From Ramlibacter monticola (lineage in GTDB: Bacteria; Pseudomonadota; Gammaproteobacteria; Burkholderiales; Burkholderiaceae_C), in NCBI RefSeq assembly GCF_016722785.1, contig NZ_JAEQNE010000001.1:1364001-1428000 (forward strand): a DNA stretch of 64,000 nt, in the 5' to 3' direction. Below are positions 1 to 64,000 of the stretch, piece after piece. The position numbers and the translations under genes were made by a program. How positions within the stretch are numbered: position 1 is the first letter of the stretch; each line of letters begins with the position of its first letter. The notes below the pieces were generated by a model, which saw only the letters and a program-made list of their open reading frames with translations, had not been told where the DNA came from and ran no database searches.

Positions 1-1
1 C

Positions 2-322
2 CTCGGTGCCTGGCTGGTCGTCTCTCCCTGGGTGCTCGGGTACCAGAACGTCGTCGTGGCCATGGTCAGCACCATGGCGATCGGCGCCCTCCTGATCGCC
101 TCCAGCCTGGAGGCCATGCAGGTGCCGCAGGCCTGGGAGGAATGGCTGGACGCCGGCCTGGGCGCCCTGCTGATGATGACCCCGGCGCTGCTCGGCTTCG
201 ACGCCGTGGCCCCCGCGCTGCAGAACGCCCTGGTGACGGGCGGCCTGGTGACGGCGCTGGCGATCTGGGTGCTGGTCACCGACGACGAATTCGCCGCCTC
301 CTGGGAACGGATCCAGAGCTGA
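2..322 (+). CDS. SPW-repeat membrane protein, 5' end cut by window edge
   Basis: The reading frame is already open at base 2 and gives 106 residues to the stop. It begins with a LGAWLVVSPWVLGY segment, which carries the Ser-Pro-Trp signature of the SPW repeat family. A second, degenerate copy (GLGALLMMTPALLGF) lies about 40 residues later, each copy being a hydrophobic helix pair. The family consists of small inner-membrane proteins of unknown function. The start codon lies upstream of the window; a GTG at 32 is internal to the first repeat and is unlikely to be the start. The stop is 3 bases from the convergent murB stop. Confidence 0.7.
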   Translation, partial: LGAWLVVSPWVLGYQNVVVAMVSTMAIGALLIASSLEAMQVPQAWEEWLDAGLGALLMMTPALLGFDAVAPALQNALVTGGLVTALAIWVLVTDDEFAASWERIQS

Positions 323-325
323 GCG

Positions 326-1366
326 CTACACGACCACGGGTTCCGGCTCCAGCCGGATCCCAAAGCGCTCGTACACGCTGGTCTGGATCGCCCGCGCCAG
401 CGTGACCACCTCCCCGCCCGTGGCGCCGCCGCGGTTGACCAGCACGAGCGCCTGCTTCTCGTACACGCCCGCCTGCCCCACCGACTTGCCCTTCCAGCCG
501 CAGGCATCGATGAGCCAGCCGGCGGCCAGCTTGACCGTGCCGTCGGGCATGGGGTAGTGCACGATGTTGGGGTCGCGGGCGATGATGTCCTGGCACTGCT
601 CCTGGGTGACCGTGGGGTTCTTGAAGAAGCTCCCCGCATTGCCGATCACCCGCGGATCCGGCAGCTTGGCGCTGCGGATGGCGCAGACCCAGTCGTAGAT
701 CTGGCGCGCGGAGGGCGTCTGCACGCCGCTTTCCGCGAGCTTGCGCTGCAGGTCCACGTAGCCCAGCACGGGCTTCCAGGGCTTGGGCAGGCGCACCCGC
801 ACGCGCAGGATCAGGGCCCGGCCGGCCAGCCCGAAGTCGCTGTCGCGGGCCGGCGAATGCTTGAACACCGAGTCGCGGTAGCCGAAGGCGCACTGGGTGG
901 CGTCCAGCGTGAATTCGCGCCCGGTCATGAGGTCGACGGCGTCGAGCGACTCGAAACGGTCCTGCAGCTCGATGCCGTAGGCGCCGATGTTCTGCACCGG
1001 CGCGGCCCCCACGGTGCCGGGGATCAGCGCCAGGTTTTCCAGCCCGCCGAAGCCCTGGTCCAGCGTCCAGGTCACGGCGTCGTGCCAGTTCTCGCCGGCG
1101 CCGAACTCGATCACGGTGGACCGGGGCCCGTCCTCCAGCACGCGCCGGCCGGTCACTTCCACCTTCAGCACCAGCGCCTTCACGTCGCCGGTCAGCACGA
1201 TGTTGCTGCCGCCGCCCAGGATGAATTTCGGCTCGTCGCGGTAGTCCGGATGAGCCAGCACGGCGTGCACGTCGGCCGCGCCGCGGACCCGCAGGAGCGT
1301 GCGCGCCTTCGCGACGATCCCGAAGGTGTTGTAGGGCTGCAGCGCTGCGTTCGACTCGACGATCAT
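326..1366 (-). CDS. murB: UDP-N-acetylenolpyruvoylglucosamine reductase
   Basis: MurB (346 aa) reduces UDP-GlcNAc-enolpyruvate to UDP-N-acetylmuramate with NADPH and FAD in the cytoplasm, the second committed step of peptidoglycan precursor synthesis. The N-terminal half holds the FAD-binding fold (LGGGSNIVLT near residue 50 and the GTVGAAPVQNIGAYG stretch near 117). The YRDSVFK motif and the C-terminal GNAGSFFKNP motif, with the catalytic serine, are intact. The length matches type I MurB of E. coli. The start ATG at 1366 diverges from yajQ, 50 bp away. Nothing looks unusual. Confidence 0.95.
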   Translation of the reverse strand: MIVESNAALQPYNTFGIVAKARTLLRVRGAADVHAVLAHPDYRDEPKFILGGGSNIVLTGDVKALVLKVEVTGRRVLEDGPRSTVIEFGAGENWHDAVTWTLDQGFGGLENLALIPGTVGAAPVQNIGAYGIELQDRFESLDAVDLMTGREFTLDATQCAFGYRDSVFKHSPARDSDFGLAGRALILRVRVRLPKPWKPVLGYVDLQRKLAESGVQTPSARQIYDWVCAIRSAKLPDPRVIGNAGSFFKNPTVTQEQCQDIIARDPNIVHYPMPDGTVKLAAGWLIDACGWKGKSVGQAGVYEKQALVLVNRGGATGGEVVTLARAIQTSVYERFGIRLEPEPVVV

Positions 1367-1416
1367 GGGAGAATTGTGCCCAAACCGACAGGGACAGGGT
1401 GCAGGAGGATCTCGAC

Positions 1417-1902
1417 ATGCCGTCGTTCGATATCAAGTGCGAGCCGAACATGGTGAAGGTGAACAACGCCGTCTCCAATTCCAGCAAGGAAGTCGTCAAC
1501 CGCTTCGACTTCAAGGGCACGGCCGCCGCCATCGACATCAAGGAGAAGGAAATCACGCTCATCGGCGAGAGCGATTTCCAGCTGCAGCAGCTGATGGACG
1601 TGCTGCGGGCGAAGTTCGCCAAGAGCGAGGTGCCCGCCGAGTTCATGGACATCGGCGACGTGCAGAAGATGGGCGGCGACAAGGTGAAGCAGGTGGTCGA
1701 CATCCGCAACGGCATCGGCTCGGAAGACGCCAAGAAGATCCAGAAGCTCATCAAGGACAGCAAGCTGAAGGTGCAGGCCGCCATCCAGGGCGACGTGGTG
1801 CGCGTGACCGGCAAGGACCGCGACGTTCTCCAGCAGGCCATCGCCCTCGTGCGCAAGGAGATGACGCAGCTTCCGTTGTCCTTCGACAATTTCCGCGACT
1901 GA
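1417..1902 (+). CDS. yajQ: YajQ-family nucleotide-binding protein
   Basis: A 161-residue protein starting MPSFDIKCEPN and ending LPLSFDNFRD, both diagnostic of YajQ/UPF0234. The family has two ferredoxin-like alpha/beta folds, binds nucleotides (cyclic di-GMP in Xanthomonas and Pseudomonas homologues) and is cytosolic. An ATG at 1417 with AGGAG about 10 bases upstream is preferred over an in-frame GTG at 1399, which lies before that ribosome-binding site. The next gene starts 3 bases after the stop, so the two are probably co-transcribed. Confidence 0.92.
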   Translation: MPSFDIKCEPNMVKVNNAVSNSSKEVVNRFDFKGTAAAIDIKEKEITLIGESDFQLQQLMDVLRAKFAKSEVPAEFMDIGDVQKMGGDKVKQVVDIRNGIGSEDAKKIQKLIKDSKLKVQAAIQGDVVRVTGKDRDVLQQAIALVRKEMTQLPLSFDNFRD

Positions 1903-1904
1903 GC

Positions 1905-2543
1905 ATGAAGTCTTTCGTTCCCATCTGCCTCGCCCTCGCGGCCGGCGCCGCCGTGGCGCAGTCCGTCGCGCTGCAAGGCATGCTGGGGAACAAGGCCCTG
2001 CTGATCGTCGACGGAGCGCCGCCCCGCAGCGTGGCGCCTGGCGAGAGCCATAAGGGCGTGAAGGTCCTGTCCACGCAGGGCGACCAGGCGGTGGTGGAGA
2101 TCAATGGCCAGCGTCACACCCTGCGCCTGGGCGAAGCGCCCGCGAGCGTGGGCGGCGGCGCGGGCCCCGCGCGCGGCAGCAAGATCGTGCTGACGGCAGG
2201 CTCCGGCGGCCATTTCCTCACCCCCGGAGCCATCAACGGCCGCGCCGTGCAGTTCCTGGTGGACACCGGCGCCACTTCGGTCTCGATGGGCGCCAACGAG
2301 GCCGAGCGGCTCGGCATCGACTACCGCAAGGGGCAGGTCGCCCGCACGCAGACCGCCAACGGCCTGGTCGCCATGTACATCGTGAAGCTCAATTCGGTGC
2401 GGGTCGGCGACGTGGAGGTGTACGACGTCGACGCCTCGGTGCTGCCGGCCAGTTCCGGCCCCATCCTCCTGGGCAACAGCTTCCTCACCCGCTTCCAGAT
2501 GACGCGGTTCAACGACCAGCTCGTCCTCGAACGCAGGTACTGA
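1905..2543 (+). CDS. Periplasmic retropepsin-like aspartyl protease, TIGR02281-type
   Basis: A 212-residue protein with an N-terminal signal peptide (KSFVPICLALAAGAAVAQ, probable cleavage after AVAQ). The C-terminal half is a single-lobe retroviral-type aspartyl protease: FLVDTGATSVSM holds the catalytic DTGA motif near residue 124, and ILLGNSFLTRFQ is the conserved ALLGMSFL-like motif. Proteins of this family are clan AA proteases of unknown substrate and presumably act as dimers. The gene follows yajQ by 2 bases and precedes the MFS gene by 4, suggesting one transcript. Confidence 0.85.
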   Translation: MKSFVPICLALAAGAAVAQSVALQGMLGNKALLIVDGAPPRSVAPGESHKGVKVLSTQGDQAVVEINGQRHTLRLGEAPASVGGGAGPARGSKIVLTAGSGGHFLTPGAINGRAVQFLVDTGATSVSMGANEAERLGIDYRKGQVARTQTANGLVAMYIVKLNSVRVGDVEVYDVDASVLPASSGPILLGNSFLTRFQMTRFNDQLVLERRY

Positions 2544-2547
2544 GTCC

Positions 2548-4158
2548 TTGCCCGACTCCACTCTCTCCGGCACCACGACCCTCTCGCGCCCGCCCGAGAG
2601 CGCGCTCGGCCCGCTGAAGACGCCGGTGTTCCGCATGCTGTGGTTCACCTGGCTGGCGGCCAACACGACGATGTGGATGAACGACGTCGCCTCCGCCTGG
2701 CTGATGACGTCGATCGGGCCCTCGCCGCTGTGGGTGGCGCTGGTGCAGAGTGCGGCGACCCTGCCCGTGTTCCTGCTGGGCCTCCCCAGCGGCGCGCTGG
2801 CGGACACGCTCGACCGCCGGCGCTACTTCATGGCCACCCAGTTCTGGGTCGCGGGCATCGCCACGCTGCTGTGCGCCGTGATCCTGCTGGACCGGCTGAC
2901 GGCGCCCCTGCTGCTCGCCCTGACCTTCGCCAACGGCATCGGGCTGGCGATGCGCTGGCCGGTGTTCGCCGCGATCGTGCCGGAAATCGTCACCCGGCCG
3001 CAGCTCGCGCAGGCACTGGCCCTCAACGGCGTGGCCATGAACGCCTCGCGCATCATCGGCCCGCTGATCGCCGGCGCGCTGCTGGCCAGCGTGGGCGGCG
3101 TCTACGTGTTCGTGCTGAACGCCACGATCTCGATCCTCGCCGCCCTGACCATCATGCGCTGGCGGCGGGTCCACAAGGAAAGCCCGCTGGGGCGCGAGCC
3201 GCTGGTGAGCGCCATGCGCGTGGGCATGCAGTTCGTCTGGCACTCCAGCCGCCTGCGGGCGGTGCTGCTGCGGATCGCCCTGTTCTTCCTGCATTCCACG
3301 GCGCTGATGGCGCTGCTGCCGCTGGTGGCCCGCGCCCTGCCTGGCGGCCGGGCCGGCACCTTCACCGTGCTGCTCGCGTCCATGGGCGCGGGGGCGATCA
3401 TCGCGGCGCTGCTGATGCCGCACATCCGCCGCTGGCTGCCGCTGCAGCGGCGGGTGCTGCTCGGCACCGTGGTGCAGGCGCTCGCCGCCGTGGTCGTGGG
3501 CTTCGCGCCCAACATCTACGTGGCCGTGCCGGCGATGGTGCTGTCGGGCGCCGCCTGGATCACGGTGGCAAATTCGCTGACGGTCGCGGCGCAGATGTCG
3601 CTGCCGGACTGGGTGCGCGCCCGCGGAATGTCGGTCTACCAGATGGCGCTGATGGGGTCCACGGCGGCCGGCGCCGCGCTGTGGGGCCAGGTCGCCACCT
3701 CGAGTTCCATCCAGGTCGCGCTGGCCGTCTCGGCCGCCACCAGCATCGCCACCATGCTGGCGGCGCAGCGGCTCAAGATCGACCGCGGCATCGAGGAGGA
3801 ACTCACGCCCTCGCACGCGCTGCGCGTGCCGGAGATGCTGGAGCCGCCGCGCCCCGGCCGCATCCTGGTCCGCGTGGAATACCGCATCGACCCGGCGCGA
3901 ACCGACGAATTCCTGGCCCTGATGCAGGAAAGCCGCCGCAGCCGACTGCGCCAGGGCGCGCTGGAGTGGCAGCTGCTGCACGACATCTACGAGCCCGGGC
4001 GCTACGTGGAGCAGATCGTCGACCCGTCGTGGACGGAACACCTGCGCCGCTTCGACCGCATCAGCGCGGCGGACGTGGCGCTGCGCGACAGGCGCAACGC
4101 CTGCCACCTCGGGGAGGAGCCGCCGCGCGTCTCGCGCTACCTGATCGAGCAGGAGTGA
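2548..4158 (+). CDS. MFS exporter with C-terminal ABM-like domain
   Basis: A 536-residue protein. Residues about 25-410 form a 12-helix major-facilitator permease of the MFS_3/EntS-like group (LPSGALADTLDRRRYF is the loop 2-3 signature). Residues about 430-536 form a soluble tail (RILVRVEYRIDPARTDEFLALM) resembling antibiotic-biosynthesis-monooxygenase-like dimeric alpha/beta barrels. That combination recurs in this exporter group, where the tail's role is unknown. The likely start is TTG at 2548, because no ATG precedes the conserved N-terminus. It is probably inner-membrane; the substrate cannot be inferred. Confidence 0.8.
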   Translation: MPDSTLSGTTTLSRPPESALGPLKTPVFRMLWFTWLAANTTMWMNDVASAWLMTSIGPSPLWVALVQSAATLPVFLLGLPSGALADTLDRRRYFMATQFWVAGIATLLCAVILLDRLTAPLLLALTFANGIGLAMRWPVFAAIVPEIVTRPQLAQALALNGVAMNASRIIGPLIAGALLASVGGVYVFVLNATISILAALTIMRWRRVHKESPLGREPLVSAMRVGMQFVWHSSRLRAVLLRIALFFLHSTALMALLPLVARALPGGRAGTFTVLLASMGAGAIIAALLMPHIRRWLPLQRRVLLGTVVQALAAVVVGFAPNIYVAVPAMVLSGAAWITVANSLTVAAQMSLPDWVRARGMSVYQMALMGSTAAGAALWGQVATSSSIQVALAVSAATSIATMLAAQRLKIDRGIEEELTPSHALRVPEMLEPPRPGRILVRVEYRIDPARTDEFLALMQESRRSRLRQGALEWQLLHDIYEPGRYVEQIVDPSWTEHLRRFDRISAADVALRDRRNACHLGEEPPRVSRYLIEQE

Positions 4159-4232
4159 GCGCCAATCCAGGCGAACTCGCCTGACCAGCCCGCCCCGGCG
4201 CCGGCCGAACCGCGGGGGCAACGGCAGGAGTC

Positions 4233-4925
4233 CTAGTGCTTGTGATGGTGGTGGTGGTGATGGTGCGGGGGGTGCGGAGCATGGTGCGCCGCGGGCGCAT
4301 CCTTCTTCGCCCCCAGCCGCGTTTCCCGGCCCTGCAGCAGGCGCTGGATGTTGGCGCGATGGCGCCAGGCGAGCAGCAGCGCCATCACGAACAGCGCCAT
4401 CGCCACCGGCCCTTCGGCATACCACGGGCCGCCGGCCACCAGCAGGTAGAAGGTCGGCGCGAACACCCCGGCGATCAGCGAGGACAGCGAGGAGTAGCGG
4501 AAGAAGGCGGCGATGATGATCCAGGTGAGGCCCGTCGCCACGCCGAGCAGCCAGTGGATGCCGAACACCACGCCGATGAAGGTGGCCACGCCCTTGCCGC
4601 CCTGGAAGCGGAAGAACACCGGGTAGAGGTGGCCCAGGAAGGCCGCCAGGCCCGCCAGGGCCATGGTGGTGTCGCCCATCCCGTAGTCGCGCCCGTACAG
4701 CTTCACCAGCAGCACCGGCGCGAAACCCTTCAGGGCGTCGAACAGCAGCGTGAGGATGGCCGCGGCCTTGCTGCCGGAACGCAGCACGTTGGTGGCGCCC
4801 GGGTTCTTGCTCCCGAAGGTGCGCGGATCCGACAGCCCCATCGCCCGGCTGACGATCACGGCGAAGGAAAGCGAGCCGAGGAGATAGGAAGCCAGGACGG
4901 CGAGGAGGGGGGCGAGGTTCTGCAC
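4233..4925 (-). CDS. plsY: Glycerol-3-phosphate acyltransferase PlsY with polyhistidine tail
   Basis: PlsY transfers an acyl group from acyl-phosphate to glycerol-3-phosphate, making lysophosphatidate in the inner membrane. The protein (230 aa) shows the conserved loops SxNPGATNVLR (residues about 40-50) and GHLYPVFFRFQGGKGVATFIG, along with five or more hydrophobic helices. After the last helix comes an unusual cytoplasmic tail ending in a run of eight histidines plus nearby His residues, beyond the usual length of about 200. That tail is probably a metal-binding accretion not needed for catalysis. It is divergent from the window's next gene in no obvious operon. Confidence 0.93.
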   Translation of the reverse strand: MQNLAPLLAVLASYLLGSLSFAVIVSRAMGLSDPRTFGSKNPGATNVLRSGSKAAAILTLLFDALKGFAPVLLVKLYGRDYGMGDTTMALAGLAAFLGHLYPVFFRFQGGKGVATFIGVVFGIHWLLGVATGLTWIIIAAFFRYSSLSSLIAGVFAPTFYLLVAGGPWYAEGPVAMALFVMALLLAWRHRANIQRLLQGRETRLGAKKDAPAAHHAPHPPHHHHHHHHKH

Positions 4926-5007
4926 GGCGGCTATTGTGCATCCACTTGTCCGGGCCGCCCCCGGCGGCGCAGGTCCGTCCAGGAAGCCGGCCGCGAGCCG
5001 GAGGGAC

Positions 5008-5499
5008 CTATTCCTCCAGCGCGCAGTTCACCGGCTTGGCACCGAGCAGCCTGACGACCTCCTGCGGGACGATGCCCACCAGGTAGCCGCGCCGTCCGCC
5101 ATTGAGCACGATCCGCGGCAGCGCGAGGATGCTCTCCTCCACGTACACCGGCATCGCCTTGCGCGTGCCGAAGGGCGAGGTCCCGCCGACCAGGTAGCCG
5201 CTGTGGCGGTTGGCCACCTCGGGCTTGCAGGGCGCCACCGACTTGGCGCCGATCTGGCGCGCCAGGTTCTTGGTGGACACCGTGCGGTTGCCGTGCATCA
5301 GCACCACCAGCGGCCGCGCCTTCTCGTCCTCCATGACCAGCGTCTTCACCACCGTGAACGGGTCGAAGCCGAGCACCTCGGCGCTGTGCTGCGCGCCGCC
5401 GTGCTCGACGTACTCGTAGGGATGCTCGGTGAAGGCGACGCGGTTCGCCTTCAGGAAGGCGGTGGCGGGAGTCTCGCTGACGTGTTCCTTGCGGGCCAT
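5008..5499 (-). CDS. ybaK: Cys-tRNA(Pro) deacylase, YbaK/EbsC family
   Basis: A 163-residue YbaK-type trans-editing protein that hydrolyses cysteinyl-tRNA(Pro) (mischarged by ProRS). It has the family's HPYEYVEH start, the conserved catalytic Lys region (VVKTLVME), and the NRHSGYLVGGTSPFGTRK block that contains the substrate-binding GTSPFG motif. The start is placed at ATG 5499 (MARKEHVSE), since the open frame upstream has no family similarity and overlaps the aldo/keto reductase. The gap to that upstream gene is 7 bases, so co-transcription is likely. Confidence 0.9.
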   Translation of the reverse strand: MARKEHVSETPATAFLKANRVAFTEHPYEYVEHGGAQHSAEVLGFDPFTVVKTLVMEDEKARPLVVLMHGNRTVSTKNLARQIGAKSVAPCKPEVANRHSGYLVGGTSPFGTRKAMPVYVEESILALPRIVLNGGRRGYLVGIVPQEVVRLLGAKPVNCALEE

Positions 5500-5506
5500 G
5501 CCGGAA

Positions 5507-6562
5507 TTATTGCGCCGGGTCGCGCAGCTCCCGGCGGATCCCGTCGATCGCCGCCAGCAGTTCCGGCGCCAGCGGGGTGCCCCAGGCGTCCACGTTCTCA
5601 TCGAGCTGCGCCAGCGAGGTCACGCCGATGATCGTGCTGGCCACGCGCCAGTTGCCGTAGCACCAGGCCAGGGCCATGCGCGTGGGCGTCAGGCCGTGCT
5701 CGCGCGCCAGGGCGTTGTAGCGGCGCGCGGCGGCCAGCGCCTCCGGCCGGCCCCAGCGCTGCGTGCGCATCCGCTCGAATTTCGCGAGCCGCCCCTGCGG
5801 CGCGCCTGCGCCGGTGCCGGCTTCGTCGTACTTGCCCGTCAGCGCGCCGAAGGCCAGCGGCGAATACGCCAGCAGCGAGACGCCCAGTCGGTGCATCGTC
5901 TCGTCGAGGCCGTTGTCGACCGCGCGGCTCGTGAGGCAATAGGGGTTCTGCACGGACGCGATGCGCGGCAGGTCGAACCGCTCGGCGAGCCGCACGAATT
6001 CGTGCACCCCGTAAGGCGTTTCGTTCGACAGGCCGACATGGCGCACCTTGCCTTCTCGCACCAGCCGGTTCAGCGTCTCCAGCTGTTCGGCGATCGAGGT
6101 GCGGCTGGTCTCCCGCTTCGGGTCGTAGTAGAGCTCGCCGAACGCCGGCACGTGGCGCTCGGGCCAGTGGATCTGGTACAGGTCGATCGTGTCGGTCCTC
6201 AGCCGGCGCAGGGACGCTTCGCAGGAGGCGAGGATGTCGTCCGCCGCCAGCCCCTGCCCTTCGCGCACCCAGGGCATGCCGCGCGAGGGGCCCGCCACCT
6301 TGGTGGCCAGCACGATCTTCGCGCGCGCACCGGGGCGCGCCGCCAGCCAGTTGCCGATGAAGGTCTCGGTGGTGGAGTAGGTTTCGCGCCGCGGCGGCAC
6401 CGGGTACATCTCCGCCGTGTCAAGGAAGTTGATCCCGCGCTCCAGCGCGCGGTCGAGGATCGCATGCGTGTCGCGCTCCGTGACCTGCTCGCCGAAGGTC
6501 ATGGTGCCGAGGCAGATGGGCGAGACCTCCAGGTCGCTCTGGCCAAGCTGGACGGTTTGCAT
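5507..6562 (-). CDS. Aldo/keto reductase, Tas-like
   Basis: A 351-residue NADP(H)-dependent aldo/keto reductase with the (beta/alpha)8 fold. The start MQTVQLGQSDLEVSPICLGTM is typical, with the catalytic DTAEMY (Asp, Tyr) near residue 50, a conserved Lys in LATKVAG and His in YQIHWPER. The length and the WxxxxR-type loop resemble E. coli Tas. The physiological substrate cannot be predicted. It diverges from the glycosylase gene, with 50 bp between starts, and is followed by ybaK. Confidence 0.88.
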   Translation of the reverse strand: MQTVQLGQSDLEVSPICLGTMTFGEQVTERDTHAILDRALERGINFLDTAEMYPVPPRRETYSTTETFIGNWLAARPGARAKIVLATKVAGPSRGMPWVREGQGLAADDILASCEASLRRLRTDTIDLYQIHWPERHVPAFGELYYDPKRETSRTSIAEQLETLNRLVREGKVRHVGLSNETPYGVHEFVRLAERFDLPRIASVQNPYCLTSRAVDNGLDETMHRLGVSLLAYSPLAFGALTGKYDEAGTGAGAPQGRLAKFERMRTQRWGRPEALAAARRYNALAREHGLTPTRMALAWCYGNWRVASTIIGVTSLAQLDENVDAWGTPLAPELLAAIDGIRRELRDPAQ

Positions 6563-6612
6563 GGTGTTACGTCGTTGTCGTGGAGTGCATCCCGTCGAGC
6601 ATAGTACGAACC

Positions 6613-7350
6613 ATGCCGGAAGGTCCTTCCATCGTGATCCTGAAGGAGCAGGCGGCCCCCTTCGCGGGGCGGACCGTGCGGGCCGTGCAGGGCAACACCA
6701 CCATCGAGAAGGAGCGGCTGGTCGACCAGCGCGTGGAGGCCTTCCGCAGCTGGGGCAAGCATTTCCTGATCGAGCTGCCGGACTTCAGCCTGCGCGTGCA
6801 CTTCATGCTGTTCGGGAGCTACCGCATCAACGAGTCCAAGAGCTGGGCGGTGCCGCGGCTGTCGCTGGCCTTCGACGGGGGCGGCGAGATCAACTTCTAC
6901 GCCTGCTCGGTGCGCTTCATCGAGGAGCCGCTGGACCTGGTATACGACTGGTGGGCCGACGTCATGTCGGAGCACTGGGACCCGAAGCTGGCGCTGCGGC
7001 GCCTGCGCGCGCAGCCCGGCACGCTGGTGTGCGACGCGCTGCTGGACCAGGACCTCTTTGCCGGGGTGGGCAACATCATCAAGAACGAGGTGCTGTTCCG
7101 CATCCGCGTGCACCCGCTGTCCACCGTCGGCGCGCTGCCGGCGAAGAAGCTGCGCGAGCTGGTGGACGAGGCGCGGCGCTACAGCTTCGACTTCTACGAG
7201 TGGAAGAAGCAGTACGAGCTGAAGAAGCACTGGCTGGCGCACACGAAGCGCACCTGCCCGCGCTGCGACATCCCGCTGAAGAAGGCGCACCTGGGGAAGA
7301 CCCACAGGCGCAGCTTCTTCTGCGAGAACTGCCAGATTCTCTACAGTTAG
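6613..7350 (+). CDS. Fpg/Nei-family DNA glycosylase (endonuclease VIII-like)
   Basis: This 245-residue base-excision repair enzyme begins MPEGP, giving the catalytic Pro2 and Glu3 after Met removal, so the start is at 6613 rather than the earlier in-frame ATG at 6580. It contains the helix-two-turn-helix segment (DQDLFAGVGNIIKNEVLF) and a C-terminal zinc finger with CPRC and a distal CENC pair. It removes oxidised bases and nicks the abasic site. Sequence alone does not separate Nei from MutM-like function with certainty. Its stop codon abuts the stop of the convergent gene with no gap. Confidence 0.88.
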   Translation: MPEGPSIVILKEQAAPFAGRTVRAVQGNTTIEKERLVDQRVEAFRSWGKHFLIELPDFSLRVHFMLFGSYRINESKSWAVPRLSLAFDGGGEINFYACSVRFIEEPLDLVYDWWADVMSEHWDPKLALRRLRAQPGTLVCDALLDQDLFAGVGNIIKNEVLFRIRVHPLSTVGALPAKKLRELVDEARRYSFDFYEWKKQYELKKHWLAHTKRTCPRCDIPLKKAHLGKTHRRSFFCENCQILYS

Positions 7351-8961
7351 CTAGGGCGTGGTGCGCTCGCCCACCGGCACCAGCCCGCCCGACCGGTCGT
7401 CGATCCGCACGAGATAACCCGTCTTCGAGGCGAAGCGCTGGCCGTTGCCCAGCGCCAGCCGTGGATACATCCCCGTGGCGGTGCTGCGCTCCATGTTCAC
7501 TTCCAGCCGCTCCACCAGGTAGTCCGGACCGAGGTGGTCCTCGGCTTCCATCATGGCGGTGCGCAGCGCCTTGCAGGCCACGTAGGCGTCGGCCTGGACG
7601 CGCTCGTCGGACAGCGCGAGGCCGTTCGCCTGCAGCCACTGGCGCAGCTGCCCGATGCGGACGGCGCGCCGCTGCGGCAGCTCGAAGGGATAAGCCACCA
7701 GGATGCGGGCCTTCCACGCTTCGGGCAGGGGCAGCTTGTCGTTCTGCGCCAGGGTCGCGGACACGTACACCTGCGCGGCGACGGGCGCCACCGCCGCCAG
7801 GCGCTGCAGGTCGGCCGGCCGCAGCCACAGCATCAGGGTGTCGTCCGGCTGCACCGCCGCCAGGGTCCCCGGCGTGAGCGGGGCCTGCGCCGGGATGCGC
7901 AGCTCGCGCGTCGCGATGCCCTGCTCCGCGAGCGCGCGCCGCAGCGCCTCCGCCGCCGCCTCGGCCGCCGCGTCGTCCTCGCGCAGGACCTGCGTCACGC
8001 GCGCCTCGGCGCGCGGCGCGATGTCGCGCGCCACGAGCCCCGCCTCCAGCAGGGCGCCCTTGCCCAGGTACAGCGGGTAGAAGCCCGCCGGGTCGGTCAC
8101 CGGCGCATCGACGTGCGGAAACAGGCAGGGCACGCCCGAGCGCTCGCAGAAGCCATGCACCGGCTGCCAGTGCCTGCCGATGCCGCCCACCAGCGCGAAC
8201 ACCGGCTGCTCGCCCGCACGCTGCGAGAGCTGCCGCTCCCAGCCGTCCTGCGGCCCCTGCAGCTGCCAGACGTGCAGTTGCCACTTGCGCCCTTCGCGCT
8301 GGCGCATGTCCGCCGCCAGCTTCCTGCGCCCGCGCTCCGGCTGCGGGCCGGCGTTGTGCTCCTCGAAGCAGGCCTGCAGCACGCCCACCATCGCCTCGCC
8401 GCGCTCGGGCGGCACCTCCGGCGCGATCACGGTGGCGAAGTGCAGCACGCCGGCCTCGGCCACGGGCGCCTGCGGCAGCGCGCGCAGCCAGGCCTGCAGC
8501 GCCTTCACTTCGCGGTCGTCCAGGCGGTAGCGCGGCATCAGGAAATCGAGCTTGCGTCCGGACGCGTCCACGCCCTCGCGCAGCGCATGGGCCAGGCTCG
8601 CCTCGGCGTACGCCGGCCGGCCGTCGCCCAGCGCCGAGGGACCCTTGCCGGCCGGCATCGCGGTGAAGAGCGCCGCGCCGGTGACGGGCGGGATGTAGCT
8701 GCGCCCCTCCGCGCCGCCCAGCCCGCTGCGCCGGTGGCAGTTCGCGCAGGCCGCCTCCGCGCCCGTGAGCAGGAGGCCGCCCGCGCGCCCGGCGACCAGC
8801 GGGCTCCCGTCCGCGCGCCGGCCCTCCAGGTAGAGCGCGCGGCCCAGGGCCAGCAGGTCGCCGGGCGCCGACGCGGCGTCGGCGGCGAAGGCCGCCGCCC
8901 CCCAGCTTCCGACCAGGGACAGCAGCAGTGCGCCGAACGCGGCGCGCCAGGATCTGCGCAT
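7351..8961 (-). CDS. Cytochrome c / periplasmic substrate-binding protein fusion
   Basis: A 536-residue exported protein (signal peptide to about residue 27). Residues 30-170 are a c-type cytochrome domain with the haem motif CANCH (C72, C75, H76) and a plausible axial Met142 in FLMPR. Residues about 180-530 look like a type I periplasmic-binding protein of the branched-chain amino-acid receptor class (FATVIAPEVPPERGEAMVGV, then FALVGGIGRHW). It follows the SCO gene by 10 bases and lies in the multicopper-oxidase operon, which hints at periplasmic electron transfer or copper chemistry. The ligand is unknown. Confidence 0.75.
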   Translation of the reverse strand: MRRSWRAAFGALLLSLVGSWGAAAFAADAASAPGDLLALGRALYLEGRRADGSPLVAGRAGGLLLTGAEAACANCHRRSGLGGAEGRSYIPPVTGAALFTAMPAGKGPSALGDGRPAYAEASLAHALREGVDASGRKLDFLMPRYRLDDREVKALQAWLRALPQAPVAEAGVLHFATVIAPEVPPERGEAMVGVLQACFEEHNAGPQPERGRRKLAADMRQREGRKWQLHVWQLQGPQDGWERQLSQRAGEQPVFALVGGIGRHWQPVHGFCERSGVPCLFPHVDAPVTDPAGFYPLYLGKGALLEAGLVARDIAPRAEARVTQVLREDDAAAEAAAEALRRALAEQGIATRELRIPAQAPLTPGTLAAVQPDDTLMLWLRPADLQRLAAVAPVAAQVYVSATLAQNDKLPLPEAWKARILVAYPFELPQRRAVRIGQLRQWLQANGLALSDERVQADAYVACKALRTAMMEAEDHLGPDYLVERLEVNMERSTATGMYPRLALGNGQRFASKTGYLVRIDDRSGGLVPVGERTTP

Positions 8962-8971
8962 GGAAGCTCCT

Positions 8972-9595
8972 TCAGTGCCGGGGCGCGAGGCGGCGGTACT
9001 CCGCCAGCAGTTCGTCGGGCGAGGTGAAGCCGTCCAGCCGCACCCAGGGCTGGCCCGGCGCGGGGCGCAGGAAGGTCACGGGGCGGTGGTGCATCTTGCC
9101 GCCGTAGTAGGCCTGGAAGGCCTTCTGCAGGCTCACGCTGGCGGCGTTGCTGCCGGTGTAGAAGCCCCACTGGCGCCCCGCGTCGAAGCGCTGCGCGTAC
9201 TCGGACAGCCGCCGCGGCGTGTCCTCCTCCGGGTCGATGGAGATCGACACCATGCGCACCTGCTCGCGCTCGGCGCCCAGCCTGCGCTGGAACTCCGCGA
9301 AGCTCTGGCTCAGGATCGGGCAGATCGCGGTGCAGCTGGTGTAGATGAAGTTGAGCACGACGGGCCGGCCGTCGTCGAGCTCCTGCGGGAAGCTGGCCTT
9401 CGTGCCGTCGGCGCGCACGAGTTCGATCGCCGGCAACCGGTATTGCGCCACCTGGCGCTCGTAGCCGGCGGCGGCAATGTGTTGATGGTGGTGGTGGTGC
9501 GCGTCGTCGCCGGCGCGGGCCCGCAGCGCGGTGCCGGCCAGGGCGAGCGCCACGAGGAGCGGGGCGAAGCGAAGGAAGTTCCGGATCGTGGACAA
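8972..9595 (-). CDS. SCO1/SenC/PrrC-family copper chaperone
   Basis: A 207-residue thioredoxin-fold protein with an N-terminal membrane anchor or signal. The copper ligands are present: SCTAIC gives C88 and C92, and a His in KMHHRP (169/170). SCO proteins deliver copper to the CuA site of cytochrome oxidase or act as thiol reductants. Near the mature N-terminus lies a His cluster (five His in a row plus one, residues 33-39) likely to bind metal. It sits between a multicopper oxidase (upstream, 70 bp with a hairpin) and the cytochrome c fusion, so it may serve these proteins rather than the terminal oxidase. Confidence 0.9.
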   Translation of the reverse strand: MSTIRNFLRFAPLLVALALAGTALRARAGDDAHHHHHQHIAAAGYERQVAQYRLPAIELVRADGTKASFPQELDDGRPVVLNFIYTSCTAICPILSQSFAEFQRRLGAEREQVRMVSISIDPEEDTPRRLSEYAQRFDAGRQWGFYTGSNAASVSLQKAFQAYYGGKMHHRPVTFLRPAPGQPWVRLDGFTSPDELLAEYRRLAPRH

Positions 9596-9615
9596 GGGGG
9601 CTCTCCTGCGGGAAA

Positions 9616-9637
9616 GGAAGGGCCCGCGGGCCCTTCC
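9616..9637 (-). terminator. GC hairpin between multicopper oxidase and SCO gene
   Basis: GGAAGGGCCC and GGGCCCTTCC form a perfect 10-bp inverted repeat separated by two bases, 28 bases after the oxidase stop. There is no T tract, so it may attenuate or protect the mRNA rather than terminate it. The same element occurs at 12066-12088 after the second oxidase. Confidence 0.5.
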
Positions 9638-9665
9638 GGTGTCACGATGAGAATCGGCGTGCCGT

Positions 9666-11495
9666 TCAGCGGCCGGGCGGGATCGGGCCCACGAAGTAGG
9701 GCCGCATCATCTCGTGGTCCTCGTGCGAGAGGATGTGGCAGTGCACGACGTATTCGCCGGGGCGCTTGAAGTTCGCGATCACGCGCGTCACCTCGCCCGG
9801 GAACATCTTGGCCGTGTCCTTCTTCCCCGCCTCCTCGGCCCCCGGTGCGCGCGCCCGGCCCAACAGCTTGATGCTCGCCTCGTCCAGCACGCCCCCGGAG
9901 GAGCCGTCGCTGTTGGTCTTCGGCGCGATGGTGCCGCTGAACTTCTGCCGGTTCAGGATGCGGAAGTCCACCAGGTGCATGTGGATCGGGTGCGCATCCG
10001 CCGTCGTGTTGTAGAACTCCCAGATCTCCGTGTCCCCGACCTGCGGGTTCTCGGTGATCGGGTCGCCGTACACCAACGTGCCGTTCAGCGTCGGCCGGGT
10101 GGCATCGACGATGCCCAGCATGGTCTGCAGGCGGGCAGCGGTGTCCGTGCCTTCGAACAGCAGGATCTTGCGCGTGCGCACCGGGGCGGCCAGCACCGGC
10201 ACCGGGCCGAGCAGCGGGCGCAGGTTCGCGGGGATCGGGCGGTCCGGGATGGCGGACAGCGGTTGCGAGACCCGGAAGGCCATGATCTGGCCCGTCGTCT
10301 TCGGGTCCACGGCCGCGCCGCTCGGATAAGGCGCCTTGGCATTGTTGCGGATGACGATCGTCTGGCCCGCCATGCCGGCGAAGTCGAGGATCACGTCGCA
10401 ACGCTCGCCCGGCGCCACGCTCAGCGTCTGCTGCGCCACCGGGGCGTTGAGCAGCCCCAGGTCGGAACCGATCTGCACCCAGGGCATGCCGTTGGAGGGG
10501 GTCATGTCGTAGACGCGCGAGTCGGAGCCGTTCAGCACGCGCAGGCGGTACTTGCGCGGCTCCACGTCCAGCACCGGCCAGGCCACGCCATTCACCAGGA
10601 TCACGTTGCCGAAGTTCTCGGGCAGGTGGGTCGGCACCGGCGCCAGCGGATTGGCCGGGTCCACCGCGTCGTAGAACAGCTCGCCGGTGGACAGGAAGGT
10701 GCGGTCCTGGATGCAGATCGGCACCTCGTAGGGATACGCGGGCAGTTGCAGGGCGGCCTCGTTGGCGTCGCGCAGGAAGTAGTTGCCGGCCAGGCCCATG
10801 TACACGTTGAGGCGCGTGACGCCCACGGCGTGGTCGTGGTACCAGAGGTGCGTGGCTTCCTGCGTGTTGTCGTAGGTGTAGAGGTCCTGGAACAGCCGGC
10901 CCCGCCGGTTGTCGAAGGTGGACCAGGCATCCGGCAGGCCGTCGCTGAGGGACTCGGTGTCCCCGCCGTGCTGGTGCGCCGCCAGCGGCACGGGGCCGGT
11001 GTAGACCGCGTTGGCGGGGTTGCCGCCGTTGAGCGGATCGGCCCAGTCCAGGGTCTGGTCGACGGGCACGTCAGGGAGATACGTATCGGTGGCGGGGTCG
11101 AGCCCGTTGCGGAAGCGCACCTTGACGCCGGTGCCGCTCGGCAGGTTGAAGCTGCGGCCCGGATAGACGGGCGGCTGGTTCGCGGTGCCGTAGGCCCAGG
11201 CCGTGAAGCTCAGGGCCGTCCCGGTGACCGGGTCGACCAGGCCGGCGCTGTGCGTGATCTTCTGCGCCGTGATCTCGTACAGGTTCAGGCCGGATGCCGC
11301 ATCGATGCCCGTGGGAGCGTAGATGTAGCTGGGGGCCAGGGGATTGGGCAGCTGGTTGACGAACTTGGGCTGCTTCAGCGGGTCCAGCAGCGGCGAGACT
11401 TGCCCCCGCGCCGTCTTGGCCATGAGTCCCGTCGGGAGCAGCAGGCCGGCCGCGAAGCCGCCTCCCAGCCCCAGGAATTGTCTTCTCGCGATCAT
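9666..11495 (-). CDS. Tat-exported multicopper oxidase, copy 1
   Basis: A 609-residue three-cupredoxin multicopper oxidase of the CotA/bilirubin-oxidase-like group, exported by Tat (ARRQFLG at the N-terminus). All copper motifs are visible: HQHGG, WYHDHA, HPIHMH and HCHILSHEDHEMM (the type 1 Cys and its axial Met). It should oxidise phenolics, bilins or Cu(I)/Mn(II) in the periplasm with four-electron reduction of oxygen. The start is set at ATG 11495 (MIARRQFLG), where the Tat signal begins. It heads the gene group with SCO and the cytochrome c fusion. The copy at 12117-13943 is closely similar along its whole length. Confidence 0.93.
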   Translation of the reverse strand: MIARRQFLGLGGGFAAGLLLPTGLMAKTARGQVSPLLDPLKQPKFVNQLPNPLAPSYIYAPTGIDAASGLNLYEITAQKITHSAGLVDPVTGTALSFTAWAYGTANQPPVYPGRSFNLPSGTGVKVRFRNGLDPATDTYLPDVPVDQTLDWADPLNGGNPANAVYTGPVPLAAHQHGGDTESLSDGLPDAWSTFDNRRGRLFQDLYTYDNTQEATHLWYHDHAVGVTRLNVYMGLAGNYFLRDANEAALQLPAYPYEVPICIQDRTFLSTGELFYDAVDPANPLAPVPTHLPENFGNVILVNGVAWPVLDVEPRKYRLRVLNGSDSRVYDMTPSNGMPWVQIGSDLGLLNAPVAQQTLSVAPGERCDVILDFAGMAGQTIVIRNNAKAPYPSGAAVDPKTTGQIMAFRVSQPLSAIPDRPIPANLRPLLGPVPVLAAPVRTRKILLFEGTDTAARLQTMLGIVDATRPTLNGTLVYGDPITENPQVGDTEIWEFYNTTADAHPIHMHLVDFRILNRQKFSGTIAPKTNSDGSSGGVLDEASIKLLGRARAPGAEEAGKKDTAKMFPGEVTRVIANFKRPGEYVVHCHILSHEDHEMMRPYFVGPIPPGR

Positions 11496-11790
11496 TGGAT
11501 TCCTCTTCCTCGTTATCGCGCTGTAGTGCGCGTGCCGGCCCCGTTGCATCAAGCGTGCCGGGGTGGCCTCCACCCTTTCCGAGGGCGGTTCACGAGGGGA
11601 AACAATACTTCTCGCCAGGCGTTATTTGCAACTCCATTGGGTATTTCTACCCGCTGTCGGGTAAGCACTTCCCCAATGGCGGGGAGAAATAACCGCTCGA
11701 CGCAGCCGCCTTTGCGATGGCTTGAAGCGAATGAGAAAACGAATGATCTCGAAAGTCTTCTCTGTCGTTAATGTCCCCTTAAGTTGCCTT
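11496..11790 (-). promoter_or_regulatory. AT-richer leader/promoter region of multicopper oxidase 1
   Basis: No credible gene. This stretch is clearly poorer in G+C than its surroundings and resembles the region upstream of the second oxidase (shared runs such as AAGCGAAYGAGAAAACGA and a conserved GCACGCTTGATGC near the start codon). It holds a small hairpin with arms TACCCG and CGGGTA around 11649-11663. It is probably the promoter and 5' leader of the oxidase; no specific regulator site is recognised. Confidence 0.45.
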
Positions 11791-11860
11791 GATCATGAAG
11801 CGCGAGGAAGCGCGGAAAGGAAGAAGAGCGATTGCCGAAAGAACGCGAGGAAGATGAAGC

Positions 11861-11898
11861 AAAAACAGCAAAAAGCGGGCCCGGCGTGCCGGGCCCGC
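11861..11898 (-). terminator. Rho-independent terminator of the second oxidase transcript
   Basis: Perfect 11-bp stem GCGGGCCCGGC/GCCGGGCCCGC at 11875-11898, followed on the minus strand by a T-rich tract (TTTTTGCTGTTTTT). This is a classical intrinsic terminator and ends the transcript coming from 13943. Confidence 0.85.
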
Positions 11899-11988
11899 GG
11901 ATGCGAACGTGAATGCCTCTCAGGGCGCCTCGAGGAGAGGCGGCCCCGCTGGGTTCCGGCGCGCGGTTGTCCGCGCCAGCGGCTTCCT

Positions 11989-12061
11989 TCAGTCCCCTGG
12001 GCGAGGCGGCGCTGCTGCGCCGGCAGTTCGTCGGGCGAAGTGAAGCCTTCCGGCCGCACCC
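11989..12061 (-). pseudogene. Remnant of a duplicated SCO gene (3' end only)
   Basis: Read on the minus strand, the sequence encodes GFTSPDELPAQQRRLA, which aligns with the C-terminus of the intact SCO protein (GFTSPDELLAEYRRLA). Nucleotide identity extends over about 75 bases and through the stop region, where a small indel has shifted the frame. Upstream of it the match ends abruptly and the hairpin copy at 12066-12088 follows. About 550 bp of SCO sequence has therefore been deleted, leaving the last 24 or so codons. Confidence 0.8.
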
Positions 12062-12065
12062 GGGA

Positions 12066-12088
12066 GGAAGGGCCCGCCGGGCCCTTCC
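12066..12088 (-). terminator. Second copy of the oxidase-SCO hairpin
   Basis: GGAAGGGCCC and GGGCCCTTCC arms around a three-base loop. It is the counterpart of 9616-9637 and lies at the same distance from the oxidase stop. Confidence 0.5.
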
Positions 12089-12116
12089 GATGCCACGATG
12101 AGAATCGGCGCGCCGA

Positions 12117-13943
12117 TCAGCGGCCGGGCGGGATCGGCCCCACGAAGTAGGGCCGCATCATCTCGTGGTCCTCGTGCGAGAGGATGTGGCAGTGGTAGAG
12201 GTACTCGCCGGGGCGGTTGAACTTCGCGATCACGCGCGTGACCTCGCCCGGGAACATCTTGGCGGTGTCCTTCTTGCCCTGCTCGTTGGCCGGCGGGACG
12301 CGCGGCTTGCCCAGGAGCTTGATGCTCCGCTCGTCGAGCACCCCGCCCTCGGAGCCGTCGCTGTTCGTCTTCGGCGTGATCGTGCCGGTGAACGCCTGCC
12401 GGTTCAGGATGCGGAAGTCCACCAGGTGCATGTGGATCGGGTGCGCATCCGCCGTCGTGTTGTAGAACTCCCAGACCTCCGTGTCCCCCACCTTCGGGTT
12501 CTCGGTGATCGGGTCGTCGAACACCAGCGTGCCGTTCAGGTTCGGCCGGGTGGCATCCACGATGCCGGCCATGGTCTGCAGGCGGCCGAGCGTGTCGGTG
12601 CCTTCGAACAGCAGGATCTTGCGCGTGCGCACCGGGGCCTTCAGCACTGGCACGGGCCCCGAGAGCGGCCGCAGGTTGGCCGGGATCTTCGGGTCGGCCA
12701 CGCCGGACAGCGGCAAGGAGACGCGGAAAGCCATCACCTGGGCCGTGGTTGCCGGATCGACCGGGTCGCCGCCCGGATAGGGGGCGTTGGCGGTGTTGTT
12801 GATGATGATCGTCTGCCCCGCCATGCGCGCGAAGTCGAGGATCACGTCGCAGCGCTCGCCGGGGGCGACGCTCAGCATCTGCACCGCCACGGGCGAATTC
12901 AGCAGGCCCAGGTCGGACCCGATCTGCGTGAAGGCCATGCCGTTGGACAGGGTCATGTCGTACACGCGCGAGTCCGAACCGTTCAGGACGCGGAAGCGGT
13001 ACTTGCGCGGCTCCACGTCCAGCACCGGCCAGGCCACGCCGTTCACGAGGATCGTGTTGCCGAAGTTCTCGGGCAGGTGGGTGGGAACCGGCAGGTCCGG
13101 CGTCTCCGGGTCCTGCGCGGCGTAGAACAGTTCGCCGTTCGACAGGAAGGTGCGGTCCTGGATCAGCAGCGGAACCTCGTACGGGTACTTCGGCAGGTTC
13201 AGCGACAGTTCGTTGGCGTCGCGGATGAAGTAGTTGCCCGCCAGACCCATGTACACGTTGAGCCGCGTGGCGCCCACCGCGTGGTCGTGGTACCAGAGCT
13301 GGGTGGCTTCCTGCGAGTTGTCGTACTGGTACAGCGGGTTAAACAGGCGTCCCTTGATCTCGTTGTTCGGCGTGGCCCACGCATCGGGCAGGCCGTCACT
13401 GAGCGACGCGGTGTCGCCGCCGTGCTGGTGCGCAACCAGCGGCACGGGGCCGGTGTACGGCACGCCCGGGAGGGAGCCGTTGTTCTGGGGGTCGGCCCAG
13501 TGCAGGGTCTGGTCCAGCGGCACGTCCGCGGGGTAGGTGACGCCGTTGAGCGCGTTGGAGTAGCGGACCTTCACGGCCAGGCCCTTGGGCAGCTCGAAGG
13601 TATAGCCCGGGTACAGCGCGGGCTGCAGCGCGGTGCCGTAGCCCCACGCGGTGTGCGTGAGCCGCGCGCCGGTCACCGGGTCCACCAGGCCGGCGTCGTG
13701 GCGGATCTGCTGCGCCTTGATCTCGAACAGCGGCAGGCCGGAAGCCCCGTCGATGCCGGTGGGCAAGAAGTGGTACTTGGGCGCCAGCGGATTGGGCAGG
13801 GGATTCACGAACCGGGGTTGCGTGAGCGGATCCAGCAGGGCCACGGACTGGGCGCGCGCCGCCCGTGGCAGCAGACCCATGGGAACCAGCAGGCTGGCGG
13901 CCGCAGCACTGCCGACGCCCAGGAATTGTCGTCTTGCAATCAT
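12117..13943 (-). CDS. Tat-exported multicopper oxidase, copy 2
   Basis: A 608-residue paralogue of the oxidase at 9666-11495. It shares the Tat start (MIARRQFLG), the copper motifs (HQHGG, WYHDHA, HPIHMH, HCHILSHEDHEMM) and long identical blocks, but differs throughout in surface positions and in the signal peptide. That argues for an old tandem duplication with both copies kept functional. It is expected to be periplasmic with the same general chemistry, though substrate range or expression may differ. It is followed by a hairpin, a decayed SCO fragment and a strong terminator, so unlike copy 1 it is effectively monocistronic. Confidence 0.93.
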   Translation of the reverse strand: MIARRQFLGVGSAAAASLLVPMGLLPRAARAQSVALLDPLTQPRFVNPLPNPLAPKYHFLPTGIDGASGLPLFEIKAQQIRHDAGLVDPVTGARLTHTAWGYGTALQPALYPGYTFELPKGLAVKVRYSNALNGVTYPADVPLDQTLHWADPQNNGSLPGVPYTGPVPLVAHQHGGDTASLSDGLPDAWATPNNEIKGRLFNPLYQYDNSQEATQLWYHDHAVGATRLNVYMGLAGNYFIRDANELSLNLPKYPYEVPLLIQDRTFLSNGELFYAAQDPETPDLPVPTHLPENFGNTILVNGVAWPVLDVEPRKYRFRVLNGSDSRVYDMTLSNGMAFTQIGSDLGLLNSPVAVQMLSVAPGERCDVILDFARMAGQTIIINNTANAPYPGGDPVDPATTAQVMAFRVSLPLSGVADPKIPANLRPLSGPVPVLKAPVRTRKILLFEGTDTLGRLQTMAGIVDATRPNLNGTLVFDDPITENPKVGDTEVWEFYNTTADAHPIHMHLVDFRILNRQAFTGTITPKTNSDGSEGGVLDERSIKLLGKPRVPPANEQGKKDTAKMFPGEVTRVIAKFNRPGEYLYHCHILSHEDHEMMRPYFVGPIPPGR

Positions 13944-14250
13944 CTCGTCCTCTTCCTCGTCGTTCGCGCAAAGGTGCGCGAAGCGGGCAAGCGCATCAAG
14001 CGTGCCCGCCCACCGCGTCGCAACTTATTTGTGCTTCTTACGAGGGAGAACGGAGGTGCCGCGAGGGGGCACTTAGGTGCCTGCCTTATGGGGAAATTCA
14101 CCCGAGGGCGGGCGATAATTCCCCGCCTGCGGGGGCGAATTCAACATTGGTTGGGGCTTCCCCTTACTTCCAAAAGCGAACGAGAAAACGATCCGATTTC
14201 AAAATCCTTTTTATTGTTAAGACGCTCTTAAGCTTGATCGAGAAAACATT
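13944..14250 (-). promoter_or_regulatory. AT-richer leader/promoter region of multicopper oxidase 2
   Basis: No gene seen. The region is related to 11496-11790 and is similarly AT-richer. On the minus strand it carries GGGGAATTATC and TGAATTTCCCC, a loose inverted repeat near 14091-14125. It is presumably the promoter of the second oxidase. A purine-rich ribosome-binding stretch (GAGGAAGAGGA) precedes the start at 13943. Confidence 0.4.
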
Positions 14251-14327
14251 CCATTGAACGAAGGACGACGACGAAGGGAGAACGGTTTCCAGACGCAGAC
14301 GAAGAAGACGAGGGAAAAGTGCAAGAA

Positions 14328-14344
14328 GCGGGCCCAAGGCCCGC
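14328..14344 (-). terminator. Probable terminator after the Pro/Ala-rich protein gene
   Basis: GCGGGCC/GGCCCGC stem with a three-base loop, followed on the minus strand by a loosely T-rich stretch. It lies 20 bases past the stop of the gene at 14365-15642. Confidence 0.6.
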
Positions 14345-14364
14345 TGGATGCAAGCCGCTGCCTG

Positions 14365-15642
14365 TCAAGGCTCTTCGGAAGCGCTCTCCGCCGGCGGCGG
14401 CGCGTTCGAACTGCCGCTGGCGACGCCGGGGCTGGCGAGCGGTTCGCTGGCCGGCTCGGGCTCGCGGATGCGCGGCGGCAGTTCGCGGGTCCGCGGGGCG
14501 GGCACCTCGTCGATCGCCCGCGGCTCGGGCGGCGGTGCGACCCGGCGCGGTTGGGCGACCACCGACGGCGCTTCGTCGCGGGCCGCCGCCGGCGACCGGG
14601 GCTCCGGCGCCTGCACGGGTTCCACGGAGTTCGCGCGAGGACGTTCGCTGCGCCTGGGCCGCGGCTCGGGTGCTGCGCGTGCCAGGTCCTGCTCAGGCGG
14701 CTTCGCGCGCTCGTGTTCGCGGGCGGCCTCGGACGCGCGGGGCGTCACCTGCGCCGGCCTCGGTCTGGCGGCGACCTTTTCGGGTGTGGAGTCTGCCGCA
14801 GGCTTTGTCGCCGTGGCGGCAGGCGTAGGCACGGGTTGCGGCGTCACAGCCGCCGCGGGTGGCGTCACGGGCGCCGGTGTGGGCGCCGCGGCCGTTGCCG
14901 GAGCCGGCGGCGCAGCGGCTGTTGCGGGCGCGGGCTCCGGCGCCGCTGAGACCCGCGGCGCCGGTGCAGGCGCGGGAGCGGGAACCGCCCGGGCGAGCGT
15001 CGGCACCGGCCCGCTGCGCCCGGTCACCTGCTGCACCGTCTTCAGCCCTTCCTGGGCGAAGCGGGTCTTCTCGTGCGAGGCACCGTAGCGCGCGGTATAG
15101 GCCTGCAGGCTGGCGCTGTAGAGCCGCTCGGCCCGCTCGAACAATTCCTTCGCCGGCTGGGCGCCGAAGGCGGCGGCGTTGGCGTAGTGGCGCGCGAGCT
15201 GGTACATCGCATCCGCCAGCGGCACGCCGTCGCCCTGCAGCAGGGCGGCGTTGCGGCAGGCGTTGAGGAAGGCGGTCTCGGCATCGCGCTGCCGGCCCGC
15301 GGCCGCAGCCTCCTTGCCGCCGAGGATCAGCGAGGCCACCTCGCTGTCGCTGGCGCCGGCCGGCCTGGCCTGCAGGCTCGCATGCCCGTCTTCCTCGCCC
15401 TTGCGGCCCAGGATCGGCTTCTGGTCGCATTCGCCGGCTGCCGCGGCGGCCGCGGCCGAGGGCGCCCCCGCGGCCGAAGGCGCTGCCGGGGCGGCGCCCA
15501 TCGTGCGCGTGGTCGGAGCCGCCGCCGGCGGCGCCGACGGCGCGTCGCCGCCCCGCCAGCCGAGCACGCCACCCACGCCCGCGCCGACACCGACGACGAT
15601 CCCCAGCGCAAACAGGGTTCCCTTCTGCCAGTTCATTGCCAT
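14365..15642 (-). CDS. Membrane-anchored Pro/Ala-rich protein with TPR-like segment
   Basis: A 425-residue protein I do not recognise. Residues about 8-28 (LFALGIVVGVGAGVGGVLGW) form one membrane helix or uncleaved signal, so the rest should be periplasmic. Residues about 95-200 are helical and TPR-like (AETAFLNACRNAALLQGDG, then LADAMYQLARHYANAAAFG). Residues 205 to the end are low-complexity Pro/Ala/Arg/Glu-rich, resembling cell-wall-spanning linkers. It may act in envelope organisation, but this is inference. ATG 15642 and ATG 15636 are both possible starts. Confidence 0.6.
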   Translation of the reverse strand: MAMNWQKGTLFALGIVVGVGAGVGGVLGWRGGDAPSAPPAAAPTTRTMGAAPAAPSAAGAPSAAAAAAAGECDQKPILGRKGEEDGHASLQARPAGASDSEVASLILGGKEAAAAGRQRDAETAFLNACRNAALLQGDGVPLADAMYQLARHYANAAAFGAQPAKELFERAERLYSASLQAYTARYGASHEKTRFAQEGLKTVQQVTGRSGPVPTLARAVPAPAPAPAPRVSAAPEPAPATAAAPPAPATAAAPTPAPVTPPAAAVTPQPVPTPAATATKPAADSTPEKVAARPRPAQVTPRASEAAREHERAKPPEQDLARAAPEPRPRRSERPRANSVEPVQAPEPRSPAAARDEAPSVVAQPRRVAPPPEPRAIDEVPAPRTRELPPRIREPEPASEPLASPGVASGSSNAPPPAESASEEP

Positions 15643-15793
15643 GGCGGGAAAGGTAGCGGGCCGGCGACCCCCGGCAGGCGGGACGGCAGGGCATCGCGGG
15701 GACAGACCGCTCCTACGGCGTTCCGTTGAGGCCCGTCAATACCGGCACCGGCCGCCGCACTACCGTCGAACCATCCTTTGCAAAGGAGATACC

Positions 15794-16639
15794 GTGCCGG
15801 CCGACCTCCGCCAGATCCTCGTGCACCTCGACCCCACGCTCGCCGCCGCGCGCCGCCTCGCAGCCGCGAACACGGTCGCGAAGAACCTGCGCGCTTCCGT
15901 GACCGCCCTCTATGCCGCGACCCCGGGCTTCGCCGAACTGCCCTACGCGCCCGCGATCGGCGGGCCGGGCCTGTCCGCCTCGCTGGCGGAGATCGACGAG
16001 CGCCGCCGCAGCCAGGCGCGCAAGGTGTTCGACGAGGCACGGCGCGCTTCCGGCACCGAGGCCGCCTGGGCCCAGACCAGCCGCGTTCCAATCACCGAAA
16101 CGTTCGCGCAGCAGGCCCTGTTCGCGGACCTGCTGGTGCTCGGGCAGCGCGATCCCGCGGACGAGGACGCGGCGTCGGTGCCGGCGGACTTCGTCGAGTC
16201 CGTGCTGCTGGCCTGCGGCCGCCCGGCCCTGGTCGTGCCGCACATCGGCGCGCCGGCCGCCATCGGCAGCACCGTCGCGATCGCGTGGAAGGAAACCCCG
16301 GAAGCGGCGCGCGCGGTGACGGCCGCCCTGCCCTTCCTGCGCCAGGCGAAGCGGGTCCACGTGCTGAGCTGGGGCGAGGAAACGCCGGCGCCGGTCGGCG
16401 GCCAGCCGCTGGACCTCGAGCGCTACCTCGGCGCGCACGGCGTGCGCTTCACCTGGGACCGGGCCGGCGCCGAGCGCCAGCAGATCGGCGAGCTGCTGCT
16501 GTCACGCGCCTTCGATCTCGGCGCCGACCTGCTGGTGATGGGCTGCTACGGCCACAGCCGCGCCCGCGAGTGGATCCTCGGCGGGGCCAGCCGCACCATC
16601 CTGCAGTCGATGACGCTGCCCGTGCTGATGATGCACTAG
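15794..16639 (+). CDS. Universal stress protein, tandem UspA-type
   Basis: A 281-residue cytosolic protein with two UspA-like halves. The second half keeps the ATP-binding signature: MGCYGHSRAREW followed by GGASRTI near the C-terminus. The first half lacks it and is degenerate. Starting at GTG 15794 with AAAGGAGA upstream gives the normal tandem-Usp length; the open frame continues upstream but overlaps the divergent gene. Tandem Usp proteins of this type are often induced by stress or oxygen limitation, but no regulatory site is obvious here. Confidence 0.85.
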   Translation: MPADLRQILVHLDPTLAAARRLAAANTVAKNLRASVTALYAATPGFAELPYAPAIGGPGLSASLAEIDERRRSQARKVFDEARRASGTEAAWAQTSRVPITETFAQQALFADLLVLGQRDPADEDAASVPADFVESVLLACGRPALVVPHIGAPAAIGSTVAIAWKETPEAARAVTAALPFLRQAKRVHVLSWGEETPAPVGGQPLDLERYLGAHGVRFTWDRAGAERQQIGELLLSRAFDLGADLLVMGCYGHSRAREWILGGASRTILQSMTLPVLMMH

Positions 16640-16656
16640 GAGCCTCGACGGGCGGA

Positions 16657-18408
16657 TCAGTGCGCGCGGGCCCGCGCCCGCGCCTCCTCCTGCAGCCGCA
16701 GCACGCGCCGCTGCACCTTGCCCGTGGTGGTCATGGGCAGCGCGTCGATGAACTCGATCTCCTTCGGGTACTCGTAGGGCGCGAGCTTGTCCTTCACGTG
16801 CGTCTGCAGTTCGGCGATCAGCGCGGCGTCGAAGCTCTCCCTGCCGCGCGTGGCGATCGCACGCGCTTCCGCGACGTGCGGGGCCAGCACCACGTAGGCC
16901 TTCACCAGCGCGCCGCGTTCCGGGTCCGGCTTGGGCACCACCGCGGCATTCACCACCGCCGGGTGCTTGACCAGGCAGTTCTCGATCTCGCTCGGCCCGA
17001 TGCGGTAGCCCGCCGCCTTGAACACGTCATCGGCGCGGCCCTGGTACCAGAGGTAGCCGTCGGCATCGCGCGTGGCGAGGTCGCCCGTGCGGCACCAGTC
17101 GCCGGTGTACTTGCGCCACGTGGCGTCGTCCTTCTTCCAGTAGCCGAGGAAGAAGACGGGGTCGGGGTCGCCGTGCACGTCGAGGCGATGCACCGCCACC
17201 TCGCCCGTCATGCCGGGCGGGCATTCGCTGCCCTCGTCGTCGATCACCGCCACCCGGTGACCCGGATACGGCCGCCCCATGCTGTTGGGGCGGGCCGGCC
17301 AGCCGGTGCCCTCCTGGGTGCGGCCATTCATCGCGCAGTTGCCGACCACGTAGTTGATCTCGGTCTGGCCGAACATCTCGTTGACGGTCACGCCCAGCTG
17401 GTCGCGGCAATAGGCGAACACCGCGTCGCCGACTGCCTCCCCCGCGCTCATGACGGCCTGCAGCTTGAGATCGAATTGCGCGCGCGGCTGCGGGTACGCC
17501 TTCATCATCGCCTTCAGCGCGGTCGGGAACAGGAAGGTGTGGGTCACGCCGTGCTCCTGCAGCAGCGTGAAGGCGGTCTCCGGATGGAAGCGCGCGCTGC
17601 AGGCCACGATGGGCCGGCCGAAGTAGAGCGAGGGCAGCAGCGCGTCCATCAGGCCGCCGGTCCACGCCCAGTCGGCGGGCGACCAGAAGATCGCGTCGCT
17701 CCCGGACCCGGGGCGCCGCGGATCGAAGCCGAACCAGTTCTGGCTGCAGACGAAGCCGGAGAGATTGCCGACCAGCGCCCGGTGCGGGATGAGCGCGCCC
17801 TTGGGCGGCCCCGTGGTGCCGCTGGTGTAGATCAGGACCGCGCCCTCGTCGGCCCGCGTGGGCACCGGCGCGAACTCCGGCTGCAGTCCGGCGCGCTGCG
17901 CCTCCCAGCCCATGTCGGCCTCCGCCGCCGCGCCACCTACGCCGACCACCGTGCGCAGCAAGGGGCACAGCGCTCGCACCTGCGCGAGGTTGGCGATCGA
18001 GCTTTCGTCGCAGATCGCGGCCACGGCCTCGCTGTCCTGCAGGCGGAATTCCAGCGCGTCGGGGCCGAACAGCATGGACAGCGGCATGGCCACCGCGCCG
18101 AGCTGGAACACCGCCATGTAGGCGACCGCGGTCTCGAAGCGCTGCGGCATCACGATCGCGACCCGGTCGCCGCGCCGCACGCCGAGGCCCAGCAGCAGGT
18201 TGCTCATGGCGTTCGCCTCCTGCTGCAGCTGCGCGAAGGTGAGCACCCGGCCCGCGCCGTGCGCCACGATGGCGACCCGCTCCCCGGCATCCGCCTCCCG
18301 GGCCCAGCGGCCGCAGCAGGCCTGCGCGATGTTGAAGGAATCCGGCACCTGCCAGCGGAAGCCGCCGTGCATGGCGGCCCAGTTGTCGCGGCCCTGACGG
18401 CGCTCCAT
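16657..18408 (-). CDS. AMP-forming acyl-CoA synthetase
   Basis: A 583-residue ANL-superfamily ligase that activates a carboxylic acid to its CoA thioester via an acyl-adenylate. Visible motifs are the P-loop YTSGTTGPPKG (residues about 208-218), NEMFGQTE, TGDLATRDADGYLWYQGR, and the C-terminal KAAGYRIGPSEIE hinge with the catalytic Lys in TTGKVQRR. It resembles medium-chain or acetyl/propionyl-type synthetases rather than benzoate-CoA ligase. An AAGGAGG ribosome-binding site lies 6 bases before the start. It is not adjacent to the aromatic pathway, so a role there is not implied. Confidence 0.85.
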   Translation of the reverse strand: MERRQGRDNWAAMHGGFRWQVPDSFNIAQACCGRWAREADAGERVAIVAHGAGRVLTFAQLQQEANAMSNLLLGLGVRRGDRVAIVMPQRFETAVAYMAVFQLGAVAMPLSMLFGPDALEFRLQDSEAVAAICDESSIANLAQVRALCPLLRTVVGVGGAAAEADMGWEAQRAGLQPEFAPVPTRADEGAVLIYTSGTTGPPKGALIPHRALVGNLSGFVCSQNWFGFDPRRPGSGSDAIFWSPADWAWTGGLMDALLPSLYFGRPIVACSARFHPETAFTLLQEHGVTHTFLFPTALKAMMKAYPQPRAQFDLKLQAVMSAGEAVGDAVFAYCRDQLGVTVNEMFGQTEINYVVGNCAMNGRTQEGTGWPARPNSMGRPYPGHRVAVIDDEGSECPPGMTGEVAVHRLDVHGDPDPVFFLGYWKKDDATWRKYTGDWCRTGDLATRDADGYLWYQGRADDVFKAAGYRIGPSEIENCLVKHPAVVNAAVVPKPDPERGALVKAYVVLAPHVAEARAIATRGRESFDAALIAELQTHVKDKLAPYEYPKEIEFIDALPMTTTGKVQRRVLRLQEEARARARAH

Positions 18409-18422
18409 GCTGCACCCTCCTT

Positions 18423-19358
18423 ATGATCGGCCGAATGTACCAACCGAAGCGAGCCTCCCGCAGCGAGTTTGTCCCGATCCGGAACCTGCGCTACCACGTG
18501 CGCACCTGGGGCGAACCGCAGCCCGGCGAACCGCCCCTGGTGATGGTCCACGGCTGGATGGACGTCTCGGCCTCCTGGCAGTTCGTGGTGGATGCCTTCG
18601 CGCGCGAGCGCTTCGTGGTCGCGCCGGACTGGCGCGGCTACGGCCTCACCGAGGTCCCGCACGCGGACAACTACTGGTTCCCCGACTACCTGGCCGACCT
18701 CGATTTCCTGCTCGATCGCTACGCGGGCGAGGGCCCGGTGGACCTGGTAGGCCACAGCATGGGCGGCAACATCGCGATGCTCTACGCCGGCGTGCGGCCG
18801 CAGCGCATCCGGCGGCTGGTGAACCTGGAAGGCTTCGGCATGCCGGCCACCGTCGCGGAACAGGCGCCCGGCCGCTACGCGAAGTGGATCGACGAACTCA
18901 AGGCCTGCCACCGCGGCGAGCTGGACCTGAACGCCTACGACACGCTGGACGGCGTGGCCGGCCGCCTGATGAAGAACAACCGGCGCCTGCCGCGCGGGCA
19001 AGCCGAATGGCTGGCCGGCCACTGGGCGCGCCAGGACGCGAACGGACGCTGGCGCGTGCTCGGCGACCCGGCGCACAAGATCGTCAATGCCAGCCTCTAC
19101 CGCGTGGACGAGGTCCTGGCCGTGTACCGCCGGATCACGGCACCCGTGCTCAGCGTCGAGGCGAGCGACGACAGCCTCGGCCATTGGTGGAAGGGCCGCT
19201 ACACCCTGGCCGAATACCACGAACGATTGAAGGCGGTGTCCGACGTGCGCATGGGCCAGGTCGCGGACGCCGGCCACATGCTGCACCACGACCAGCCAGC
19301 CGCGCTCGCGAAACTGATCGAGGAATTCCTCCACGCCCCTAGCACAAACCCCCGGTGA
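18423..19358 (+). CDS. Alpha/beta hydrolase
   Basis: A 311-residue alpha/beta-hydrolase-fold protein. The oxyanion region is VMVHGWMD, the nucleophile elbow is GHSMGG (Ser112 from the first ATG), and a late His lies in DAGHMLHH. A catalytic Asp/Glu is likely in the VEASDDSLG region. The substrate is unknown; an ester or epoxide is possible. Only 14 bp separate its first ATG (18423) from the divergent synthetase. That ATG has no ribosome-binding site; ATG 18435 is an alternative start. Confidence 0.82.
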   Translation: MIGRMYQPKRASRSEFVPIRNLRYHVRTWGEPQPGEPPLVMVHGWMDVSASWQFVVDAFARERFVVAPDWRGYGLTEVPHADNYWFPDYLADLDFLLDRYAGEGPVDLVGHSMGGNIAMLYAGVRPQRIRRLVNLEGFGMPATVAEQAPGRYAKWIDELKACHRGELDLNAYDTLDGVAGRLMKNNRRLPRGQAEWLAGHWARQDANGRWRVLGDPAHKIVNASLYRVDEVLAVYRRITAPVLSVEASDDSLGHWWKGRYTLAEYHERLKAVSDVRMGQVADAGHMLHHDQPAALAKLIEEFLHAPSTNPR

Positions 19359-19439
19359 CGCTGCGCAGCCCCGCGCAAAAACGTGAAATTTTCCAGCTGC
19401 TGCTGGGCGTGCAACCAATCGTTCGTAACACCCCTTGCC

Positions 19440-19455
19440 GTAGGAGGCGTCCTAC
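19440..19455. promoter_or_regulatory. Inverted repeat GTAGGA-N4-TCCTAC
   Basis: A 6-bp inverted repeat spaced by four bases, 37 bp before the DUF2927-type gene. It could be an operator or sit in the 5' leader. No other copy was seen in this window. Confidence 0.35.
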
Positions 19456-19491
19456 CCCATAGTCGGGATTCTTCGATAGAGGGGTCTCTCG

Positions 19492-20421
19492 ATGTGGAAG
19501 TCGGGTGTCGCTGCCCTGCTGGCGGCTGTGGTGATGAATCCGTGCCTCGCCCAGGCCGATGAGTTCGAGCAGGGGATGAGCACGATGTGGGAAGTGCTCT
19601 GGCACCAGAGCGGCACGCCCACGCGCCTCGTCCGCTGGGAACAGGACATCAAGGTCCGCATCTTCGGCGTCAACGTCAACGCCCACAAGCAGCACACCCT
19701 GCAGGCGCTGCGCGACGCCGGCATCGAAGCCGGCGTGAAGGTGATCGACGTGAGCGACCGCGCCGACGCCGCCCAGGTCGCCAACGTCAGCATCGAGATC
19801 ACGCCCGACAACATGCTGGAAGACAACCAGCCCTGCGTGACCTACCTGAATTTCCAGACCGAGACCCGCATCGATTCCGCCGCCATGCAGATGCGCAACC
19901 GCGATGCCTGGCGCTGCGCCTACCACGAGTCCATGCACGTGATGGGCGTGCGCGGCCACCCGGCCGGCAAGACGGTCCTGAGCTACTTCCCGGCCAAGGT
20001 CGACGGCCTGATGCCGCTCGACAAGGCCATGCTGCGCGCCTGGTACTCCCCGCGCATGCGCGGCGGCATGACGCCCTTCGAGGTGCTGCCGGTGCTGGCG
20101 GACGAACTGGTGGGCACCATGCCCGACAAGGACAAGGCCGCGCAGGCGCGCGACCGCTTCTTCGCCCGCACGATCGACCAGATGCAGGCCTTCGCCGACG
20201 GCAAGGGCGACGTGCCGATGATCGTCAAGCGTTCCGGCAAGTCGACCGACGAGGGCATCCGCTTCGGCCGCATGGAAATGAGCTACTTCCTCGGCATCGC
20301 TTACCTCGAAGGCGCGACGGTGCAGCAGGACCCGAACCAGGCCGTGCGCTGGCTGCAGCGCGCCGCCACCCTGGGCAGCCGCACGGCGCAGGCCCGCCTG
20401 GGCGCCGCCACCGCGCGTTAA
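19492..20421 (+). CDS. Exported DUF2927-like metalloprotease-motif protein with Sel1 repeat
   Basis: A 309-residue protein with a signal peptide (cleavage after about residue 20). The middle has the zinc-protease-like motif HESMHVMGVRGH (H145, E146, H149, H156), which fits the DUF2927 family. The spacing to the third His is one longer than the classical metzincin HExxHxxGxxH. A C-terminal Sel1-like TPR repeat (GIAYLEGATVQQDPNQAVRWLQRAA) suggests a protein-protein interface. It is probably periplasmic. Substrate and activity are unknown. It is monocistronic, with an inverted repeat upstream. Confidence 0.7.
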   Translation: MWKSGVAALLAAVVMNPCLAQADEFEQGMSTMWEVLWHQSGTPTRLVRWEQDIKVRIFGVNVNAHKQHTLQALRDAGIEAGVKVIDVSDRADAAQVANVSIEITPDNMLEDNQPCVTYLNFQTETRIDSAAMQMRNRDAWRCAYHESMHVMGVRGHPAGKTVLSYFPAKVDGLMPLDKAMLRAWYSPRMRGGMTPFEVLPVLADELVGTMPDKDKAAQARDRFFARTIDQMQAFADGKGDVPMIVKRSGKSTDEGIRFGRMEMSYFLGIAYLEGATVQQDPNQAVRWLQRAATLGSRTAQARLGAATAR

Positions 20422-20521
20422 GCCCTTCCGCCTATTTCTTCGCACAAGGGGCCTCCGGGCCCCTTCTGCATGGCGCGCGCCCCCATGGCCGAGCGTGTTT
20501 CCGGCACACTGGCCGGCCGCC

Positions 20522-23977
<3,456 letters not shown>

Positions 23978-23991
23978 GCGCCGCACGGCCG

Positions 23992-24062
23992 CCCGAAGGC
24001 GCTCGCCCCCTCCGCTTGCGGAGGGCGGAGGCGGAGCACGCAGTGCGGAGCCTGGGGGAGGT
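23992..24062. repeat. Palindromic intergenic repeat before cheR
   Basis: Contains CCCTCCGCTTGCGGAGGG (24008-24025), a perfect 7-bp stem with a four-base loop, embedded in a GGCGGAG...GGGGGAGG flank. It resembles dispersed repeats of Comamonadaceae genomes and supplies the GGGGGAGG that serves as ribosome-binding site for the next gene. Confidence 0.6.
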
Positions 24063-24068
24063 TACCCA

Positions 24069-24899
24069 GTGAGCTCCGGCGTGGCGGACATCGAGCTGCG
24101 CCTGCTGGTCGAGGCGGTGTACCTGCGCTACGGCCACGACTTCCGCGACTACGCGCAGGCCTCGCTGCAGCGGCGGGTGCGGCAGGCGCAGCAGCGCATG
24201 GGGGCGCCCTCGATCTCGGCGCTACAGGAGCGCGTGCTGCACGACCCCGGGCAGTTCGCGGAACTGCTGCAGTACCTCACCGTGCCGGTGAGCGAGATGT
24301 TCCGCGACCCCGGCTACTTCCTCGCGATCCGCAGGCATGTTGCCCCGGTGCTGCGCACCTACCCCTCGCTCAAGGTGTGGGTTGCCGGCTGCAGCACGGG
24401 CGAGGAGGCCTACTCCATGGCCATCCTGCTGCGCGAGGAAGGGCTGCTGGAACGCACCATCCTCTACGCGACCGACATCAACCACGCCTCCCTGGGAAAG
24501 GCGCGGCAGGGCATCTTCGCCCTCGACGCCATGCAGGGCTTCACGCGCAACTACCAGCAGGCGGGCGGCGAGCGCAGCTTCGGCGACTACTACACCGCGG
24601 CCTACGGCGGCGCGCTGATGGACAAGTCGCTGCGCGACGCGATCACCTTCGCGGACCACAGCCTGGCCACCGACGCGGTGTTCGCCGAGACGCAGTTCGT
24701 CTCCTGCCGCAACGTCCTGATCTACTTCAACCGCGGGCTGCAGGACCGGGCGCTCGGCCTGTTCCACGAGTCGCTGGCCCACCGCGGCTTCCTCGGGCTG
24801 GGCTCGAGGGAGACGCTGGATTTCTCGGCCTTCGCCGGGGCCTTCGAGCCGGTGAGCCGTTCCGAGCGCCTGTACCGGCGCCGCGCGGAGCTGTCGTGA
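24069..24899 (+). CDS. cheR: CheR-type MCP/protein-glutamate methyltransferase
   Basis: A 276-residue SAM-dependent methyltransferase with the CheR N-terminal helical domain (residues about 10-70) and the catalytic domain, showing VWVAGCSTGEEAYSMAI (SAM-binding loop), YATDINHASL and VSCRNVLIYFN. Methylation of a Glu on the partner kinase or receptor is the expected role. The start is GTG 24069, chosen because the family begins there and GGGGGAGG lies 8 bases upstream. It overlaps cheB by four bases (GTGA). No MCP, CheA or CheW gene is nearby, so the methylation target is probably the adjacent kinase. Confidence 0.9.
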   Translation: MSSGVADIELRLLVEAVYLRYGHDFRDYAQASLQRRVRQAQQRMGAPSISALQERVLHDPGQFAELLQYLTVPVSEMFRDPGYFLAIRRHVAPVLRTYPSLKVWVAGCSTGEEAYSMAILLREEGLLERTILYATDINHASLGKARQGIFALDAMQGFTRNYQQAGGERSFGDYYTAAYGGALMDKSLRDAITFADHSLATDAVFAETQFVSCRNVLIYFNRGLQDRALGLFHESLAHRGFLGLGSRETLDFSAFAGAFEPVSRSERLYRRRAELS

Positions 24900-25477
24900 C
24901 GGCGAAGCCGGTCCCTGCCCCCGAGCTGGTGGCCATCGGCGCCTCCGCCGGCGGTGTCGACGCGCTGCTCACCCTGCTGGATGGCTTGCTGCCGCCGATG
25001 CGGGCCAGCATCGCGATCGTGCTGCACCTGGCCGAACGCCACCCCAACCGGCTGGTCGAGGTATTCAGCATGCGCGCGGGCGTGCCGGTGGCGGAGGCGC
25101 AGCCGCACGGACCGGTGCGGCCCGGGCACATCTACGTCGCGCCGGCCGGCTACCACCTGCTCGTCGAGGCGGACCGCAGCTTCTCGCTGAGCTGCGAGCC
25201 GCCGGTGCTGTTCTCGCGGCCTTCGATCGACGTGCTGTTCGAATCCTGCGCCGACTCGTTGGGCAGCCGGGTCCTCGGCATGCTGCTGACCGGGGCCAAC
25301 GAGGACGGTGCCTGCGGGCTGGCGCGGATCGCCGGACATGGCGGCACCACCGCCGTGCAGGACCCCCACGACGCTTCCTATCCGACCATGCCGACCGCGG
25401 CCCTGCGCCTGGTCCAACCCGATTACGTGCTGCCGTTGGCAGGACTGCGGCAGCTGCTGCACACTGCGATTCGCTGA
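24896..25477 (+). CDS. CheB-type methylesterase, without receiver domain
   Basis: A 193-residue stand-alone CheB catalytic domain, without the N-terminal receiver of classical CheB. The catalytic triad is recognisable: Ser in GASAGGVDAL, His in VLHLAERH, and Asp in GANEDGACG. It removes glutamyl methyl groups or deamidates Gln. The start is GTG 24896, overlapping the cheR stop (GTGA), and it overlaps the next gene by one base (TGATG), so translation is coupled. It opposes CheR in tuning the sensor at 20522. Confidence 0.88.
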   Translation: MTAKPVPAPELVAIGASAGGVDALLTLLDGLLPPMRASIAIVLHLAERHPNRLVEVFSMRAGVPVAEAQPHGPVRPGHIYVAPAGYHLLVEADRSFSLSCEPPVLFSRPSIDVLFESCADSLGSRVLGMLLTGANEDGACGLARIAGHGGTTAVQDPHDASYPTMPTAALRLVQPDYVLPLAGLRQLLHTAIR

Positions 25478-26628
25478 TGACCGATCCCATCCCCGACGCC
25501 AACGTCCTGCTGGTCGACGACCTGCAGGAAAACCTGGTCGCGCTGGAGGCGCTGATCCGCGAACCCGGCCGCCGCGTCTTTAGCGCCCGCTCCGGCGAGG
25601 AGGCGCTGTCCCTCATGCTGGAGCACGCCTTCGCCCTCGCGATCCTCGACGTGCAGATGCCGTCCATGAACGGCTTCGAGCTGGCCGAGCTGATGCGCGG
25701 CACCGAGCGCACGCGCGCCATCCCCATCGTGTTCGTGAGCGCCGCCGCCCGCGACCTGAACTACGCCTTCCGCGGCTACGAGAGCGGCGCGGTGGACTTC
25801 CTGTACAAGCCGCTGGACCCGGTGGCGGTGCGGAGCAAGGTCAGCGTGTTCGTCGAGCTGTTCCGCCAGCGCCAGGAGTTGCAGGCCGCCAAGGCGGAGC
25901 TGCAGCGCGCCGTGGCCATGCGCGACGACTTCATGTCGATGATCGCGCACGAGCTGCGCAATCCGCTCAACTCGGTCTACCTGCAGACGCAGCTGCGCCG
26001 GCGCATGCTGGGCGGGCCCAGGGGGCTGGACGCCCCGACCATGCTGAAGATGGTGGAGCGCGACGAGCGCCAGATCCGCAGCATGGTGCGCCTGCTCGAC
26101 GACATGCTGGACGTGTCGCGGGTCCGCACGGGGCGGCTGGCGATGGTCCCGGCCCCTTTCGACCTCGCCCTGTCGAGCCGGGAGGTGGTGGCGGCGATCC
26201 AGGAACAGGCCGCCAGCGCCGGCGTCGCGATCACCATCGCCGCGCCCGAGGCGCTGCCCGTCGTGGGCGACGAATTCCGCATCGAGCAGGTGATCATCAA
26301 CCTGCTGACCAACGCCCTGCGCTACGGCCGCGGCAGGCCGGTGGCCGTGACCGTGGGGCAGCGGGAGCAGGAAGCGGAGGCCTTCGTGTCGGTGCGCGAC
26401 CAGGGCCTCGGCATCGCGTCGGCCGACCAGGAGCGCATCTTCGAGCAGTTCGAGCGCGCCGAAGGCACGAACCAGGTGCCCGGCCTGGGGCTGGGCCTCT
26501 ACATCGCCCGGCAGATCGCCCAGGCCCACGAGGGCCGGCTGGAGGTGCGCAGCACCCCCGGGGAAGGGGCGGAATTCGTGCTGTCGCTGCCCGTCCGCGC
26601 GCAGGAGCCTGCGCGGCAGGCGGCGTGA
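25477..26628 (+). CDS. Receiver-histidine kinase hybrid (REC-HisKA-HATPase)
   Basis: A 383-residue cytosolic protein. An N-terminal receiver (NVLLVDDLQENLVALE, phospho-Asp in LAILDVQMPS) is followed by a short linker, HisKA (FMSMIAHELRNPLNS) and HATPase_c (DQGLGIASADQERIFEQF, then LGLGLYIARQ). This inverted order, receiver first, is typical of kinases that take phosphate from another protein and pass it on, here probably from the triple-receiver kinase at 20522. It is the last gene of the operon, 32 bp before prfB. Confidence 0.9.
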   Translation: MTDPIPDANVLLVDDLQENLVALEALIREPGRRVFSARSGEEALSLMLEHAFALAILDVQMPSMNGFELAELMRGTERTRAIPIVFVSAAARDLNYAFRGYESGAVDFLYKPLDPVAVRSKVSVFVELFRQRQELQAAKAELQRAVAMRDDFMSMIAHELRNPLNSVYLQTQLRRRMLGGPRGLDAPTMLKMVERDERQIRSMVRLLDDMLDVSRVRTGRLAMVPAPFDLALSSREVVAAIQEQAASAGVAITIAAPEALPVVGDEFRIEQVIINLLTNALRYGRGRPVAVTVGQREQEAEAFVSVRDQGLGIASADQERIFEQFERAEGTNQVPGLGLGLYIARQIAQAHEGRLEVRSTPGEGAEFVLSLPVRAQEPARQAA

Positions 26629-26660
26629 GAAAATGCGCGGTTTCCCAAGGAACATCCCAA

Positions 26661-27765
26661 ATGGACGCAGAACGCATCAACCTCATCGGCACCACCCTGC
26701 AGGACCTGCAGGTTCGGACCGTCGATCTCCGGAGGTATCTTTGACTTCGATGCCAAGTCGGAGCGCCTGAGAACCGTCAGCGCCGCGCTGGAAGACCCCG
26801 CGGTCTGGAACGATCCCAAGAAGGCCCAGGAACTGGGCAAGGAAAAGAAGCAGCTCGATGGCGTGGTCCTGGTGATCCAGGACCTGGAGCGCGAGCTGTC
26901 CGACAACCTCGAGCTCTACGAGATGAGCAAGGAGGAAGGCGACGAGGCCGGCCTCCAGACCATCGAGGCCGAGACGCGCAAGCTCGAGGACATCGTCAAG
27001 GACCTCGAGTTCCGCCGCATGTTCAACCAGCCGGCCGACCCGAGCAACTGCTTCCTCGACCTGCAGGCCGGCGCCGGCGGCACCGAGGCCTGCGACTGGG
27101 CCTCCATGCTGCTGCGGCAGTACATCAAGTACGCCGAGCGCAAGGGCTTCAAGTACACGGTGGAGGACGAGACGCCGGGCGACGTCGCCGGCATCAAGAG
27201 CGCCACCATCAAGATCGAGGGCGATTACGCCTTCGGCCTGCTGCGCACGGAGACTGGCGTGCACCGGCTGGTGCGCAAGTCGCCTTTCGACTCCTCGGGC
27301 GGCCGGCACACCAGCTTCGCCAGCGTGTTCGTCTATCCGGAGATCGACGACTCGATCGAGATCGACATCAACCCGGCGGACGTGCGCACGGACACCTACC
27401 GGGCCTCCGGCGCCGGCGGCCAGCACATCAACAAGACCGATTCGGCGGTGCGCCTGACGCACATGCCCACCGGCATCGTGGTGCAGTGCCAGGACAGCCG
27501 CAGCCAGCACAGCAACCGCGACGTCGCGTGGCGGCGGCTGCGCTCGCGCCTGTACGACTTCGAGATGCGCAAGCGCATGGAGGCGCAGCAGAAGCTGGAG
27601 GACTCCAAGACGGACGTCGGCTGGGGCCACCAGATCCGCAGCTACGTGCTGGACCAGAGCCGCATCAAGGACCTGCGCACCAACGTCGAGATCTCGAACA
27701 CGCAGAAGGTGCTGGACGGCGACCTCGACACGTTCATCGAGGCCTCGCTGAAGCAGGGCGTGTGA
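26661..27765 (+). CDS. prfB: Peptide chain release factor 2 (programmed +1 frameshift)
   Basis: RF2 recognises UAA and UGA stop codons. ATG 26661 opens a 27-codon first frame that ends in an in-frame TGA at 26742. A +1 shift at CTT TGA C joins it to the main frame (26743-27765), giving about 367 residues, the usual RF2 length. In the main frame the GGQ motif lies in [13 protein letters not shown], and the SPF anticodon-like tripeptide in [11 protein letters not shown], which identifies RF2 and not RF1. Autoregulation by RF2 abundance is the known role of the frameshift. The gene is followed at once by the HAD phosphatase (overlap of stop and start). Confidence 0.95.
26730..26745 (+). promoter_or_regulatory. 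RF2 programmed frameshift site
   Basis: CGGAGG (an internal Shine-Dalgarno-like stimulator) is followed three bases later by CTT TGA C, the slippery Leu codon and the zero-frame stop. This matches the arrangement in E. coli prfB, where low RF2 allows the ribosome to slip +1 onto UUU. Confidence 0.93.
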
Positions 27766-28511
27766 TGAGAACCGACGGGCCGCCCCTGGGTTCGAAGGCC
27801 CCCTCGGGGGGCAGCGAAGTACACGAAGTGACGAGCGTGGGGGCCCTTCCCGCGCGCGCCCTGCTCTTCGACATGGACGGGACCATGGTCGATTCCATGC
27901 CCGCCCATGCGCGCAGCTGGGAGGCCTTCACGCGCCGGCACGGCATCGCCATGCCGGTCGCCGAGGTCCTGCGCCGCACCACCGGCCGCACCGGCGTGGA
28001 GTGCATCCGCGAGCTGTTCGGACCGGAGGTCGGGGAGCCGCGCGCGCTGGCGCTGATCGCCGAGAAGGAAACGATCTATCGCGAGGTGTTCGCGCGCGAG
28101 TTTCGCGAGGTGGCGGGCTTCCGGGCGTTCGCGCAACAGGCGCTGCAGCGCGGGCTGAAGATCGCGGTGGCGACGGCGGGCGACAGGACCAACATCGCCT
28201 TCGCCCTCGAACGCCTCGAGCTCGCCCAGCCGCCGCACGCCATCGTCGGCGGCGACGAGGGCCTCGCCGGCAAGCCCGCACCCGACCTGTTCCTGGAAGC
28301 GGCGCGCCGCGTGCACACGCCGGCGGCGGAATGCATCGTGTTCGAGGACGCCCCGTTCGGCATCGAGGCGGCTCGGCGCGCCGGCATGCGCGCGGTGGCC
28401 GTCTGCACCACCCATTCCCCGGAAGAACTCGCCGGGCCGCACGTGATCGCGCAGGCCCGGAACTACCAAGAACTGATGAACAACGATTTTCTGGAGAGCC
28501 TCCATGCGTGA
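27765..28511 (+). CDS. HAD-superfamily phosphatase, beta-phosphoglucomutase-like
   Basis: A HAD hydrolase with DMDGTMVDS (nucleophile and acid Asp), the conserved Thr in ATAGDRTN, Lys in GKPAPDLF and DAPFGIEAA, and a helical cap of the PGMB/DOG type. The reading frame from ATG 27765 (overlapping the prfB stop as TGATG) gives 248 residues. The first 25 or so are encoded by an intergenic repeat, and family similarity begins only at ALPARALLFDMDG, so a GTG start near 27828-27837 is quite possible. It is co-transcribed with prfB and pepN (8-base overlap). The substrate, a sugar phosphate, is not predictable. Confidence 0.85.
   Translation: MRTDGPPLGSKAPSGGSEVHEVTSVGALPARALLFDMDGTMVDSMPAHARSWEAFTRRHGIAMPVAEVLRRTTGRTGVECIRELFGPEVGEPRALALIAEKETIYREVFAREFREVAGFRAFAQQALQRGLKIAVATAGDRTNIAFALERLELAQPPHAIVGGDEGLAGKPAPDLFLEAARRVHTPAAECIVFEDAPFGIEAARRAGMRAVAVCTTHSPEELAGPHVIAQARNYQELMNNDFLESLHA
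27777..27846. repeat. Intergenic repeat at the start of the HAD gene
   Basis: A GC-rich unit with GGGCCGCCCC, CCCCTCGGGGGG and the characteristic GAAGTACACGAAGTGACGAG run. I recognise it as a dispersed intergenic repeat type in Comamonadaceae. Here it lies inside the apparent N-terminus of the HAD open frame. Confidence 0.6.
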
Positions 28512-31146
28512 AGGGACATCCAAGGTGATCCACCGGGCCGACTACCAGCCGCCGGCGTTCTGGATCGATTCCGTGGAACTGTGCTTCGACCTGGACCCGG
28601 CCAAGACCCGCGTGCTCAATCGCATGCGCATGCGCCGCAATCCCGACGTCATGCCGCAGCCCCTGCGGCTGGACGGCGAGGAACTGAACCTCGCTCGCGT
28701 GCTGGTGGGCGGGCAGGGAACCTCATTCAAGATGGAAGACGGCCAGCTGGTGCTGGAGCACCTGCCGGACGGCAACGAGCCCTTCGAGCTGGAGATCTTC
28801 ACCACCTGCGCGCCGGCGAAGAACACCAAGCTGATGGGCCTGTACGTCAGCAACGATTCCTTCTTCACGCAGTGCGAGGCCGAGGGCTTCCGCCGCATCA
28901 CCTATTTCCTCGACCGGCCGGACGTGATGGCCAGCTACACCGTCACGCTGCGCGCGGACAAGCAGCGCTACCCGGTGCTGCTGTCCAACGGCAACCTGGT
29001 CGACCAGGGCGAGCTGGAAGACGGCCGCCACTACGCCAAGTGGGTGGACCCGCACCGCAAGCCCTGCTACCTGTTCGCGCTGGTGGCGGGCCAGCTGGTG
29101 TGCCGCGAGCAGCGCATTTCCTCGCGGGGCGGCAAGGACCACCTGCTGCAGGTGTTCGTGCGCCCCGGCGACCTGGACAAGACCGAGCACGCGATGAACT
29201 CGCTGATGGCCTCGGTGGCCTGGGACGAATCCCGCTTCGGCCTGCCGCTCGACCTCGAGCGCTTCATGATCGTCGCCACCAGCGACTTCAACATGGGCGC
29301 GATGGAGAACAAGGGCCTGAACATCTTCAACACGAAGTACGTTCTCGCCAACCAGGCCACCGCCACCGACACCGACTACGCCAACATCGAATCGGTGGTC
29401 GGCCACGAGTACTTCCACAACTGGACCGGCAACCGCGTCACCTGCCGCGACTGGTTCCAGCTCTCGCTGAAGGAGGGCCTCACGGTCTTCCGCGACCAGG
29501 AGTTCAGCCAGGACCTGGCCGGCGACGCCTCGGCCCGCGCCGTGAAGCGCATCGAGGACGTGCGGGTGCTGCGCACCGCGCAGTTCCCCGAGGACGCCGG
29601 CCCGATGGCCCACCCCGTGCGCCCCGACCAGTACCTGGAGATCAACAACTTCTACACCGTGACGGTGTACGAGAAGGGCGCCGAGGTCGTGCGCATGATG
29701 CAGACCCTGGTGGGCCGTGAAGGCTTCGCCAAGGGCCTGTCGCTCTACTTCCAGCGCCACGACGGCCAGGCCGTGACCTGCGACGACTTCGCCCAGGCCA
29801 TCGCCGACGCCAACCCCGAATCGCAGCTGGCGCAGCGCCTGGAGCAGTTCAAGCGCTGGTACAGCCAGGCCGGCACGCCCCGCGTGCGGGTGCAGACGAA
29901 TTTCGACGCGGTCTCCGGCATCTACTCGCTGACGCTGTCGCAGTCCTGCCCGCCCACGCCGGCCCAGCCGGACAAGGAGCCCTTCGTGATCCCCGTGGCC
30001 CTGGGCCTGCTGGCGCCCGACGGCCGCGAGCTCACCAGCGGCATGCACGTGCTCACCGCCCAGAGCGAAACCCTCACCTTCCCCGGCTACGCCGAGGAGC
30101 CGGTCCCTTCGCTGCTGCGCGGCTTCAGCGCGCCCGTGATCCTGGAGTACGACTTCAGCGACCGCCAGCTGCTGGCGCTGCTCGCCAACGACAGCGATCC
30201 GTTCAACCGCTGGGAGGCGGCGCAGCGCCTGGCCACCGGCCGCGCCCTCGCCTGCCTGCGCGGCGACGCGCCCATGCAGCTCGATGCGCCCTTCATCGAG
30301 GCGATGCGCAGCGTGCTGCGCCACCCGCAGCTCGACGCCGCCTTCAAGGAGCTGGTGCTGACGCTGCCCGCCGAGACCTACATCGCGGAGCAGCTGGAGG
30401 TGGTCGATCCGCAGCGCATCCACGCGGTGCGTGAAGCGATGCGCGAGCAGCTCGCCACCGCGCTGTACGCCGACTGGGAATGGGCCTACGAGACGCACAG
30501 GGACAGCGGCGCCTTCCGCCCCGACCCGGTGTCCGGCGGCCGCCGCGCGCTCGCCGGCCTGGCGCTCACGCACCTGTGCCTGGCCGCGCGCAGGAACGGC
30601 GACCCGGTCTGGCCGGGCAAGGCCTACCAGCGCTTCAAGGACGCGTCGAACATGACCGACCGCTTCAACGCGCTGGCCGCGCTGGTGATCAGCGGCCACG
30701 AGCTGGCGGCCGCCGCGCTGCAGCGCTTCCACGCCCTGTTCAAGGACGAGGCCCTGGTGCTGGACAAGTGGTTCGCGCTGCAGGCCGGCGCGCCGGACCG
30801 CGGCGGCAACATCCTGCCGATCGTCAAGCAGCTGATGCACCACCCGGACTTCAACATCCGCAACCCGAACCGCGCGCGCAGCGTGATCTTCAGCTATTGC
30901 AGCGGCAACCCCGGCGCCTTCCACCGCAGCGACGCCGCCGGCTACGTGTTCTGGAGCGAGCGCGTGATCGAGCTGGATGCGATCAACCCGCAGGTGGCCG
31001 CGCGCCTGGCGCGCGCCCTCGACCGCTGGAGGAAGCTGGCCGAGCCCCTGCGCAGCGCCGCCCGCGAGGCGATCGCCCGCGTGGCCGCCCGGCCGGACCT
31101 GAGCAACGACGTGCGCGAGGTGGTTTCGCGCGCACTGGCCGAATGA
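28504..31146 (+). CDS. pepN: Aminopeptidase N
   Basis: An 880-residue M1-family zinc aminopeptidase that removes N-terminal residues from peptides in the cytosol. The exopeptidase motif GAMEN is at residues 265-269, and the zinc site HEYFH (H301, E302, H305) is completed by E324 in SLKEG. The protein has the E. coli PepN length and the long helical C-terminal domain. ATG 28504 overlaps the preceding HAD gene by 8 bases. ATG 28621 is internal and unlikely. It is followed by fbp after 25 bp, so the two are probably one transcript. Confidence 0.95.
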
Positions 31147-31171
31147 ATTCGGAAGGACGGAGAACATACCA

Positions 31172-32185
31172 ATGACCCAACGCATTTCCCTCACCCGCTA
31201 CCTGGTGGAGCAGCAGCGCGTCCACGGGCACATCCCGTCGGAGCTGCGCCTGCTGATCGAGGTGGTGGCCCGCGCGTGCAAGCGCATCAGCATCTCGGTG
31301 AACAAGGGGGCGCTCGGCGACGTGCTGGGCGCCGCCGGCACCGACAACGTGCAGGGCGAGGCGCAGAAGAAGCTCGACGTGATCGCCAACGAGGTGCTGA
31401 TCGACGCCAACGAGTGGGGCGGGCACCTGGCCGCCATGGCGAGCGAGGAAATGGAAGGCATCTACGTGGTGCCGAACCGCTACCCGCAGGGCGAATACCT
31501 GCTGCTCTTCGACCCGCTGGACGGCTCCTCCAACATCGAGGTCAACGTCTCCATCGGCACGATCTTCAGCGTGCTGAAGAAGCCGGAGAACGGCGGCCCC
31601 CACGGAGGCGTGAGCGAGCAGGATTTCCTGCAGAGCGGCAGCAAGCAGGTGGCGGCGGGCTACTGCATCTACGGCCCGCAGACCACCCTGGTGCTGACCG
31701 TGGGCGACGGCGTGGCGATGTTCACGCTGGACAGCCAGGAGGGCTCCTTCGTTCTCACCGAGGAAGACGTCCGCATCCCGGAGGACACCCGGGAATTCGC
31801 GATCAACATGTCGAACCTGCGGCACTGGGACGCACCGGTGCGCCGCTACATCGACGAGTGCCTGGCCGGCAAGGACGGCCCGCGCGGCAAGGACTTCAAC
31901 ATGCGCTGGGTCGCCTCCATGGTGGCCGACGTGCACCGCATCCTGACGCGCGGCGGCATCTTCATGTACCCCTGGGACAAGCGCGAGCCGGAGAAGCCGG
32001 GCAAGCTGCGCCTGATGTACGAGGCCAACCCCATGGGCTGGCTGGTGGAGCAGGCCGGCGGCGCCGCCACCAACGGGCGCGAGCGCATCCTCGACGTCCA
32101 GCCGAAGAAGCTGCACGAGCGCGTGTCGGTGATCCTCGGCTCGAAGAACGAGGTGGAGCGGGTCACTTCGTACCACACGAAGTGA
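31172..32185 (+). CDS. fbp: Fructose-1,6-bisphosphatase class I
   Basis: A 337-residue cytosolic gluconeogenic enzyme that hydrolyses fructose 1,6-bisphosphate to fructose 6-phosphate. The diagnostic metal-binding motif [15 protein letters not shown] and the [15 protein letters not shown] segment near the C-terminus are intact, and the size matches proteobacterial class I Fbp. A GGACGGAGAA ribosome-binding region precedes ATG 31172. Growth on C4 acids and aromatics (as encoded elsewhere here) would need this step. Confidence 0.95.
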
Positions 32186-32416
32186 CGTGGGGAGGTTCAG
32201 TCCTGGTTGGCGGTGCGGCGGAAAGCGCGCGAAAGGGACACGGGCACGGCCACGCAGGGCCCGCTTCCGCTGCGACAGTTTGCGCGTGTAGCTGGAGAGC
32301 GACAGTTCGCTGACGCGACCGGGATCCCCGGTCGGTTGATGCGCGTCTCCCTGCGCAGCGCGCGCCGGGAAACCGGCCCGGGCGCGTCCTGCGCGGGAAG
32401 GTACTGGACTTTGGCT

Positions 32417-32422
32417 TATAAT
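32417..32422 (+). promoter_or_regulatory. Consensus -10 box of the tRNA gene
   Basis: TATAAT lies 10 bases before the 5' end of tRNA-Thr, the spacing expected for a sigma-70 promoter. No good -35 element is visible 17 bp upstream. The rest of 32186-32416 shows no gene. Confidence 0.6.
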
Positions 32423-32432
32423 TCGAGGCTTC

Positions 32433-32508
32433 GCCGGAGTAGCTCAGTCGGTAGAGCAGCTCATTCGTAATGAGAAGGTCGGGGGTTCGATTCCTCTCTC
32501 CGGCACCA
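32433..32508 (+). tRNA. tRNA-Thr(CGT)
   Basis: A 76-base cloverleaf: acceptor arm GCCGGAG pairing with CTCCGGC, D-loop GTAGCTCAGTCGGTAGAGC, anticodon CGT at 32466-32468 in the loop TTCGTAA, T-arm GGGGGTTCGATTCCTC, and an encoded CCA end. It decodes ACG. A strong terminator follows 10 bases later, so it is a single-gene unit. tRNA genes are frequent integration sites, and the DNA after this one has unusual composition. Confidence 0.97.
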
Positions 32509-32518
32509 GATAGGACAA

Positions 32519-32557
32519 GGGTCCGCTGCTATTGAAGGCGCAGCGGACCCTTTTTTG
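32519..32557 (+). terminator. Rho-independent terminator of tRNA-Thr
   Basis: GGGTCCGCTGC and GCAGCGGACCC form a perfect 11-bp stem around a ten-base loop, followed directly by six T residues. Confidence 0.95.
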
Positions 32558-32558
32558 T

Positions 32559-32859
32559 CCGTGGCCTTGTAGTCAATCTGTAGGCACGCTGCCCAAATCC
32601 TTCCGGACTGCGAGCCCTCGTCCAGTACCAGTCCGCCGGCCGCGACTCGGTGCAACCACCGGGACCCTGGGCAATGTGCAACCGCTTCCGCGCGCCAGCG
32701 TGACCCGCATCCGGGACCGCTTCGGCCTCACCTACTTCGAGTCCGGCCCACCGATGGAGAAGCGGTAACGCACCGCCGGCATCGGGCCGCTGCAGCCCGG
32801 GCCTTTTTCGCGGCCGCGCGGGCAACACACATCTGGGATGTGCCGCAGCCGTGCGCGGA
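32559..32859. other. Gene-poor stretch after tRNA-Thr, possible gene remnant
   Basis: About 300 bases with no credible complete gene. The plus strand has a short stretch near 32670-32768 ending in RIRDRFGLTYFESGPPMEKR and a stop, which reads like the tail of a longer protein, but no start or upstream partner is present. It may be a remnant; I cannot name it. No copy of the tRNA 3' end was seen downstream. Confidence 0.3.
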
Positions 32860-33453
32860 CTACCAAGTGAAGCGCCGTGCCAGCCGTTGAGTGACGAAAC
32901 TCGCTCTTTCACAGGGGCGCGAAGTGACGTTGCAAACTCCCACGGCGCGAGGTTGCAGGCACAAGAAATCGCAGACCGATCGGTCCGTAGCGTCTGTGGT
33001 CCGCGTTGGCTCCAGACCAATGGTTCGAAGCATGGAATCGCTTGGAAGGCTTCGGTCGCTCCACGCATAGGTACATAGCCAAGCAACGCTGAAGCCGATG
33101 ACTCCTCCCACGATGTTCAGGACGGCGTGTGAAACGGCGGCTTCACGGCCGGGAATCCAGATTTGCACGATTTCAGGGAGGGTCCCGACAGCAAGAATCG
33201 CAGTCGCCACCTGCCACGAACGCCCAACGGGCCACGCGAAATGGGTCACGAAACCTAGAACGGCAAAGGCGACCAGATGGTCAAGCTGCATCCCCGGACC
33301 CACCGTGTCGAGGAAATCGAGTACCTGTTGAACGCCCTCGAACTCACCCGTCACGTACTCGATGGTGCTGGACGGAACCACCATGCCAACGATCACGCTC
33401 ACAAGCACCAGCAGAAGGCAGGTCCGCAACAGGGACCTCCGGACTTTGCGCAT
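32860..33453 (-). CDS. VanZ-like integral membrane protein, paralogue A
   Basis: A 197-residue protein with four predicted hydrophobic helices in residues 8-140. It has the VanZ-type pattern (DHLVAFAVLGFV, then EIVQIWIPGREAAVSHAVLN with the conserved Asn/Gly-rich end). It is clearly homologous to the protein at 33778-34209 (shared QVLDFLDTV-like and WIP motifs). Its last 50 or so residues have no counterpart in that paralogue and look like read-through of a lost stop. VanZ proteins are linked to glycopeptide or phosphate-related envelope functions, but the role here is unknown. Codon use is less GC-biased than in neighbours. Confidence 0.65.
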   Translation of the reverse strand: MRKVRRSLLRTCLLLVLVSVIVGMVVPSSTIEYVTGEFEGVQQVLDFLDTVGPGMQLDHLVAFAVLGFVTHFAWPVGRSWQVATAILAVGTLPEIVQIWIPGREAAVSHAVLNIVGGVIGFSVAWLCTYAWSDRSLPSDSMLRTIGLEPTRTTDATDRSVCDFLCLQPRAVGVCNVTSRPCERASFVTQRLARRFTW

Positions 33454-33477
33454 TTCCGCGTATCGTACGTCTTACTC

Positions 33478-33693
33478 ATGTACGTAGTCCTCCGCATGGA
33501 GGAGGCCGCGCATCGCTGTGAGTTCCGGAAAAGGGCCGTCGCATTTCGTCCCCAGATTCGCGCGCGGCACGCAACTTGGGTGTACGTCACGCCCGCCGAA
33601 GCCGCGGCCCTGATCCGGTTGCCGACTGACGATCTGTATGGCCACAGCGCTGCCGCTGCGGGGAAGCAGGTTGAATTGCCCATGACAGCATGA
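33478..33693 (+). CDS. Small hypothetical protein
   Basis: A 71-residue open frame (starting MYVVLRMEEAAHRC, ending VELPMTA) between the two VanZ-like genes, starting 24 bases from the divergent one. It is rich in Ala and Arg, has no membrane segment, and I recognise no family. Codon use is less GC-biased at third positions than the core genome, like the rest of this island. It may be real or chance. Confidence 0.3.
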   Translation: MYVVLRMEEAAHRCEFRKRAVAFRPQIRARHATWVYVTPAEAAALIRLPTDDLYGHSAAAAGKQVELPMTA

Positions 33694-33777
33694 TCGCTGT
33701 CACGCCAGCGCCACGCTGTCCAGTCGGGGAAATTCCGGGCGCATGGAGCCTAGGAGCTGTGCCTACTATTGGCCGCC

Positions 33778-34209
33778 ATGCGCGTAGTCTTTCAAGGTTT
33801 GCTTCGAGCCTGTCTCCTTCTGGTGCCGGTGAGCATAGTCATCGGGGTGGTGGCGCCTTACGGCGGGCGCGGACCGCGTGAGTTCGAATGGATTCAACGG
33901 GTGCTCAACTTCCTTGACACCGTGGCACCGGGGTGGGAGCCCATCTACCTCCTATCCTTTGGAGTTCTCGGGTTCATGACCCGCTTCACCTGGCCCAAGG
34001 GCGGCATGTGGCAGACCGCGGCCGGCATTCTTGCCGTGGCGACCTGCGTTGAGATGGTGCAGATCTGGATTCCTGTCGACAAAGCCGCTGCGTCTCATGC
34101 CATCCTGGACTTCGGCGGAGGCGTCATTGGCTTCGGCGCTGCATGCCTCGCGGACTATGCGGGGCGCGCCGAGCACCTTCCGAGCGAATATCAGCACTCG
34201 ACCGTCTGA
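33778..34209 (+). CDS. VanZ-like integral membrane protein, paralogue B
   Basis: A 143-residue membrane protein with four helices, including LRACLLLVPVSIVIGVV, YLLSFGVLGFMTRF, GILAVATCVEMVQIWIP and FGGGVIGFGAACLADY. It is collinear with the protein at 32860-33453 (LDTVxPG, WP, VQIWIP, SHAIL), so the two arose by duplication and are now in opposite orientation. It belongs to the VanZ-like group; no partner genes indicate a function. ATG 33778 is preferred over the TTG at 33769. Confidence 0.7.
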   Translation: MRVVFQGLLRACLLLVPVSIVIGVVAPYGGRGPREFEWIQRVLNFLDTVAPGWEPIYLLSFGVLGFMTRFTWPKGGMWQTAAGILAVATCVEMVQIWIPVDKAAASHAILDFGGGVIGFGAACLADYAGRAEHLPSEYQHSTV

Positions 34210-34527
34210 GTTGGGTGGTAGCTCGGACCGTCGATGTCCGTGCACATGGCGCGGCGGATCTAGCGAAGCAGGTGCACTGCCCGTCGTCGCATAAGAGAAC
34301 CCTCCTCCGTGCGGGCGATCGAAAGTTGACACGCAGCTTGCCGGCGACCGCTTGCAGCCCGGCGCAAGCTTTGCCACCCGCTACACTCGCCCGCGGGTGC
34401 GACTGCGTGGCGACGCGTTGGTCGCCTGGCACAGCGTCCAGGACCTCGGCCAAGGGCACCCAAGGCGAAATCCAACAAGTAAATCAGCCCGGAAACTCGC
34501 AGTCTTCCGGCAAAGAGGAGATGAAAA
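34210..34527. other. Non-coding stretch before the lipoprotein gene
   Basis: About 320 bases in which I see no credible gene on either strand. A TTGACA hexamer at 34326-34331 lacks a good -10 partner. It presumably contains the lipoprotein's promoter and, near the end, its purine-rich ribosome-binding site (AAAGAGGAGATG). Confidence 0.3.
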
Positions 34528-35772
34528 ATGAAGTACCCCATTGGGCTCGCGGTCGCGGCCGGATTGCTCGTGTCCGCCTGCGGAGGCGGTGGCGGGGGTG
34601 GCGCAGACGGCTCGGGGAGTGGCGACAAGACGCTCGAAGTCTCCGTCAGCTTCCCCCAGCAAACCCTCTCGCTGTTCCAGCCCGCCCAGGTTCAACCCGC
34701 GCTTTCCGGATTCGAGGGGCACACGCCGGCTTGCACGCTGGTCAGCGGACAGATCCCTCCGGGGATGCAGTTGAACGGGAACTGCACGATCGCCGGTACG
34801 CCGACGGTGCAAGGCAGCTACGCATTCACGGCGCGCGTGTCCGCGGCGGGAGTGTCCAACACCCTCGACTTCACCGGAAGCATCGGCGCACAGGGGCCCG
34901 GGATCCAGTACCAGCCGGCATCCGGAATCGTGGGGTCGGCCGTGTCGAGCGCTCCCGGCCTGTCATGGTGGCCGGCACCGGTTGCAGGCGCGTCGTGGAA
35001 CTACTCCGTCGTGTCCGGAACGCTCGCGCCGGGCCTGGCTGTCGACCCGGCCTCGGGGGTGATCTCCGGAACGCTCGCCGCCCAAGGCTCGTTCACGGCG
35101 CAGATCGGCGCCACGCTGACCACGCCCCTGGGTGTCTACCAGACGGCATCCACGGCCTATTCCGTGGACGTGGACGTGCCCACGTTCTCGTACCCGCCAC
35201 TGGCCCTCACCAACGCCTCCGGCGACAGCCTCCTCTTCCTGGGGCTGCCCGCCGCGCTGCAGCCGCGCACCGATTCATCCAACACCATGGGCAATTTCGC
35301 GCTGGTCCGCGGCGCACTGCCCCCGGGGCTCGCATTGGATTCCGCCACGGGCCTCGTTGCCGGCGTCCCGAACAGGGTGAGTCCCGCCACGGACTTCGAA
35401 GTCGAGGCGACGATCACCAAGGCGGGCGTCGGGACCCGCGCACGCGCGAGTGCGAGCTACGAGATCCGCGTGCCTGGCCGCGTCCTGTATCCGGACAGCA
35501 ATTCCGTGCGCGCCGACGCCACGTTCAACACCATCACGCCCCTGTGGGCGTCCAACCCCGCCATGCTCGTTCCGCCGCCGCCCGTGACGGCAACGTTCGC
35601 ACCCAAGCCGGGGAACTGCACATTGCCGGCCGGAGTGACGTCCAGCGCGACCGGGGCCATCGACGGTCATCCCACCCAGGCAGGGGCCTTCCAGTGCACG
35701 TTCACCGTGACCTATACGGCGAACGGCGCGCAATGGACCGGAGAGGCCGTCCTGAACCTGGACGTCCAATAA
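34528..35772 (+). CDS. Lipoprotein with putative Ig-like (He_PIG) repeats
   Basis: A 414-residue secreted lipoprotein. The signal peptide ends in lipobox LVSAC (Cys about residue 18), followed by a Gly-rich spacer. The mature part holds at least three He_PIG-type repeats whose hallmark is LxPGLxLDxxTGxIxGTP: IPPGMQLNGNCTIAGTP, LAPGLAVDPASGVISGTL and LPPGLALDSATGLVAGVP. These are beta-sandwich domains of cell-surface or adhesive proteins. It is probably anchored in the outer membrane; the ligand is unknown. It is AT-richer than the core genome and follows the island. Confidence 0.8.
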   Translation: MKYPIGLAVAAGLLVSACGGGGGGGADGSGSGDKTLEVSVSFPQQTLSLFQPAQVQPALSGFEGHTPACTLVSGQIPPGMQLNGNCTIAGTPTVQGSYAFTARVSAAGVSNTLDFTGSIGAQGPGIQYQPASGIVGSAVSSAPGLSWWPAPVAGASWNYSVVSGTLAPGLAVDPASGVISGTLAAQGSFTAQIGATLTTPLGVYQTASTAYSVDVDVPTFSYPPLALTNASGDSLLFLGLPAALQPRTDSSNTMGNFALVRGALPPGLALDSATGLVAGVPNRVSPATDFEVEATITKAGVGTRARASASYEIRVPGRVLYPDSNSVRADATFNTITPLWASNPAMLVPPPPVTATFAPKPGNCTLPAGVTSSATGAIDGHPTQAGAFQCTFTVTYTANGAQWTGEAVLNLDVQ

Positions 35773-35789
35773 GGGGAAGCGCAAAGGCC

Positions 35790-35814
35790 GCGGTGCTGCT
35801 CAAAGCAGCACCGC
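35790..35814 (+). terminator. Hairpin after the lipoprotein gene
   Basis: GCGGTGCTGCT/AGCAGCACCGC, an 11-bp stem with a three-base loop, 17 bases past the stop. It is a likely transcription end but lacks a T tract. Confidence 0.6.
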
Positions 35815-35867
35815 GCCGTTGCGCCATTCCTTGACGTGCGCCGGCGCACGACCTTCGGGCCATCCCG

Positions 35868-37193
35868 TCAGAACATCACCCGGGCCAGGAACAAGCCAGT
35901 GACCACCGCGGTGGCGGTCGCCACCAGGCCCGGGATCATGAACGAGTGGTTCAGCACGTACTTCCCGATCCGCGTGGTGCCCGACAGGTCGAAGTTGATC
36001 GCCGCGATCAGCGAACCGTAGGTCGGGATGAAGAAGTAGCCGTTGACCGAGGGGAACATCGCGATCAGGAACTGCGGCGGGATGCCGAGCGCGATGCCCA
36101 GCGGCATCAGCGCCCGCGTCGTCGCCGCCTGGCTATAGAGCAGCACCGACGCGAAGAACAGCCCGAACGCGAAGGTCCACGGCGCCGCCTGCGCGAAGCG
36201 CCCGATGGCCGGAACGATGATGTCCTTGTTCGCGGAGATGAAGCTGTCGCCGAGCCACGCCAGGCCGAAGATGCCGATCACGGCGACCACGCCGGCGCGC
36301 AAGGTCGGCGTCTTGGGGACCGCGTCGACATCGACCTTGGTCACCAGCAGCATGAGCGCCGCGACGGCGAGCATCACGATCTCGATCACGATCGGCATCG
36401 CCAGCGGCCCCTTGGCGCCCGGCAGGGTGCGCAGCGCCGGGAAGAACCCGAACAGCACCACCAGTGCCACCCCGCCCAGAAACATGAGCGCGGAGGCCTT
36501 CGCGGCCGGCTGCAGCGGCGGCCGCTGCTCCGTCGCCTTGGGTGGGGGGACACGGCCTTCCTTCAGCCGCGCCTGGTACTCCGCATCCTTGGCGAGGTCC
36601 TTGCCGATGAACATCGACACGATCGCCGCCGCGAGCACGCCCACCAGCGTGGACGGCACGCAGATCATCAGGATCTGCGGCAGCCCCCACTGCGGCACGC
36701 CCTTCTCGGCGAACAGGCCGATCATGGCGGCCGTGGCCGCAGCCACCGGGCTGGCCGTGATCGCCTGCTGCGACGCGATCGTCGCCACGGCCATCGGCCG
36801 CTCCGGCCGGATGCCGGTCTGGTGCGCCGTCTCGTAGATCACCGGCAACAGCGGGTACACGATGTGCCCCGTGCCGGCGACGAAGGTGAAGCTCCAGGTG
36901 GTGAGCGGCGCCACGATCGTCACATACCGGGGGTTGGCGCGGATGATGCCCTCGGCGATGCGCACGAGGAAGTCGATGCCGCCCGCGGCGTCCATCACCG
37001 AGGCGGCCATGATCACCGCCAGGATGATGAGCATCACGTCGATCGGCGGCGACGTCGGGTTCACGCCGAACACCACCACCAGGACGAGCAGTCCCACGCC
37101 GCCCCACAGGCCCAGCCCCACGCCCGAATAGCGCGCGCCGAGCCAGATCGCAAGCAGGACCACTGCAAACTGCAGGATGATGGAAACCGCCAT
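35868..37193 (-). CDS. Anaerobic C4-dicarboxylate transporter, Dcu family
   Basis: A 441-residue inner-membrane protein of the DcuA/DcuB family, with about 10-12 helices spread over the whole length and the conserved VAGTGHIVYPLLPVIYE and ASQQAITASPVAA segments. Dcu carriers exchange fumarate, aspartate, malate and succinate during anaerobic or microaerobic growth. It is 50 bases downstream of aspA in one transcription unit, the standard aspartate uptake and fumarate respiration pair. Assignment to DcuA or DcuB is not possible from sequence alone. Confidence 0.9.
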   Translation of the reverse strand: MAVSIILQFAVVLLAIWLGARYSGVGLGLWGGVGLLVLVVVFGVNPTSPPIDVMLIILAVIMAASVMDAAGGIDFLVRIAEGIIRANPRYVTIVAPLTTWSFTFVAGTGHIVYPLLPVIYETAHQTGIRPERPMAVATIASQQAITASPVAAATAAMIGLFAEKGVPQWGLPQILMICVPSTLVGVLAAAIVSMFIGKDLAKDAEYQARLKEGRVPPPKATEQRPPLQPAAKASALMFLGGVALVVLFGFFPALRTLPGAKGPLAMPIVIEIVMLAVAALMLLVTKVDVDAVPKTPTLRAGVVAVIGIFGLAWLGDSFISANKDIIVPAIGRFAQAAPWTFAFGLFFASVLLYSQAATTRALMPLGIALGIPPQFLIAMFPSVNGYFFIPTYGSLIAAINFDLSGTTRIGKYVLNHSFMIPGLVATATAVVTGLFLARVMF

Positions 37194-37243
37194 GCGCCCT
37201 CCTCACGGCCGCGACGCGGCCGCCCCGCGCTCTTCGCTTGCTC

Positions 37244-38647
37244 TTATTGCTCGAACTTCGGCCTGATGAGGTTCTCGAACGAGAAGACCTCGTCCCACTT
37301 CTCCTGCGTCAGGAGCTTGCGTTCGTTGACGACGATGTCGTGCAGCGACTTGCCCGTCTCGTAGCCTTCCCGCGCGATCTCGGCGCACTGCTTGTAGCCC
37401 AGCGAGGGCTTGAGCACCGTGACGATGCCCAGCGAGTTCAGCACCATCTCGCGCGAGTGTTCGACGTTGGCCGTGATGCCTTCGATGCAGTGGACGCGCA
37501 GGGTGGACACCGCGTGCTGCATGGTGGAGATGGAGGTGAAGAGCGCGAAGGTGATCACCGGCTCCATCACATTGAGCTGCAGCTGGCCGGCCGAGGCGGC
37601 CAGCGTCACGGTGAGGTCCAGGCCGATGACGAGGAAGCCCACCTGGTTGACCACCTCCGGGATGACCGGGTTCACCTTCCCCGGCATGATCGAGCTGCCC
37701 GGCTGCAACTGCGGGAGGTTGATCTCGTTCAGGCCGCAACGCGGGCCGGAGGCCAGCAGCCGGATGTCGTTGCAGATCTTGGTGAGCTTGGAGGAGGTGC
37801 GCTTCAGCACGCCCGACAGCAGCACGTAGGCGCCGGTATCAGAGGTCGCTTCGACCAGGTCGCCCGCGAGGATGAATTCGATGCCGGTGAGCGCCGAGAG
37901 GTGCTTCGTCGCCAGCTCGGGGTAGCCCGGTGCGGCGGTCACGGAGGTGCCGATCGCCGTGGCGCCGAGGTTGATCTCGCGCAGCAGCGAGCGCACCTCC
38001 TCGATGCGCTGCACCTCCTCGCCGATGGTCGTTCCCCACCCGTGGAATTCCTGGCCGAGCGACATCGGCACCGCGTCCTGCAGGTGGGTGCGGCCCATCT
38101 TCAGCACGCCCTCGAATTCCCGGCCCTTGGCGTTGAACGCCTCCTGCAGGCGGCGCAGCGCGTCGGCGTAGCTCGAGATCCGCAGGATCAGCGCGAGCCG
38201 GAACGCGGTGGGATAGACGTCGTTGGTGGACTGCCCGAAGTTCACGTGGTCGTTCGGGCTGACGTGCTGGTATTCGCCCTTGCGGTACCCCAGGTGCTCG
38301 AGCGCGAGGTTGGCGATGACCTCGTTCGCGTTCATGTTGGTGGAGGTGCCCGCGCCGCCCTGGATGAAGTCGGTGACGAACTGGTCGCGCATCTGGCCGC
38401 CGATGAGACGGTCGCAGGCGACGACGATCGCGTCGGCGATGCGGCGATCGAGCACGCCGAGGTCGCGGTTGGCCAGGGCGGCCGCCTTCTTCACGTACCC
38501 GAATGCCCGGACGAACTCCGGCTCCAGCGACATCGGGATGCCGGTGATGTGGAAGTTCTCCTTGCCCCTGAGGGTCTGCACGCCGTAGTAGGCGTCGTCG
38601 GGGATTTCCTTCTGGCCCAGGAAGTCCTTCTCGATGCGCGTGCCCAT
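37244..38647 (-). CDS. aspA: Aspartate ammonia-lyase
   Basis: A 467-residue cytosolic lyase converting L-aspartate to fumarate and ammonia. It belongs to the fumarase/aspartase superfamily, whose signature GSSIMPGKVNP is present (about residues 316-326). The N-terminal GTSTNMNANEV and NFGQSTNDVYPTA blocks are typical of AspA. It is followed by a Dcu transporter gene, so imported aspartate is probably deaminated here, with the fumarate available as electron acceptor. An FNR-like site lies upstream. Confidence 0.92.
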   Translation of the reverse strand: MGTRIEKDFLGQKEIPDDAYYGVQTLRGKENFHITGIPMSLEPEFVRAFGYVKKAAALANRDLGVLDRRIADAIVVACDRLIGGQMRDQFVTDFIQGGAGTSTNMNANEVIANLALEHLGYRKGEYQHVSPNDHVNFGQSTNDVYPTAFRLALILRISSYADALRRLQEAFNAKGREFEGVLKMGRTHLQDAVPMSLGQEFHGWGTTIGEEVQRIEEVRSLLREINLGATAIGTSVTAAPGYPELATKHLSALTGIEFILAGDLVEATSDTGAYVLLSGVLKRTSSKLTKICNDIRLLASGPRCGLNEINLPQLQPGSSIMPGKVNPVIPEVVNQVGFLVIGLDLTVTLAASAGQLQLNVMEPVITFALFTSISTMQHAVSTLRVHCIEGITANVEHSREMVLNSLGIVTVLKPSLGYKQCAEIAREGYETGKSLHDIVVNERKLLTQEKWDEVFSFENLIRPKFEQ

Positions 38648-38779
38648 GGGTTTCCTCCTCTTCGTGGCGCCCGGTCACGTGCGCCCCCGGATCGGTTGCG
38701 CGAGCCAAAGCGCTCCATGATCCTCCCCGCCCACGCCACCCGGCATTGGACGTTGGTCCAAGCCCCGCCCGGACGGACG

Positions 38780-38793
38780 GCGATCAGAATCAA
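38780..38793. promoter_or_regulatory. FNR/AcpR-like box between aspA and the SYLF gene
   Basis: GCGAT CAGA ATCAA matches eight of ten positions of the TTGAT-N4-ATCAA consensus. It is 133 bp upstream of the aspA start and 24 bp upstream of the SYLF gene start, so it could affect either. An anaerobic link for aspA is plausible. Confidence 0.4.
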
Positions 38794-38816
38794 CCGTTCG
38801 TCCAAGGAGAGAACGC

Positions 38817-39362
38817 ATGTCAAGAAGAAGCCTGCTGATCGCCGCCGCGCTCGTGCTCGCGGGATGCGCCTCGACTACGGTAGACCCGGCCGCCAAGCGC
38901 CGGGAGATCGATGGCAAGGTGGACAACGCGCTGGCCGAGCTCCAGCGTTCCGCCTCGGTCAAGGAGCTGGTCGACCGCGCGGCTGGCGTTCTCGTCGTCC
39001 CCGACGTCGTGACGGCCGGCTTCATCGTGGGCGGCTCCTACGGCCAGGGCGCCTTGCGCAAGAAGGGGCAGACCGCCGGCTACTACAGCCTCGGCGCCGG
39101 CTCCGCGGGCCTGCTGGCCGGGGCGCAGTCCAAGTCCGTCTTCATGCTGTTCATGACGGAGGAGGCGCTGCGCAAGTTCGAGCAGAGCAACGGGTGGACC
39201 GTCGGCGGGGATGCGTCGGTGGCGCTCGTCAACGTCGGTGCAGACGGTCGCGTGGACACCCAGACGGCGCGCAGCGAGGTGATCGGCCTGGTGCGCAACC
39301 AGTCGGGCTTCATGGCCAACCTCAGCCTGGAAGGCACGAAGTTCAACCGGCTCCAGCTCTGA
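38817..39362 (+). CDS. SYLF/Ysc84-domain lipoprotein
   Basis: A 181-residue lipoprotein with lipobox VLAGC (Cys about residue 17). The mature part is a SYLF (lipid-binding Ysc84) domain with AAGVLVVPDVVTAGFIVGGSYGQG and a C-terminal LxxNQSGFMANLSLEGTKF block, the family signature. It is expected in the outer membrane or periplasm with lipid-binding activity; its physiological role is unclear. It has an FNR-like box and an inverted TTGGA/TCCAA repeat (38747-38762) upstream. Confidence 0.85.
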   Translation: MSRRSLLIAAALVLAGCASTTVDPAAKRREIDGKVDNALAELQRSASVKELVDRAAGVLVVPDVVTAGFIVGGSYGQGALRKKGQTAGYYSLGAGSAGLLAGAQSKSVFMLFMTEEALRKFEQSNGWTVGGDASVALVNVGADGRVDTQTARSEVIGLVRNQSGFMANLSLEGTKFNRLQL

Positions 39363-39535
39363 GCACGGGGCCGGGGTACCGGCCTCCTCCTCCTGCCTGA
39401 CACGGCCGAGCTGCCCGGCGGTTGCGGGGCGCGCGGGTCCCGGCCTTCGCCGGACGCGATACGTCGACAACCGTCCAGCCACGCGGCGAAAAGTTCCTAC
39501 AGTCCCCGGGGGGTGCTGTCGCGCCATGATGCGGC

Positions 39536-41680
<2,145 letters not shown>

Positions 41681-41707
41681 CCGGCCGCGGCCGGCTTCAG
41701 CCGGCGC

Positions 41708-41941
41708 TCACTCGAGCGAACTGGGCCGGCTGTTGCGGTACTGGTTCAGGTAAGGCTCCAGGCTCTCCGTCCCGCGGCCGCTGCGCCGCCCCGGGGGTAG
41801 CAGCGAATCGGGCGCCGCCTGCTCGCCGGAGGGCGGGGGGTCGACCCGCTTCAGCCTCTCCAGCAGGCGCAGGAAAAGGGAGCGCGCGCCTTCCTGGCTG
41901 GTTTCGTCCGCGTCTTCTTGGGGGTTCCGTCCGCACTCCAT
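41708..41941 (-). CDS. Small hypothetical protein
   Basis: A 77-residue open frame (MECGRNPQED to QYRNSRPSSLE), hydrophilic, with no membrane segment and a central helix (RSLFLRLLERLKRV). No family is recognised. It starts just after two hairpins and lies downstream of the LigB-type gene on the same strand. It may be a small real protein; the evidence is thin. Confidence 0.35.
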   Translation of the reverse strand: MECGRNPQEDADETSQEGARSLFLRLLERLKRVDPPPSGEQAAPDSLLPPGRRSGRGTESLEPYLNQYRNSRPSSLE

Positions 41942-41946
41942 GGAGT

Positions 41947-42015
41947 GGCAATCCTCCGGTCTTATGTACGGGCGGAGGATTGCCGCCCCACGGATGAGAA
42001 GCAAGCCCATCCGTG
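41947..42015 (-). repeat. Two consecutive inverted repeats between dioxygenase and small gene
   Basis: GGCAATCCTCCG and CGGAGGATTGCC (12 bp, perfect, 41947-41984) are followed by CACGGATG and CATCCGTG (8 bp, about 41990-42015). No T tract follows. They could be an RNA-structured terminator, a processing site, or part of a leader for the small gene. Confidence 0.5.
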
Positions 42016-42063
42016 CAACAGACGTAACTGCTCGACACTGGCCTCTTCGGCCTCCCCCGCCCT

Positions 42064-42939
42064 TCAGGTGTTGGTCTGTTCCGGGGGAATCCGGTGCGGA
42101 TCGGGCAGCGGCGCGCCGCCGCCCGCCGCGGCGCCGTCGGCGGCGCGCGCCGCAGGGGCGCCAAGGACGTAGCTGGTCATCGTCAGCGAACCCATGGTGG
42201 CGCCTGCGGCGAACACGCTCGCCGTCTCGCCCGCGGCCTGGCAAAGGCCGGCCAGGTAGGCGAGCGGCAGGAAGTGCTCCGGCGTCGGCACCGCCAGCGG
42301 GAAATCGGCGTGCCGCTCCACGCTGGGCAGGCTCGCCGGCTCCGAGGTCATCACGCTGCGGACGGCGCCGTCGAAGCGCTCGGCCCATTCGTAGCCCGCG
42401 TCGGGGCGGTTCCAGTCGAGCCGCCGCAGGTTGTGCACGACGTTGCCGCTGCCGAGGATGAAAATGCCGCGCTCGCGCAGGGGCGCCAGCCGCGCGCCGA
42501 GGTCCACGTGGTAGCCGAGATCCTCGCCGCTGTGGATGGACAGCTGCAGCACCGGGATGTCGGCGGCCGGAAAAACGTGCGTCAGCACCGACCAGGCGCC
42601 GTGGTCGAGCCCCCAGCTGTCCTGGTCCAGGCCGATGTGCGCCGGCTTCACCACCTCCACGATCTCGCGCGCCACCTCGGGCGCGCCCGGCGCGGGGTAG
42701 TCGAAGGCGAACAGCTCGGGCGGGAAGCCATAGAAATCGTGGATCACGCGCGGTCGCTCCATGGCGGTGACCGCCGTGCCGGGGATGAACCAGTGCGCCG
42801 AGACGCACAGGACGGCGCGCGGCCGCGGCAGCGCCCGGCCGAAGGCGGCCCACTGCTCCGTGAAGCGGTTGCGCTCCATCGTGTTCATGGGACTGCCGTG
42901 GCCGATGAAGGCCGCGGGCATCAGGGTGGACGCGGACAT
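42064..42939 (-). CDS. LigB/DODA-type class III extradiol dioxygenase (YgiD-like)
   Basis: A 291-residue protein of the 4,5-DOPA-dioxygenase (YgiD) group, using non-haem Fe or Zn. Typical motifs: FIGHGSPMN near residue 12 (His14), LCVSAHWF (His49), LDQDSWGLDHGAWSVL and LGSGNVVHNLRR. The known plant relative opens DOPA's ring; bacterial homologues are often of unknown substrate. ATG 42939 gives the normal length; the open frame upstream has no family similarity. A catecholic substrate is suggested, but no catabolic neighbours support a specific pathway. Confidence 0.85.
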   Translation of the reverse strand: MSASTLMPAAFIGHGSPMNTMERNRFTEQWAAFGRALPRPRAVLCVSAHWFIPGTAVTAMERPRVIHDFYGFPPELFAFDYPAPGAPEVAREIVEVVKPAHIGLDQDSWGLDHGAWSVLTHVFPAADIPVLQLSIHSGEDLGYHVDLGARLAPLRERGIFILGSGNVVHNLRRLDWNRPDAGYEWAERFDGAVRSVMTSEPASLPSVERHADFPLAVPTPEHFLPLAYLAGLCQAAGETASVFAAGATMGSLTMTSYVLGAPAARAADGAAAGGGAPLPDPHRIPPEQTNT

Positions 42940-43179
42940 GGCCTCATTCTGCCGACGCCACGGCGGCTTGGGGGCCGGACCGGGGCGAAAGTCGACGAGC
43001 TCCTTCGTGCCCATGGAGCGGATGGGCAACCCGCGGCCGTGCGTGAGCCTGAAATCCGGTAAATGGTCACGGTTGCAGGCCCTGGGCGCGGCCGTCGGTC
43101 GGGGCGCCTTTGATCTGGGGCAGGCTGGCGCGAGAAACAGCCGGCAATTGAGGCTGGAAGCGCCCGTGCACCCGGTAGC

Positions 43180-44145
43180 ATGCGTCGTTCCATGCGATCT
43201 CCCCTGATTTACCTGCCCGCGCCGGTTCGCGGCGGCATTGCGTTGCTGGCCCTGGCCGCCAACACGGTCCTCTGCTCCCTGCCCCTGTTCGCCTTCGCCG
43301 TGCTGAAGCTGGTGTTGCCCTTCACGCCGGTACGGCGCCGGATCGACCCCGTCCTGCACCGGATCGCGAACGCCTGGGTCGCGGGCAACAGCCTCTGGAT
43401 GCGCCTGCTGCACCCCACGCGGTGGGAGGTCGACAAGCTGCCGGCGACGCGCGGCACCGACTGGTACCTGGTGAACTGCAACCACCAGTCCTGGGCCGAC
43501 ATCTTCGTGCTGCAGCACCTCCTGCACGGCCGCGTCCCGATGCTGAAGTTCTTCCTCAAGCAGGAACTGATCTACGTCCCGGTGATCGGGCTGGCCTGGT
43601 GGGCGCTGGATTTCCCCTTCATGAAGCGCCACGGCAAGGAGGCGCTGCGCCGCAATCCGCAGCGGCGCGCCGACGACAAGGAAGCGACGCTGCGCGCCTG
43701 CCGCAAGTTCGCCGTGGTGCCCACCAGCGTCATGAACTTCGCCGAGGGCACGCGCTTCACGGCGGAGAAGCGCAGCCAGCAGAATTCGCCCTACCGCCAC
43801 CTGCTGAAGCCGAAGGCCGGCGCGCTGGCGCTGACGCTGGGCGCGATGGGGGACAGGTTCGACGCGCTGCTCGACGTGACGATCGCCTATTCGCCGACCA
43901 TCCCCAGCTTCTGGGACTTCGCCTGCGGGCGGGTGGAGCGCGTGGCGGTGCACCTGGAGGCGCTGCCGGTGCCCACGGAATTCGTGGGGCTGGACTACGC
44001 CGGGGACTCGCAGGGGCGCAAGCGCTTCGGGCGCTGGCTCGACGCGCTCTGGGCCAAGAAGGATGCGCGGATGCAGCAGCTGCTGGGGACGGCGCGGACG
44101 GAGACGGCGCCGGAGGAACTGGCGGGAGAACCGGCGGAGGTCTAG
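43180..44145 (+). CDS. 1-acyl-sn-glycerol-3-phosphate acyltransferase-like protein
   Basis: A 321-residue membrane-bound acyltransferase of the PlsC superfamily (YihG-like branch). It has an N-terminal hydrophobic helix (residues 20-48), the catalytic HxxxxD motif in NHQSWAD (H102, D107), and FAEGTR. It should transfer an acyl chain to lysophosphatidate or a related lipid at the inner membrane. Two ATGs (43180 and 43192) are possible starts. It is not related to the bcr genes, which run toward it. Confidence 0.85.
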   Translation: MRRSMRSPLIYLPAPVRGGIALLALAANTVLCSLPLFAFAVLKLVLPFTPVRRRIDPVLHRIANAWVAGNSLWMRLLHPTRWEVDKLPATRGTDWYLVNCNHQSWADIFVLQHLLHGRVPMLKFFLKQELIYVPVIGLAWWALDFPFMKRHGKEALRRNPQRRADDKEATLRACRKFAVVPTSVMNFAEGTRFTAEKRSQQNSPYRHLLKPKAGALALTLGAMGDRFDALLDVTIAYSPTIPSFWDFACGRVERVAVHLEALPVPTEFVGLDYAGDSQGRKRFGRWLDALWAKKDARMQQLLGTARTETAPEELAGEPAEV

Positions 44146-44162
44146 CGGACCCTCACCCCGGC

Positions 44163-44184
44163 CCTCTCCCGCAAGCGGGAGAGG
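44163..44184. repeat. Palindromic repeat between acyltransferase and bcr operon
   Basis: CCTCTCCCGC AA GCGGGAGAGG, a perfect 10-bp stem with two-base loop, flanked by CCCTCACCCC. It resembles dispersed repeats of many Gram-negative genomes. Lying between convergent genes, it may also help end the bcr transcript. Confidence 0.65.
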
Positions 44185-44205
44185 CAGAGGGGAAGGGGGA
44201 GCGCG

Positions 44206-44451
44206 CTATCCGTGCAGCTGGGTGTACTTTTCCAGCAGTTCTTCCTGCGTTTCCACGAAGTCCGGGTGCTGCACGATGCAATCGGCCGGGCAGGCCAGCT
44301 TGCACTGGGGTTCGTCCTCGGCGCCGACGCACTCCGTGCAGCGCAGCGGGTCGATCACGAAGATGATGTCCCCGGCGGTGATCGCCTCGTTGGGGCACAC
44401 GGGACGGCAGGCATCGCACGCCGTGCAGTCGTCGTTGATCAGCAAAGCCAT
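44206..44451 (-). CDS. fdx: 2[4Fe-4S] ferredoxin of benzoyl-CoA reductase
   Basis: An 81-residue cytosolic ferredoxin and the likely electron donor to benzoyl-CoA reductase. It has C9xxC12xxC15xxxC19P and a second motif C38xxC41-x8-C50xxxC54P, plus C58, followed by a helical C-terminal extension. The eight-residue insertion between Cys41 and Cys50, with the tail, defines the Chromatium-type (Alvin) ferredoxins, which have one very low-potential cluster. The homologue from Thauera aromatica feeds that reductase. It is the last gene of the operon, 24 bases after bcrD. Confidence 0.92.
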   Translation of the reverse strand: MALLINDDCTACDACRPVCPNEAITAGDIIFVIDPLRCTECVGAEDEPQCKLACPADCIVQHPDFVETQEELLEKYTQLHG

Positions 44452-44475
44452 TTCACTCTCCTCTCACTTCCGGAA

Positions 44476-45321
44476 TCACGCGGCCGCGCGCTGCTGCAGT
44501 TCCTGCAGCTTCGCGTGCCTGTAGGCGCCCCACAGCGCCGCGCCGATCGCGCCGGCATAGATCGCGTCGGGATGCGTCGCGACCTCCACCGGCACCTTCT
44601 CGTTGCTCATCTCCTCGCGGATCGCGGCGGTCAGGCCCTCGTCCATGCCGAGGCCGCCGGTGATCAGCGCGGTGCCCGTCTTGATGCCCGTCACCTTGAG
44701 CAGCTTCACGATCCGCGAAGCCATCGACAGGTGGATGCCCTTGAGGATGTCCGGCGTGGCGATGCCGCGGCTCACCATGTTGATCACGTCGGTCTCCGCC
44801 AGCACGGCGCAGATCGAGCTGACCTTCTCCGGGTCGGCGGAGGTCTTCGACAGGTTGCCGATCTCCTCCACCGCCACGCCCAGGTAGCGGGCGATGTTCT
44901 CGAGGAACTGGCCGGAGCCGGAAGCGCACTGCGACGTCATCTTGTACGCCAGCACCTTGCCGCGCTGGTCGACGTAGATCGCGCGCCCGTTGAGTGCGCC
45001 GATGTCCACCACGGCGGCGATGCCGGGCTGCAGGAACACCCCGCCGCGCGCATGCGTCGTCATCGAGTAGAAGTGCCCGGTGGAGAACTTGACGTTCTCG
45101 CCCTCTCCGGTGGTGGCGATGTACTCGATGTCGTTGGCGGCCAGGCCGGCGTCGTGCAGCACCGAGTCGAAGCCCTCCTGCGCCAGCGTCATGGGATCGC
45201 GCCGGCGGATCCGCTCGCAGCGCTTGGCGACCCAGTGGGCGCTGCCGTCCGCCTCGACGCGGAACAGCGTGCTCTTGACGGCGCCCGAGCCGATGTCGAT
45301 GCCGATGGTGTGGATGGTCAT
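44476..45321 (-). CDS. bcrD: Benzoyl-CoA reductase subunit D (ATPase)
   Basis: A 281-residue ASKHA-fold ATPase subunit of class I (ATP-dependent) benzoyl-CoA reductase. It opens with [16 protein letters not shown] (phosphate-1 loop) and carries [13 protein letters not shown], which provides a Cys for the [4Fe-4S] cluster held with BcrA, and [12 protein letters not shown]. The start at ATG 45321 overlaps the bcrA stop as ATGA. BcrA and BcrD hydrolyse ATP to drive low-potential electrons to the BcrBC active site. Its length is that of Thauera BcrD. Confidence 0.93.
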
Positions 45322-46664
45322 GCTGCCTCCCGGTGTTCCGCCGTCTTGCCCTCTTCCATCACCGCGCGCCAGGCGAAGGTGGCGGCGCCCAGTGCTCCCG
45401 TGTAGATCGAATCGGGATCGATGTTCAGCTGCAGGTTCCCGTAGTTCTCGAACACGAGTTCCTTCAGCGCCTTCACGGCCGCCTCGTTCTTGGCGACGCC
45501 ACCGGTGAAGGTGAACTGGTCGCGCACGCCCCCCGAGCGCGCCAGGATCGACATGGCGCGCAGGATGATGGCGCGGTGCAGGCCGGCCATGATGTCCTCG
45601 CGCTTGTCGCCCAGGCTCAGGCGGTCGCGCAGTTCCGCGCCCGCGAACACCGTGCAGGTGGAGTTGATGCGGATCGCCTTGGTCGACTTCATGGCCATGG
45701 GGCCCAGCTCGTGCAGGCCCATGTTCATTTCGTCGGCGATGTAGCCGAGGTAGCGCCCGCAGCCGGCGGCGCAGCGGTCGTTCATCTGGAAGCTTTCCAC
45801 GATGCCCTTCGGGTCCACCTGGATCGCCTTGGTGTCCTGGCCGCCGATGTCCAGCACGGTCGCCGTCTCGGGGTACATCACGTGCGCGCCGAGCCCGTGG
45901 CACAGGATCTCGGAGCGCACGTGCTCCTTCGAGAACGGCAGCCGCGCGCGCCCGTAGCCGGTGCCGACCACGTAGGTCTCTTCCATGGTGGTGTCCAGCA
46001 CGCCCTTGATCGGCGCTTCCACCCTGGTGCGCTTGTCCGCCGTGTCCGGCAGCGCCTTGAACGTGTTCTCCAGCGCCGCCAGCAGGTGGTGCCGCATCTG
46101 GTCGCCGTAGACGTGGTTCTCGACCTCGATGATCGAGCGGTCGAACAGGTTCAGCAGGTACTCGTAGCGGGTGCCGGCCTCCTTCGCCACCTGCTCGCCG
46201 ATGGCCAGGTACTGGCTGCCGGCGATGTCGCGGAAGAAGTCGCTCTTGCGCTTGGCGCCGGGCGCGAACAGCAGGTGCGCCTCGGCCTTCAGGCGGCGGA
46301 ACACCTCCTGCAGCGCCTCGGCCACCGCGCCCTTGGCGGCGCCGAAGTGACCGGTCTCCACGTTCTTGACGCAGGTCTCTTCCAGGTCACCGAGCTGCTC
46401 GAGGTACTGCTCGGCGCGGAAGTCGCGTTCGAGCTGCTCGATGAAGGTGTCCAGCCCCCCGTTGAGCGCGCCGGTGCGCGTCAGTGCCTGCCGGAAGAGG
46501 TAGAAGCGGCCATTGAGCATGGCCTCCTGCTTGGCGACCGCCGCCGCGGTGTCGTAGTTGGAGCGCGAGTTGGTGATGCCGCGCCCGATGATGTTCTGGT
46601 TCTCGTCGACCACCGTCGCCTTGGTGGTCGTCGAGCCCAGGTCGATGCCGATGAAACAGCGCAT
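45318..46664 (-). CDS. bcrA: Benzoyl-CoA reductase subunit A (ATPase)
   Basis: A 448-residue ASKHA ATPase paralogous to BcrD. It begins [19 protein letters not shown] (ATP phosphate-1 motif), and includes [15 protein letters not shown] (phosphate-2), [17 protein letters not shown] and [14 protein letters not shown] with the cluster Cys residues, and [10 protein letters not shown] (adenosine motif). It is about 165 residues longer than BcrD owing to an insertion, as known for BcrA. It is 13 bp downstream of bcrB and overlaps bcrD. It works in the alpha-beta-gamma-delta complex that reduces benzoyl-CoA to a cyclic dienoyl-CoA at the cost of ATP. Confidence 0.94.
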
Positions 46665-46677
46665 GGGTCGTCTCCTT

Positions 46678-48033
46678 TTATTGCACCGAGTGCAGCGGGA
46701 TCACCGGCCGGACGCCTTCGCCGATGCCCGTGGTGCGCTTCTGCTTGACCATCTGGAAGTAGCTCTCCAGCCGGTTCTTGACGTTGGCCGCGGAGAAGTA
46801 GCGCGGGTCGACCAGGTCGGTCTCGATGAAGGCCGCCGGCTTGCCGGTGCGCTTCTCGACCTCGCGCATCATCAGCAGCTGGCCGGCGGAGAAGCTGTTG
46901 CAGCTCTTGATCGAGTTGATCAGCAGGCCGTCCGCCTGGTACTCCTCGATGTAGTTGCAGATCATGTCGATCCGCGAAGGCAGGTTCAGGTTGGTGTAGC
47001 AGCCCAGGCAGTACTCCGCCAGCGACTCCAGCGGATGATCGGGGTCGTGCCGGAAGCCGAAGTCGTAGAGGCCGCCCACCTTGGCATAGGTGGAGGACAC
47101 CACCACGGCGCCCTCGTCGTAGAACATCTTCCAGAAGTCGCGGAAGCTGGTCCAGTTGGGCGGGCCCTCGACGATCAGCCGGTACTGCTCGTTCTTCATG
47201 TCGCCTTCGGGCGTGACCGGACCGCGGCCTTCGCGGACGCGCTGCTCGATCTCCTCGCGCAGCACGCGGTAGTAGTTGGTCGCTTCCGGGGTGCCGCGGA
47301 AGGCGGTGAAGATCGGGCCGATGTAGTACACGGCGCCGAAGTAGCCGTCGATGGGCGAAGGCCGGTTCTTGGCCGACTGCAGCACCTTCACCAGGTCGTC
47401 TTCGGCCTTCACCGACTCCTTCATGTACTGGCGCAGGCGGTCGATGTCGAACTTGACGCCGGAGATCTTCTCCAGCCCCGGGATGATCGTTTCCTTCAGT
47501 TGCCGCACGACGTAGTCGCGCATGTTCGGGTCGATCCGGCCGGAGCCCTGGTAGGGCACGTGCAGCATCAGCGTGGGCACGTCGTACTTGTGGCGGATCA
47601 GCTCGAACCACTTCATGAAGGTGAAGCAGCCCGTGTACGACAGCAGCAGCACGTCGGGCACCGGCAGCGGGTCGCCGGTGGGGCCGATTTCGCCGCCCAT
47701 CATCATCCCCAGGTCCGCCTTCACGTAGGTGCAGACGTCCTCGGAGTGGCCATCGCGCTCGGCGTCCATGATGAACTTGCCGGACTTCTTGCGCATGCCG
47801 TTCTGCAGCGCGTTGGTCTCGGGCAGGCTTCGCGCGAGGTCGAAGCACATGAGGAGCTCGTTCAGGTTGCCGGGCACGAAGGTCGCGGCGACCTTGCGGC
47901 CCTGCTTGTGCGCCTGCGCCAGGTCCATGTAGTTCGCGTTGATGAGCTCCTTCTGGAGGTTCATCGCGTCGTCCTTGACGGCCGTCGGCTTGGCCTTCTT
48001 CGAGGCCGGCATCGGGATCACGGTGTCGTTCAT
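46678..48033 (-). CDS. bcrB: Benzoyl-CoA reductase subunit B
   Basis: A 451-residue catalytic-module subunit of the BcrB/HgdA-like dehydratase family. Cysteines that could ligate the double-cubane or active-site cluster occur in [12 protein letters not shown] and [12 protein letters not shown]. Together with BcrC it forms the dearomatising module that accepts electrons from BcrAD. Its start overlaps the end of bcrC by four bases (ATGA). Length and sequence blocks agree with the beta-proteobacterial (Thauera) type rather than the BadE type from Rhodopseudomonas, as far as I can judge. Confidence 0.93.
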
Positions 48034-49211
48034 GCTGCGTCGCTCCAGAGCTTGATCGAATCGGCGAAGGTGCCAGCCTGTTCACGGATGGGGGCCATCT
48101 GCCCGGTGTTCTCTGCGTACTTGAATGCGGTGTACGGGATGTTGTTCTTCGCCAGCACGTCCTGCAGCATCGGCCGCTCCAGCAGGGCCGGGTCGCAGAA
48201 CGAAGGCGCCGCGAAGACCACGCCCTCGGCGCCGCGGGTCTTCACCTGCTTGAGCAGGAACACGCCCTTCTCCGCGCGGGTGGCGTCGTACTTCGCCGCC
48301 ATCGAGGCGGACCGGTGCAGGAAGGCCTTGGACAGTTCGTCCAGCGGGTCGGCGTCGGCCGGGACTTCGTCCAGCAGCCAGCGCGAGACCAGCATGTAGT
48401 CGTCGTCCACCACGTAGCAGCCGGCCATCTCCAGCGACTTGATCAGCGCCAGCGGCGGCTGCTCGCAGAAGGAGCCGGTGACGACGACGCGCGCGTTGTC
48501 GCGCTTCGGCCGCGGGATCTTGTCGGTCTCGCGGATGTAGTCGCGCATCAGCTGCGTGTGCTCCTCGGGCGGCAGCACCATGCCGGCGCGCCCGAGCAGG
48601 TAGACCTCGGAGGTGGGCGCCTGCTGCGGGTTCTGCGCGCGGTAGGCATAGAGCTCGCGCACCGCCGCGCGGTTGTCGTTGTAGACGCGGATCGAGGCAT
48701 TGAGCTCCTCGTCGGTGATCGGCTTGCCGCGCAGCTTCGCCAGGTCCTCGCGCAGCCCCTGCATCTCGTGGATGTAGAAGTGGCCGCCGACGTTGTCCTG
48801 GTAGTTCTGGGGCACGTCGAAGTAGCGCACGTACTTCTCGGGGAACAGGACCTGCCACATGCCGGAGAGGTTGCGGATCACGTCGCAGATCGACGGAAAC
48901 AGCATGCCGTCGATGCAGTCGAGGCGGCCGGTGAGCCCCAGCTCGATGGTGGAGCGCGGGATGCGGCAGATGTAGCTCTGGTAGTAGGCGTCGCCCTGGA
49001 TCACTTCCAGGCTGTCGCCGCCACCGAGGATGCCTACCGGCAGGAAGCCCGCGGCGTGGATCAGTTCGCGCGGCACGTACCAGGGCATGTAGCCGATCGC
49101 CTTGCGCGCCGGGTCGGCCGCCTTCCATTGCTTGACGGCGTTGAAATCGAGGTCGTCGAAGAGCGCCTGGCAGCGCTCGACGATCGCCTGTACGGGAGTA
49201 ATTGCAGTCAT
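48030..49211 (-). CDS. bcrC: Benzoyl-CoA reductase subunit C
   Basis: A 393-residue catalytic subunit of the HgdB/BcrC family. Conserved Cys residues occur in YICRIPRSTIELGL, LDCIDGMLFPSICD and VVTGSFCEQPPL. BcrBC binds benzoyl-CoA and takes single low-potential electrons from BcrAD. The start at ATG 49211 is 13 bases after the dch stop. The protein matches Thauera BcrC in length. It is the first Bcr subunit in the transcript, which runs had-oah-dch-bcrCBAD-fdx. Confidence 0.93.
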   Translation of the reverse strand: MTAITPVQAIVERCQALFDDLDFNAVKQWKAADPARKAIGYMPWYVPRELIHAAGFLPVGILGGGDSLEVIQGDAYYQSYICRIPRSTIELGLTGRLDCIDGMLFPSICDVIRNLSGMWQVLFPEKYVRYFDVPQNYQDNVGGHFYIHEMQGLREDLAKLRGKPITDEELNASIRVYNDNRAAVRELYAYRAQNPQQAPTSEVYLLGRAGMVLPPEEHTQLMRDYIRETDKIPRPKRDNARVVVTGSFCEQPPLALIKSLEMAGCYVVDDDYMLVSRWLLDEVPADADPLDELSKAFLHRSASMAAKYDATRAEKGVFLLKQVKTRGAEGVVFAAPSFCDPALLERPMLQDVLAKNNIPYTAFKYAENTGQMAPIREQAGTFADSIKLWSDAA

Positions 49212-49224
49212 TGCGAGCGCTCCT

Positions 49225-49998
49225 TCATTGATGGGTCCAGGCGGGCTGGCGCTTTTCCAGGAAAGCCGCGAGGCCCTCGTTGGCGTCGTGCGTGCGCATC
49301 AGCCAGTCGAGGTACAGGCGTTCGAGTTCGGCCAGGCGCTCGCGCACCTGCTTCTGCATCACGCCACGGGCGGCGACGGTGGCGCAGGCGAGCGCCGCGG
49401 CGCTCTTGCCGACCAGGTGCTGGTCGAACCAGGCCTTGGCGGCGACGGAGGGGTCCTCCGCCACTTCCTGCACGAGCCCGATGCGCAGCGCGTCTTCCGC
49501 GCCGATCGAACGGCCGGTGAGCAGCAGGTCCTCGGCGTCGGGCTGGTTGACTCGGTAGGGCAGCAGCGCGGAGGCAGCCGGGGCGAACACGCCCAGCTTG
49601 ACCTCGGGCTGGCCGAACTGCGCGGAGGGCGCGGCGAAGATGCGGCCGCAGGCAAGCGCCAGTTCGAGGCCGCCCCCCAGGCACTGTCCATGCACCGCCA
49701 CCATCACGGGCACGGGGAACTCCAGCATCTCCAGCAGCAGCGCATGCAGCGAGGTCAGCATCGCCGCGCACCGGTCGGGAAGGTGCTCCTCCACGCTGGC
49801 GCCGAAGCTGAAGTGCGGGCCTTCGGCGTCGACCAGCACGCCGCGCAGCATCACGTGGCGCCGGTACTGCCCCAGCGCCGCGTGCAGCGCCGCGATCATG
49901 GCGGCATCGACCAGGTTGGCCTTGGGCTTGTTCAGGCGCAGCCGCAGCAGCGCGCCGTCGCGTTCCAGCCAGACCTTCAGGGGAGCGTCGTTCTCCAT
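49225..49998 (-). CDS. dch: Cyclohexa-1,5-diene-1-carbonyl-CoA hydratase
   Basis: A 257-residue crotonase-superfamily hydratase that adds water to the dienoyl-CoA product of benzoyl-CoA reductase. Crotonase features are visible: LRLNKPKANLVDAAMI, FSFGASVEEH and the VHGQCLGGGLELALACG oxyanion-hole segment. Position between oah and bcrC and length fit Thauera Dch. It is a cytosolic enzyme. The short gap to oah (1 base) indicates tight co-translation. Confidence 0.92.
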   Translation of the reverse strand: MENDAPLKVWLERDGALLRLRLNKPKANLVDAAMIAALHAALGQYRRHVMLRGVLVDAEGPHFSFGASVEEHLPDRCAAMLTSLHALLLEMLEFPVPVMVAVHGQCLGGGLELALACGRIFAAPSAQFGQPEVKLGVFAPAASALLPYRVNQPDAEDLLLTGRSIGAEDALRIGLVQEVAEDPSVAAKAWFDQHLVGKSAAALACATVAARGVMQKQVRERLAELERLYLDWLMRTHDANEGLAAFLEKRQPAWTHQ

Positions 49999-49999
49999 C

Positions 50000-51118
50000 T
50001 CAGTCCTTCTTCGCCTTCGGCTGGATCTCGTCGTGCAGCGAGCCGATCCAGCTCTGGCCGGCGGCGAGCTTCTGGCGCAGCAGGACGAAGTCGACCTCGC
50101 GGTCCTCCTTCGTGCCCTCGTTGAACGCGGTGAAGCCGGAACGCGCCTCCGTCATCATGTTCAGGGCCAGCCAGTCGCGCGCGTCCTCCTTGTTCGCGTT
50201 CCAGGCGGCCAGCTTGGGCTTGCGCAGCTCCTCGATCGTCTTGAGCGTGCACTCGGGGAAGGTCATGAGGACCTTGGCGCACAGCTCCTCGACCTTCTGA
50301 TCGAGCAGCGAGAGGTCCACTTCGCCGCTCGCGAGCACCGCCTTGCCCTGCTTGGCCGCGTCACCGGTCTTGAACTCGCCGTAGGCGTTGCGGCCGTAGT
50401 CGTCGACCATGCGCTGGGTTTCCACCAGCGGGTTGGCCACGAACTTGCCGTCCACCTTCAGGGCCGGCACGACGTCGGTGATCATCCCCATCTGGTAGGC
50501 CTTGTGCGCCGAGAAAGGCTCGCACAGCACGCAGGCCGCCATGGCGCGCTCGGCGCCCACGATCACCGGCAGGAAGTCGGTGGCGCCGCCGATGGGCGCG
50601 GAGCCGTGCTTCGGGCCGGCCTGGCCGAATTTCGCGAGGTCCTGCGCCACGGTGAAGTCGCAGGCCATGCCGATCTCCTGGCCGCCGCCGATGCGCATGC
50701 CGTTCACGCGGCAGATCACCGGCTTGTCCGCCGCCAGGATCGTGCTGACCATGTCGTTGAACAGGCGCATGTACTGGCGGTATTCCTGCGGCTGGCCGGC
50801 GTAGTACTCGGCGTACTCCTTGGTGTTGCCTCCGGTGCAGAAGGCCTTGTCGCCCACGCCCGTGAAGACGATGCAGTTGACGTCGCGCGCATTGGAGGCC
50901 GCTTTGAACGCCAGGATCACGGCCTTGACCATGTCCGTCGTGTAGGAGTTGTACTGCGTCGGGTTGTCCAGCGTGATCCACGCGTTGAACAGGCCGGGCG
51001 CGACGGAGCCGTCCGGCCTGCGCGCCGGCCGCTTCTCGTAGCGCACGCCGGGCGTCTTCGGCTGCGGCGCCAGGTCGTGGTTCTTGAACTCCAGCACGGG
51101 AGCGATGGGGGCGTTCAT
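50000..51118 (-). CDS. oah: 6-oxocyclohex-1-ene-1-carbonyl-CoA hydrolase
   Basis: A 372-residue ring-opening crotonase-family hydrolase that adds water and cleaves the C-C bond, producing 3-hydroxypimeloyl-CoA. Diagnostic parts are NPTQYNSYTTDMVKAV, KAFCTGGNTKEYAEYY and NGMRIGGGQEIGMACDFT. The length is about 115 residues over Dch, as in Thauera Oah. It is the third enzyme after ring reduction. It sits 24 bases after had and one base from dch. Confidence 0.94.
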   Translation of the reverse strand: MNAPIAPVLEFKNHDLAPQPKTPGVRYEKRPARRPDGSVAPGLFNAWITLDNPTQYNSYTTDMVKAVILAFKAASNARDVNCIVFTGVGDKAFCTGGNTKEYAEYYAGQPQEYRQYMRLFNDMVSTILAADKPVICRVNGMRIGGGQEIGMACDFTVAQDLAKFGQAGPKHGSAPIGGATDFLPVIVGAERAMAACVLCEPFSAHKAYQMGMITDVVPALKVDGKFVANPLVETQRMVDDYGRNAYGEFKTGDAAKQGKAVLASGEVDLSLLDQKVEELCAKVLMTFPECTLKTIEELRKPKLAAWNANKEDARDWLALNMMTEARSGFTAFNEGTKEDREVDFVLLRQKLAAGQSWIGSLHDEIQPKAKKD

Positions 51119-51142
51119 TTCGGTCTGTCTCCTCTCTTGGGA

Positions 51143-52210
51143 TCAGCGGGGCTGCAGCACCACGCGGGCGCGGATCTCGTGGCGATGCACCGCCGCGAAA
51201 ATGGGATTGATGTCGGACAGGGGATGCGCCTCGACGAAGGGCGCGACCTGCACCTTGCCGTCCAGCACGAGCTCCAGCGCGGCCGGGTATTGCTCGGGCG
51301 GGCAGCCCCAGTTGCCGATCGCGCGCGCATCGAAGGCCATCAGGTTGGACAGGCGCACTTCGACCTTGTCCATGGTGAAGCCCACCACGCTCAGCGTCGC
51401 GCCGTGCACCAGCAGGTTCCACGCGCTCTGCTGGCCGGCGGACGTGCCCGAGCACTCGAAGATGAACCACTCGGTGGGGCGCAGGCCGTGCTCCTTCGCG
51501 AAGGCCTGCACCGCCTGCTTGACCTGCTTGGCATCCAGGCCGCGGCTGTTGAGGGTCTTCGCCGCGCCGTAGCGGGCGATGGCCTCCAGCTTGCGATCAT
51601 CGACGTCGATCGCGAGCACCTTGGCACCGAAGGCATTCGCCACCTGCACGCAGTAGCCGCCGACGCCGCCCGCGCCGATCACCACGGCCAGGCTGCCGGG
51701 CGTGACACCCGCGCGCTGCACCGCCTGGTAAGGCGTGGTGAGGGCATCGGCCACCACGGACACCTGCCACAGTTCCAGTCCCGCCTTCGCCAGCCGCTGC
51801 TCGTCGACGGGGCACAGCCCGCGCGAAGGCACCACGATGTGCGAGGCGAAGCCGCCCTGGATGTCGTTGCCGGGCATCTTCTGCGCGCGGCAGATGGTGG
51901 TGAGGCCGCGCTTGCACAGGTCGCACTCGCCGCAGGGCAGCACGGCCGGCACGATCACTGCCTTGCCCTTCCACGCTTCGGCGCCGGCGCCGGTCGCGAC
52001 GACGTGGCCGCTGATCTCGTGGCCGAGCGCGAGCGGCAGGGGTTGGTTGGTGCGTACGCCGTCGTAGTAGTAGCCGAGGTCGGTGTGGCACACGCCGCAG
52101 CCCGCGATTTCCACCACCACTTCGCCATCGCCTGGCGTCGCGAGGAAGTCCCGCTTCACCATCGGTTCCTGGGGCGCCGTCATCAGCCAGCGGTATGCAT
52201 CGATGCTCAT
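51143..52210 (-). CDS. had: 6-hydroxycyclohex-1-ene-1-carbonyl-CoA dehydrogenase
   Basis: A 355-residue zinc-type alcohol dehydrogenase (MDR superfamily) that oxidises the hydroxy-enoyl-CoA to the 6-oxo compound with NAD. It has the catalytic-zinc region [12 protein letters not shown] and GHEISGHV, structural-zinc cysteines [15 protein letters not shown], and Rossmann motif [11 protein letters not shown]. The start is ATG 52210 (MSIDAYRW) with TTTGGAGGAGA 4-10 bases upstream; the longer open frame upstream overlaps the control region. It heads the leftward bcr operon, opposite korAB. Confidence 0.93.
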
Positions 52211-52226
52211 CTGTCTCCTCCAAATC

Positions 52227-52238
52227 CGGGTTAACCCG
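52227..52238. promoter_or_regulatory. Perfect 12-bp palindrome in the bcr/kor control region
   Basis: CGGGTTAACCCG is a fully self-complementary 12-mer, 17 bases upstream of the had start. It could be an operator for a local regulator; no match to a known site is claimed. Confidence 0.45.
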
Positions 52239-52307
52239 CAGGCAAACGGTAAATAGGTACCCGAATGCCGATTTAGCGCATTCTGGGTGCCGTTTCGAAG
52301 CAAAACC

Positions 52308-52321
52308 TTGATCTGGTTCAA
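52308..52321. promoter_or_regulatory. FNR/AcpR-like box in the bcr-kor intergenic region
   Basis: TTGAT CTGG TTCAA matches nine of ten positions of TTGAT-N4-ATCAA. It is 98 bp from the had start and 59 bp from the korA start, so it could activate both promoters under low oxygen. In Azoarcus sp. CIB, the FNR-type regulator AcpR controls the bzd anaerobic benzoate operon, which supports the assignment by analogy. Confidence 0.65.
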
Positions 52322-52379
52322 GGTCCCGACGCGCCCCTCACCGTTTACTCGGTCCATCACCACCGAGGAGACAAACAGC

Positions 52380-54167
52380 GTGGATGCGTCACTGATCAGC
52401 GAGTCCCGGCCGCGCACGGCGGCTCCGCCCTCCCCCACCACCGCGCTCGACAGCGTGTCCATCGCCATCGCCGGCAGCGGCGGCAGCGGCGTGATGAGCG
52501 CCGGCAACTGGCTGCTCGAAGCCGCGGCGCGAAGCGGCCTCTACGGCCTCATGGTCAAGACCATGGGCCCGCAGATCCGCGGTGGCGAAGCGGCCGCGCT
52601 GGTGCGGCTCGCGACCTCCCAGCTCGAGTCGCTCGACGATGCCTTCGACGTGCTGCTCGCGATCGACTGGCAGAACGTGCACCGCTTCGCCGACGAGATC
52701 CCGCTGCGGGCCAGCGGCCTGCTGGTCTGCGATTCCGAAGGCGGCGAGATTCCCGAGGTCTTCGCCCGCAGCGGCGCGCGGGTGCTGTCGCTGCCGCTCA
52801 AGAAGATGGCCAAGGCCATCCCGGGCAGCTGGATCAACATGCTGGCGCTCGGCATCACGGGGGCGATGTCGGGGCTCCAGGTGGAGGCGCTCGAAGCGGC
52901 CGTGCGCAAGGGCTGGACCCGCAACGAGGCCGCGCTCGACGCCAACCTGAGCGCGGTGCGCGAAGGCGCGGCAGCGGCCCGCGACTACGCGCCGCAGGCA
53001 CGCCCCCTGGCCGGGCAACACGGCAAGCGCTGGCTGGTGAGCGGCAACGAAGGCGCGGGCTACGGCGCGATCCGCGGCGGGATCCGCTTCGTCGCGGCCT
53101 ACCCCATCACGCCGGCCACCGAAGTGCTGGAGTGGATGGCGCCGGCGCTGGTGCAGGCGGGCGGATCGCTGTTGCAGGCCGAGGACGAACTGGCCTCGAT
53201 CAACATGATCATCGGCTCCTCGTTCGGCGGCGTGCCCTCGTTCACCGCGACGGCAGGCCCGGGCCTGTCGCTGATGACCGAAGGCATCGGGCTGGCGGTC
53301 GCGGCCGAAGTGCCGATCGTGGTCATGGACGTGATGCGCGGCGGCCCGTCCACCGGCATTCCGGCCAAGAGCGAGCAGAGCGATCTTTCCTTCGCGGTGG
53401 GCGGCCTGCACGGCGACGCGCCGCGGCTGGTGCTCGCGCCGAGCTCGATCTCCGACTGCATCGAGACGACGCAGTGGGCGGTGGAACTGGCCGAGGCGCT
53501 GCAGTCGCCCGCGCTGGTGCTGTCCGACCAGTTCATGGGCCAGTCGCGCTCGATCGTCGACATGCCGAAGCTGCCCGCTCCGAACGCGAAGCGCCTCGTG
53601 GCCGAAGCCGACTCCCCGAACTACAAGCGCTATGGCGACACGCCCAGCGGGATCTCGCCGATGGCGATCCCGGGCACGCCCGGCAACACCTACACCGCCG
53701 ACGGCCTGGAGCACAGCGAAACGGGCGTGCCGAGCAGCCAGGCCGCCGACCACCGCCGCCAGCTGGACAAGCGCCTGCGCAAGCTGATGCAGCACGAGTA
53801 CGGCAGCCGCTGGGCCGACATCGAAGGCAACGGGCCACTGGCCGTGATCGCTTTCGGGTCCGCGGCCGGCCCGGTGCGGGAAGCCGCGCGGCGCGCCGCC
53901 GCCCACGGCGTCGAGGTCCGCGTGATCGTGCTGCGGCTGATCGCGCCCCTGCAGCCCGAAGCCATGGCGCAGGCGCTCGCCGGCGTCGAACGCGTGATCG
54001 TCGTCGAGCAGAACCACGAAGGCCAGCTGCTGCGCTACCTCAAGGGCGTGGCGCGCCTGCCCGGCGATCCCGCCGGCTTCCACCGCCCCGGCCCGCTGCC
54101 CTTGCGCCCCGCCGACATCTGTGCCGCCCTGCTCGAATGGGCTGCCGACCGAAAGGAGACGAAATGA
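52380..54167 (+). CDS. korA: 2-oxoglutarate:ferredoxin oxidoreductase, fused gamma-alpha subunit
   Basis: A 595-residue subunit with the gamma domain first ([16 protein letters not shown] near residue 22, [10 protein letters not shown]) and the alpha (pyrimidine-binding) domain after about residue 205 ([32 protein letters not shown]). With KorB it oxidises 2-oxoglutarate to succinyl-CoA and CO2 and reduces ferredoxin. In Thauera aromatica this enzyme regenerates the ferredoxin used by benzoyl-CoA reductase. The start is GTG 52380 after GAGGAGAC. It overlaps korB (ATGA) and is divergent from the bcr operon. Confidence 0.92.
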
Positions 54168-55012
54168 GCGCCATGTGCTCCAGTGACGCGGTCGCCGAGC
54201 CGTACACGCCTGTCGACTACAAGTCCGCGACCAAGCCGATCTGGTGCCCGGGCTGCGGCGACTACACCGTGCTCAATGCGGTGACCAAGGCCCTCGCGCT
54301 GGTGCAGCGGCCGCCGCACGAAGTGGCGGTGGTCTCGGGCATCGGCTGCTCCTCGCGCATCCCGGCCTACACCTCCTGCTACGGCTTCCATGGCGTGCAT
54401 GGCCGCTCGCTGGCCGCCGCCACCGGCCTGAAGGTCGCGCGGCCCGACCTGACGGTGCTGGTGGCCAGCGGCGACGGCGACGGCTATTCGATCGGCGGCA
54501 ACCACTTCCTGCACGCCTGCCGCCGCAACGTGGACCTGACCTACATCGTGATGGACAACCACGTCTACGGCATGACCAAGGGCCAGGCCTCGCCGACCAC
54601 GGAGCCGGACTGGGACAACAAGCTGTCTCCGGGCGGCACCGGCGTGCGCTCGTTCCACCCGCTCGTGATCGCGCTGGCCGCGGGAGCCAACTTCGTCGCG
54701 CGCGCCTTCGCCGGAGACCAGAACGGCACGGCGGAGATCATCGCGGCAGGCATCCGCCACCCGGGCTTCTCCTTCATCGAGATCCTGAGCCCCTGCGTGA
54801 CCTTCCGCCCCGAGCAGAAGGAATGGAAGAACCAGGTCCATGCTGCGCCGGTCGGCCCGACCGACGACGCGGCCCGAGCCGCCAAGCGGATCATGACCGA
54901 CGACGGCTTCAACATCGGCGTGCTCTATGCGGGCCACCGAGCGCCCTACAGCGGCGGTCCCGGCGAACCGAGCCGCACGCTGGAACAGATGGAAGAGGAG
55001 TTCGCCCTCTGA
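54164..55012 (+). CDS. korB: 2-oxoglutarate:ferredoxin oxidoreductase beta subunit
   Basis: A 282-residue thiamine-diphosphate- and [4Fe-4S]-binding subunit. IWCPGCGDY supplies cluster cysteines, with a further Cys in GIGCSSRIP. SGDGDGYSIGGNHFLHAC is the TPP/Mg motif. It pairs with KorA, from which it is translated with a four-base overlap. Together they supply low-potential electrons. A ferritin-like gene follows after 14 bases. Confidence 0.92.
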   Translation: MSAMCSSDAVAEPYTPVDYKSATKPIWCPGCGDYTVLNAVTKALALVQRPPHEVAVVSGIGCSSRIPAYTSCYGFHGVHGRSLAAATGLKVARPDLTVLVASGDGDGYSIGGNHFLHACRRNVDLTYIVMDNHVYGMTKGQASPTTEPDWDNKLSPGGTGVRSFHPLVIALAAGANFVARAFAGDQNGTAEIIAAGIRHPGFSFIEILSPCVTFRPEQKEWKNQVHAAPVGPTDDAARAAKRIMTDDGFNIGVLYAGHRAPYSGGPGEPSRTLEQMEEEFAL

Positions 55013-55026
55013 ACGGAGTCGCAATC

Positions 55027-55536
55027 ATGAGGATCCACAACGTGCCCACTCCGCGCGACATGACGGAACTGATGGCCCAGGCCTATGCGCTGGAGCGCGA
55101 AGCGGTCGAGCGCTATGGCGAGCTGGCCGATGTGCTGGCCACCCACAACAACCAGGAAGTGGCTGCGCTGTTCCGGCGGCTGGCCAGCCAGGAGGCCCTG
55201 CACGCAGCCGAGATCCTGCGCACCATGGGCTGGACGCGCGCACCGGAGCCGCCCGGCCTGCCCGGTGCGCCCTCGGCGCCGGCCTACGACGAAACGCACT
55301 ACCTGATGCACCCGTGGCACGCGCTGCGCCTGGCGCTCGACGCCGAGCAGCGCGCGCACGACTTCTTCGCCGAACTGGTGCAGCGCTGCGAGGGCGACGA
55401 CATGCGCCGCGCCGCCGAGCGGCTGCAGGCCGACGAGCGGGAGCACATCGTGCTGCTGCAGGACTGGCTGAAGCGCGTGCCCGAGCCGCCCGCCGGCTGG
55501 GACGACGATCCCGATCCACCCCGTTATCCGCACTGA
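55027..55536 (+). CDS. Rubrerythrin/ferritin-like protein
   Basis: A 169-residue cytosolic four-helix-bundle protein with di-iron ligands: E28, E56xxH59 in SQEALH, E107 with H111 in EQRAH, and E137xxH140 in DEREH. It lacks the rubredoxin-like Cys module, so it is a rubrerythrin-like or ferritin-like protein rather than full-length rubrerythrin. It may protect the oxygen-sensitive reductase enzymes by scavenging peroxide or storing iron. It lies between korB and ridA, with short gaps. Confidence 0.8.
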   Translation: MRIHNVPTPRDMTELMAQAYALEREAVERYGELADVLATHNNQEVAALFRRLASQEALHAAEILRTMGWTRAPEPPGLPGAPSAPAYDETHYLMHPWHALRLALDAEQRAHDFFAELVQRCEGDDMRRAAERLQADEREHIVLLQDWLKRVPEPPAGWDDDPDPPRYPH

Positions 55537-55539
55537 CGC

Positions 55540-55941
55540 ATGAGAACCCTCCTTCCCGAAGGCTGGGCGCCGGCCCAGGGCTATGCCAACGGCATCGAAG
55601 TGCCCGCCGCGGGCCGCATCGTCTTCCTCGCCGGCCAGGTGGGGTGGGATGCGCAGCAGCGCTTCCACTCCGAAGAGATCGCCCCGCAGTTCGCGCAGGC
55701 GCTGGACAACATCCTGGCCGTCCTGCGCGAAGCCGGCGGCGGTCCGCAGCACATCTGCCGCATCACGGCCTTCTGCTGCGACAAGCCGAAGTACATGGCC
55801 GCGCGCAAGGAGCTCGGCGCGATCTGGCGCGAGCGCATGGGGCGCCACTACCCCGCGATGAGCATGATCTTCGTGGCCGACCTGCTGGATCGCCCGGGGG
55901 TCATCGAGCTGGAGGCGACCGCGGTCCTGCCCGCGGCCTGA
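55540..55941 (+). CDS. RidA/YjgF/YER057c-family protein
   Basis: A 133-residue RidA-superfamily protein with VFLAGQVGWD, a central AVLREAGGGPQHICRITAF helix and a C-terminal VADLLDRPGVIELEATAV segment. Canonical RidA hydrolyses reactive enamine/imine intermediates; this Arg-containing deaminase residue is not obvious here, so another function is possible. It starts 3 bases after the ferritin-like gene and is followed by a strong hairpin and padE. Its placement beside 2-oxoacid enzymes hints at clearing a reactive side product, but that is inference. Confidence 0.82.
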   Translation: MRTLLPEGWAPAQGYANGIEVPAAGRIVFLAGQVGWDAQQRFHSEEIAPQFAQALDNILAVLREAGGGPQHICRITAFCCDKPKYMAARKELGAIWRERMGRHYPAMSMIFVADLLDRPGVIELEATAVLPAA

Positions 55942-55947
55942 AGACAC

Positions 55948-55986
55948 GCACCGCGGGGCGCGGAGAACCTCCGCGCCCCGCGGTGC
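55948..55986 (+). terminator. Strong 17-bp hairpin between ridA-like and padE-like genes
   Basis: GCACCGCGGGGCGCGGA and TCCGCGCCCCGCGGTGC are perfectly complementary over 17 bp with the loop GAACC. There is no T tract, so it might be an attenuator, processing site or barrier dividing the kor and pad-like units. Confidence 0.6.
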
Positions 55987-56010
55987 CGAAGCTGTGCTGA
56001 GGAGACAACA

Positions 56011-56571
56011 ATGAACGACGCGGCCATGCTGCAGATCGTGATCCAGGGCCGCGGCGGCCAGGGCGCGCAGACGGCGGGCAACCTGCTCGCCCGCGCCTTC
56101 TTCGCCGAGGGCCGCCAGGTGCAGGCCTTCGCCAGTTACGGCGGAGCCCGCCGCGGCACCCCCGTGAGTTCCTTCATCCGCGTGGCGGAGCGGCCGATCC
56201 GGCTGCGCTGCGACATCGAGAAGGCGGACGCCATCCTCTGCTTCGATGCCAGCCTGCTGCAGCCGCCGCTGCTCGCGCGCGCGCGGCCCGACACCGTGAT
56301 CGTGGTGAACTCGGTCCACACCGCCGCCGAGTGGCGGGAGAACCTGCCCGGGTACCGGGTGCTGCCGGTCGATGCCATCGGGATCTCGCGTTCGCAGGGA
56401 CTCGGACGCATCGTGAACTCGGCCCTGCTCGGGGCATTGGCGCGGGCCCTGGCTTCGCCGCGCCTGGAGGTCCTGCGCGACCTGCTGCTGGAAGGCCGTC
56501 AGGGCGACGCCAACGCCGCGGCCTGCGCGCTGGGCTACGCGGCGGCCGGCGCCGAGGAGGTTTCATCGTGA
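56011..56571 (+). CDS. 2-oxoacid:acceptor oxidoreductase gamma subunit (PadE-like)
   Basis: A 186-residue gamma subunit of the pyruvate-ferredoxin-oxidoreductase family, beginning QIVIQGRGGQGAQTAGN and including ASYGGARRGTPVSS, the CoA/gamma-domain signatures. In Azoarcus evansii and relatives, separate gamma (PadE), delta, alpha, epsilon and beta genes encode phenylglyoxylate:NAD oxidoreductase. The four-gene set here has the same subunit types, so PadE is the closest guess. It overlaps the next gene by four bases (GTGA). Confidence 0.75.
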   Translation: MNDAAMLQIVIQGRGGQGAQTAGNLLARAFFAEGRQVQAFASYGGARRGTPVSSFIRVAERPIRLRCDIEKADAILCFDASLLQPPLLARARPDTVIVVNSVHTAAEWRENLPGYRVLPVDAIGISRSQGLGRIVNSALLGALARALASPRLEVLRDLLLEGRQGDANAAACALGYAAAGAEEVSS

Positions 56572-58205
56572 GCACCGTCCTGCCCCCCACCGCCTGGACC
56601 ACGGGCACAACCGAAGTCTTCAAGACGGGCACCTGGCGCGCGGCCATGCCGCAGTACCTGGCGCGCCCGTCGCCCTGCCACCAGGCCTGTCCGGTCAACG
56701 GCCTGATTGCCGACTGGATCGGCCATGCGCGCGCCGGCGACCTGCGCCGCGCCTGGGAGGTGCTGGCCGTCAACAATCCCTTCCCCGCCATCGCGGGGCG
56801 CATCTGCCACCACCCTTGCGAATCGGCCTGCAACCGGGCCGGTTACGACGAGGCGGTGTCCGTGTGCCGGCTGGAGCGGGCCGTCGGCGACGCCGCGCTG
56901 GAGGCGGGTTGGGCGTTCGAACCGCCGGCCGTGGCGCAGGAAGCGCACGTCGCCGTGATCGGCGGCGGGCCCTCCGGGCTGTCCGCCGCCTACCAGTTGC
57001 GCCGGCGCGGCTGGCGCGTCAGCCTCTACGAGGCGAAGCCGCAACTGGGCGGCCTCATGCGCTACGGCATCCCTGCCTACCGCCTGCCCCGCGCCGTGCT
57101 GGATGGCGAGATCGAGCGCATCGTGGCGCTGGGCGTCGACGTGCATTGCGGCTTCACGCTGCGCACCCCGGAGGACCTGCAGCGGATGCGCGAGCGGCAC
57201 GACCTGGTGTACCTCGCGCTGGGCGCGGCCCGGCCCAGGGCGCTGCCGCAGTTGCCCGCGCAGGCGCCCTGGCTGATGCAGGGCACGGACTATCTCGCCC
57301 GCTGCGCCGAGGGCGACGCGCCGCGGCTGGGGCAACGCATCGTCGTGATCGGCGGCGGCAGCAGCGCCATGGACGTCGCGCGCAGCGCGCGCCGCAACGG
57401 CTGCTCCGTCACCGTCGTGTCGCTGGAGGCGCGCAGCGCGATGCCGGCGCAACGGGAGGAAGTGCAGGAGGCGCTGGAGGAAGGCGTGCTGCTGTGCGAC
57501 AGCACCATGGTGCGCAGCGTCGAGGGCGATCCCCTGCAGCTGGAATGCGTGCGGGTCCGCTTCGAGCCGGGCGCGGCCGGGGCGCCGCCGCGCGTCGAGG
57601 CCAGCGGCGAGGGCGCGTTCACGCTGCAGGCCGATGCCGTGCTGACGGCGATCGGGCAGGATGCGGACCTGTCGCTGTTCCCGGCCGGCGCCACGGCCGG
57701 GGGGCTGCTGCGCGTCGACTCCCGGCAGGCCACCGACTTGCCGGGCGTCTGGGCCGGCGGCGACCTCGCCAGCATGGCACGCTTCCTCAGCGAAGCGGTC
57801 GGCATGGGCAAGCGGGCGGCGCTCGACATCGACCGCGCCCTGCGCGGGACGCAGCGGACGGAGGTCCCCCCCGCGCAGCCGGTGGGCCTGCAGGAAATCG
57901 CCACCTGGTACCACCCCCCACGCCGGCGGCCGGAGCACCAGCGCCTGGGCGTGCCGCAGCGAGTGGCGGGCGACGACGAGGTGCAGCTGGCCCTCTCGCC
58001 CGGGGAAGTGCAGGCGGAGGCGGCGCGCTGCTTCTCCTGCGGCACCTGCACCAGCTGCGACAACTGCTTCCAGTTCTGCCCCGACCTGGCCATCACGCAC
58101 GGCCAGGACGGCTACGCGGTGCTGGCCGACTACTGCAAGGGCTGCGGCATCTGCGTCCGTGAATGCCCCACGGGTTCGATGGTCCTGCAGGAGGAACTGC
58201 GATGA
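56568..58205 (+). CDS. Fused flavin/NAD(P) oxidoreductase-ferredoxin subunit (PadH-PadF-like)
   Basis: A 545-residue fusion. Residues about 35-90 form a GltD-type Fe-S domain (C37, C41, C80, C84, C88). Residues about 125-470 are an FAD/NAD(P) module with two Rossmann signatures, VIGGGPSGLSAAY and VIGGGSSAMDVARSA, and an FAD-terminal GGDLASMARF. The end is a 2[4Fe-4S] ferredoxin domain: C494, C497, C500, C504 and C523, C526, C529, C533, plus extra C488 and C491. In Azoarcus the delta and epsilon subunits of phenylglyoxylate dehydrogenase are separate, so this appears to be a fusion. A BzdV-like NADPH:ferredoxin role for benzoyl-CoA reductase is the other option. The start is GTG 56568 (overlaps padE). 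Confidence 0.72.
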   Translation: MSTVLPPTAWTTGTTEVFKTGTWRAAMPQYLARPSPCHQACPVNGLIADWIGHARAGDLRRAWEVLAVNNPFPAIAGRICHHPCESACNRAGYDEAVSVCRLERAVGDAALEAGWAFEPPAVAQEAHVAVIGGGPSGLSAAYQLRRRGWRVSLYEAKPQLGGLMRYGIPAYRLPRAVLDGEIERIVALGVDVHCGFTLRTPEDLQRMRERHDLVYLALGAARPRALPQLPAQAPWLMQGTDYLARCAEGDAPRLGQRIVVIGGGSSAMDVARSARRNGCSVTVVSLEARSAMPAQREEVQEALEEGVLLCDSTMVRSVEGDPLQLECVRVRFEPGAAGAPPRVEASGEGAFTLQADAVLTAIGQDADLSLFPAGATAGGLLRVDSRQATDLPGVWAGGDLASMARFLSEAVGMGKRAALDIDRALRGTQRTEVPPAQPVGLQEIATWYHPPRRRPEHQRLGVPQRVAGDDEVQLALSPGEVQAEAARCFSCGTCTSCDNCFQFCPDLAITHGQDGYAVLADYCKGCGICVRECPTGSMVLQEELR

Positions 58206-59353
58206 GCGACGGCCAGACCCTGCTCCTGAACGGCAACCACGCCGCCGCCTGGGCGGCGCGGCTCGCCCGGCCCGAAGTGATCCCGGTCTATCCGATCACG
58301 CCGCAGACGCCGATCCTGGAACTGATCACGGAATTCCAGGCGCGCGGCGAACTGCATGCCCAGGTGCTCACGCCCGAATCCGAGCACTCGGTGCTGGCGG
58401 CCTGCATCCCGGCCTCCCTGGCGGGGGCGCGTGTGTTCACCGCCACCGCCTCGCAGGGCCTGCTGCTGATGCACGAGGTGCTGCACTACGCCAGCGGCGC
58501 GCGCGCACCGATCGTGATGTGCAACGTCAACCGCACGGTGGCCTCGCCCTGGGCCTTCTGGCCCGACGAGACCGACAGCCTGGCCCAGCGCGACACCGGC
58601 TGGCTCCAGTTCTACAGCGAGAGCCCGCAGGAATCGCTGGACACCGTGCTGCAGGCCTTCCGCATCGCCGAGACCGTGCAGCTGCCCGCGATGGTGAGCC
58701 ACGACGCCTTCTACGTCTCGCATTCGCTGGAGCCGGTGCACGTGCCCTCGCAGGAGACGGCGGACCGCTACCTCGCGGCCTGCCGGCGGGTGCGCCACCT
58801 GAACACGGAAGCGCCCTCCGGGTGGGGCAACGTGGTGACCCCGGACATGTACAACCGCCACCGGCAGGCGGTGCAGGAGGCGATGGCGCGCGCGCTCGAA
58901 GTGGCGCAGGAAGCGGACCGGGTCTGGGGCGAACTCACCGGGCGCAGCTACGGCCTGGTGGAGCGCTACCGATGCGAGGACGCGCGCATCGTGGTCGTCG
59001 CGCTCGGCAGCATGTGCGGCACGGCGCGCGAGGCGATCGACCAGCTGCGCGCGGACGGACTGGCTGCGGGCCTGCTGAAGCTGCGCCTGTTCCGGCCGCT
59101 GCCGCAGCAGGCGCTGCGCGTCGCGCTGGCCGGCGTGCCGGACGTGCTGGTGCTCGATCGAAACCACTCGCCGGGGCTCGGGGGCATCCTGCACCAGGAA
59201 GTCCGTGCCGCCCTCTACGGGCTGCCGGATGCGCCGCGCGTGCACGGGGTGCTGGCGGGCGTGGGCGGTGTCGACGTGCAGCCGCGGCGCATCCGCGAGC
59301 TGGTGGCTGCGGCATTGCAGGGTGCGGCCGCGCCCGAATCGACCTGGGGGTGA
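58202..59353 (+). CDS. 2-oxoacid:acceptor oxidoreductase alpha subunit (PadG-like)
   Basis: A 383-residue alpha (pyrimidine-binding plus CoA) subunit: VYPITPQTPILELITEF, SEHSVLAACIPASLAGARVFTATASQG, and the C-terminal transketolase-like DVLVLDRNHSPGLGGILHQEV. It resembles the alpha subunit of pyruvate-type oxidoreductases and PadG. It overlaps the fused flavoprotein by four bases (ATGA) and is followed by beta after 2 bases, so the four subunits are made together. Phenylglyoxylate is the guessed substrate; pyruvate or indolepyruvate cannot be ruled out. Confidence 0.75.
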   Translation: MSDGQTLLLNGNHAAAWAARLARPEVIPVYPITPQTPILELITEFQARGELHAQVLTPESEHSVLAACIPASLAGARVFTATASQGLLLMHEVLHYASGARAPIVMCNVNRTVASPWAFWPDETDSLAQRDTGWLQFYSESPQESLDTVLQAFRIAETVQLPAMVSHDAFYVSHSLEPVHVPSQETADRYLAACRRVRHLNTEAPSGWGNVVTPDMYNRHRQAVQEAMARALEVAQEADRVWGELTGRSYGLVERYRCEDARIVVVALGSMCGTAREAIDQLRADGLAAGLLKLRLFRPLPQQALRVALAGVPDVLVLDRNHSPGLGGILHQEVRAALYGLPDAPRVHGVLAGVGGVDVQPRRIRELVAAALQGAAAPESTWG

Positions 59354-59355
59354 CC

Positions 59356-60246
59356 ATGGAACGCATTGAACGCCGCGACCCGATGCTGTGCTCCGGCCAT
59401 GCGGCCTGTCCCGGCTGCATGGAAGCCCTGTCGGCACGCCACGTGCTCGCCCGCATGGGCCCCGACACCATGGCGGTGATCCCGCCCTCCTGCATGGCGA
59501 TCATCGCCGGTCCGCAGCCTTACAGCTCGCTGCGCATCCCGGTGTACCAGCCGACGCTGGAAGCGAGCGCCGCCGCCGCATCCGGGCTGCGGCGGGCGCT
59601 CGATGCGCAGGGCCGCAGCGACACGCAGGTGGTGGTGCTGGCCGGCGATGGCGGCACGTACGACATCGGCCTGCAGTGCCTGTCATCAGCGGCGGAGCGC
59701 AACGAGGACATGCTCTACGTCTGCCTGGACAACGAGGGCTACATGAACACCGGCGCGCAGAAGTCCTCCTCGACGCCGCTGTTCGCCCGCACGAGTTCCA
59801 CGCCCGAGGGCAAGCCGACGCGCAAGAAGAACCTCACGGGCATCATGGCGGCGCACGGCGTGCCGTATGCGGCGACGGCCAGCGTGGGCTTCATGGACGA
59901 CATGCTGCGCAAGGTGGAGAAGGCCAAGGCGATCCGCGGCTTCCGCATCCTCACGCTGCTGGTGCCCTGCATCGACGGCTGGGGGCTGGACGACGACGGC
60001 GGCCTGCAGGCCGCGCGCTACGCGGTGGAGTGCGGCGCGTTCCCGCTGTACGAGGTGGAGGACGGGAGCCGGTACACCCTCAACTACTCGCTGCGCCCGC
60101 GCAAGGTCGGCGACTACCTGGCGCTGCAGAAACGCTACCGCGGCCTCGCCGAGGCCGAAGTGGCCGCGCTGCAGGCCGAGGTGGACCGGGGATGGGAATG
60201 GTTGATGCGCCTGATCCAGGCGGAGGAAGTGCAGGCGCTGCCCTGA
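59356..60246 (+). CDS. 2-oxoacid:acceptor oxidoreductase beta subunit (PadI-like)
   Basis: A 296-residue TPP/[4Fe-4S] subunit. C12, C18 and C21 (LCSGHAACPGC), with a later Cys in VPCIDGW, bind the cluster. GDGGTYDIGLQ and DNEGYMNTGAQ bind thiamine diphosphate and magnesium. It resembles the beta subunits of pyruvate- and phenylglyoxylate-type oxidoreductases (PadI). It is the last gene before the 137-bp palindromic element. Confidence 0.75.
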   Translation: MERIERRDPMLCSGHAACPGCMEALSARHVLARMGPDTMAVIPPSCMAIIAGPQPYSSLRIPVYQPTLEASAAAASGLRRALDAQGRSDTQVVVLAGDGGTYDIGLQCLSSAAERNEDMLYVCLDNEGYMNTGAQKSSSTPLFARTSSTPEGKPTRKKNLTGIMAAHGVPYAATASVGFMDDMLRKVEKAKAIRGFRILTLLVPCIDGWGLDDDGGLQAARYAVECGAFPLYEVEDGSRYTLNYSLRPRKVGDYLALQKRYRGLAEAEVAALQAEVDRGWEWLMRLIQAEEVQALP

Positions 60247-60249
60247 AGC

Positions 60250-60386
60250 CGAAAACCGGACAGCCGAACGCAGAGGGCGCAAAGGTTACGCAGAGGACGC
60301 AGAAGAAAACCCTCTAAGGTTTTCTTTGTCTTTTCTGCGTCCTTTGCGTATCTTCGCGCCCTCTGCGTTCGGCTGTCCGGTTTTCG
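60250..60386. repeat. 137-bp palindromic repeat element
   Basis: The first 31 bases (from CGAAAACCGGACAGCC) are the exact reverse complement of the last 31. The arms continue with small gaps to a GAAAACC/GGTTTTC closing stem, giving one long hairpin. Internal CGCAGAGG-type units repeat within each arm. It lies between convergent genes (the padI-like gene and the Rrf2 regulator) and is probably a mobile miniature or a bidirectional terminator. Confidence 0.85.
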
Positions 60387-60389
60387 CCC

Positions 60390-60803
60390 CTACTCCCCCG
60401 AGCCCTGCCGCTCCACCAGCCGCAGCATCGTCGCCACCGTGATCGAGCTGAACGTCGCGCGCGCGATCTGGTCGATCTCCGTCATCACCTGGCCGATCGC
60501 GCGGTCCACCGGCGTCTCCGGCTCGCCGTGCTGGTGGTGGACCGGCGAGAAGTCCTCGAACAGCTGGATGATGTCCATCAGCGTCAGCCGCCGCACGTTG
60601 GCGGTGAAGCGGTAACCGCCGCCAACGCCGCGCACCGACATCACCACGCCGGCACGCGCCAGCTCGGCCAGCACCTTGGCCAGGTGATGCGCCGAGACGC
60701 CGTACTTGTCCGCGATCTCGGAGGCCGGGATGTGCCGCTGCGGGTCCGCGGCGAACTCCATGACGCTGTAGAGCGCCAGCAAGGTGTTGACCTGCAGCTT
60801 CAT
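60390..60803 (-). CDS. Rrf2-family transcriptional regulator
   Basis: A 137-residue winged-helix protein of the Rrf2 family: MKLQVNTLLALYSVMEFAA, SEIADKYGVSAHHLAKVLAELARAG (recognition region) and RGVGGGYRFTANV. It contains no Cys at all, so it does not bind the IscR/NsrR-type cluster through cysteines and probably senses through another ligand. It overlaps the GNAT gene by four bases (ATGA), facing the pad-like unit across the palindrome. It might regulate that cluster, the transporter or itself. Confidence 0.85.
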   Translation of the reverse strand: MKLQVNTLLALYSVMEFAADPQRHIPASEIADKYGVSAHHLAKVLAELARAGVVMSVRGVGGGYRFTANVRRLTLMDIIQLFEDFSPVHHQHGEPETPVDRAIGQVMTEIDQIARATFSSITVATMLRLVERQGSGE

Positions 60804-61336
60804 GCGCGCCCCTTCCCGGCCGCGGCGGCCACGTCCAGCTCGAGCGGAATGATGGGCGCGGCCATCATGCCCTGGCTGCGGAAGAAGGACAGCACCAGCG
60901 TGTTGTCGCGCGAGAGCATCGTGCGCAGCTTGCGCACGCCCGCCGCGCGCAACCCGTCGCAGAAGCTGGTCATCAGCCGCGAGCCGATCCCCGCCTGGCG
61001 CGCTTCCTGTTCGATGTTGATGGCGAACAGCCAGCCGCACGGCGGCGAGCCGAACTCCCAGTCGCGCACCTCGCCGATCACGAAGCCGACGACGGTGTTT
61101 CCCGCGACAGCCACCAGGAACCAGCTCTGTTCGCCCCGGCCAGCGCGGCCGTAGCGTTTGTAGACGCGCTCCCAGTAGTCGCGCTTCTCCAGGCCGGTTT
61201 CCTGCGCGTCGAGCGCGATCACCTGGTCGAGGTCGGAGCGGCGCACGGCGCGCACGGTGACGGCGCCGGAAGTCGGCGGGATCGGCGCGCGCGGACGGCG
61301 GGCCAAGGGTAAGCGCGGAGATGCAGTACGGGTCAA
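60800..61336 (-). CDS. GNAT-family N-acetyltransferase
   Basis: A 178-residue acetyltransferase with the GNAT fold. The acetyl-CoA-binding motif A segment is EARQAGIGSRLM (R/Q-xxGxG/A), preceded by VGFVIGEVRDW and followed by LRTMLSRDN. The substrate is unknown. It starts at 61336, next to an FNR-like box, diverging from the transporter at 61435. It is co-transcribed with the Rrf2 gene downstream. Confidence 0.82.
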   Translation of the reverse strand: MTRTASPRLPLARRPRAPIPPTSGAVTVRAVRRSDLDQVIALDAQETGLEKRDYWERVYKRYGRAGRGEQSWFLVAVAGNTVVGFVIGEVRDWEFGSPPCGWLFAINIEQEARQAGIGSRLMTSFCDGLRAAGVRKLRTMLSRDNTLVLSFFRSQGMMAAPIIPLELDVAAAAGKGRA

Positions 61337-61338
61337 GG

Positions 61339-61352
61339 TTGTGGCAGATCAA
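61339..61352. promoter_or_regulatory. FNR/AcpR-like box between the GNAT gene and the ABC importer
   Basis: TTGTG GCAG ATCAA matches eight of ten bases of the TTGAT-N4-ATCAA consensus. It is 83 bp upstream of the importer start and 3 bases from the GNAT start, so it could affect either promoter. Confidence 0.4.
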
Positions 61353-61434
61353 GGAATTCCGGCATCAGGCTACCACAATGGCCCGAACCCCAGCCAACCA
61401 CCGAGCCGGGGTCCACAAGACAGGAGACAAAGCA

Positions 61435-62598
61435 ATGGGCCTTTCCACGTTCATGAGGGTCGCCGCGCGGCCTGCGGTCGCGGCCACGGTCGCGTTCGGC
61501 ATGTTCGCCGGCGGTGCGCAGGCGCAGGAAGCGATCCGCATCGGCGCGTTCCTCTCCGTCACCGGTCCCGCCGCCTTCCTCGGCGACCCGGAGCTCAAGA
61601 CCCTCGAAATGTACGTGGAGCGCATCAATGCCGAAGGCGGCGTGCTCGGCCGCAAGCTGCAGCTCTTCTCCTACGACGACGCCGGCGACGCCGAGAAGGC
61701 CCGCACCTTCGCCAAGCGCCTGATCGAGCAGGACAAGGTCGACGTGATCGTCGGCGGCTCCACCACCGGCGCCACGATGGCCGCCGTGCCGCTCGCCGAG
61801 CAGTCCGGCACGCCCTTCATTTCCCTGGCCGGCGCGGTGCCGATCGTCGAGCCGACCAGGAAGTGGGTCTTCAAGACGCCGCACACCGACCGCATGGCCT
61901 GCGAGAAGATCTTCGCAGACACCCAGGCGCGCAAGCTCACCAAGGTGGCGCTGATCTCCGGCAGCGGCGGCTTCGACAAGTCCATGCGCGCCGAGTGCGT
62001 GAAGGTCGCGCCCAAGTACGGCGTGGACCTGGTGGCCGACGAGACCTACGGCGCCACCGACACCGACATGACCGCGCAACTCACCAAGATCAAGGCCAGC
62101 GGCGCGCAGGCGGTGCTCAATGCCGGCTTCGGCCAGGGCCCGGCGATCGTCACGCGCAACTACCGCCAGGTCGGCCTCACGGCGCCGCTGTACCAGTCGC
62201 ACGGCGTCGCCTCGCGCGAGTTCATCAAGCTGGCCGGCCCCGCCGCGGAAGGCGTGCGCCTGCCGGCGGCCGCCCTGCTGGTGTCGGACATCCTGCCCGC
62301 CGGCGACCCGCAGAAGCCGGTGGTGAGCAACTACCGCAAGCACTACGAGGACAAGTTCAAGAGCGACGTCTCCACCTTCGGCGGCCACGCCTACGACGGC
62401 CTGATGCTCGCCCTGGGCGCGATGAAGGCCGCGGGTTCGACCGACAAGGCCAAGGTGCGCGATGCGCTGGAAGCCACCCGCGGCTACGTCGGCACCGGCG
62501 GTGTCGTCAACATGAACGCCAACGACCACATGGGCCTGGACCTCACCGCCTTCCGCATGCTGGAGGTGAAGGACGGCAAGTGGTCCCTGGCCAAGTAA
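61435..62598 (+). CDS. ABC transporter periplasmic binding protein, Liv/aromatic-acid type
   Basis: A 387-residue periplasmic receptor of the branched-chain amino-acid (LivK) family, with signal peptide cleavage after GAQAQ (about residue 30). The mature part starts IRIGAFLSVTGPAAFLGDPELKTLEMYVERIN, the family signature for the first lobe. Liv-type receptors beside aromatic-catabolic genes often bind aromatic acids, which would fit here, but the ligand is not proven. ATG 61435 is chosen for GGAGAC upstream and the signal peptide; earlier ATGs lack both. It is 22 bases from livH. Confidence 0.85.
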   Translation: MGLSTFMRVAARPAVAATVAFGMFAGGAQAQEAIRIGAFLSVTGPAAFLGDPELKTLEMYVERINAEGGVLGRKLQLFSYDDAGDAEKARTFAKRLIEQDKVDVIVGGSTTGATMAAVPLAEQSGTPFISLAGAVPIVEPTRKWVFKTPHTDRMACEKIFADTQARKLTKVALISGSGGFDKSMRAECVKVAPKYGVDLVADETYGATDTDMTAQLTKIKASGAQAVLNAGFGQGPAIVTRNYRQVGLTAPLYQSHGVASREFIKLAGPAAEGVRLPAAALLVSDILPAGDPQKPVVSNYRKHYEDKFKSDVSTFGGHAYDGLMLALGAMKAAGSTDKAKVRDALEATRGYVGTGGVVNMNANDHMGLDLTAFRMLEVKDGKWSLAK

Positions 62599-62620
62599 CG
62601 CCGGACCGCGGGACACGACC

Positions 62621-63496
62621 ATGGGCGGAGCCTGGCTCCAGTTCGTCGCCAGCGGCCTGACCGCTGGCGCCATCTACGCGCTCGTCGCGCTCGGTTTCAC
62701 CATCGTGTTCAACGCCAGCGGGGCGATCAACTTCGCCCAGGGCGAGTTCGTGATGGTGGGCGGCATGAGCGCCGCGACGCTGGTGGCGGCCGGCGTGTCG
62801 CTGCCGCTCGCCATCCTGCTCGCGCTGGCCGCGGCGATCGTGGTCGCGCTCGTCATCGAGCGGGTGGCGATCTCGCCGGCGCGCCATGCGGGCACGGTCA
62901 CGCTGATCATCATCACCATCGGCGTCTCGCTGTTCCTGCGCGGGCTGGCCCAGCTGGTGTGGGGCAAGGGCGTGTTCCGCCTGCCGGCCTTCTCCGGCGA
63001 GGAGCCCATCGCCTTCGCGGGCGCCACCCTGCTGCCGCAAAGCCTGTGGGTGCTGGGCGGCGCCGCGCTGGCGGTGATCGCGCTGCGCTTCTTCTACGGC
63101 CGCACGCTGGCCGGCAAGGCGATGCTGGCCACCTCCTTCAACCGGCTCGCCGCGCTGCTGGTGGGCATCAACACGCGCGCCGTGCTGTTCGCGAGCTTCG
63201 GGCTCGCGGCCTTCCTGGGCGCCGTCGCCGGCGTGCTGATCGCCCCGATCGCCTTCACCTCCTATGACGCCGGCATCATGCTGGGCCTCAAGGGGTTCGC
63301 CGCCGCCATGCTGGGCGGCCTCGGCAGTTTTCCCGGCGCCGTGCTGGGTGGCCTCGTGCTCGGTTTGCTCGAGGGGCTCGGCGCCGGCTTCGTCTCGTCC
63401 GCGTACAAGGACGCGATCGCCTTCGTGGTGATCCTGGGCGTCCTGTTCTTCCTTCCCGGAGGCTTTCTTGGTGCCCGCAGCAGCGACCGCGTCTGA
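62621..63496 (+). CDS. livH: ABC transporter permease, LivH family
   Basis: A 291-residue inner-membrane permease of the LivH type, with eight or so helices and the conserved GLTAGAIYALVALGFTIVFNASGAINFAQGE start. It forms the channel with the LivM-type subunit that follows. It overlaps that gene by 26 bases, because the GTG start of the next gene lies before its stop. The name refers to the family only; the substrate may be an aromatic acid. Confidence 0.88.
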   Translation: MGGAWLQFVASGLTAGAIYALVALGFTIVFNASGAINFAQGEFVMVGGMSAATLVAAGVSLPLAILLALAAAIVVALVIERVAISPARHAGTVTLIIITIGVSLFLRGLAQLVWGKGVFRLPAFSGEEPIAFAGATLLPQSLWVLGGAALAVIALRFFYGRTLAGKAMLATSFNRLAALLVGINTRAVLFASFGLAAFLGAVAGVLIAPIAFTSYDAGIMLGLKGFAAAMLGGLGSFPGAVLGGLVLGLLEGLGAGFVSSAYKDAIAFVVILGVLFFLPGGFLGARSSDRV

Positions 63497-64000
63497 ACCG
63501 CCGGCAGCGCCCGCGCGCGCCTGGCTGGCCCGTCCGCGCAGCGGCGGCACGCTGCTGCTGGCGGCGCTGGTGGTGCTCGCCCCGCTGGCGCTGCCGAACA
63601 ACTACGCCTACGAGGTCGCGATCCAGATCGCGATCAACGCGGTGGTGTGCGTCGGGCTGAACCTCCTGATCGGCTATGCCGGGCAGATCAGCCTCGGCCA
63701 CGCCGGCTTCTTCGCGCTGGGCGGCTACGCCAGCGCGATCCTCGCCACCCGCTACGGGGTGCCGGTGTGGCTGTCGCTGCCCGGCGCCTGCATCGCCGTC
63801 GGCGCCCTCGCCCACGTCCTCGGGCGGCCCACGCTGCGGCTGAAGGGCCATCCGCTCGCGATGGCCACCCTCGGACTCGGCGTGATCATCTCGATCGCGC
63901 TGACCACCGAAGACAAGTGGACCGGTGGTCCGGACGGGATGCCGGTGCCGCCGCTGGTGCTGTTCGGCCTCGCCGTGCAGGGCGAGCAGGCCTGGTACTG
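63471..64000 (+). CDS. livM: ABC transporter permease, LivM family, cut by window end
   Basis: The first 176 codons of a LivM-type permease: helices after a short cytoplasmic start, then GLNLLIGYAGQISLGHAGFFALGGYAS, the family signature. GTG 63471 with GGAGG 8 bases upstream is the start, overlapping livH by 26 bases. The remainder of the gene and presumably the two ATPase genes (LivG, LivF) lie beyond the window. Confidence 0.85.
   Translation, partial: MPAAATASEPPAAPARAWLARPRSGGTLLLAALVVLAPLALPNNYAYEVAIQIAINAVVCVGLNLLIGYAGQISLGHAGFFALGGYASAILATRYGVPVWLSLPGACIAVGALAHVLGRPTLRLKGHPLAMATLGLGVIISIALTTEDKWTGGPDGMPVPPLVLFGLAVQGEQAWY

Follow-up and report, generated by a model that had tools for sequence, protein, structure and literature searches.

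A predicted Thauera-type class I benzoyl-CoA pathway, probably an old possession of the genus, in Ramlibacter monticola

Background

Anaerobic ring reduction in Betaproteobacteria has been described mainly from Rhodocyclaceae, and members of the genus Ramlibacter are commonly described as aerobic. A stretch of the chromosome of the soil bacterium Ramlibacter monticola (64,000 nucleotides, the whole of which is called the window here) carries eight contiguous genes resembling a complete class I benzoyl-CoA pathway, which raises the question of whether these genes arrived recently or reflect an under-described anaerobic capacity, the two readings offered by a first-pass annotation of this DNA. 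Here we address the identity of the genes, their putative control and their probable origin.

Results and discussion

All eight genes, had-oah-dch-bcrCBAD-fdx, lie on the minus strand at 44206–52210 and are transcribed from 52210 toward 44206. Gene identity was assigned with NCBIfam equivalog models and their curated cut-offs, and seven of the eight genes pass their own equivalog: had (51143–52210; TIGR03201, 572 bits, cut-off 339), oah (50000–51118; TIGR03200, 628 bits, cut-off 464), dch for cyclohexa-1,5-dienecarbonyl-CoA hydratase (49225–49998; TIGR03189, 372 bits, cut-off 293), the ring-reducing subunit genes bcrC (48030–49211; TIGR02263, 637 bits, cut-off 421) and bcrB (46678–48033; TIGR02260, 788 bits, cut-off 487), and the benzoyl-CoA reductase activator subunit genes bcrA (45318–46664; TIGR02259, 717 bits, cut-off 578) and bcrD (44476–45321; TIGR02261, 410 bits, cut-off 313). 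The last gene, fdx (44206–44451), was called as a 2[4Fe-4S] ferredoxin with nine cysteines from the cysteine positions and from NF033683 (YfhL-type di-4Fe-4S ferredoxin; 112.5, cut-off 86), a general YfhL-type model that is not bcr-specific. Gaps between genes are 24 bp (had/oah), 1 bp (oah/dch), 13 bp (dch/bcrC), 13 bp (bcrB/bcrA) and 24 bp (bcrD/fdx), and bcrC/bcrB and bcrA/bcrD each overlap by 4 bp, so that the contiguity with overlaps or small gaps noted in the first-pass annotation was borne out. This spacing suggests that dch, oah and had would share one transcript with the bcr genes. A sigma-70 promoter scan returned no sites and a terminator scan returned two, neither above shuffles.

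The operon subunits score far below all cut-offs of the bzd-type models, which places BcrABCD in the bcr type. Cys298 and Cys337 of BcrA (23 aligned sequences) and Cys132 and Cys171 of BcrD (22 aligned sequences) are invariant among sequences each covering at least 80% of the length, and both activator subunits contain DIG, CAAG/CASG and GG motifs; we take these motifs and the paired cysteines to be ATPase motifs and cluster cysteines. Also invariant are C82, C109 and C339 of BcrC (28 sequences), which align with cysteines of MbdN, and C136 and C378 of BcrB (26 sequences), which align with cysteines of MbdO. BcrCBAD is predicted to carry out ATP-dependent benzoyl-CoA reduction, with Fdx as the presumed electron donor.

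The operon sits in a larger cluster that includes divergent korAB, rubrerythrin-like, RidA, oxoacid oxidoreductase, transporter, padBCD-like, paaK-like and hcrCAB genes. The first-pass annotation had omitted the opposite-strand korAB cluster and its extension past the window end, as well as a second class I reductase encoded at another place in the genome. On the plus strand, korA (52455–54167; TIGR03710 over cut-off, with upstream starts such as 52380 possible) and the adjoining korB (54164–55012; TIGR02177, 260.8 bits, marginally under the cut-off of 261.9) encode the alpha and beta subunits of a 2-oxoacid:ferredoxin oxidoreductase, followed by genes for a rubrerythrin-like di-iron protein (55027–55536; PF02915 over cut-off) and a RidA-like protein (55540–55941; PF01042 over cut-off, TIGR00004 below cut-off). 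Further along the same strand are the gamma subunit of a 2-oxoacid oxidoreductase (porG/padE-like, 56011–56571; TIGR02175 over cut-off), a GltD-like flavoprotein with a ferredoxin domain (56646–58205; NF009410, 499.8, cut-off 516), the alpha subunit (porA/padG-like, 58202–59353; PorA_Arch, 412, cut-off 550; PadG, 293, cut-off 700) and the beta subunit (porB/padI-like, 59419–60246; best model NF008818, 305.5, cut-off 405). Judging from the neighbouring genes, we propose phenylglyoxylate as the substrate of this porA/padG-like oxidoreductase. A candidate regulator of the Rrf2 family without cysteines (60390–60803, minus strand; TIGR00738 over cut-off) overlaps a GNAT acetyltransferase gene (60800–61255, minus strand; PF00583 over cut-off), and a branched-chain-type ABC transporter (livK, livH and livM; 61435–64000, plus strand; matches below cut-off) extends to the window end, which cuts livM; further liv genes were named from gene order. 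HcrCAB are over cut-off. The one benzoate-CoA ligase (TIGR02262, 793.7 bits, cut-off 375) is encoded beside boxB-like genes.

The rubrerythrin-like gene adjoins korB in 47 of 48 loci, within neighbourhood counts that cover 76 of the 80 named loci (four loci of ≤5 kb were dropped) and with genes called by a simple GC-frame caller, under which "not adjoining" may mean a missed gene. Its product was predicted as a four-helix model (pLDDT 86.8), whose best fold match is structure 2oh3 (E 6e-7, 37% identity), an uncharacterised COG1633 protein of Magnetospirillum magnetotacticum. We propose that it serves as an oxygen or peroxide guard.

The region between the divergent operons contains a 20-bp palindrome (52248–52268; consensus GTATTnCGGTACCGnAATAC, core GGTA-N6-TACC), a candidate operator, and an FNR-like box, TTGATCTGGTTCAA (52308–52321), with one mismatch to TTGAT-N4-ATCAA. 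With a weight matrix from which the window and its sister had been left out, the palindrome is the top site in the window (score 23.1, runner-up 4.4), and its 20-mer differs from the consensus at five of 18 positions. The core occurred with at most one mismatch in 60 of 66 bcr/kor regions vs 12 of 70 controls (p 2e-19) and exactly in 39 of 66 vs two of 70, and the FNR-like box with at most one mismatch in 35 of 66 vs seven of 70 (p 4e-8); the p values should be read in light of the 66 regions being related sequences, not independent draws, and of the controls being shorter (median 332 vs 430 bp). These 66 were what was left of 110 sequences, 74 of them with a korA/bcr region, after removal of eight same-sequence copies. 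Mean pairwise identity among 18 hand-picked representatives was 69% at the palindrome, a figure somewhat raised by motif-anchoring, vs ~28% on either side. The palindrome was not predicted in advance: it was first seen by eye in the second-reductase and window promoters and counted afterwards, and as almost all fetched loci surround a gene for Bcr or for the second reductase, the finding of extra sites near aromatic genes is partly built in. Less selected evidence is that ~235 kb of sequence from this genome contained no further good site. As a sequence motif, the putative operator beside the FNR-like box of the bcr/kor promoter is new here, and the TTGAT-N4-ATCAA-type site marks this promoter as putatively FNR-controlled.

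Which protein would bind the palindrome? Perhaps the linked Rrf2/GNAT pair, for which the BadM (Rrf2) and BadL (GNAT) pair of R. palustris offers a precedent. Palindrome sites with ≤4 mismatches are found in the livK–GNAT interval of three loci (L017, L033 and L047) and upstream of GNAT in another (L136), as autoregulation would predict. On the other hand, the Rrf2-GNAT/livK promoter of the window's genome has only a weak site (score 3.6), and the pair is adjacent in just 10 of 109 fetched loci, many of them short; we regard it as an even question whether the linked Rrf2 protein or some other regulator, e.g., one encoded elsewhere, occupies the palindrome. Either way, the palindrome is a concrete bait for finding the bcr regulator.

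The palindrome and the FNR-like box also precede the unlinked second class I reductase of four subunits (7/7 and 6/7 genomes, respectively). Its scores under the bcr and bzd equivalog cut-offs (bcrC 284/421, bcrB 222/487, bzdN 106/454, bzdO 104/449) place it outside the bcr and bzd equivalogs. The C subunit shares 46% identity with MbdN across 373 residues, and the matches to MbdNO (359 and 363 bits) were the best of five PDB sequences listed per subunit, a list that did not include MbrCBAD. At 1e-8, nothing in six second-reductase loci (16.6–20 kb) matched dch, oah, had, the paaK-like gene or any other AMP-ligase gene of the window, and in the window's genome the five neighbours with an annotation, reductase genes aside, include nothing ligase- or ring-opening-like. 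Neighbours common to at least three loci were only FdxA and hemerythrin, most neighbours being without annotation and a transporter being possible.

We hypothesize, tentatively and leaning slightly to the doubtful side, that the bcr/kor divergon and this unlinked reductase form one anaerobic Burkholderiales regulon, which would be set by an FNR-type activator together with a regulator that has no name so far (perhaps an Rrf2 protein of the BadM kind and its GNAT partner) and that would bind GTATTnCGGTACCGnAATAC; the unlinked enzyme would be a new ring-reductase subfamily that broadens the range of substrates and supplies the shared Dch/Had/Oah steps, and the rubrerythrin-like protein beside KorAB would be the oxygen guard of the ring reductase. 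The orphan reductase stands out as a candidate for enzyme assays.

As for the origin of the operon, the Comamonadaceae-like host that had been anticipated is confirmed as Ramlibacter, and the locus with 92% BcrC identity is from Ramlibacter alkalitolerans. A scan of 84,980 species genomes yielded 197 stretches with a BcrC relative, and the 80 listed of these 197 are 77–92% identical. A recent acquisition from Thauera- or Azoarcus-type Rhodocyclaceae could account for the patchy presence of the operon, which is carried not by all close relatives, a distribution that the first-pass annotation would have taken to speak against transfer, but by 15 of 60 Ramlibacter genomes (genus searches covered 60 or 59 genomes, and the contigs of fragmented ones may hide genes), as well as for its shifting sites between lineages, its GC slightly under that of its surroundings (0.670 vs 0.692 for the first 44 kb) and the Bcr sequences of two outside families not forming single clades (p 0.005 and 0.023). 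However, all Ramlibacter sequences form one clade in the BcrCBAD tree (support 100/100), BcrC identity within the genus spans 81–92%, GC3 of the eight genes (0.878–0.965) falls within the spread of 31 other genes in the window (0.857–0.979), and the nearest rows outside Ramlibacter are metagenome-assembled genomes titled Burkholderiaceae or Burkholderiales and Sphaerotilaceae, followed by Rhodoferax. With these data and a Bcr subclade that RpoB does not reject, the recent acquisition suggested in the first-pass annotation is not supported, and we consider it highly improbable. Rows with 73–77% BcrC identity (family code f11) are presumed Rhodocyclaceae, and no named Thauera sequence was among the rows compared. 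In one further genome (G033), korAB and the rubrerythrin-like gene lie on a contig that breaks off within korA; this genome was scored as lacking bcr.

It is more plausible, though still rather unlikely, that vertical inheritance is overstated and that a single early gain was followed by movement of the cluster between Ramlibacter species. Several different flanking contexts were seen among ten genomes compared, with left flanks common only within G000/G004, G057/G058 and G012/G048/G056 (the contig of G002 ends after two genes), and the Bcr data reject the RpoB grouping of genome G057 (p 0.0002). Yet RpoB does not reject the Ramlibacter Bcr subclade (p-AU 0.317), and the long gene order past bcr is largely kept too. 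In these tests, groups were named after the trees were seen, RpoB alone was the species-tree proxy (2 of 27 genomes gave no RpoB), and two Bcr rows were <40% filled. The rejected topologies indicate, at the level of these trees, that some Bcr exchange within the order has happened. Insertion as an island between genes that would otherwise adjoin was also considered and rejected: the acyltransferase gene of the left flank and the RluD-like gene of the right flank are on different contigs or >600 kb apart in all ten genomes having both (G000 and G004 aside), and since they are never close, no empty site is demonstrable. The only tRNA gene of the window is ~11.7 kb from the operon, and plasmid searches found only relatives at 24–33% identity. 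Overall, an old genus-level possession, mostly inherited vertically, with many losses and relocations, fits best.

Is the pathway in use? The host genome has narG, nirK and nosZ over cut-off, which supports the under-described anaerobic capacity raised at the outset, and narG goes with bcr across the genus (13 of 15 bcr carriers vs 11 of 44 others, Fisher 3.9e-5; G002 and G035 are the two carriers without a narG match). A nirS search gave no match in any control genome. The operon might be an unused relic in a host that degrades aromatics only with oxygen (box, paa), as the aerobic paa- and box-like genes in the genome (named by reading gene calls) and the aerobic reputation of the genus would allow; the eight intact genes with conserved cysteines, the two promoter motifs kept above background and the link to narG make this improbable. 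We judge it very probable that Ramlibacter holds a complete Thauera-type class I benzoyl-CoA pathway together with denitrification genes, old and mostly vertically kept despite many losses.

Mechanistically, benzoyl-CoA would come from benzoate (via the ligase), 4-hydroxybenzoate (HcrCAB) and phenylacetate (PaaK-like and PadBCD-like proteins and the oxoacid oxidoreductase). KorAB would oxidise a 2-oxoacid and reduce Fdx, BcrA/D would transfer electrons from Fdx to BcrB/C at the expense of ATP, BcrB/C would convert benzoyl-CoA to cyclohexadienoyl-CoA, and Dch, Had and Oah would hydrate, oxidise and open the ring. An FNR-type activator may switch on both divergent operons when oxygen is absent, a second regulator may act at the 20-bp palindrome, and the rubrerythrin-like protein may guard the oxygen-sensitive enzymes.

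Comparison with known systems

By the sequence scan, this module is present in Ramlibacter and has relatives in many other Burkholderiales, so the list of groups credited with nitrate-linked aromatic degradation may be too short. The Thauera-like arrangement that had been proposed stands: the gene set and order equal those of the Thauera aromatica operon in the accessible text of PMC6449761. T. aromatica also uses KorAB as electron donor to the reductase, via ferredoxin, according to the portion available of PMC9973337. In contrast to T. aromatica, the host here belongs to Comamonadaceae, the operon lies among por, liv, pad-like and hcr genes, and a palindrome and an FNR-like box are described; for the bcr operon of Thauera sp. 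MZ1T, the accessible text of PMC6449761 reports that no BzdR/BoxR site was found upstream, which leaves its control open there. The bzdNOPQ genes of Azoarcus sp. CIB likewise encode a class I ATP-dependent reductase under FNR-type (AcpR) control, AcpR being required for bzd and mbd expression (available parts of PMC6678401 and PMC4424350), whereas the Ramlibacter subunits fall below all bzd cut-offs and the palindrome is unlike the TGCA-type BzdR operators described there (PMC6678401, same parts). For the second reductase, the nearest solved relative is structure 9g87 of the Azoarcus sp. CIB mbd (3-methylbenzoyl-CoA) cluster, which includes a ligase, a transporter and ring-opening genes of its own (PMC4424350, as far as accessible), while no ligase- or ring-opening-like gene was found adjoining the Ramlibacter enzyme.

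Gene content of the bcr operon and its surroundings

The genes had, oah, dch, bcrC, bcrB, bcrA, bcrD and fdx, in transcription order, occupy 44206–52210 on the minus strand (gene calls and NCBIfam models). The contiguous class I benzoyl-CoA set proposed in the first-pass annotation was borne out by the model search, in which seven of the eight genes passed the curated NCBIfam equivalog cut-off for these very enzymes and fdx passed the model for a YfhL-type two-cluster ferredoxin. Divergent from the operon, on the plus strand, are korAB, genes for rubrerythrin-like and RidA-like proteins and a four-gene 2-oxoacid oxidoreductase, with Rrf2 and GNAT genes past the oxidoreductase (minus strand) and then a branched-chain-type ABC transporter (plus strand). 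Several Ramlibacter loci (L204:825–1607, L132, L131) carry a crotonase-type gene (260 aa in L204 and L132) that separates ridA from porG and is absent from the window. Recurrently, a run encoding a ~355-aa protein, a ~103-aa protein and a tandem-GNAT protein lies 3' of fdx (L057:14997–17477; similar in L058, L065, L082 and L046) and adjoins hemerythrin, nnrS-like and hcr genes; in the L057 copy the ~103-aa protein is of Fe-S assembly type (PF01883) and the ~355-aa protein had no Pfam match.

Beyond the window, the cluster continues in the fetched stretch L088 (G000:C1:1424001–1444000). A FlK-type thioesterase gene comes first, then genes for a molybdopterin oxidoreductase and its Fe-S and membrane subunits, which are padBCD-like from gene order and matched no specific model; next are a paaK-like ligase below its cut-off (590.9 versus 646.3 bits), hcrC, hcrA and hcrB for 4-hydroxybenzoyl-CoA reductase (all over cut-off), a DUF2249 gene past these, an nnrS-like gene (named by reading, with no model matched) and, last, a hemerythrin gene; aerobic paa genes, named by reading gene calls, follow in the next stretch, L089. 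Only one benzoate-CoA ligase exceeded its cut-off, on contig C12 next to boxB- and boxR-like genes (both named by reading). A 209-aa fragment related to AMP-binding CoA ligases (L088:15905–16534), possibly a truncated ligase, lies next to hcrB and has a 73% match in the sister genome (G004, stretch L126). The hcrA and hcrB of that genome are only 59% and 50% identical to those of the window's genome, versus 85–94% for neighbouring genes, a difference to which the stretch end and the gene caller may contribute.

A palindrome shared by the bcr/kor promoter region and a second reductase

Between had and korA lie an FNR-like box (52308–52321) and a palindrome with the core GGTA-N6-TACC (52248–52268). 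The exact core occurred in 39 of 66 bcr/kor regions (same-sequence copies removed) versus 2 of 70 control regions, which were likewise divergent and came from the same loci; the core within one mismatch occurred in 60 versus 12, and the FNR box within one mismatch in 35 versus 7. Among 18 hand-picked representatives, mean pairwise identity was 69% at the palindrome, a value inflated by motif anchoring, versus ~28% on both sides. A weight matrix from which both the window and the sister genome had been left out gave the window palindrome a score of 23.1 and the runner-up 4.4. The exact core occurred twice in ~235 kb of the window's genome (the window plus nine stretches), in the bcr/kor region and before an unlinked second class I aryl-CoA reductase. 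Further sites with up to four mismatches in the 2.14 Mb of fetched loci were all intergenic and adjoined bcrC/oah/had genes, second-reductase genes, GNAT genes or hemerythrin genes, a placement that is partly built in because the loci were fetched around such genes. In six loci (L023, L026, L028, L029, L031 and L054) no korAB was called, yet the palindrome is kept before bcrC or oah; L054 is titled Rhodoferax and the other five fall in its tree clade.

The second reductase lies outside the window on contig C14 (L006:6938–11629), where four subunit genes and an FdxA-type ferredoxin gene are followed by a hemerythrin gene. Its C, B, A and D subunits all scored under the bcr and bzd cut-offs, and its C subunit is 45.8% identical (171/373) to MbdN. 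It was detected in seven genomes (G000, the window's own, G004, G012, G029, G376, G414 and G415), all seven with canonical bcr as well. Its neighbours differ across all seven loci, apart from the ferredoxin (called in five), the hemerythrin (called in six) and one gene common to G000 and G004. An FNR-like box stands 82–92 bp before the start, with at most one mismatch in six of the seven (three in G415), and GGTA-N6-TACC begins 42–53 bp after that box, exact in six and within one mismatch in all seven. We take the locus for a real ring reductase that would be expressed anaerobically under control shared with bcr.

Rrf2/GNAT regulation has a precedent in BadM/BadL of Rhodopseudomonas. In four loci (L017, L033, L047 and L136) palindrome sites precede the GNAT member of the Rrf2-GNAT pair, consistent with autoregulation by this candidate regulator; the site is degenerate in the window's genome (weight-matrix score 3.6). 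The linked Rrf2 protein contains no cysteine and therefore should hold no Fe-S cluster through Cys.

A rubrerythrin-like companion of korAB

Among the named loci (best 80 of 197), the gene after korB was rubrerythrin-like in 47 of the 48 with korB and room beyond, and a RidA gene then followed in 43. Across the genus, searches detected the rubrerythrin-like gene in 13 of the 15 bcr carriers versus 1 of 44 other genomes; the sole such non-carrier (G033) has it together with korAB on a contig cut within korA, and both carriers lacking it (G034 and G035) are assemblies of >500 contigs each. Six residues (E23, E56, H59, E107, E137 and H140) were invariant across 48 aligned sequences, a Glu/His set as would be expected for ferritin-like di-iron centres. 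The window protein (55027–55536) was modelled as a four-helix bundle (pLDDT 86.8), whose best solved fold match was an uncharacterised Magnetospirillum protein (2oh3), and we infer a protective role.

Inheritance or acquisition of the operon

Sequence search found BcrC in 15 of 60 genus genomes and, among 399 sampled across the order, in 14, a count that includes the window's genome. RpoB was recovered from 25 of the 27 bcr genomes searched for it. A BcrCBAD tree built from those 25 placed the 15 Ramlibacter genomes in a single clade (support 100/100), and so did the RpoB tree. The Bcr subclade of the window's genome was not rejected by RpoB (p 0.317), and the GC3 of the operon is native, with an overall operon GC of 0.670 versus 0.692 for the first 44 kb of the window. 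Recent acquisition, one of the two readings offered in the first-pass annotation, is thus not supported. The simplest account is that the operon was gained early, or was already present in the ancestor, and was later lost many times and relocated several times; left flanks among ten genomes compared were common only within G000/G004, G057/G058 and G012/G048/G056. Exchange of the operon within Ramlibacter is possible; the RpoB position of one genome (G057) was rejected by Bcr (p 0.0002). Single-clade status was likewise rejected by Bcr for two non-Ramlibacter families (p 0.005 and 0.023).

The best named BcrC match among those listed (best 80 of 197) was Ramlibacter alkalitolerans (92%). In a quick tree with these 80 named loci, Ramlibacter rows grouped first with metagenome-assembled genomes under Burkholderiaceae or Burkholderiales titles and next with Sphaerotilaceae and Rhodoferax, and rows of family f11 (presumed Rhodocyclaceae) and an 'Aromatoleum' bin stood apart from the Ramlibacter group. 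Two loci under other titles (L014 and L024) equalled same-genus rows.

Host capacity and comparison with known systems

In the window's genome narG, nosZ and nirK all exceeded their cut-offs, and a norB-like gene, named by reading, lies near narG. Across the genus, narG was present in 13 of 15 bcr carriers versus 11 of 44 others (p 3.9e-5); with the comparison restricted to genomes of ≥90% completeness and ≤5% contamination, the counts were 10 of 12 versus 7 of 32 (p 3.4e-4). In the accessible parts of the literature searched, we came across no account of bcr from Ramlibacter; the portion of PMC10803450 available mentions the genus once, among genera with an incomplete Box context. The available part of PMC2755013 reports that a search for genes of an ATP-dependent benzoyl-CoA reductase was negative in Rhodoferax ferrireducens, which grows on benzoate with Fe(III); loci titled Rhodoferax do occur among the BcrC relatives listed here. 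The parts most worth following are the shared palindrome and the orphan second reductase. The operon itself is an ordinary, well-formed representative of a known type in a host from which it has rarely been reported, and its resemblance to the Thauera arrangement, remarked in the first-pass annotation, holds: the gene order is identical to that of Thauera aromatica in the available portion of PMC6449761.
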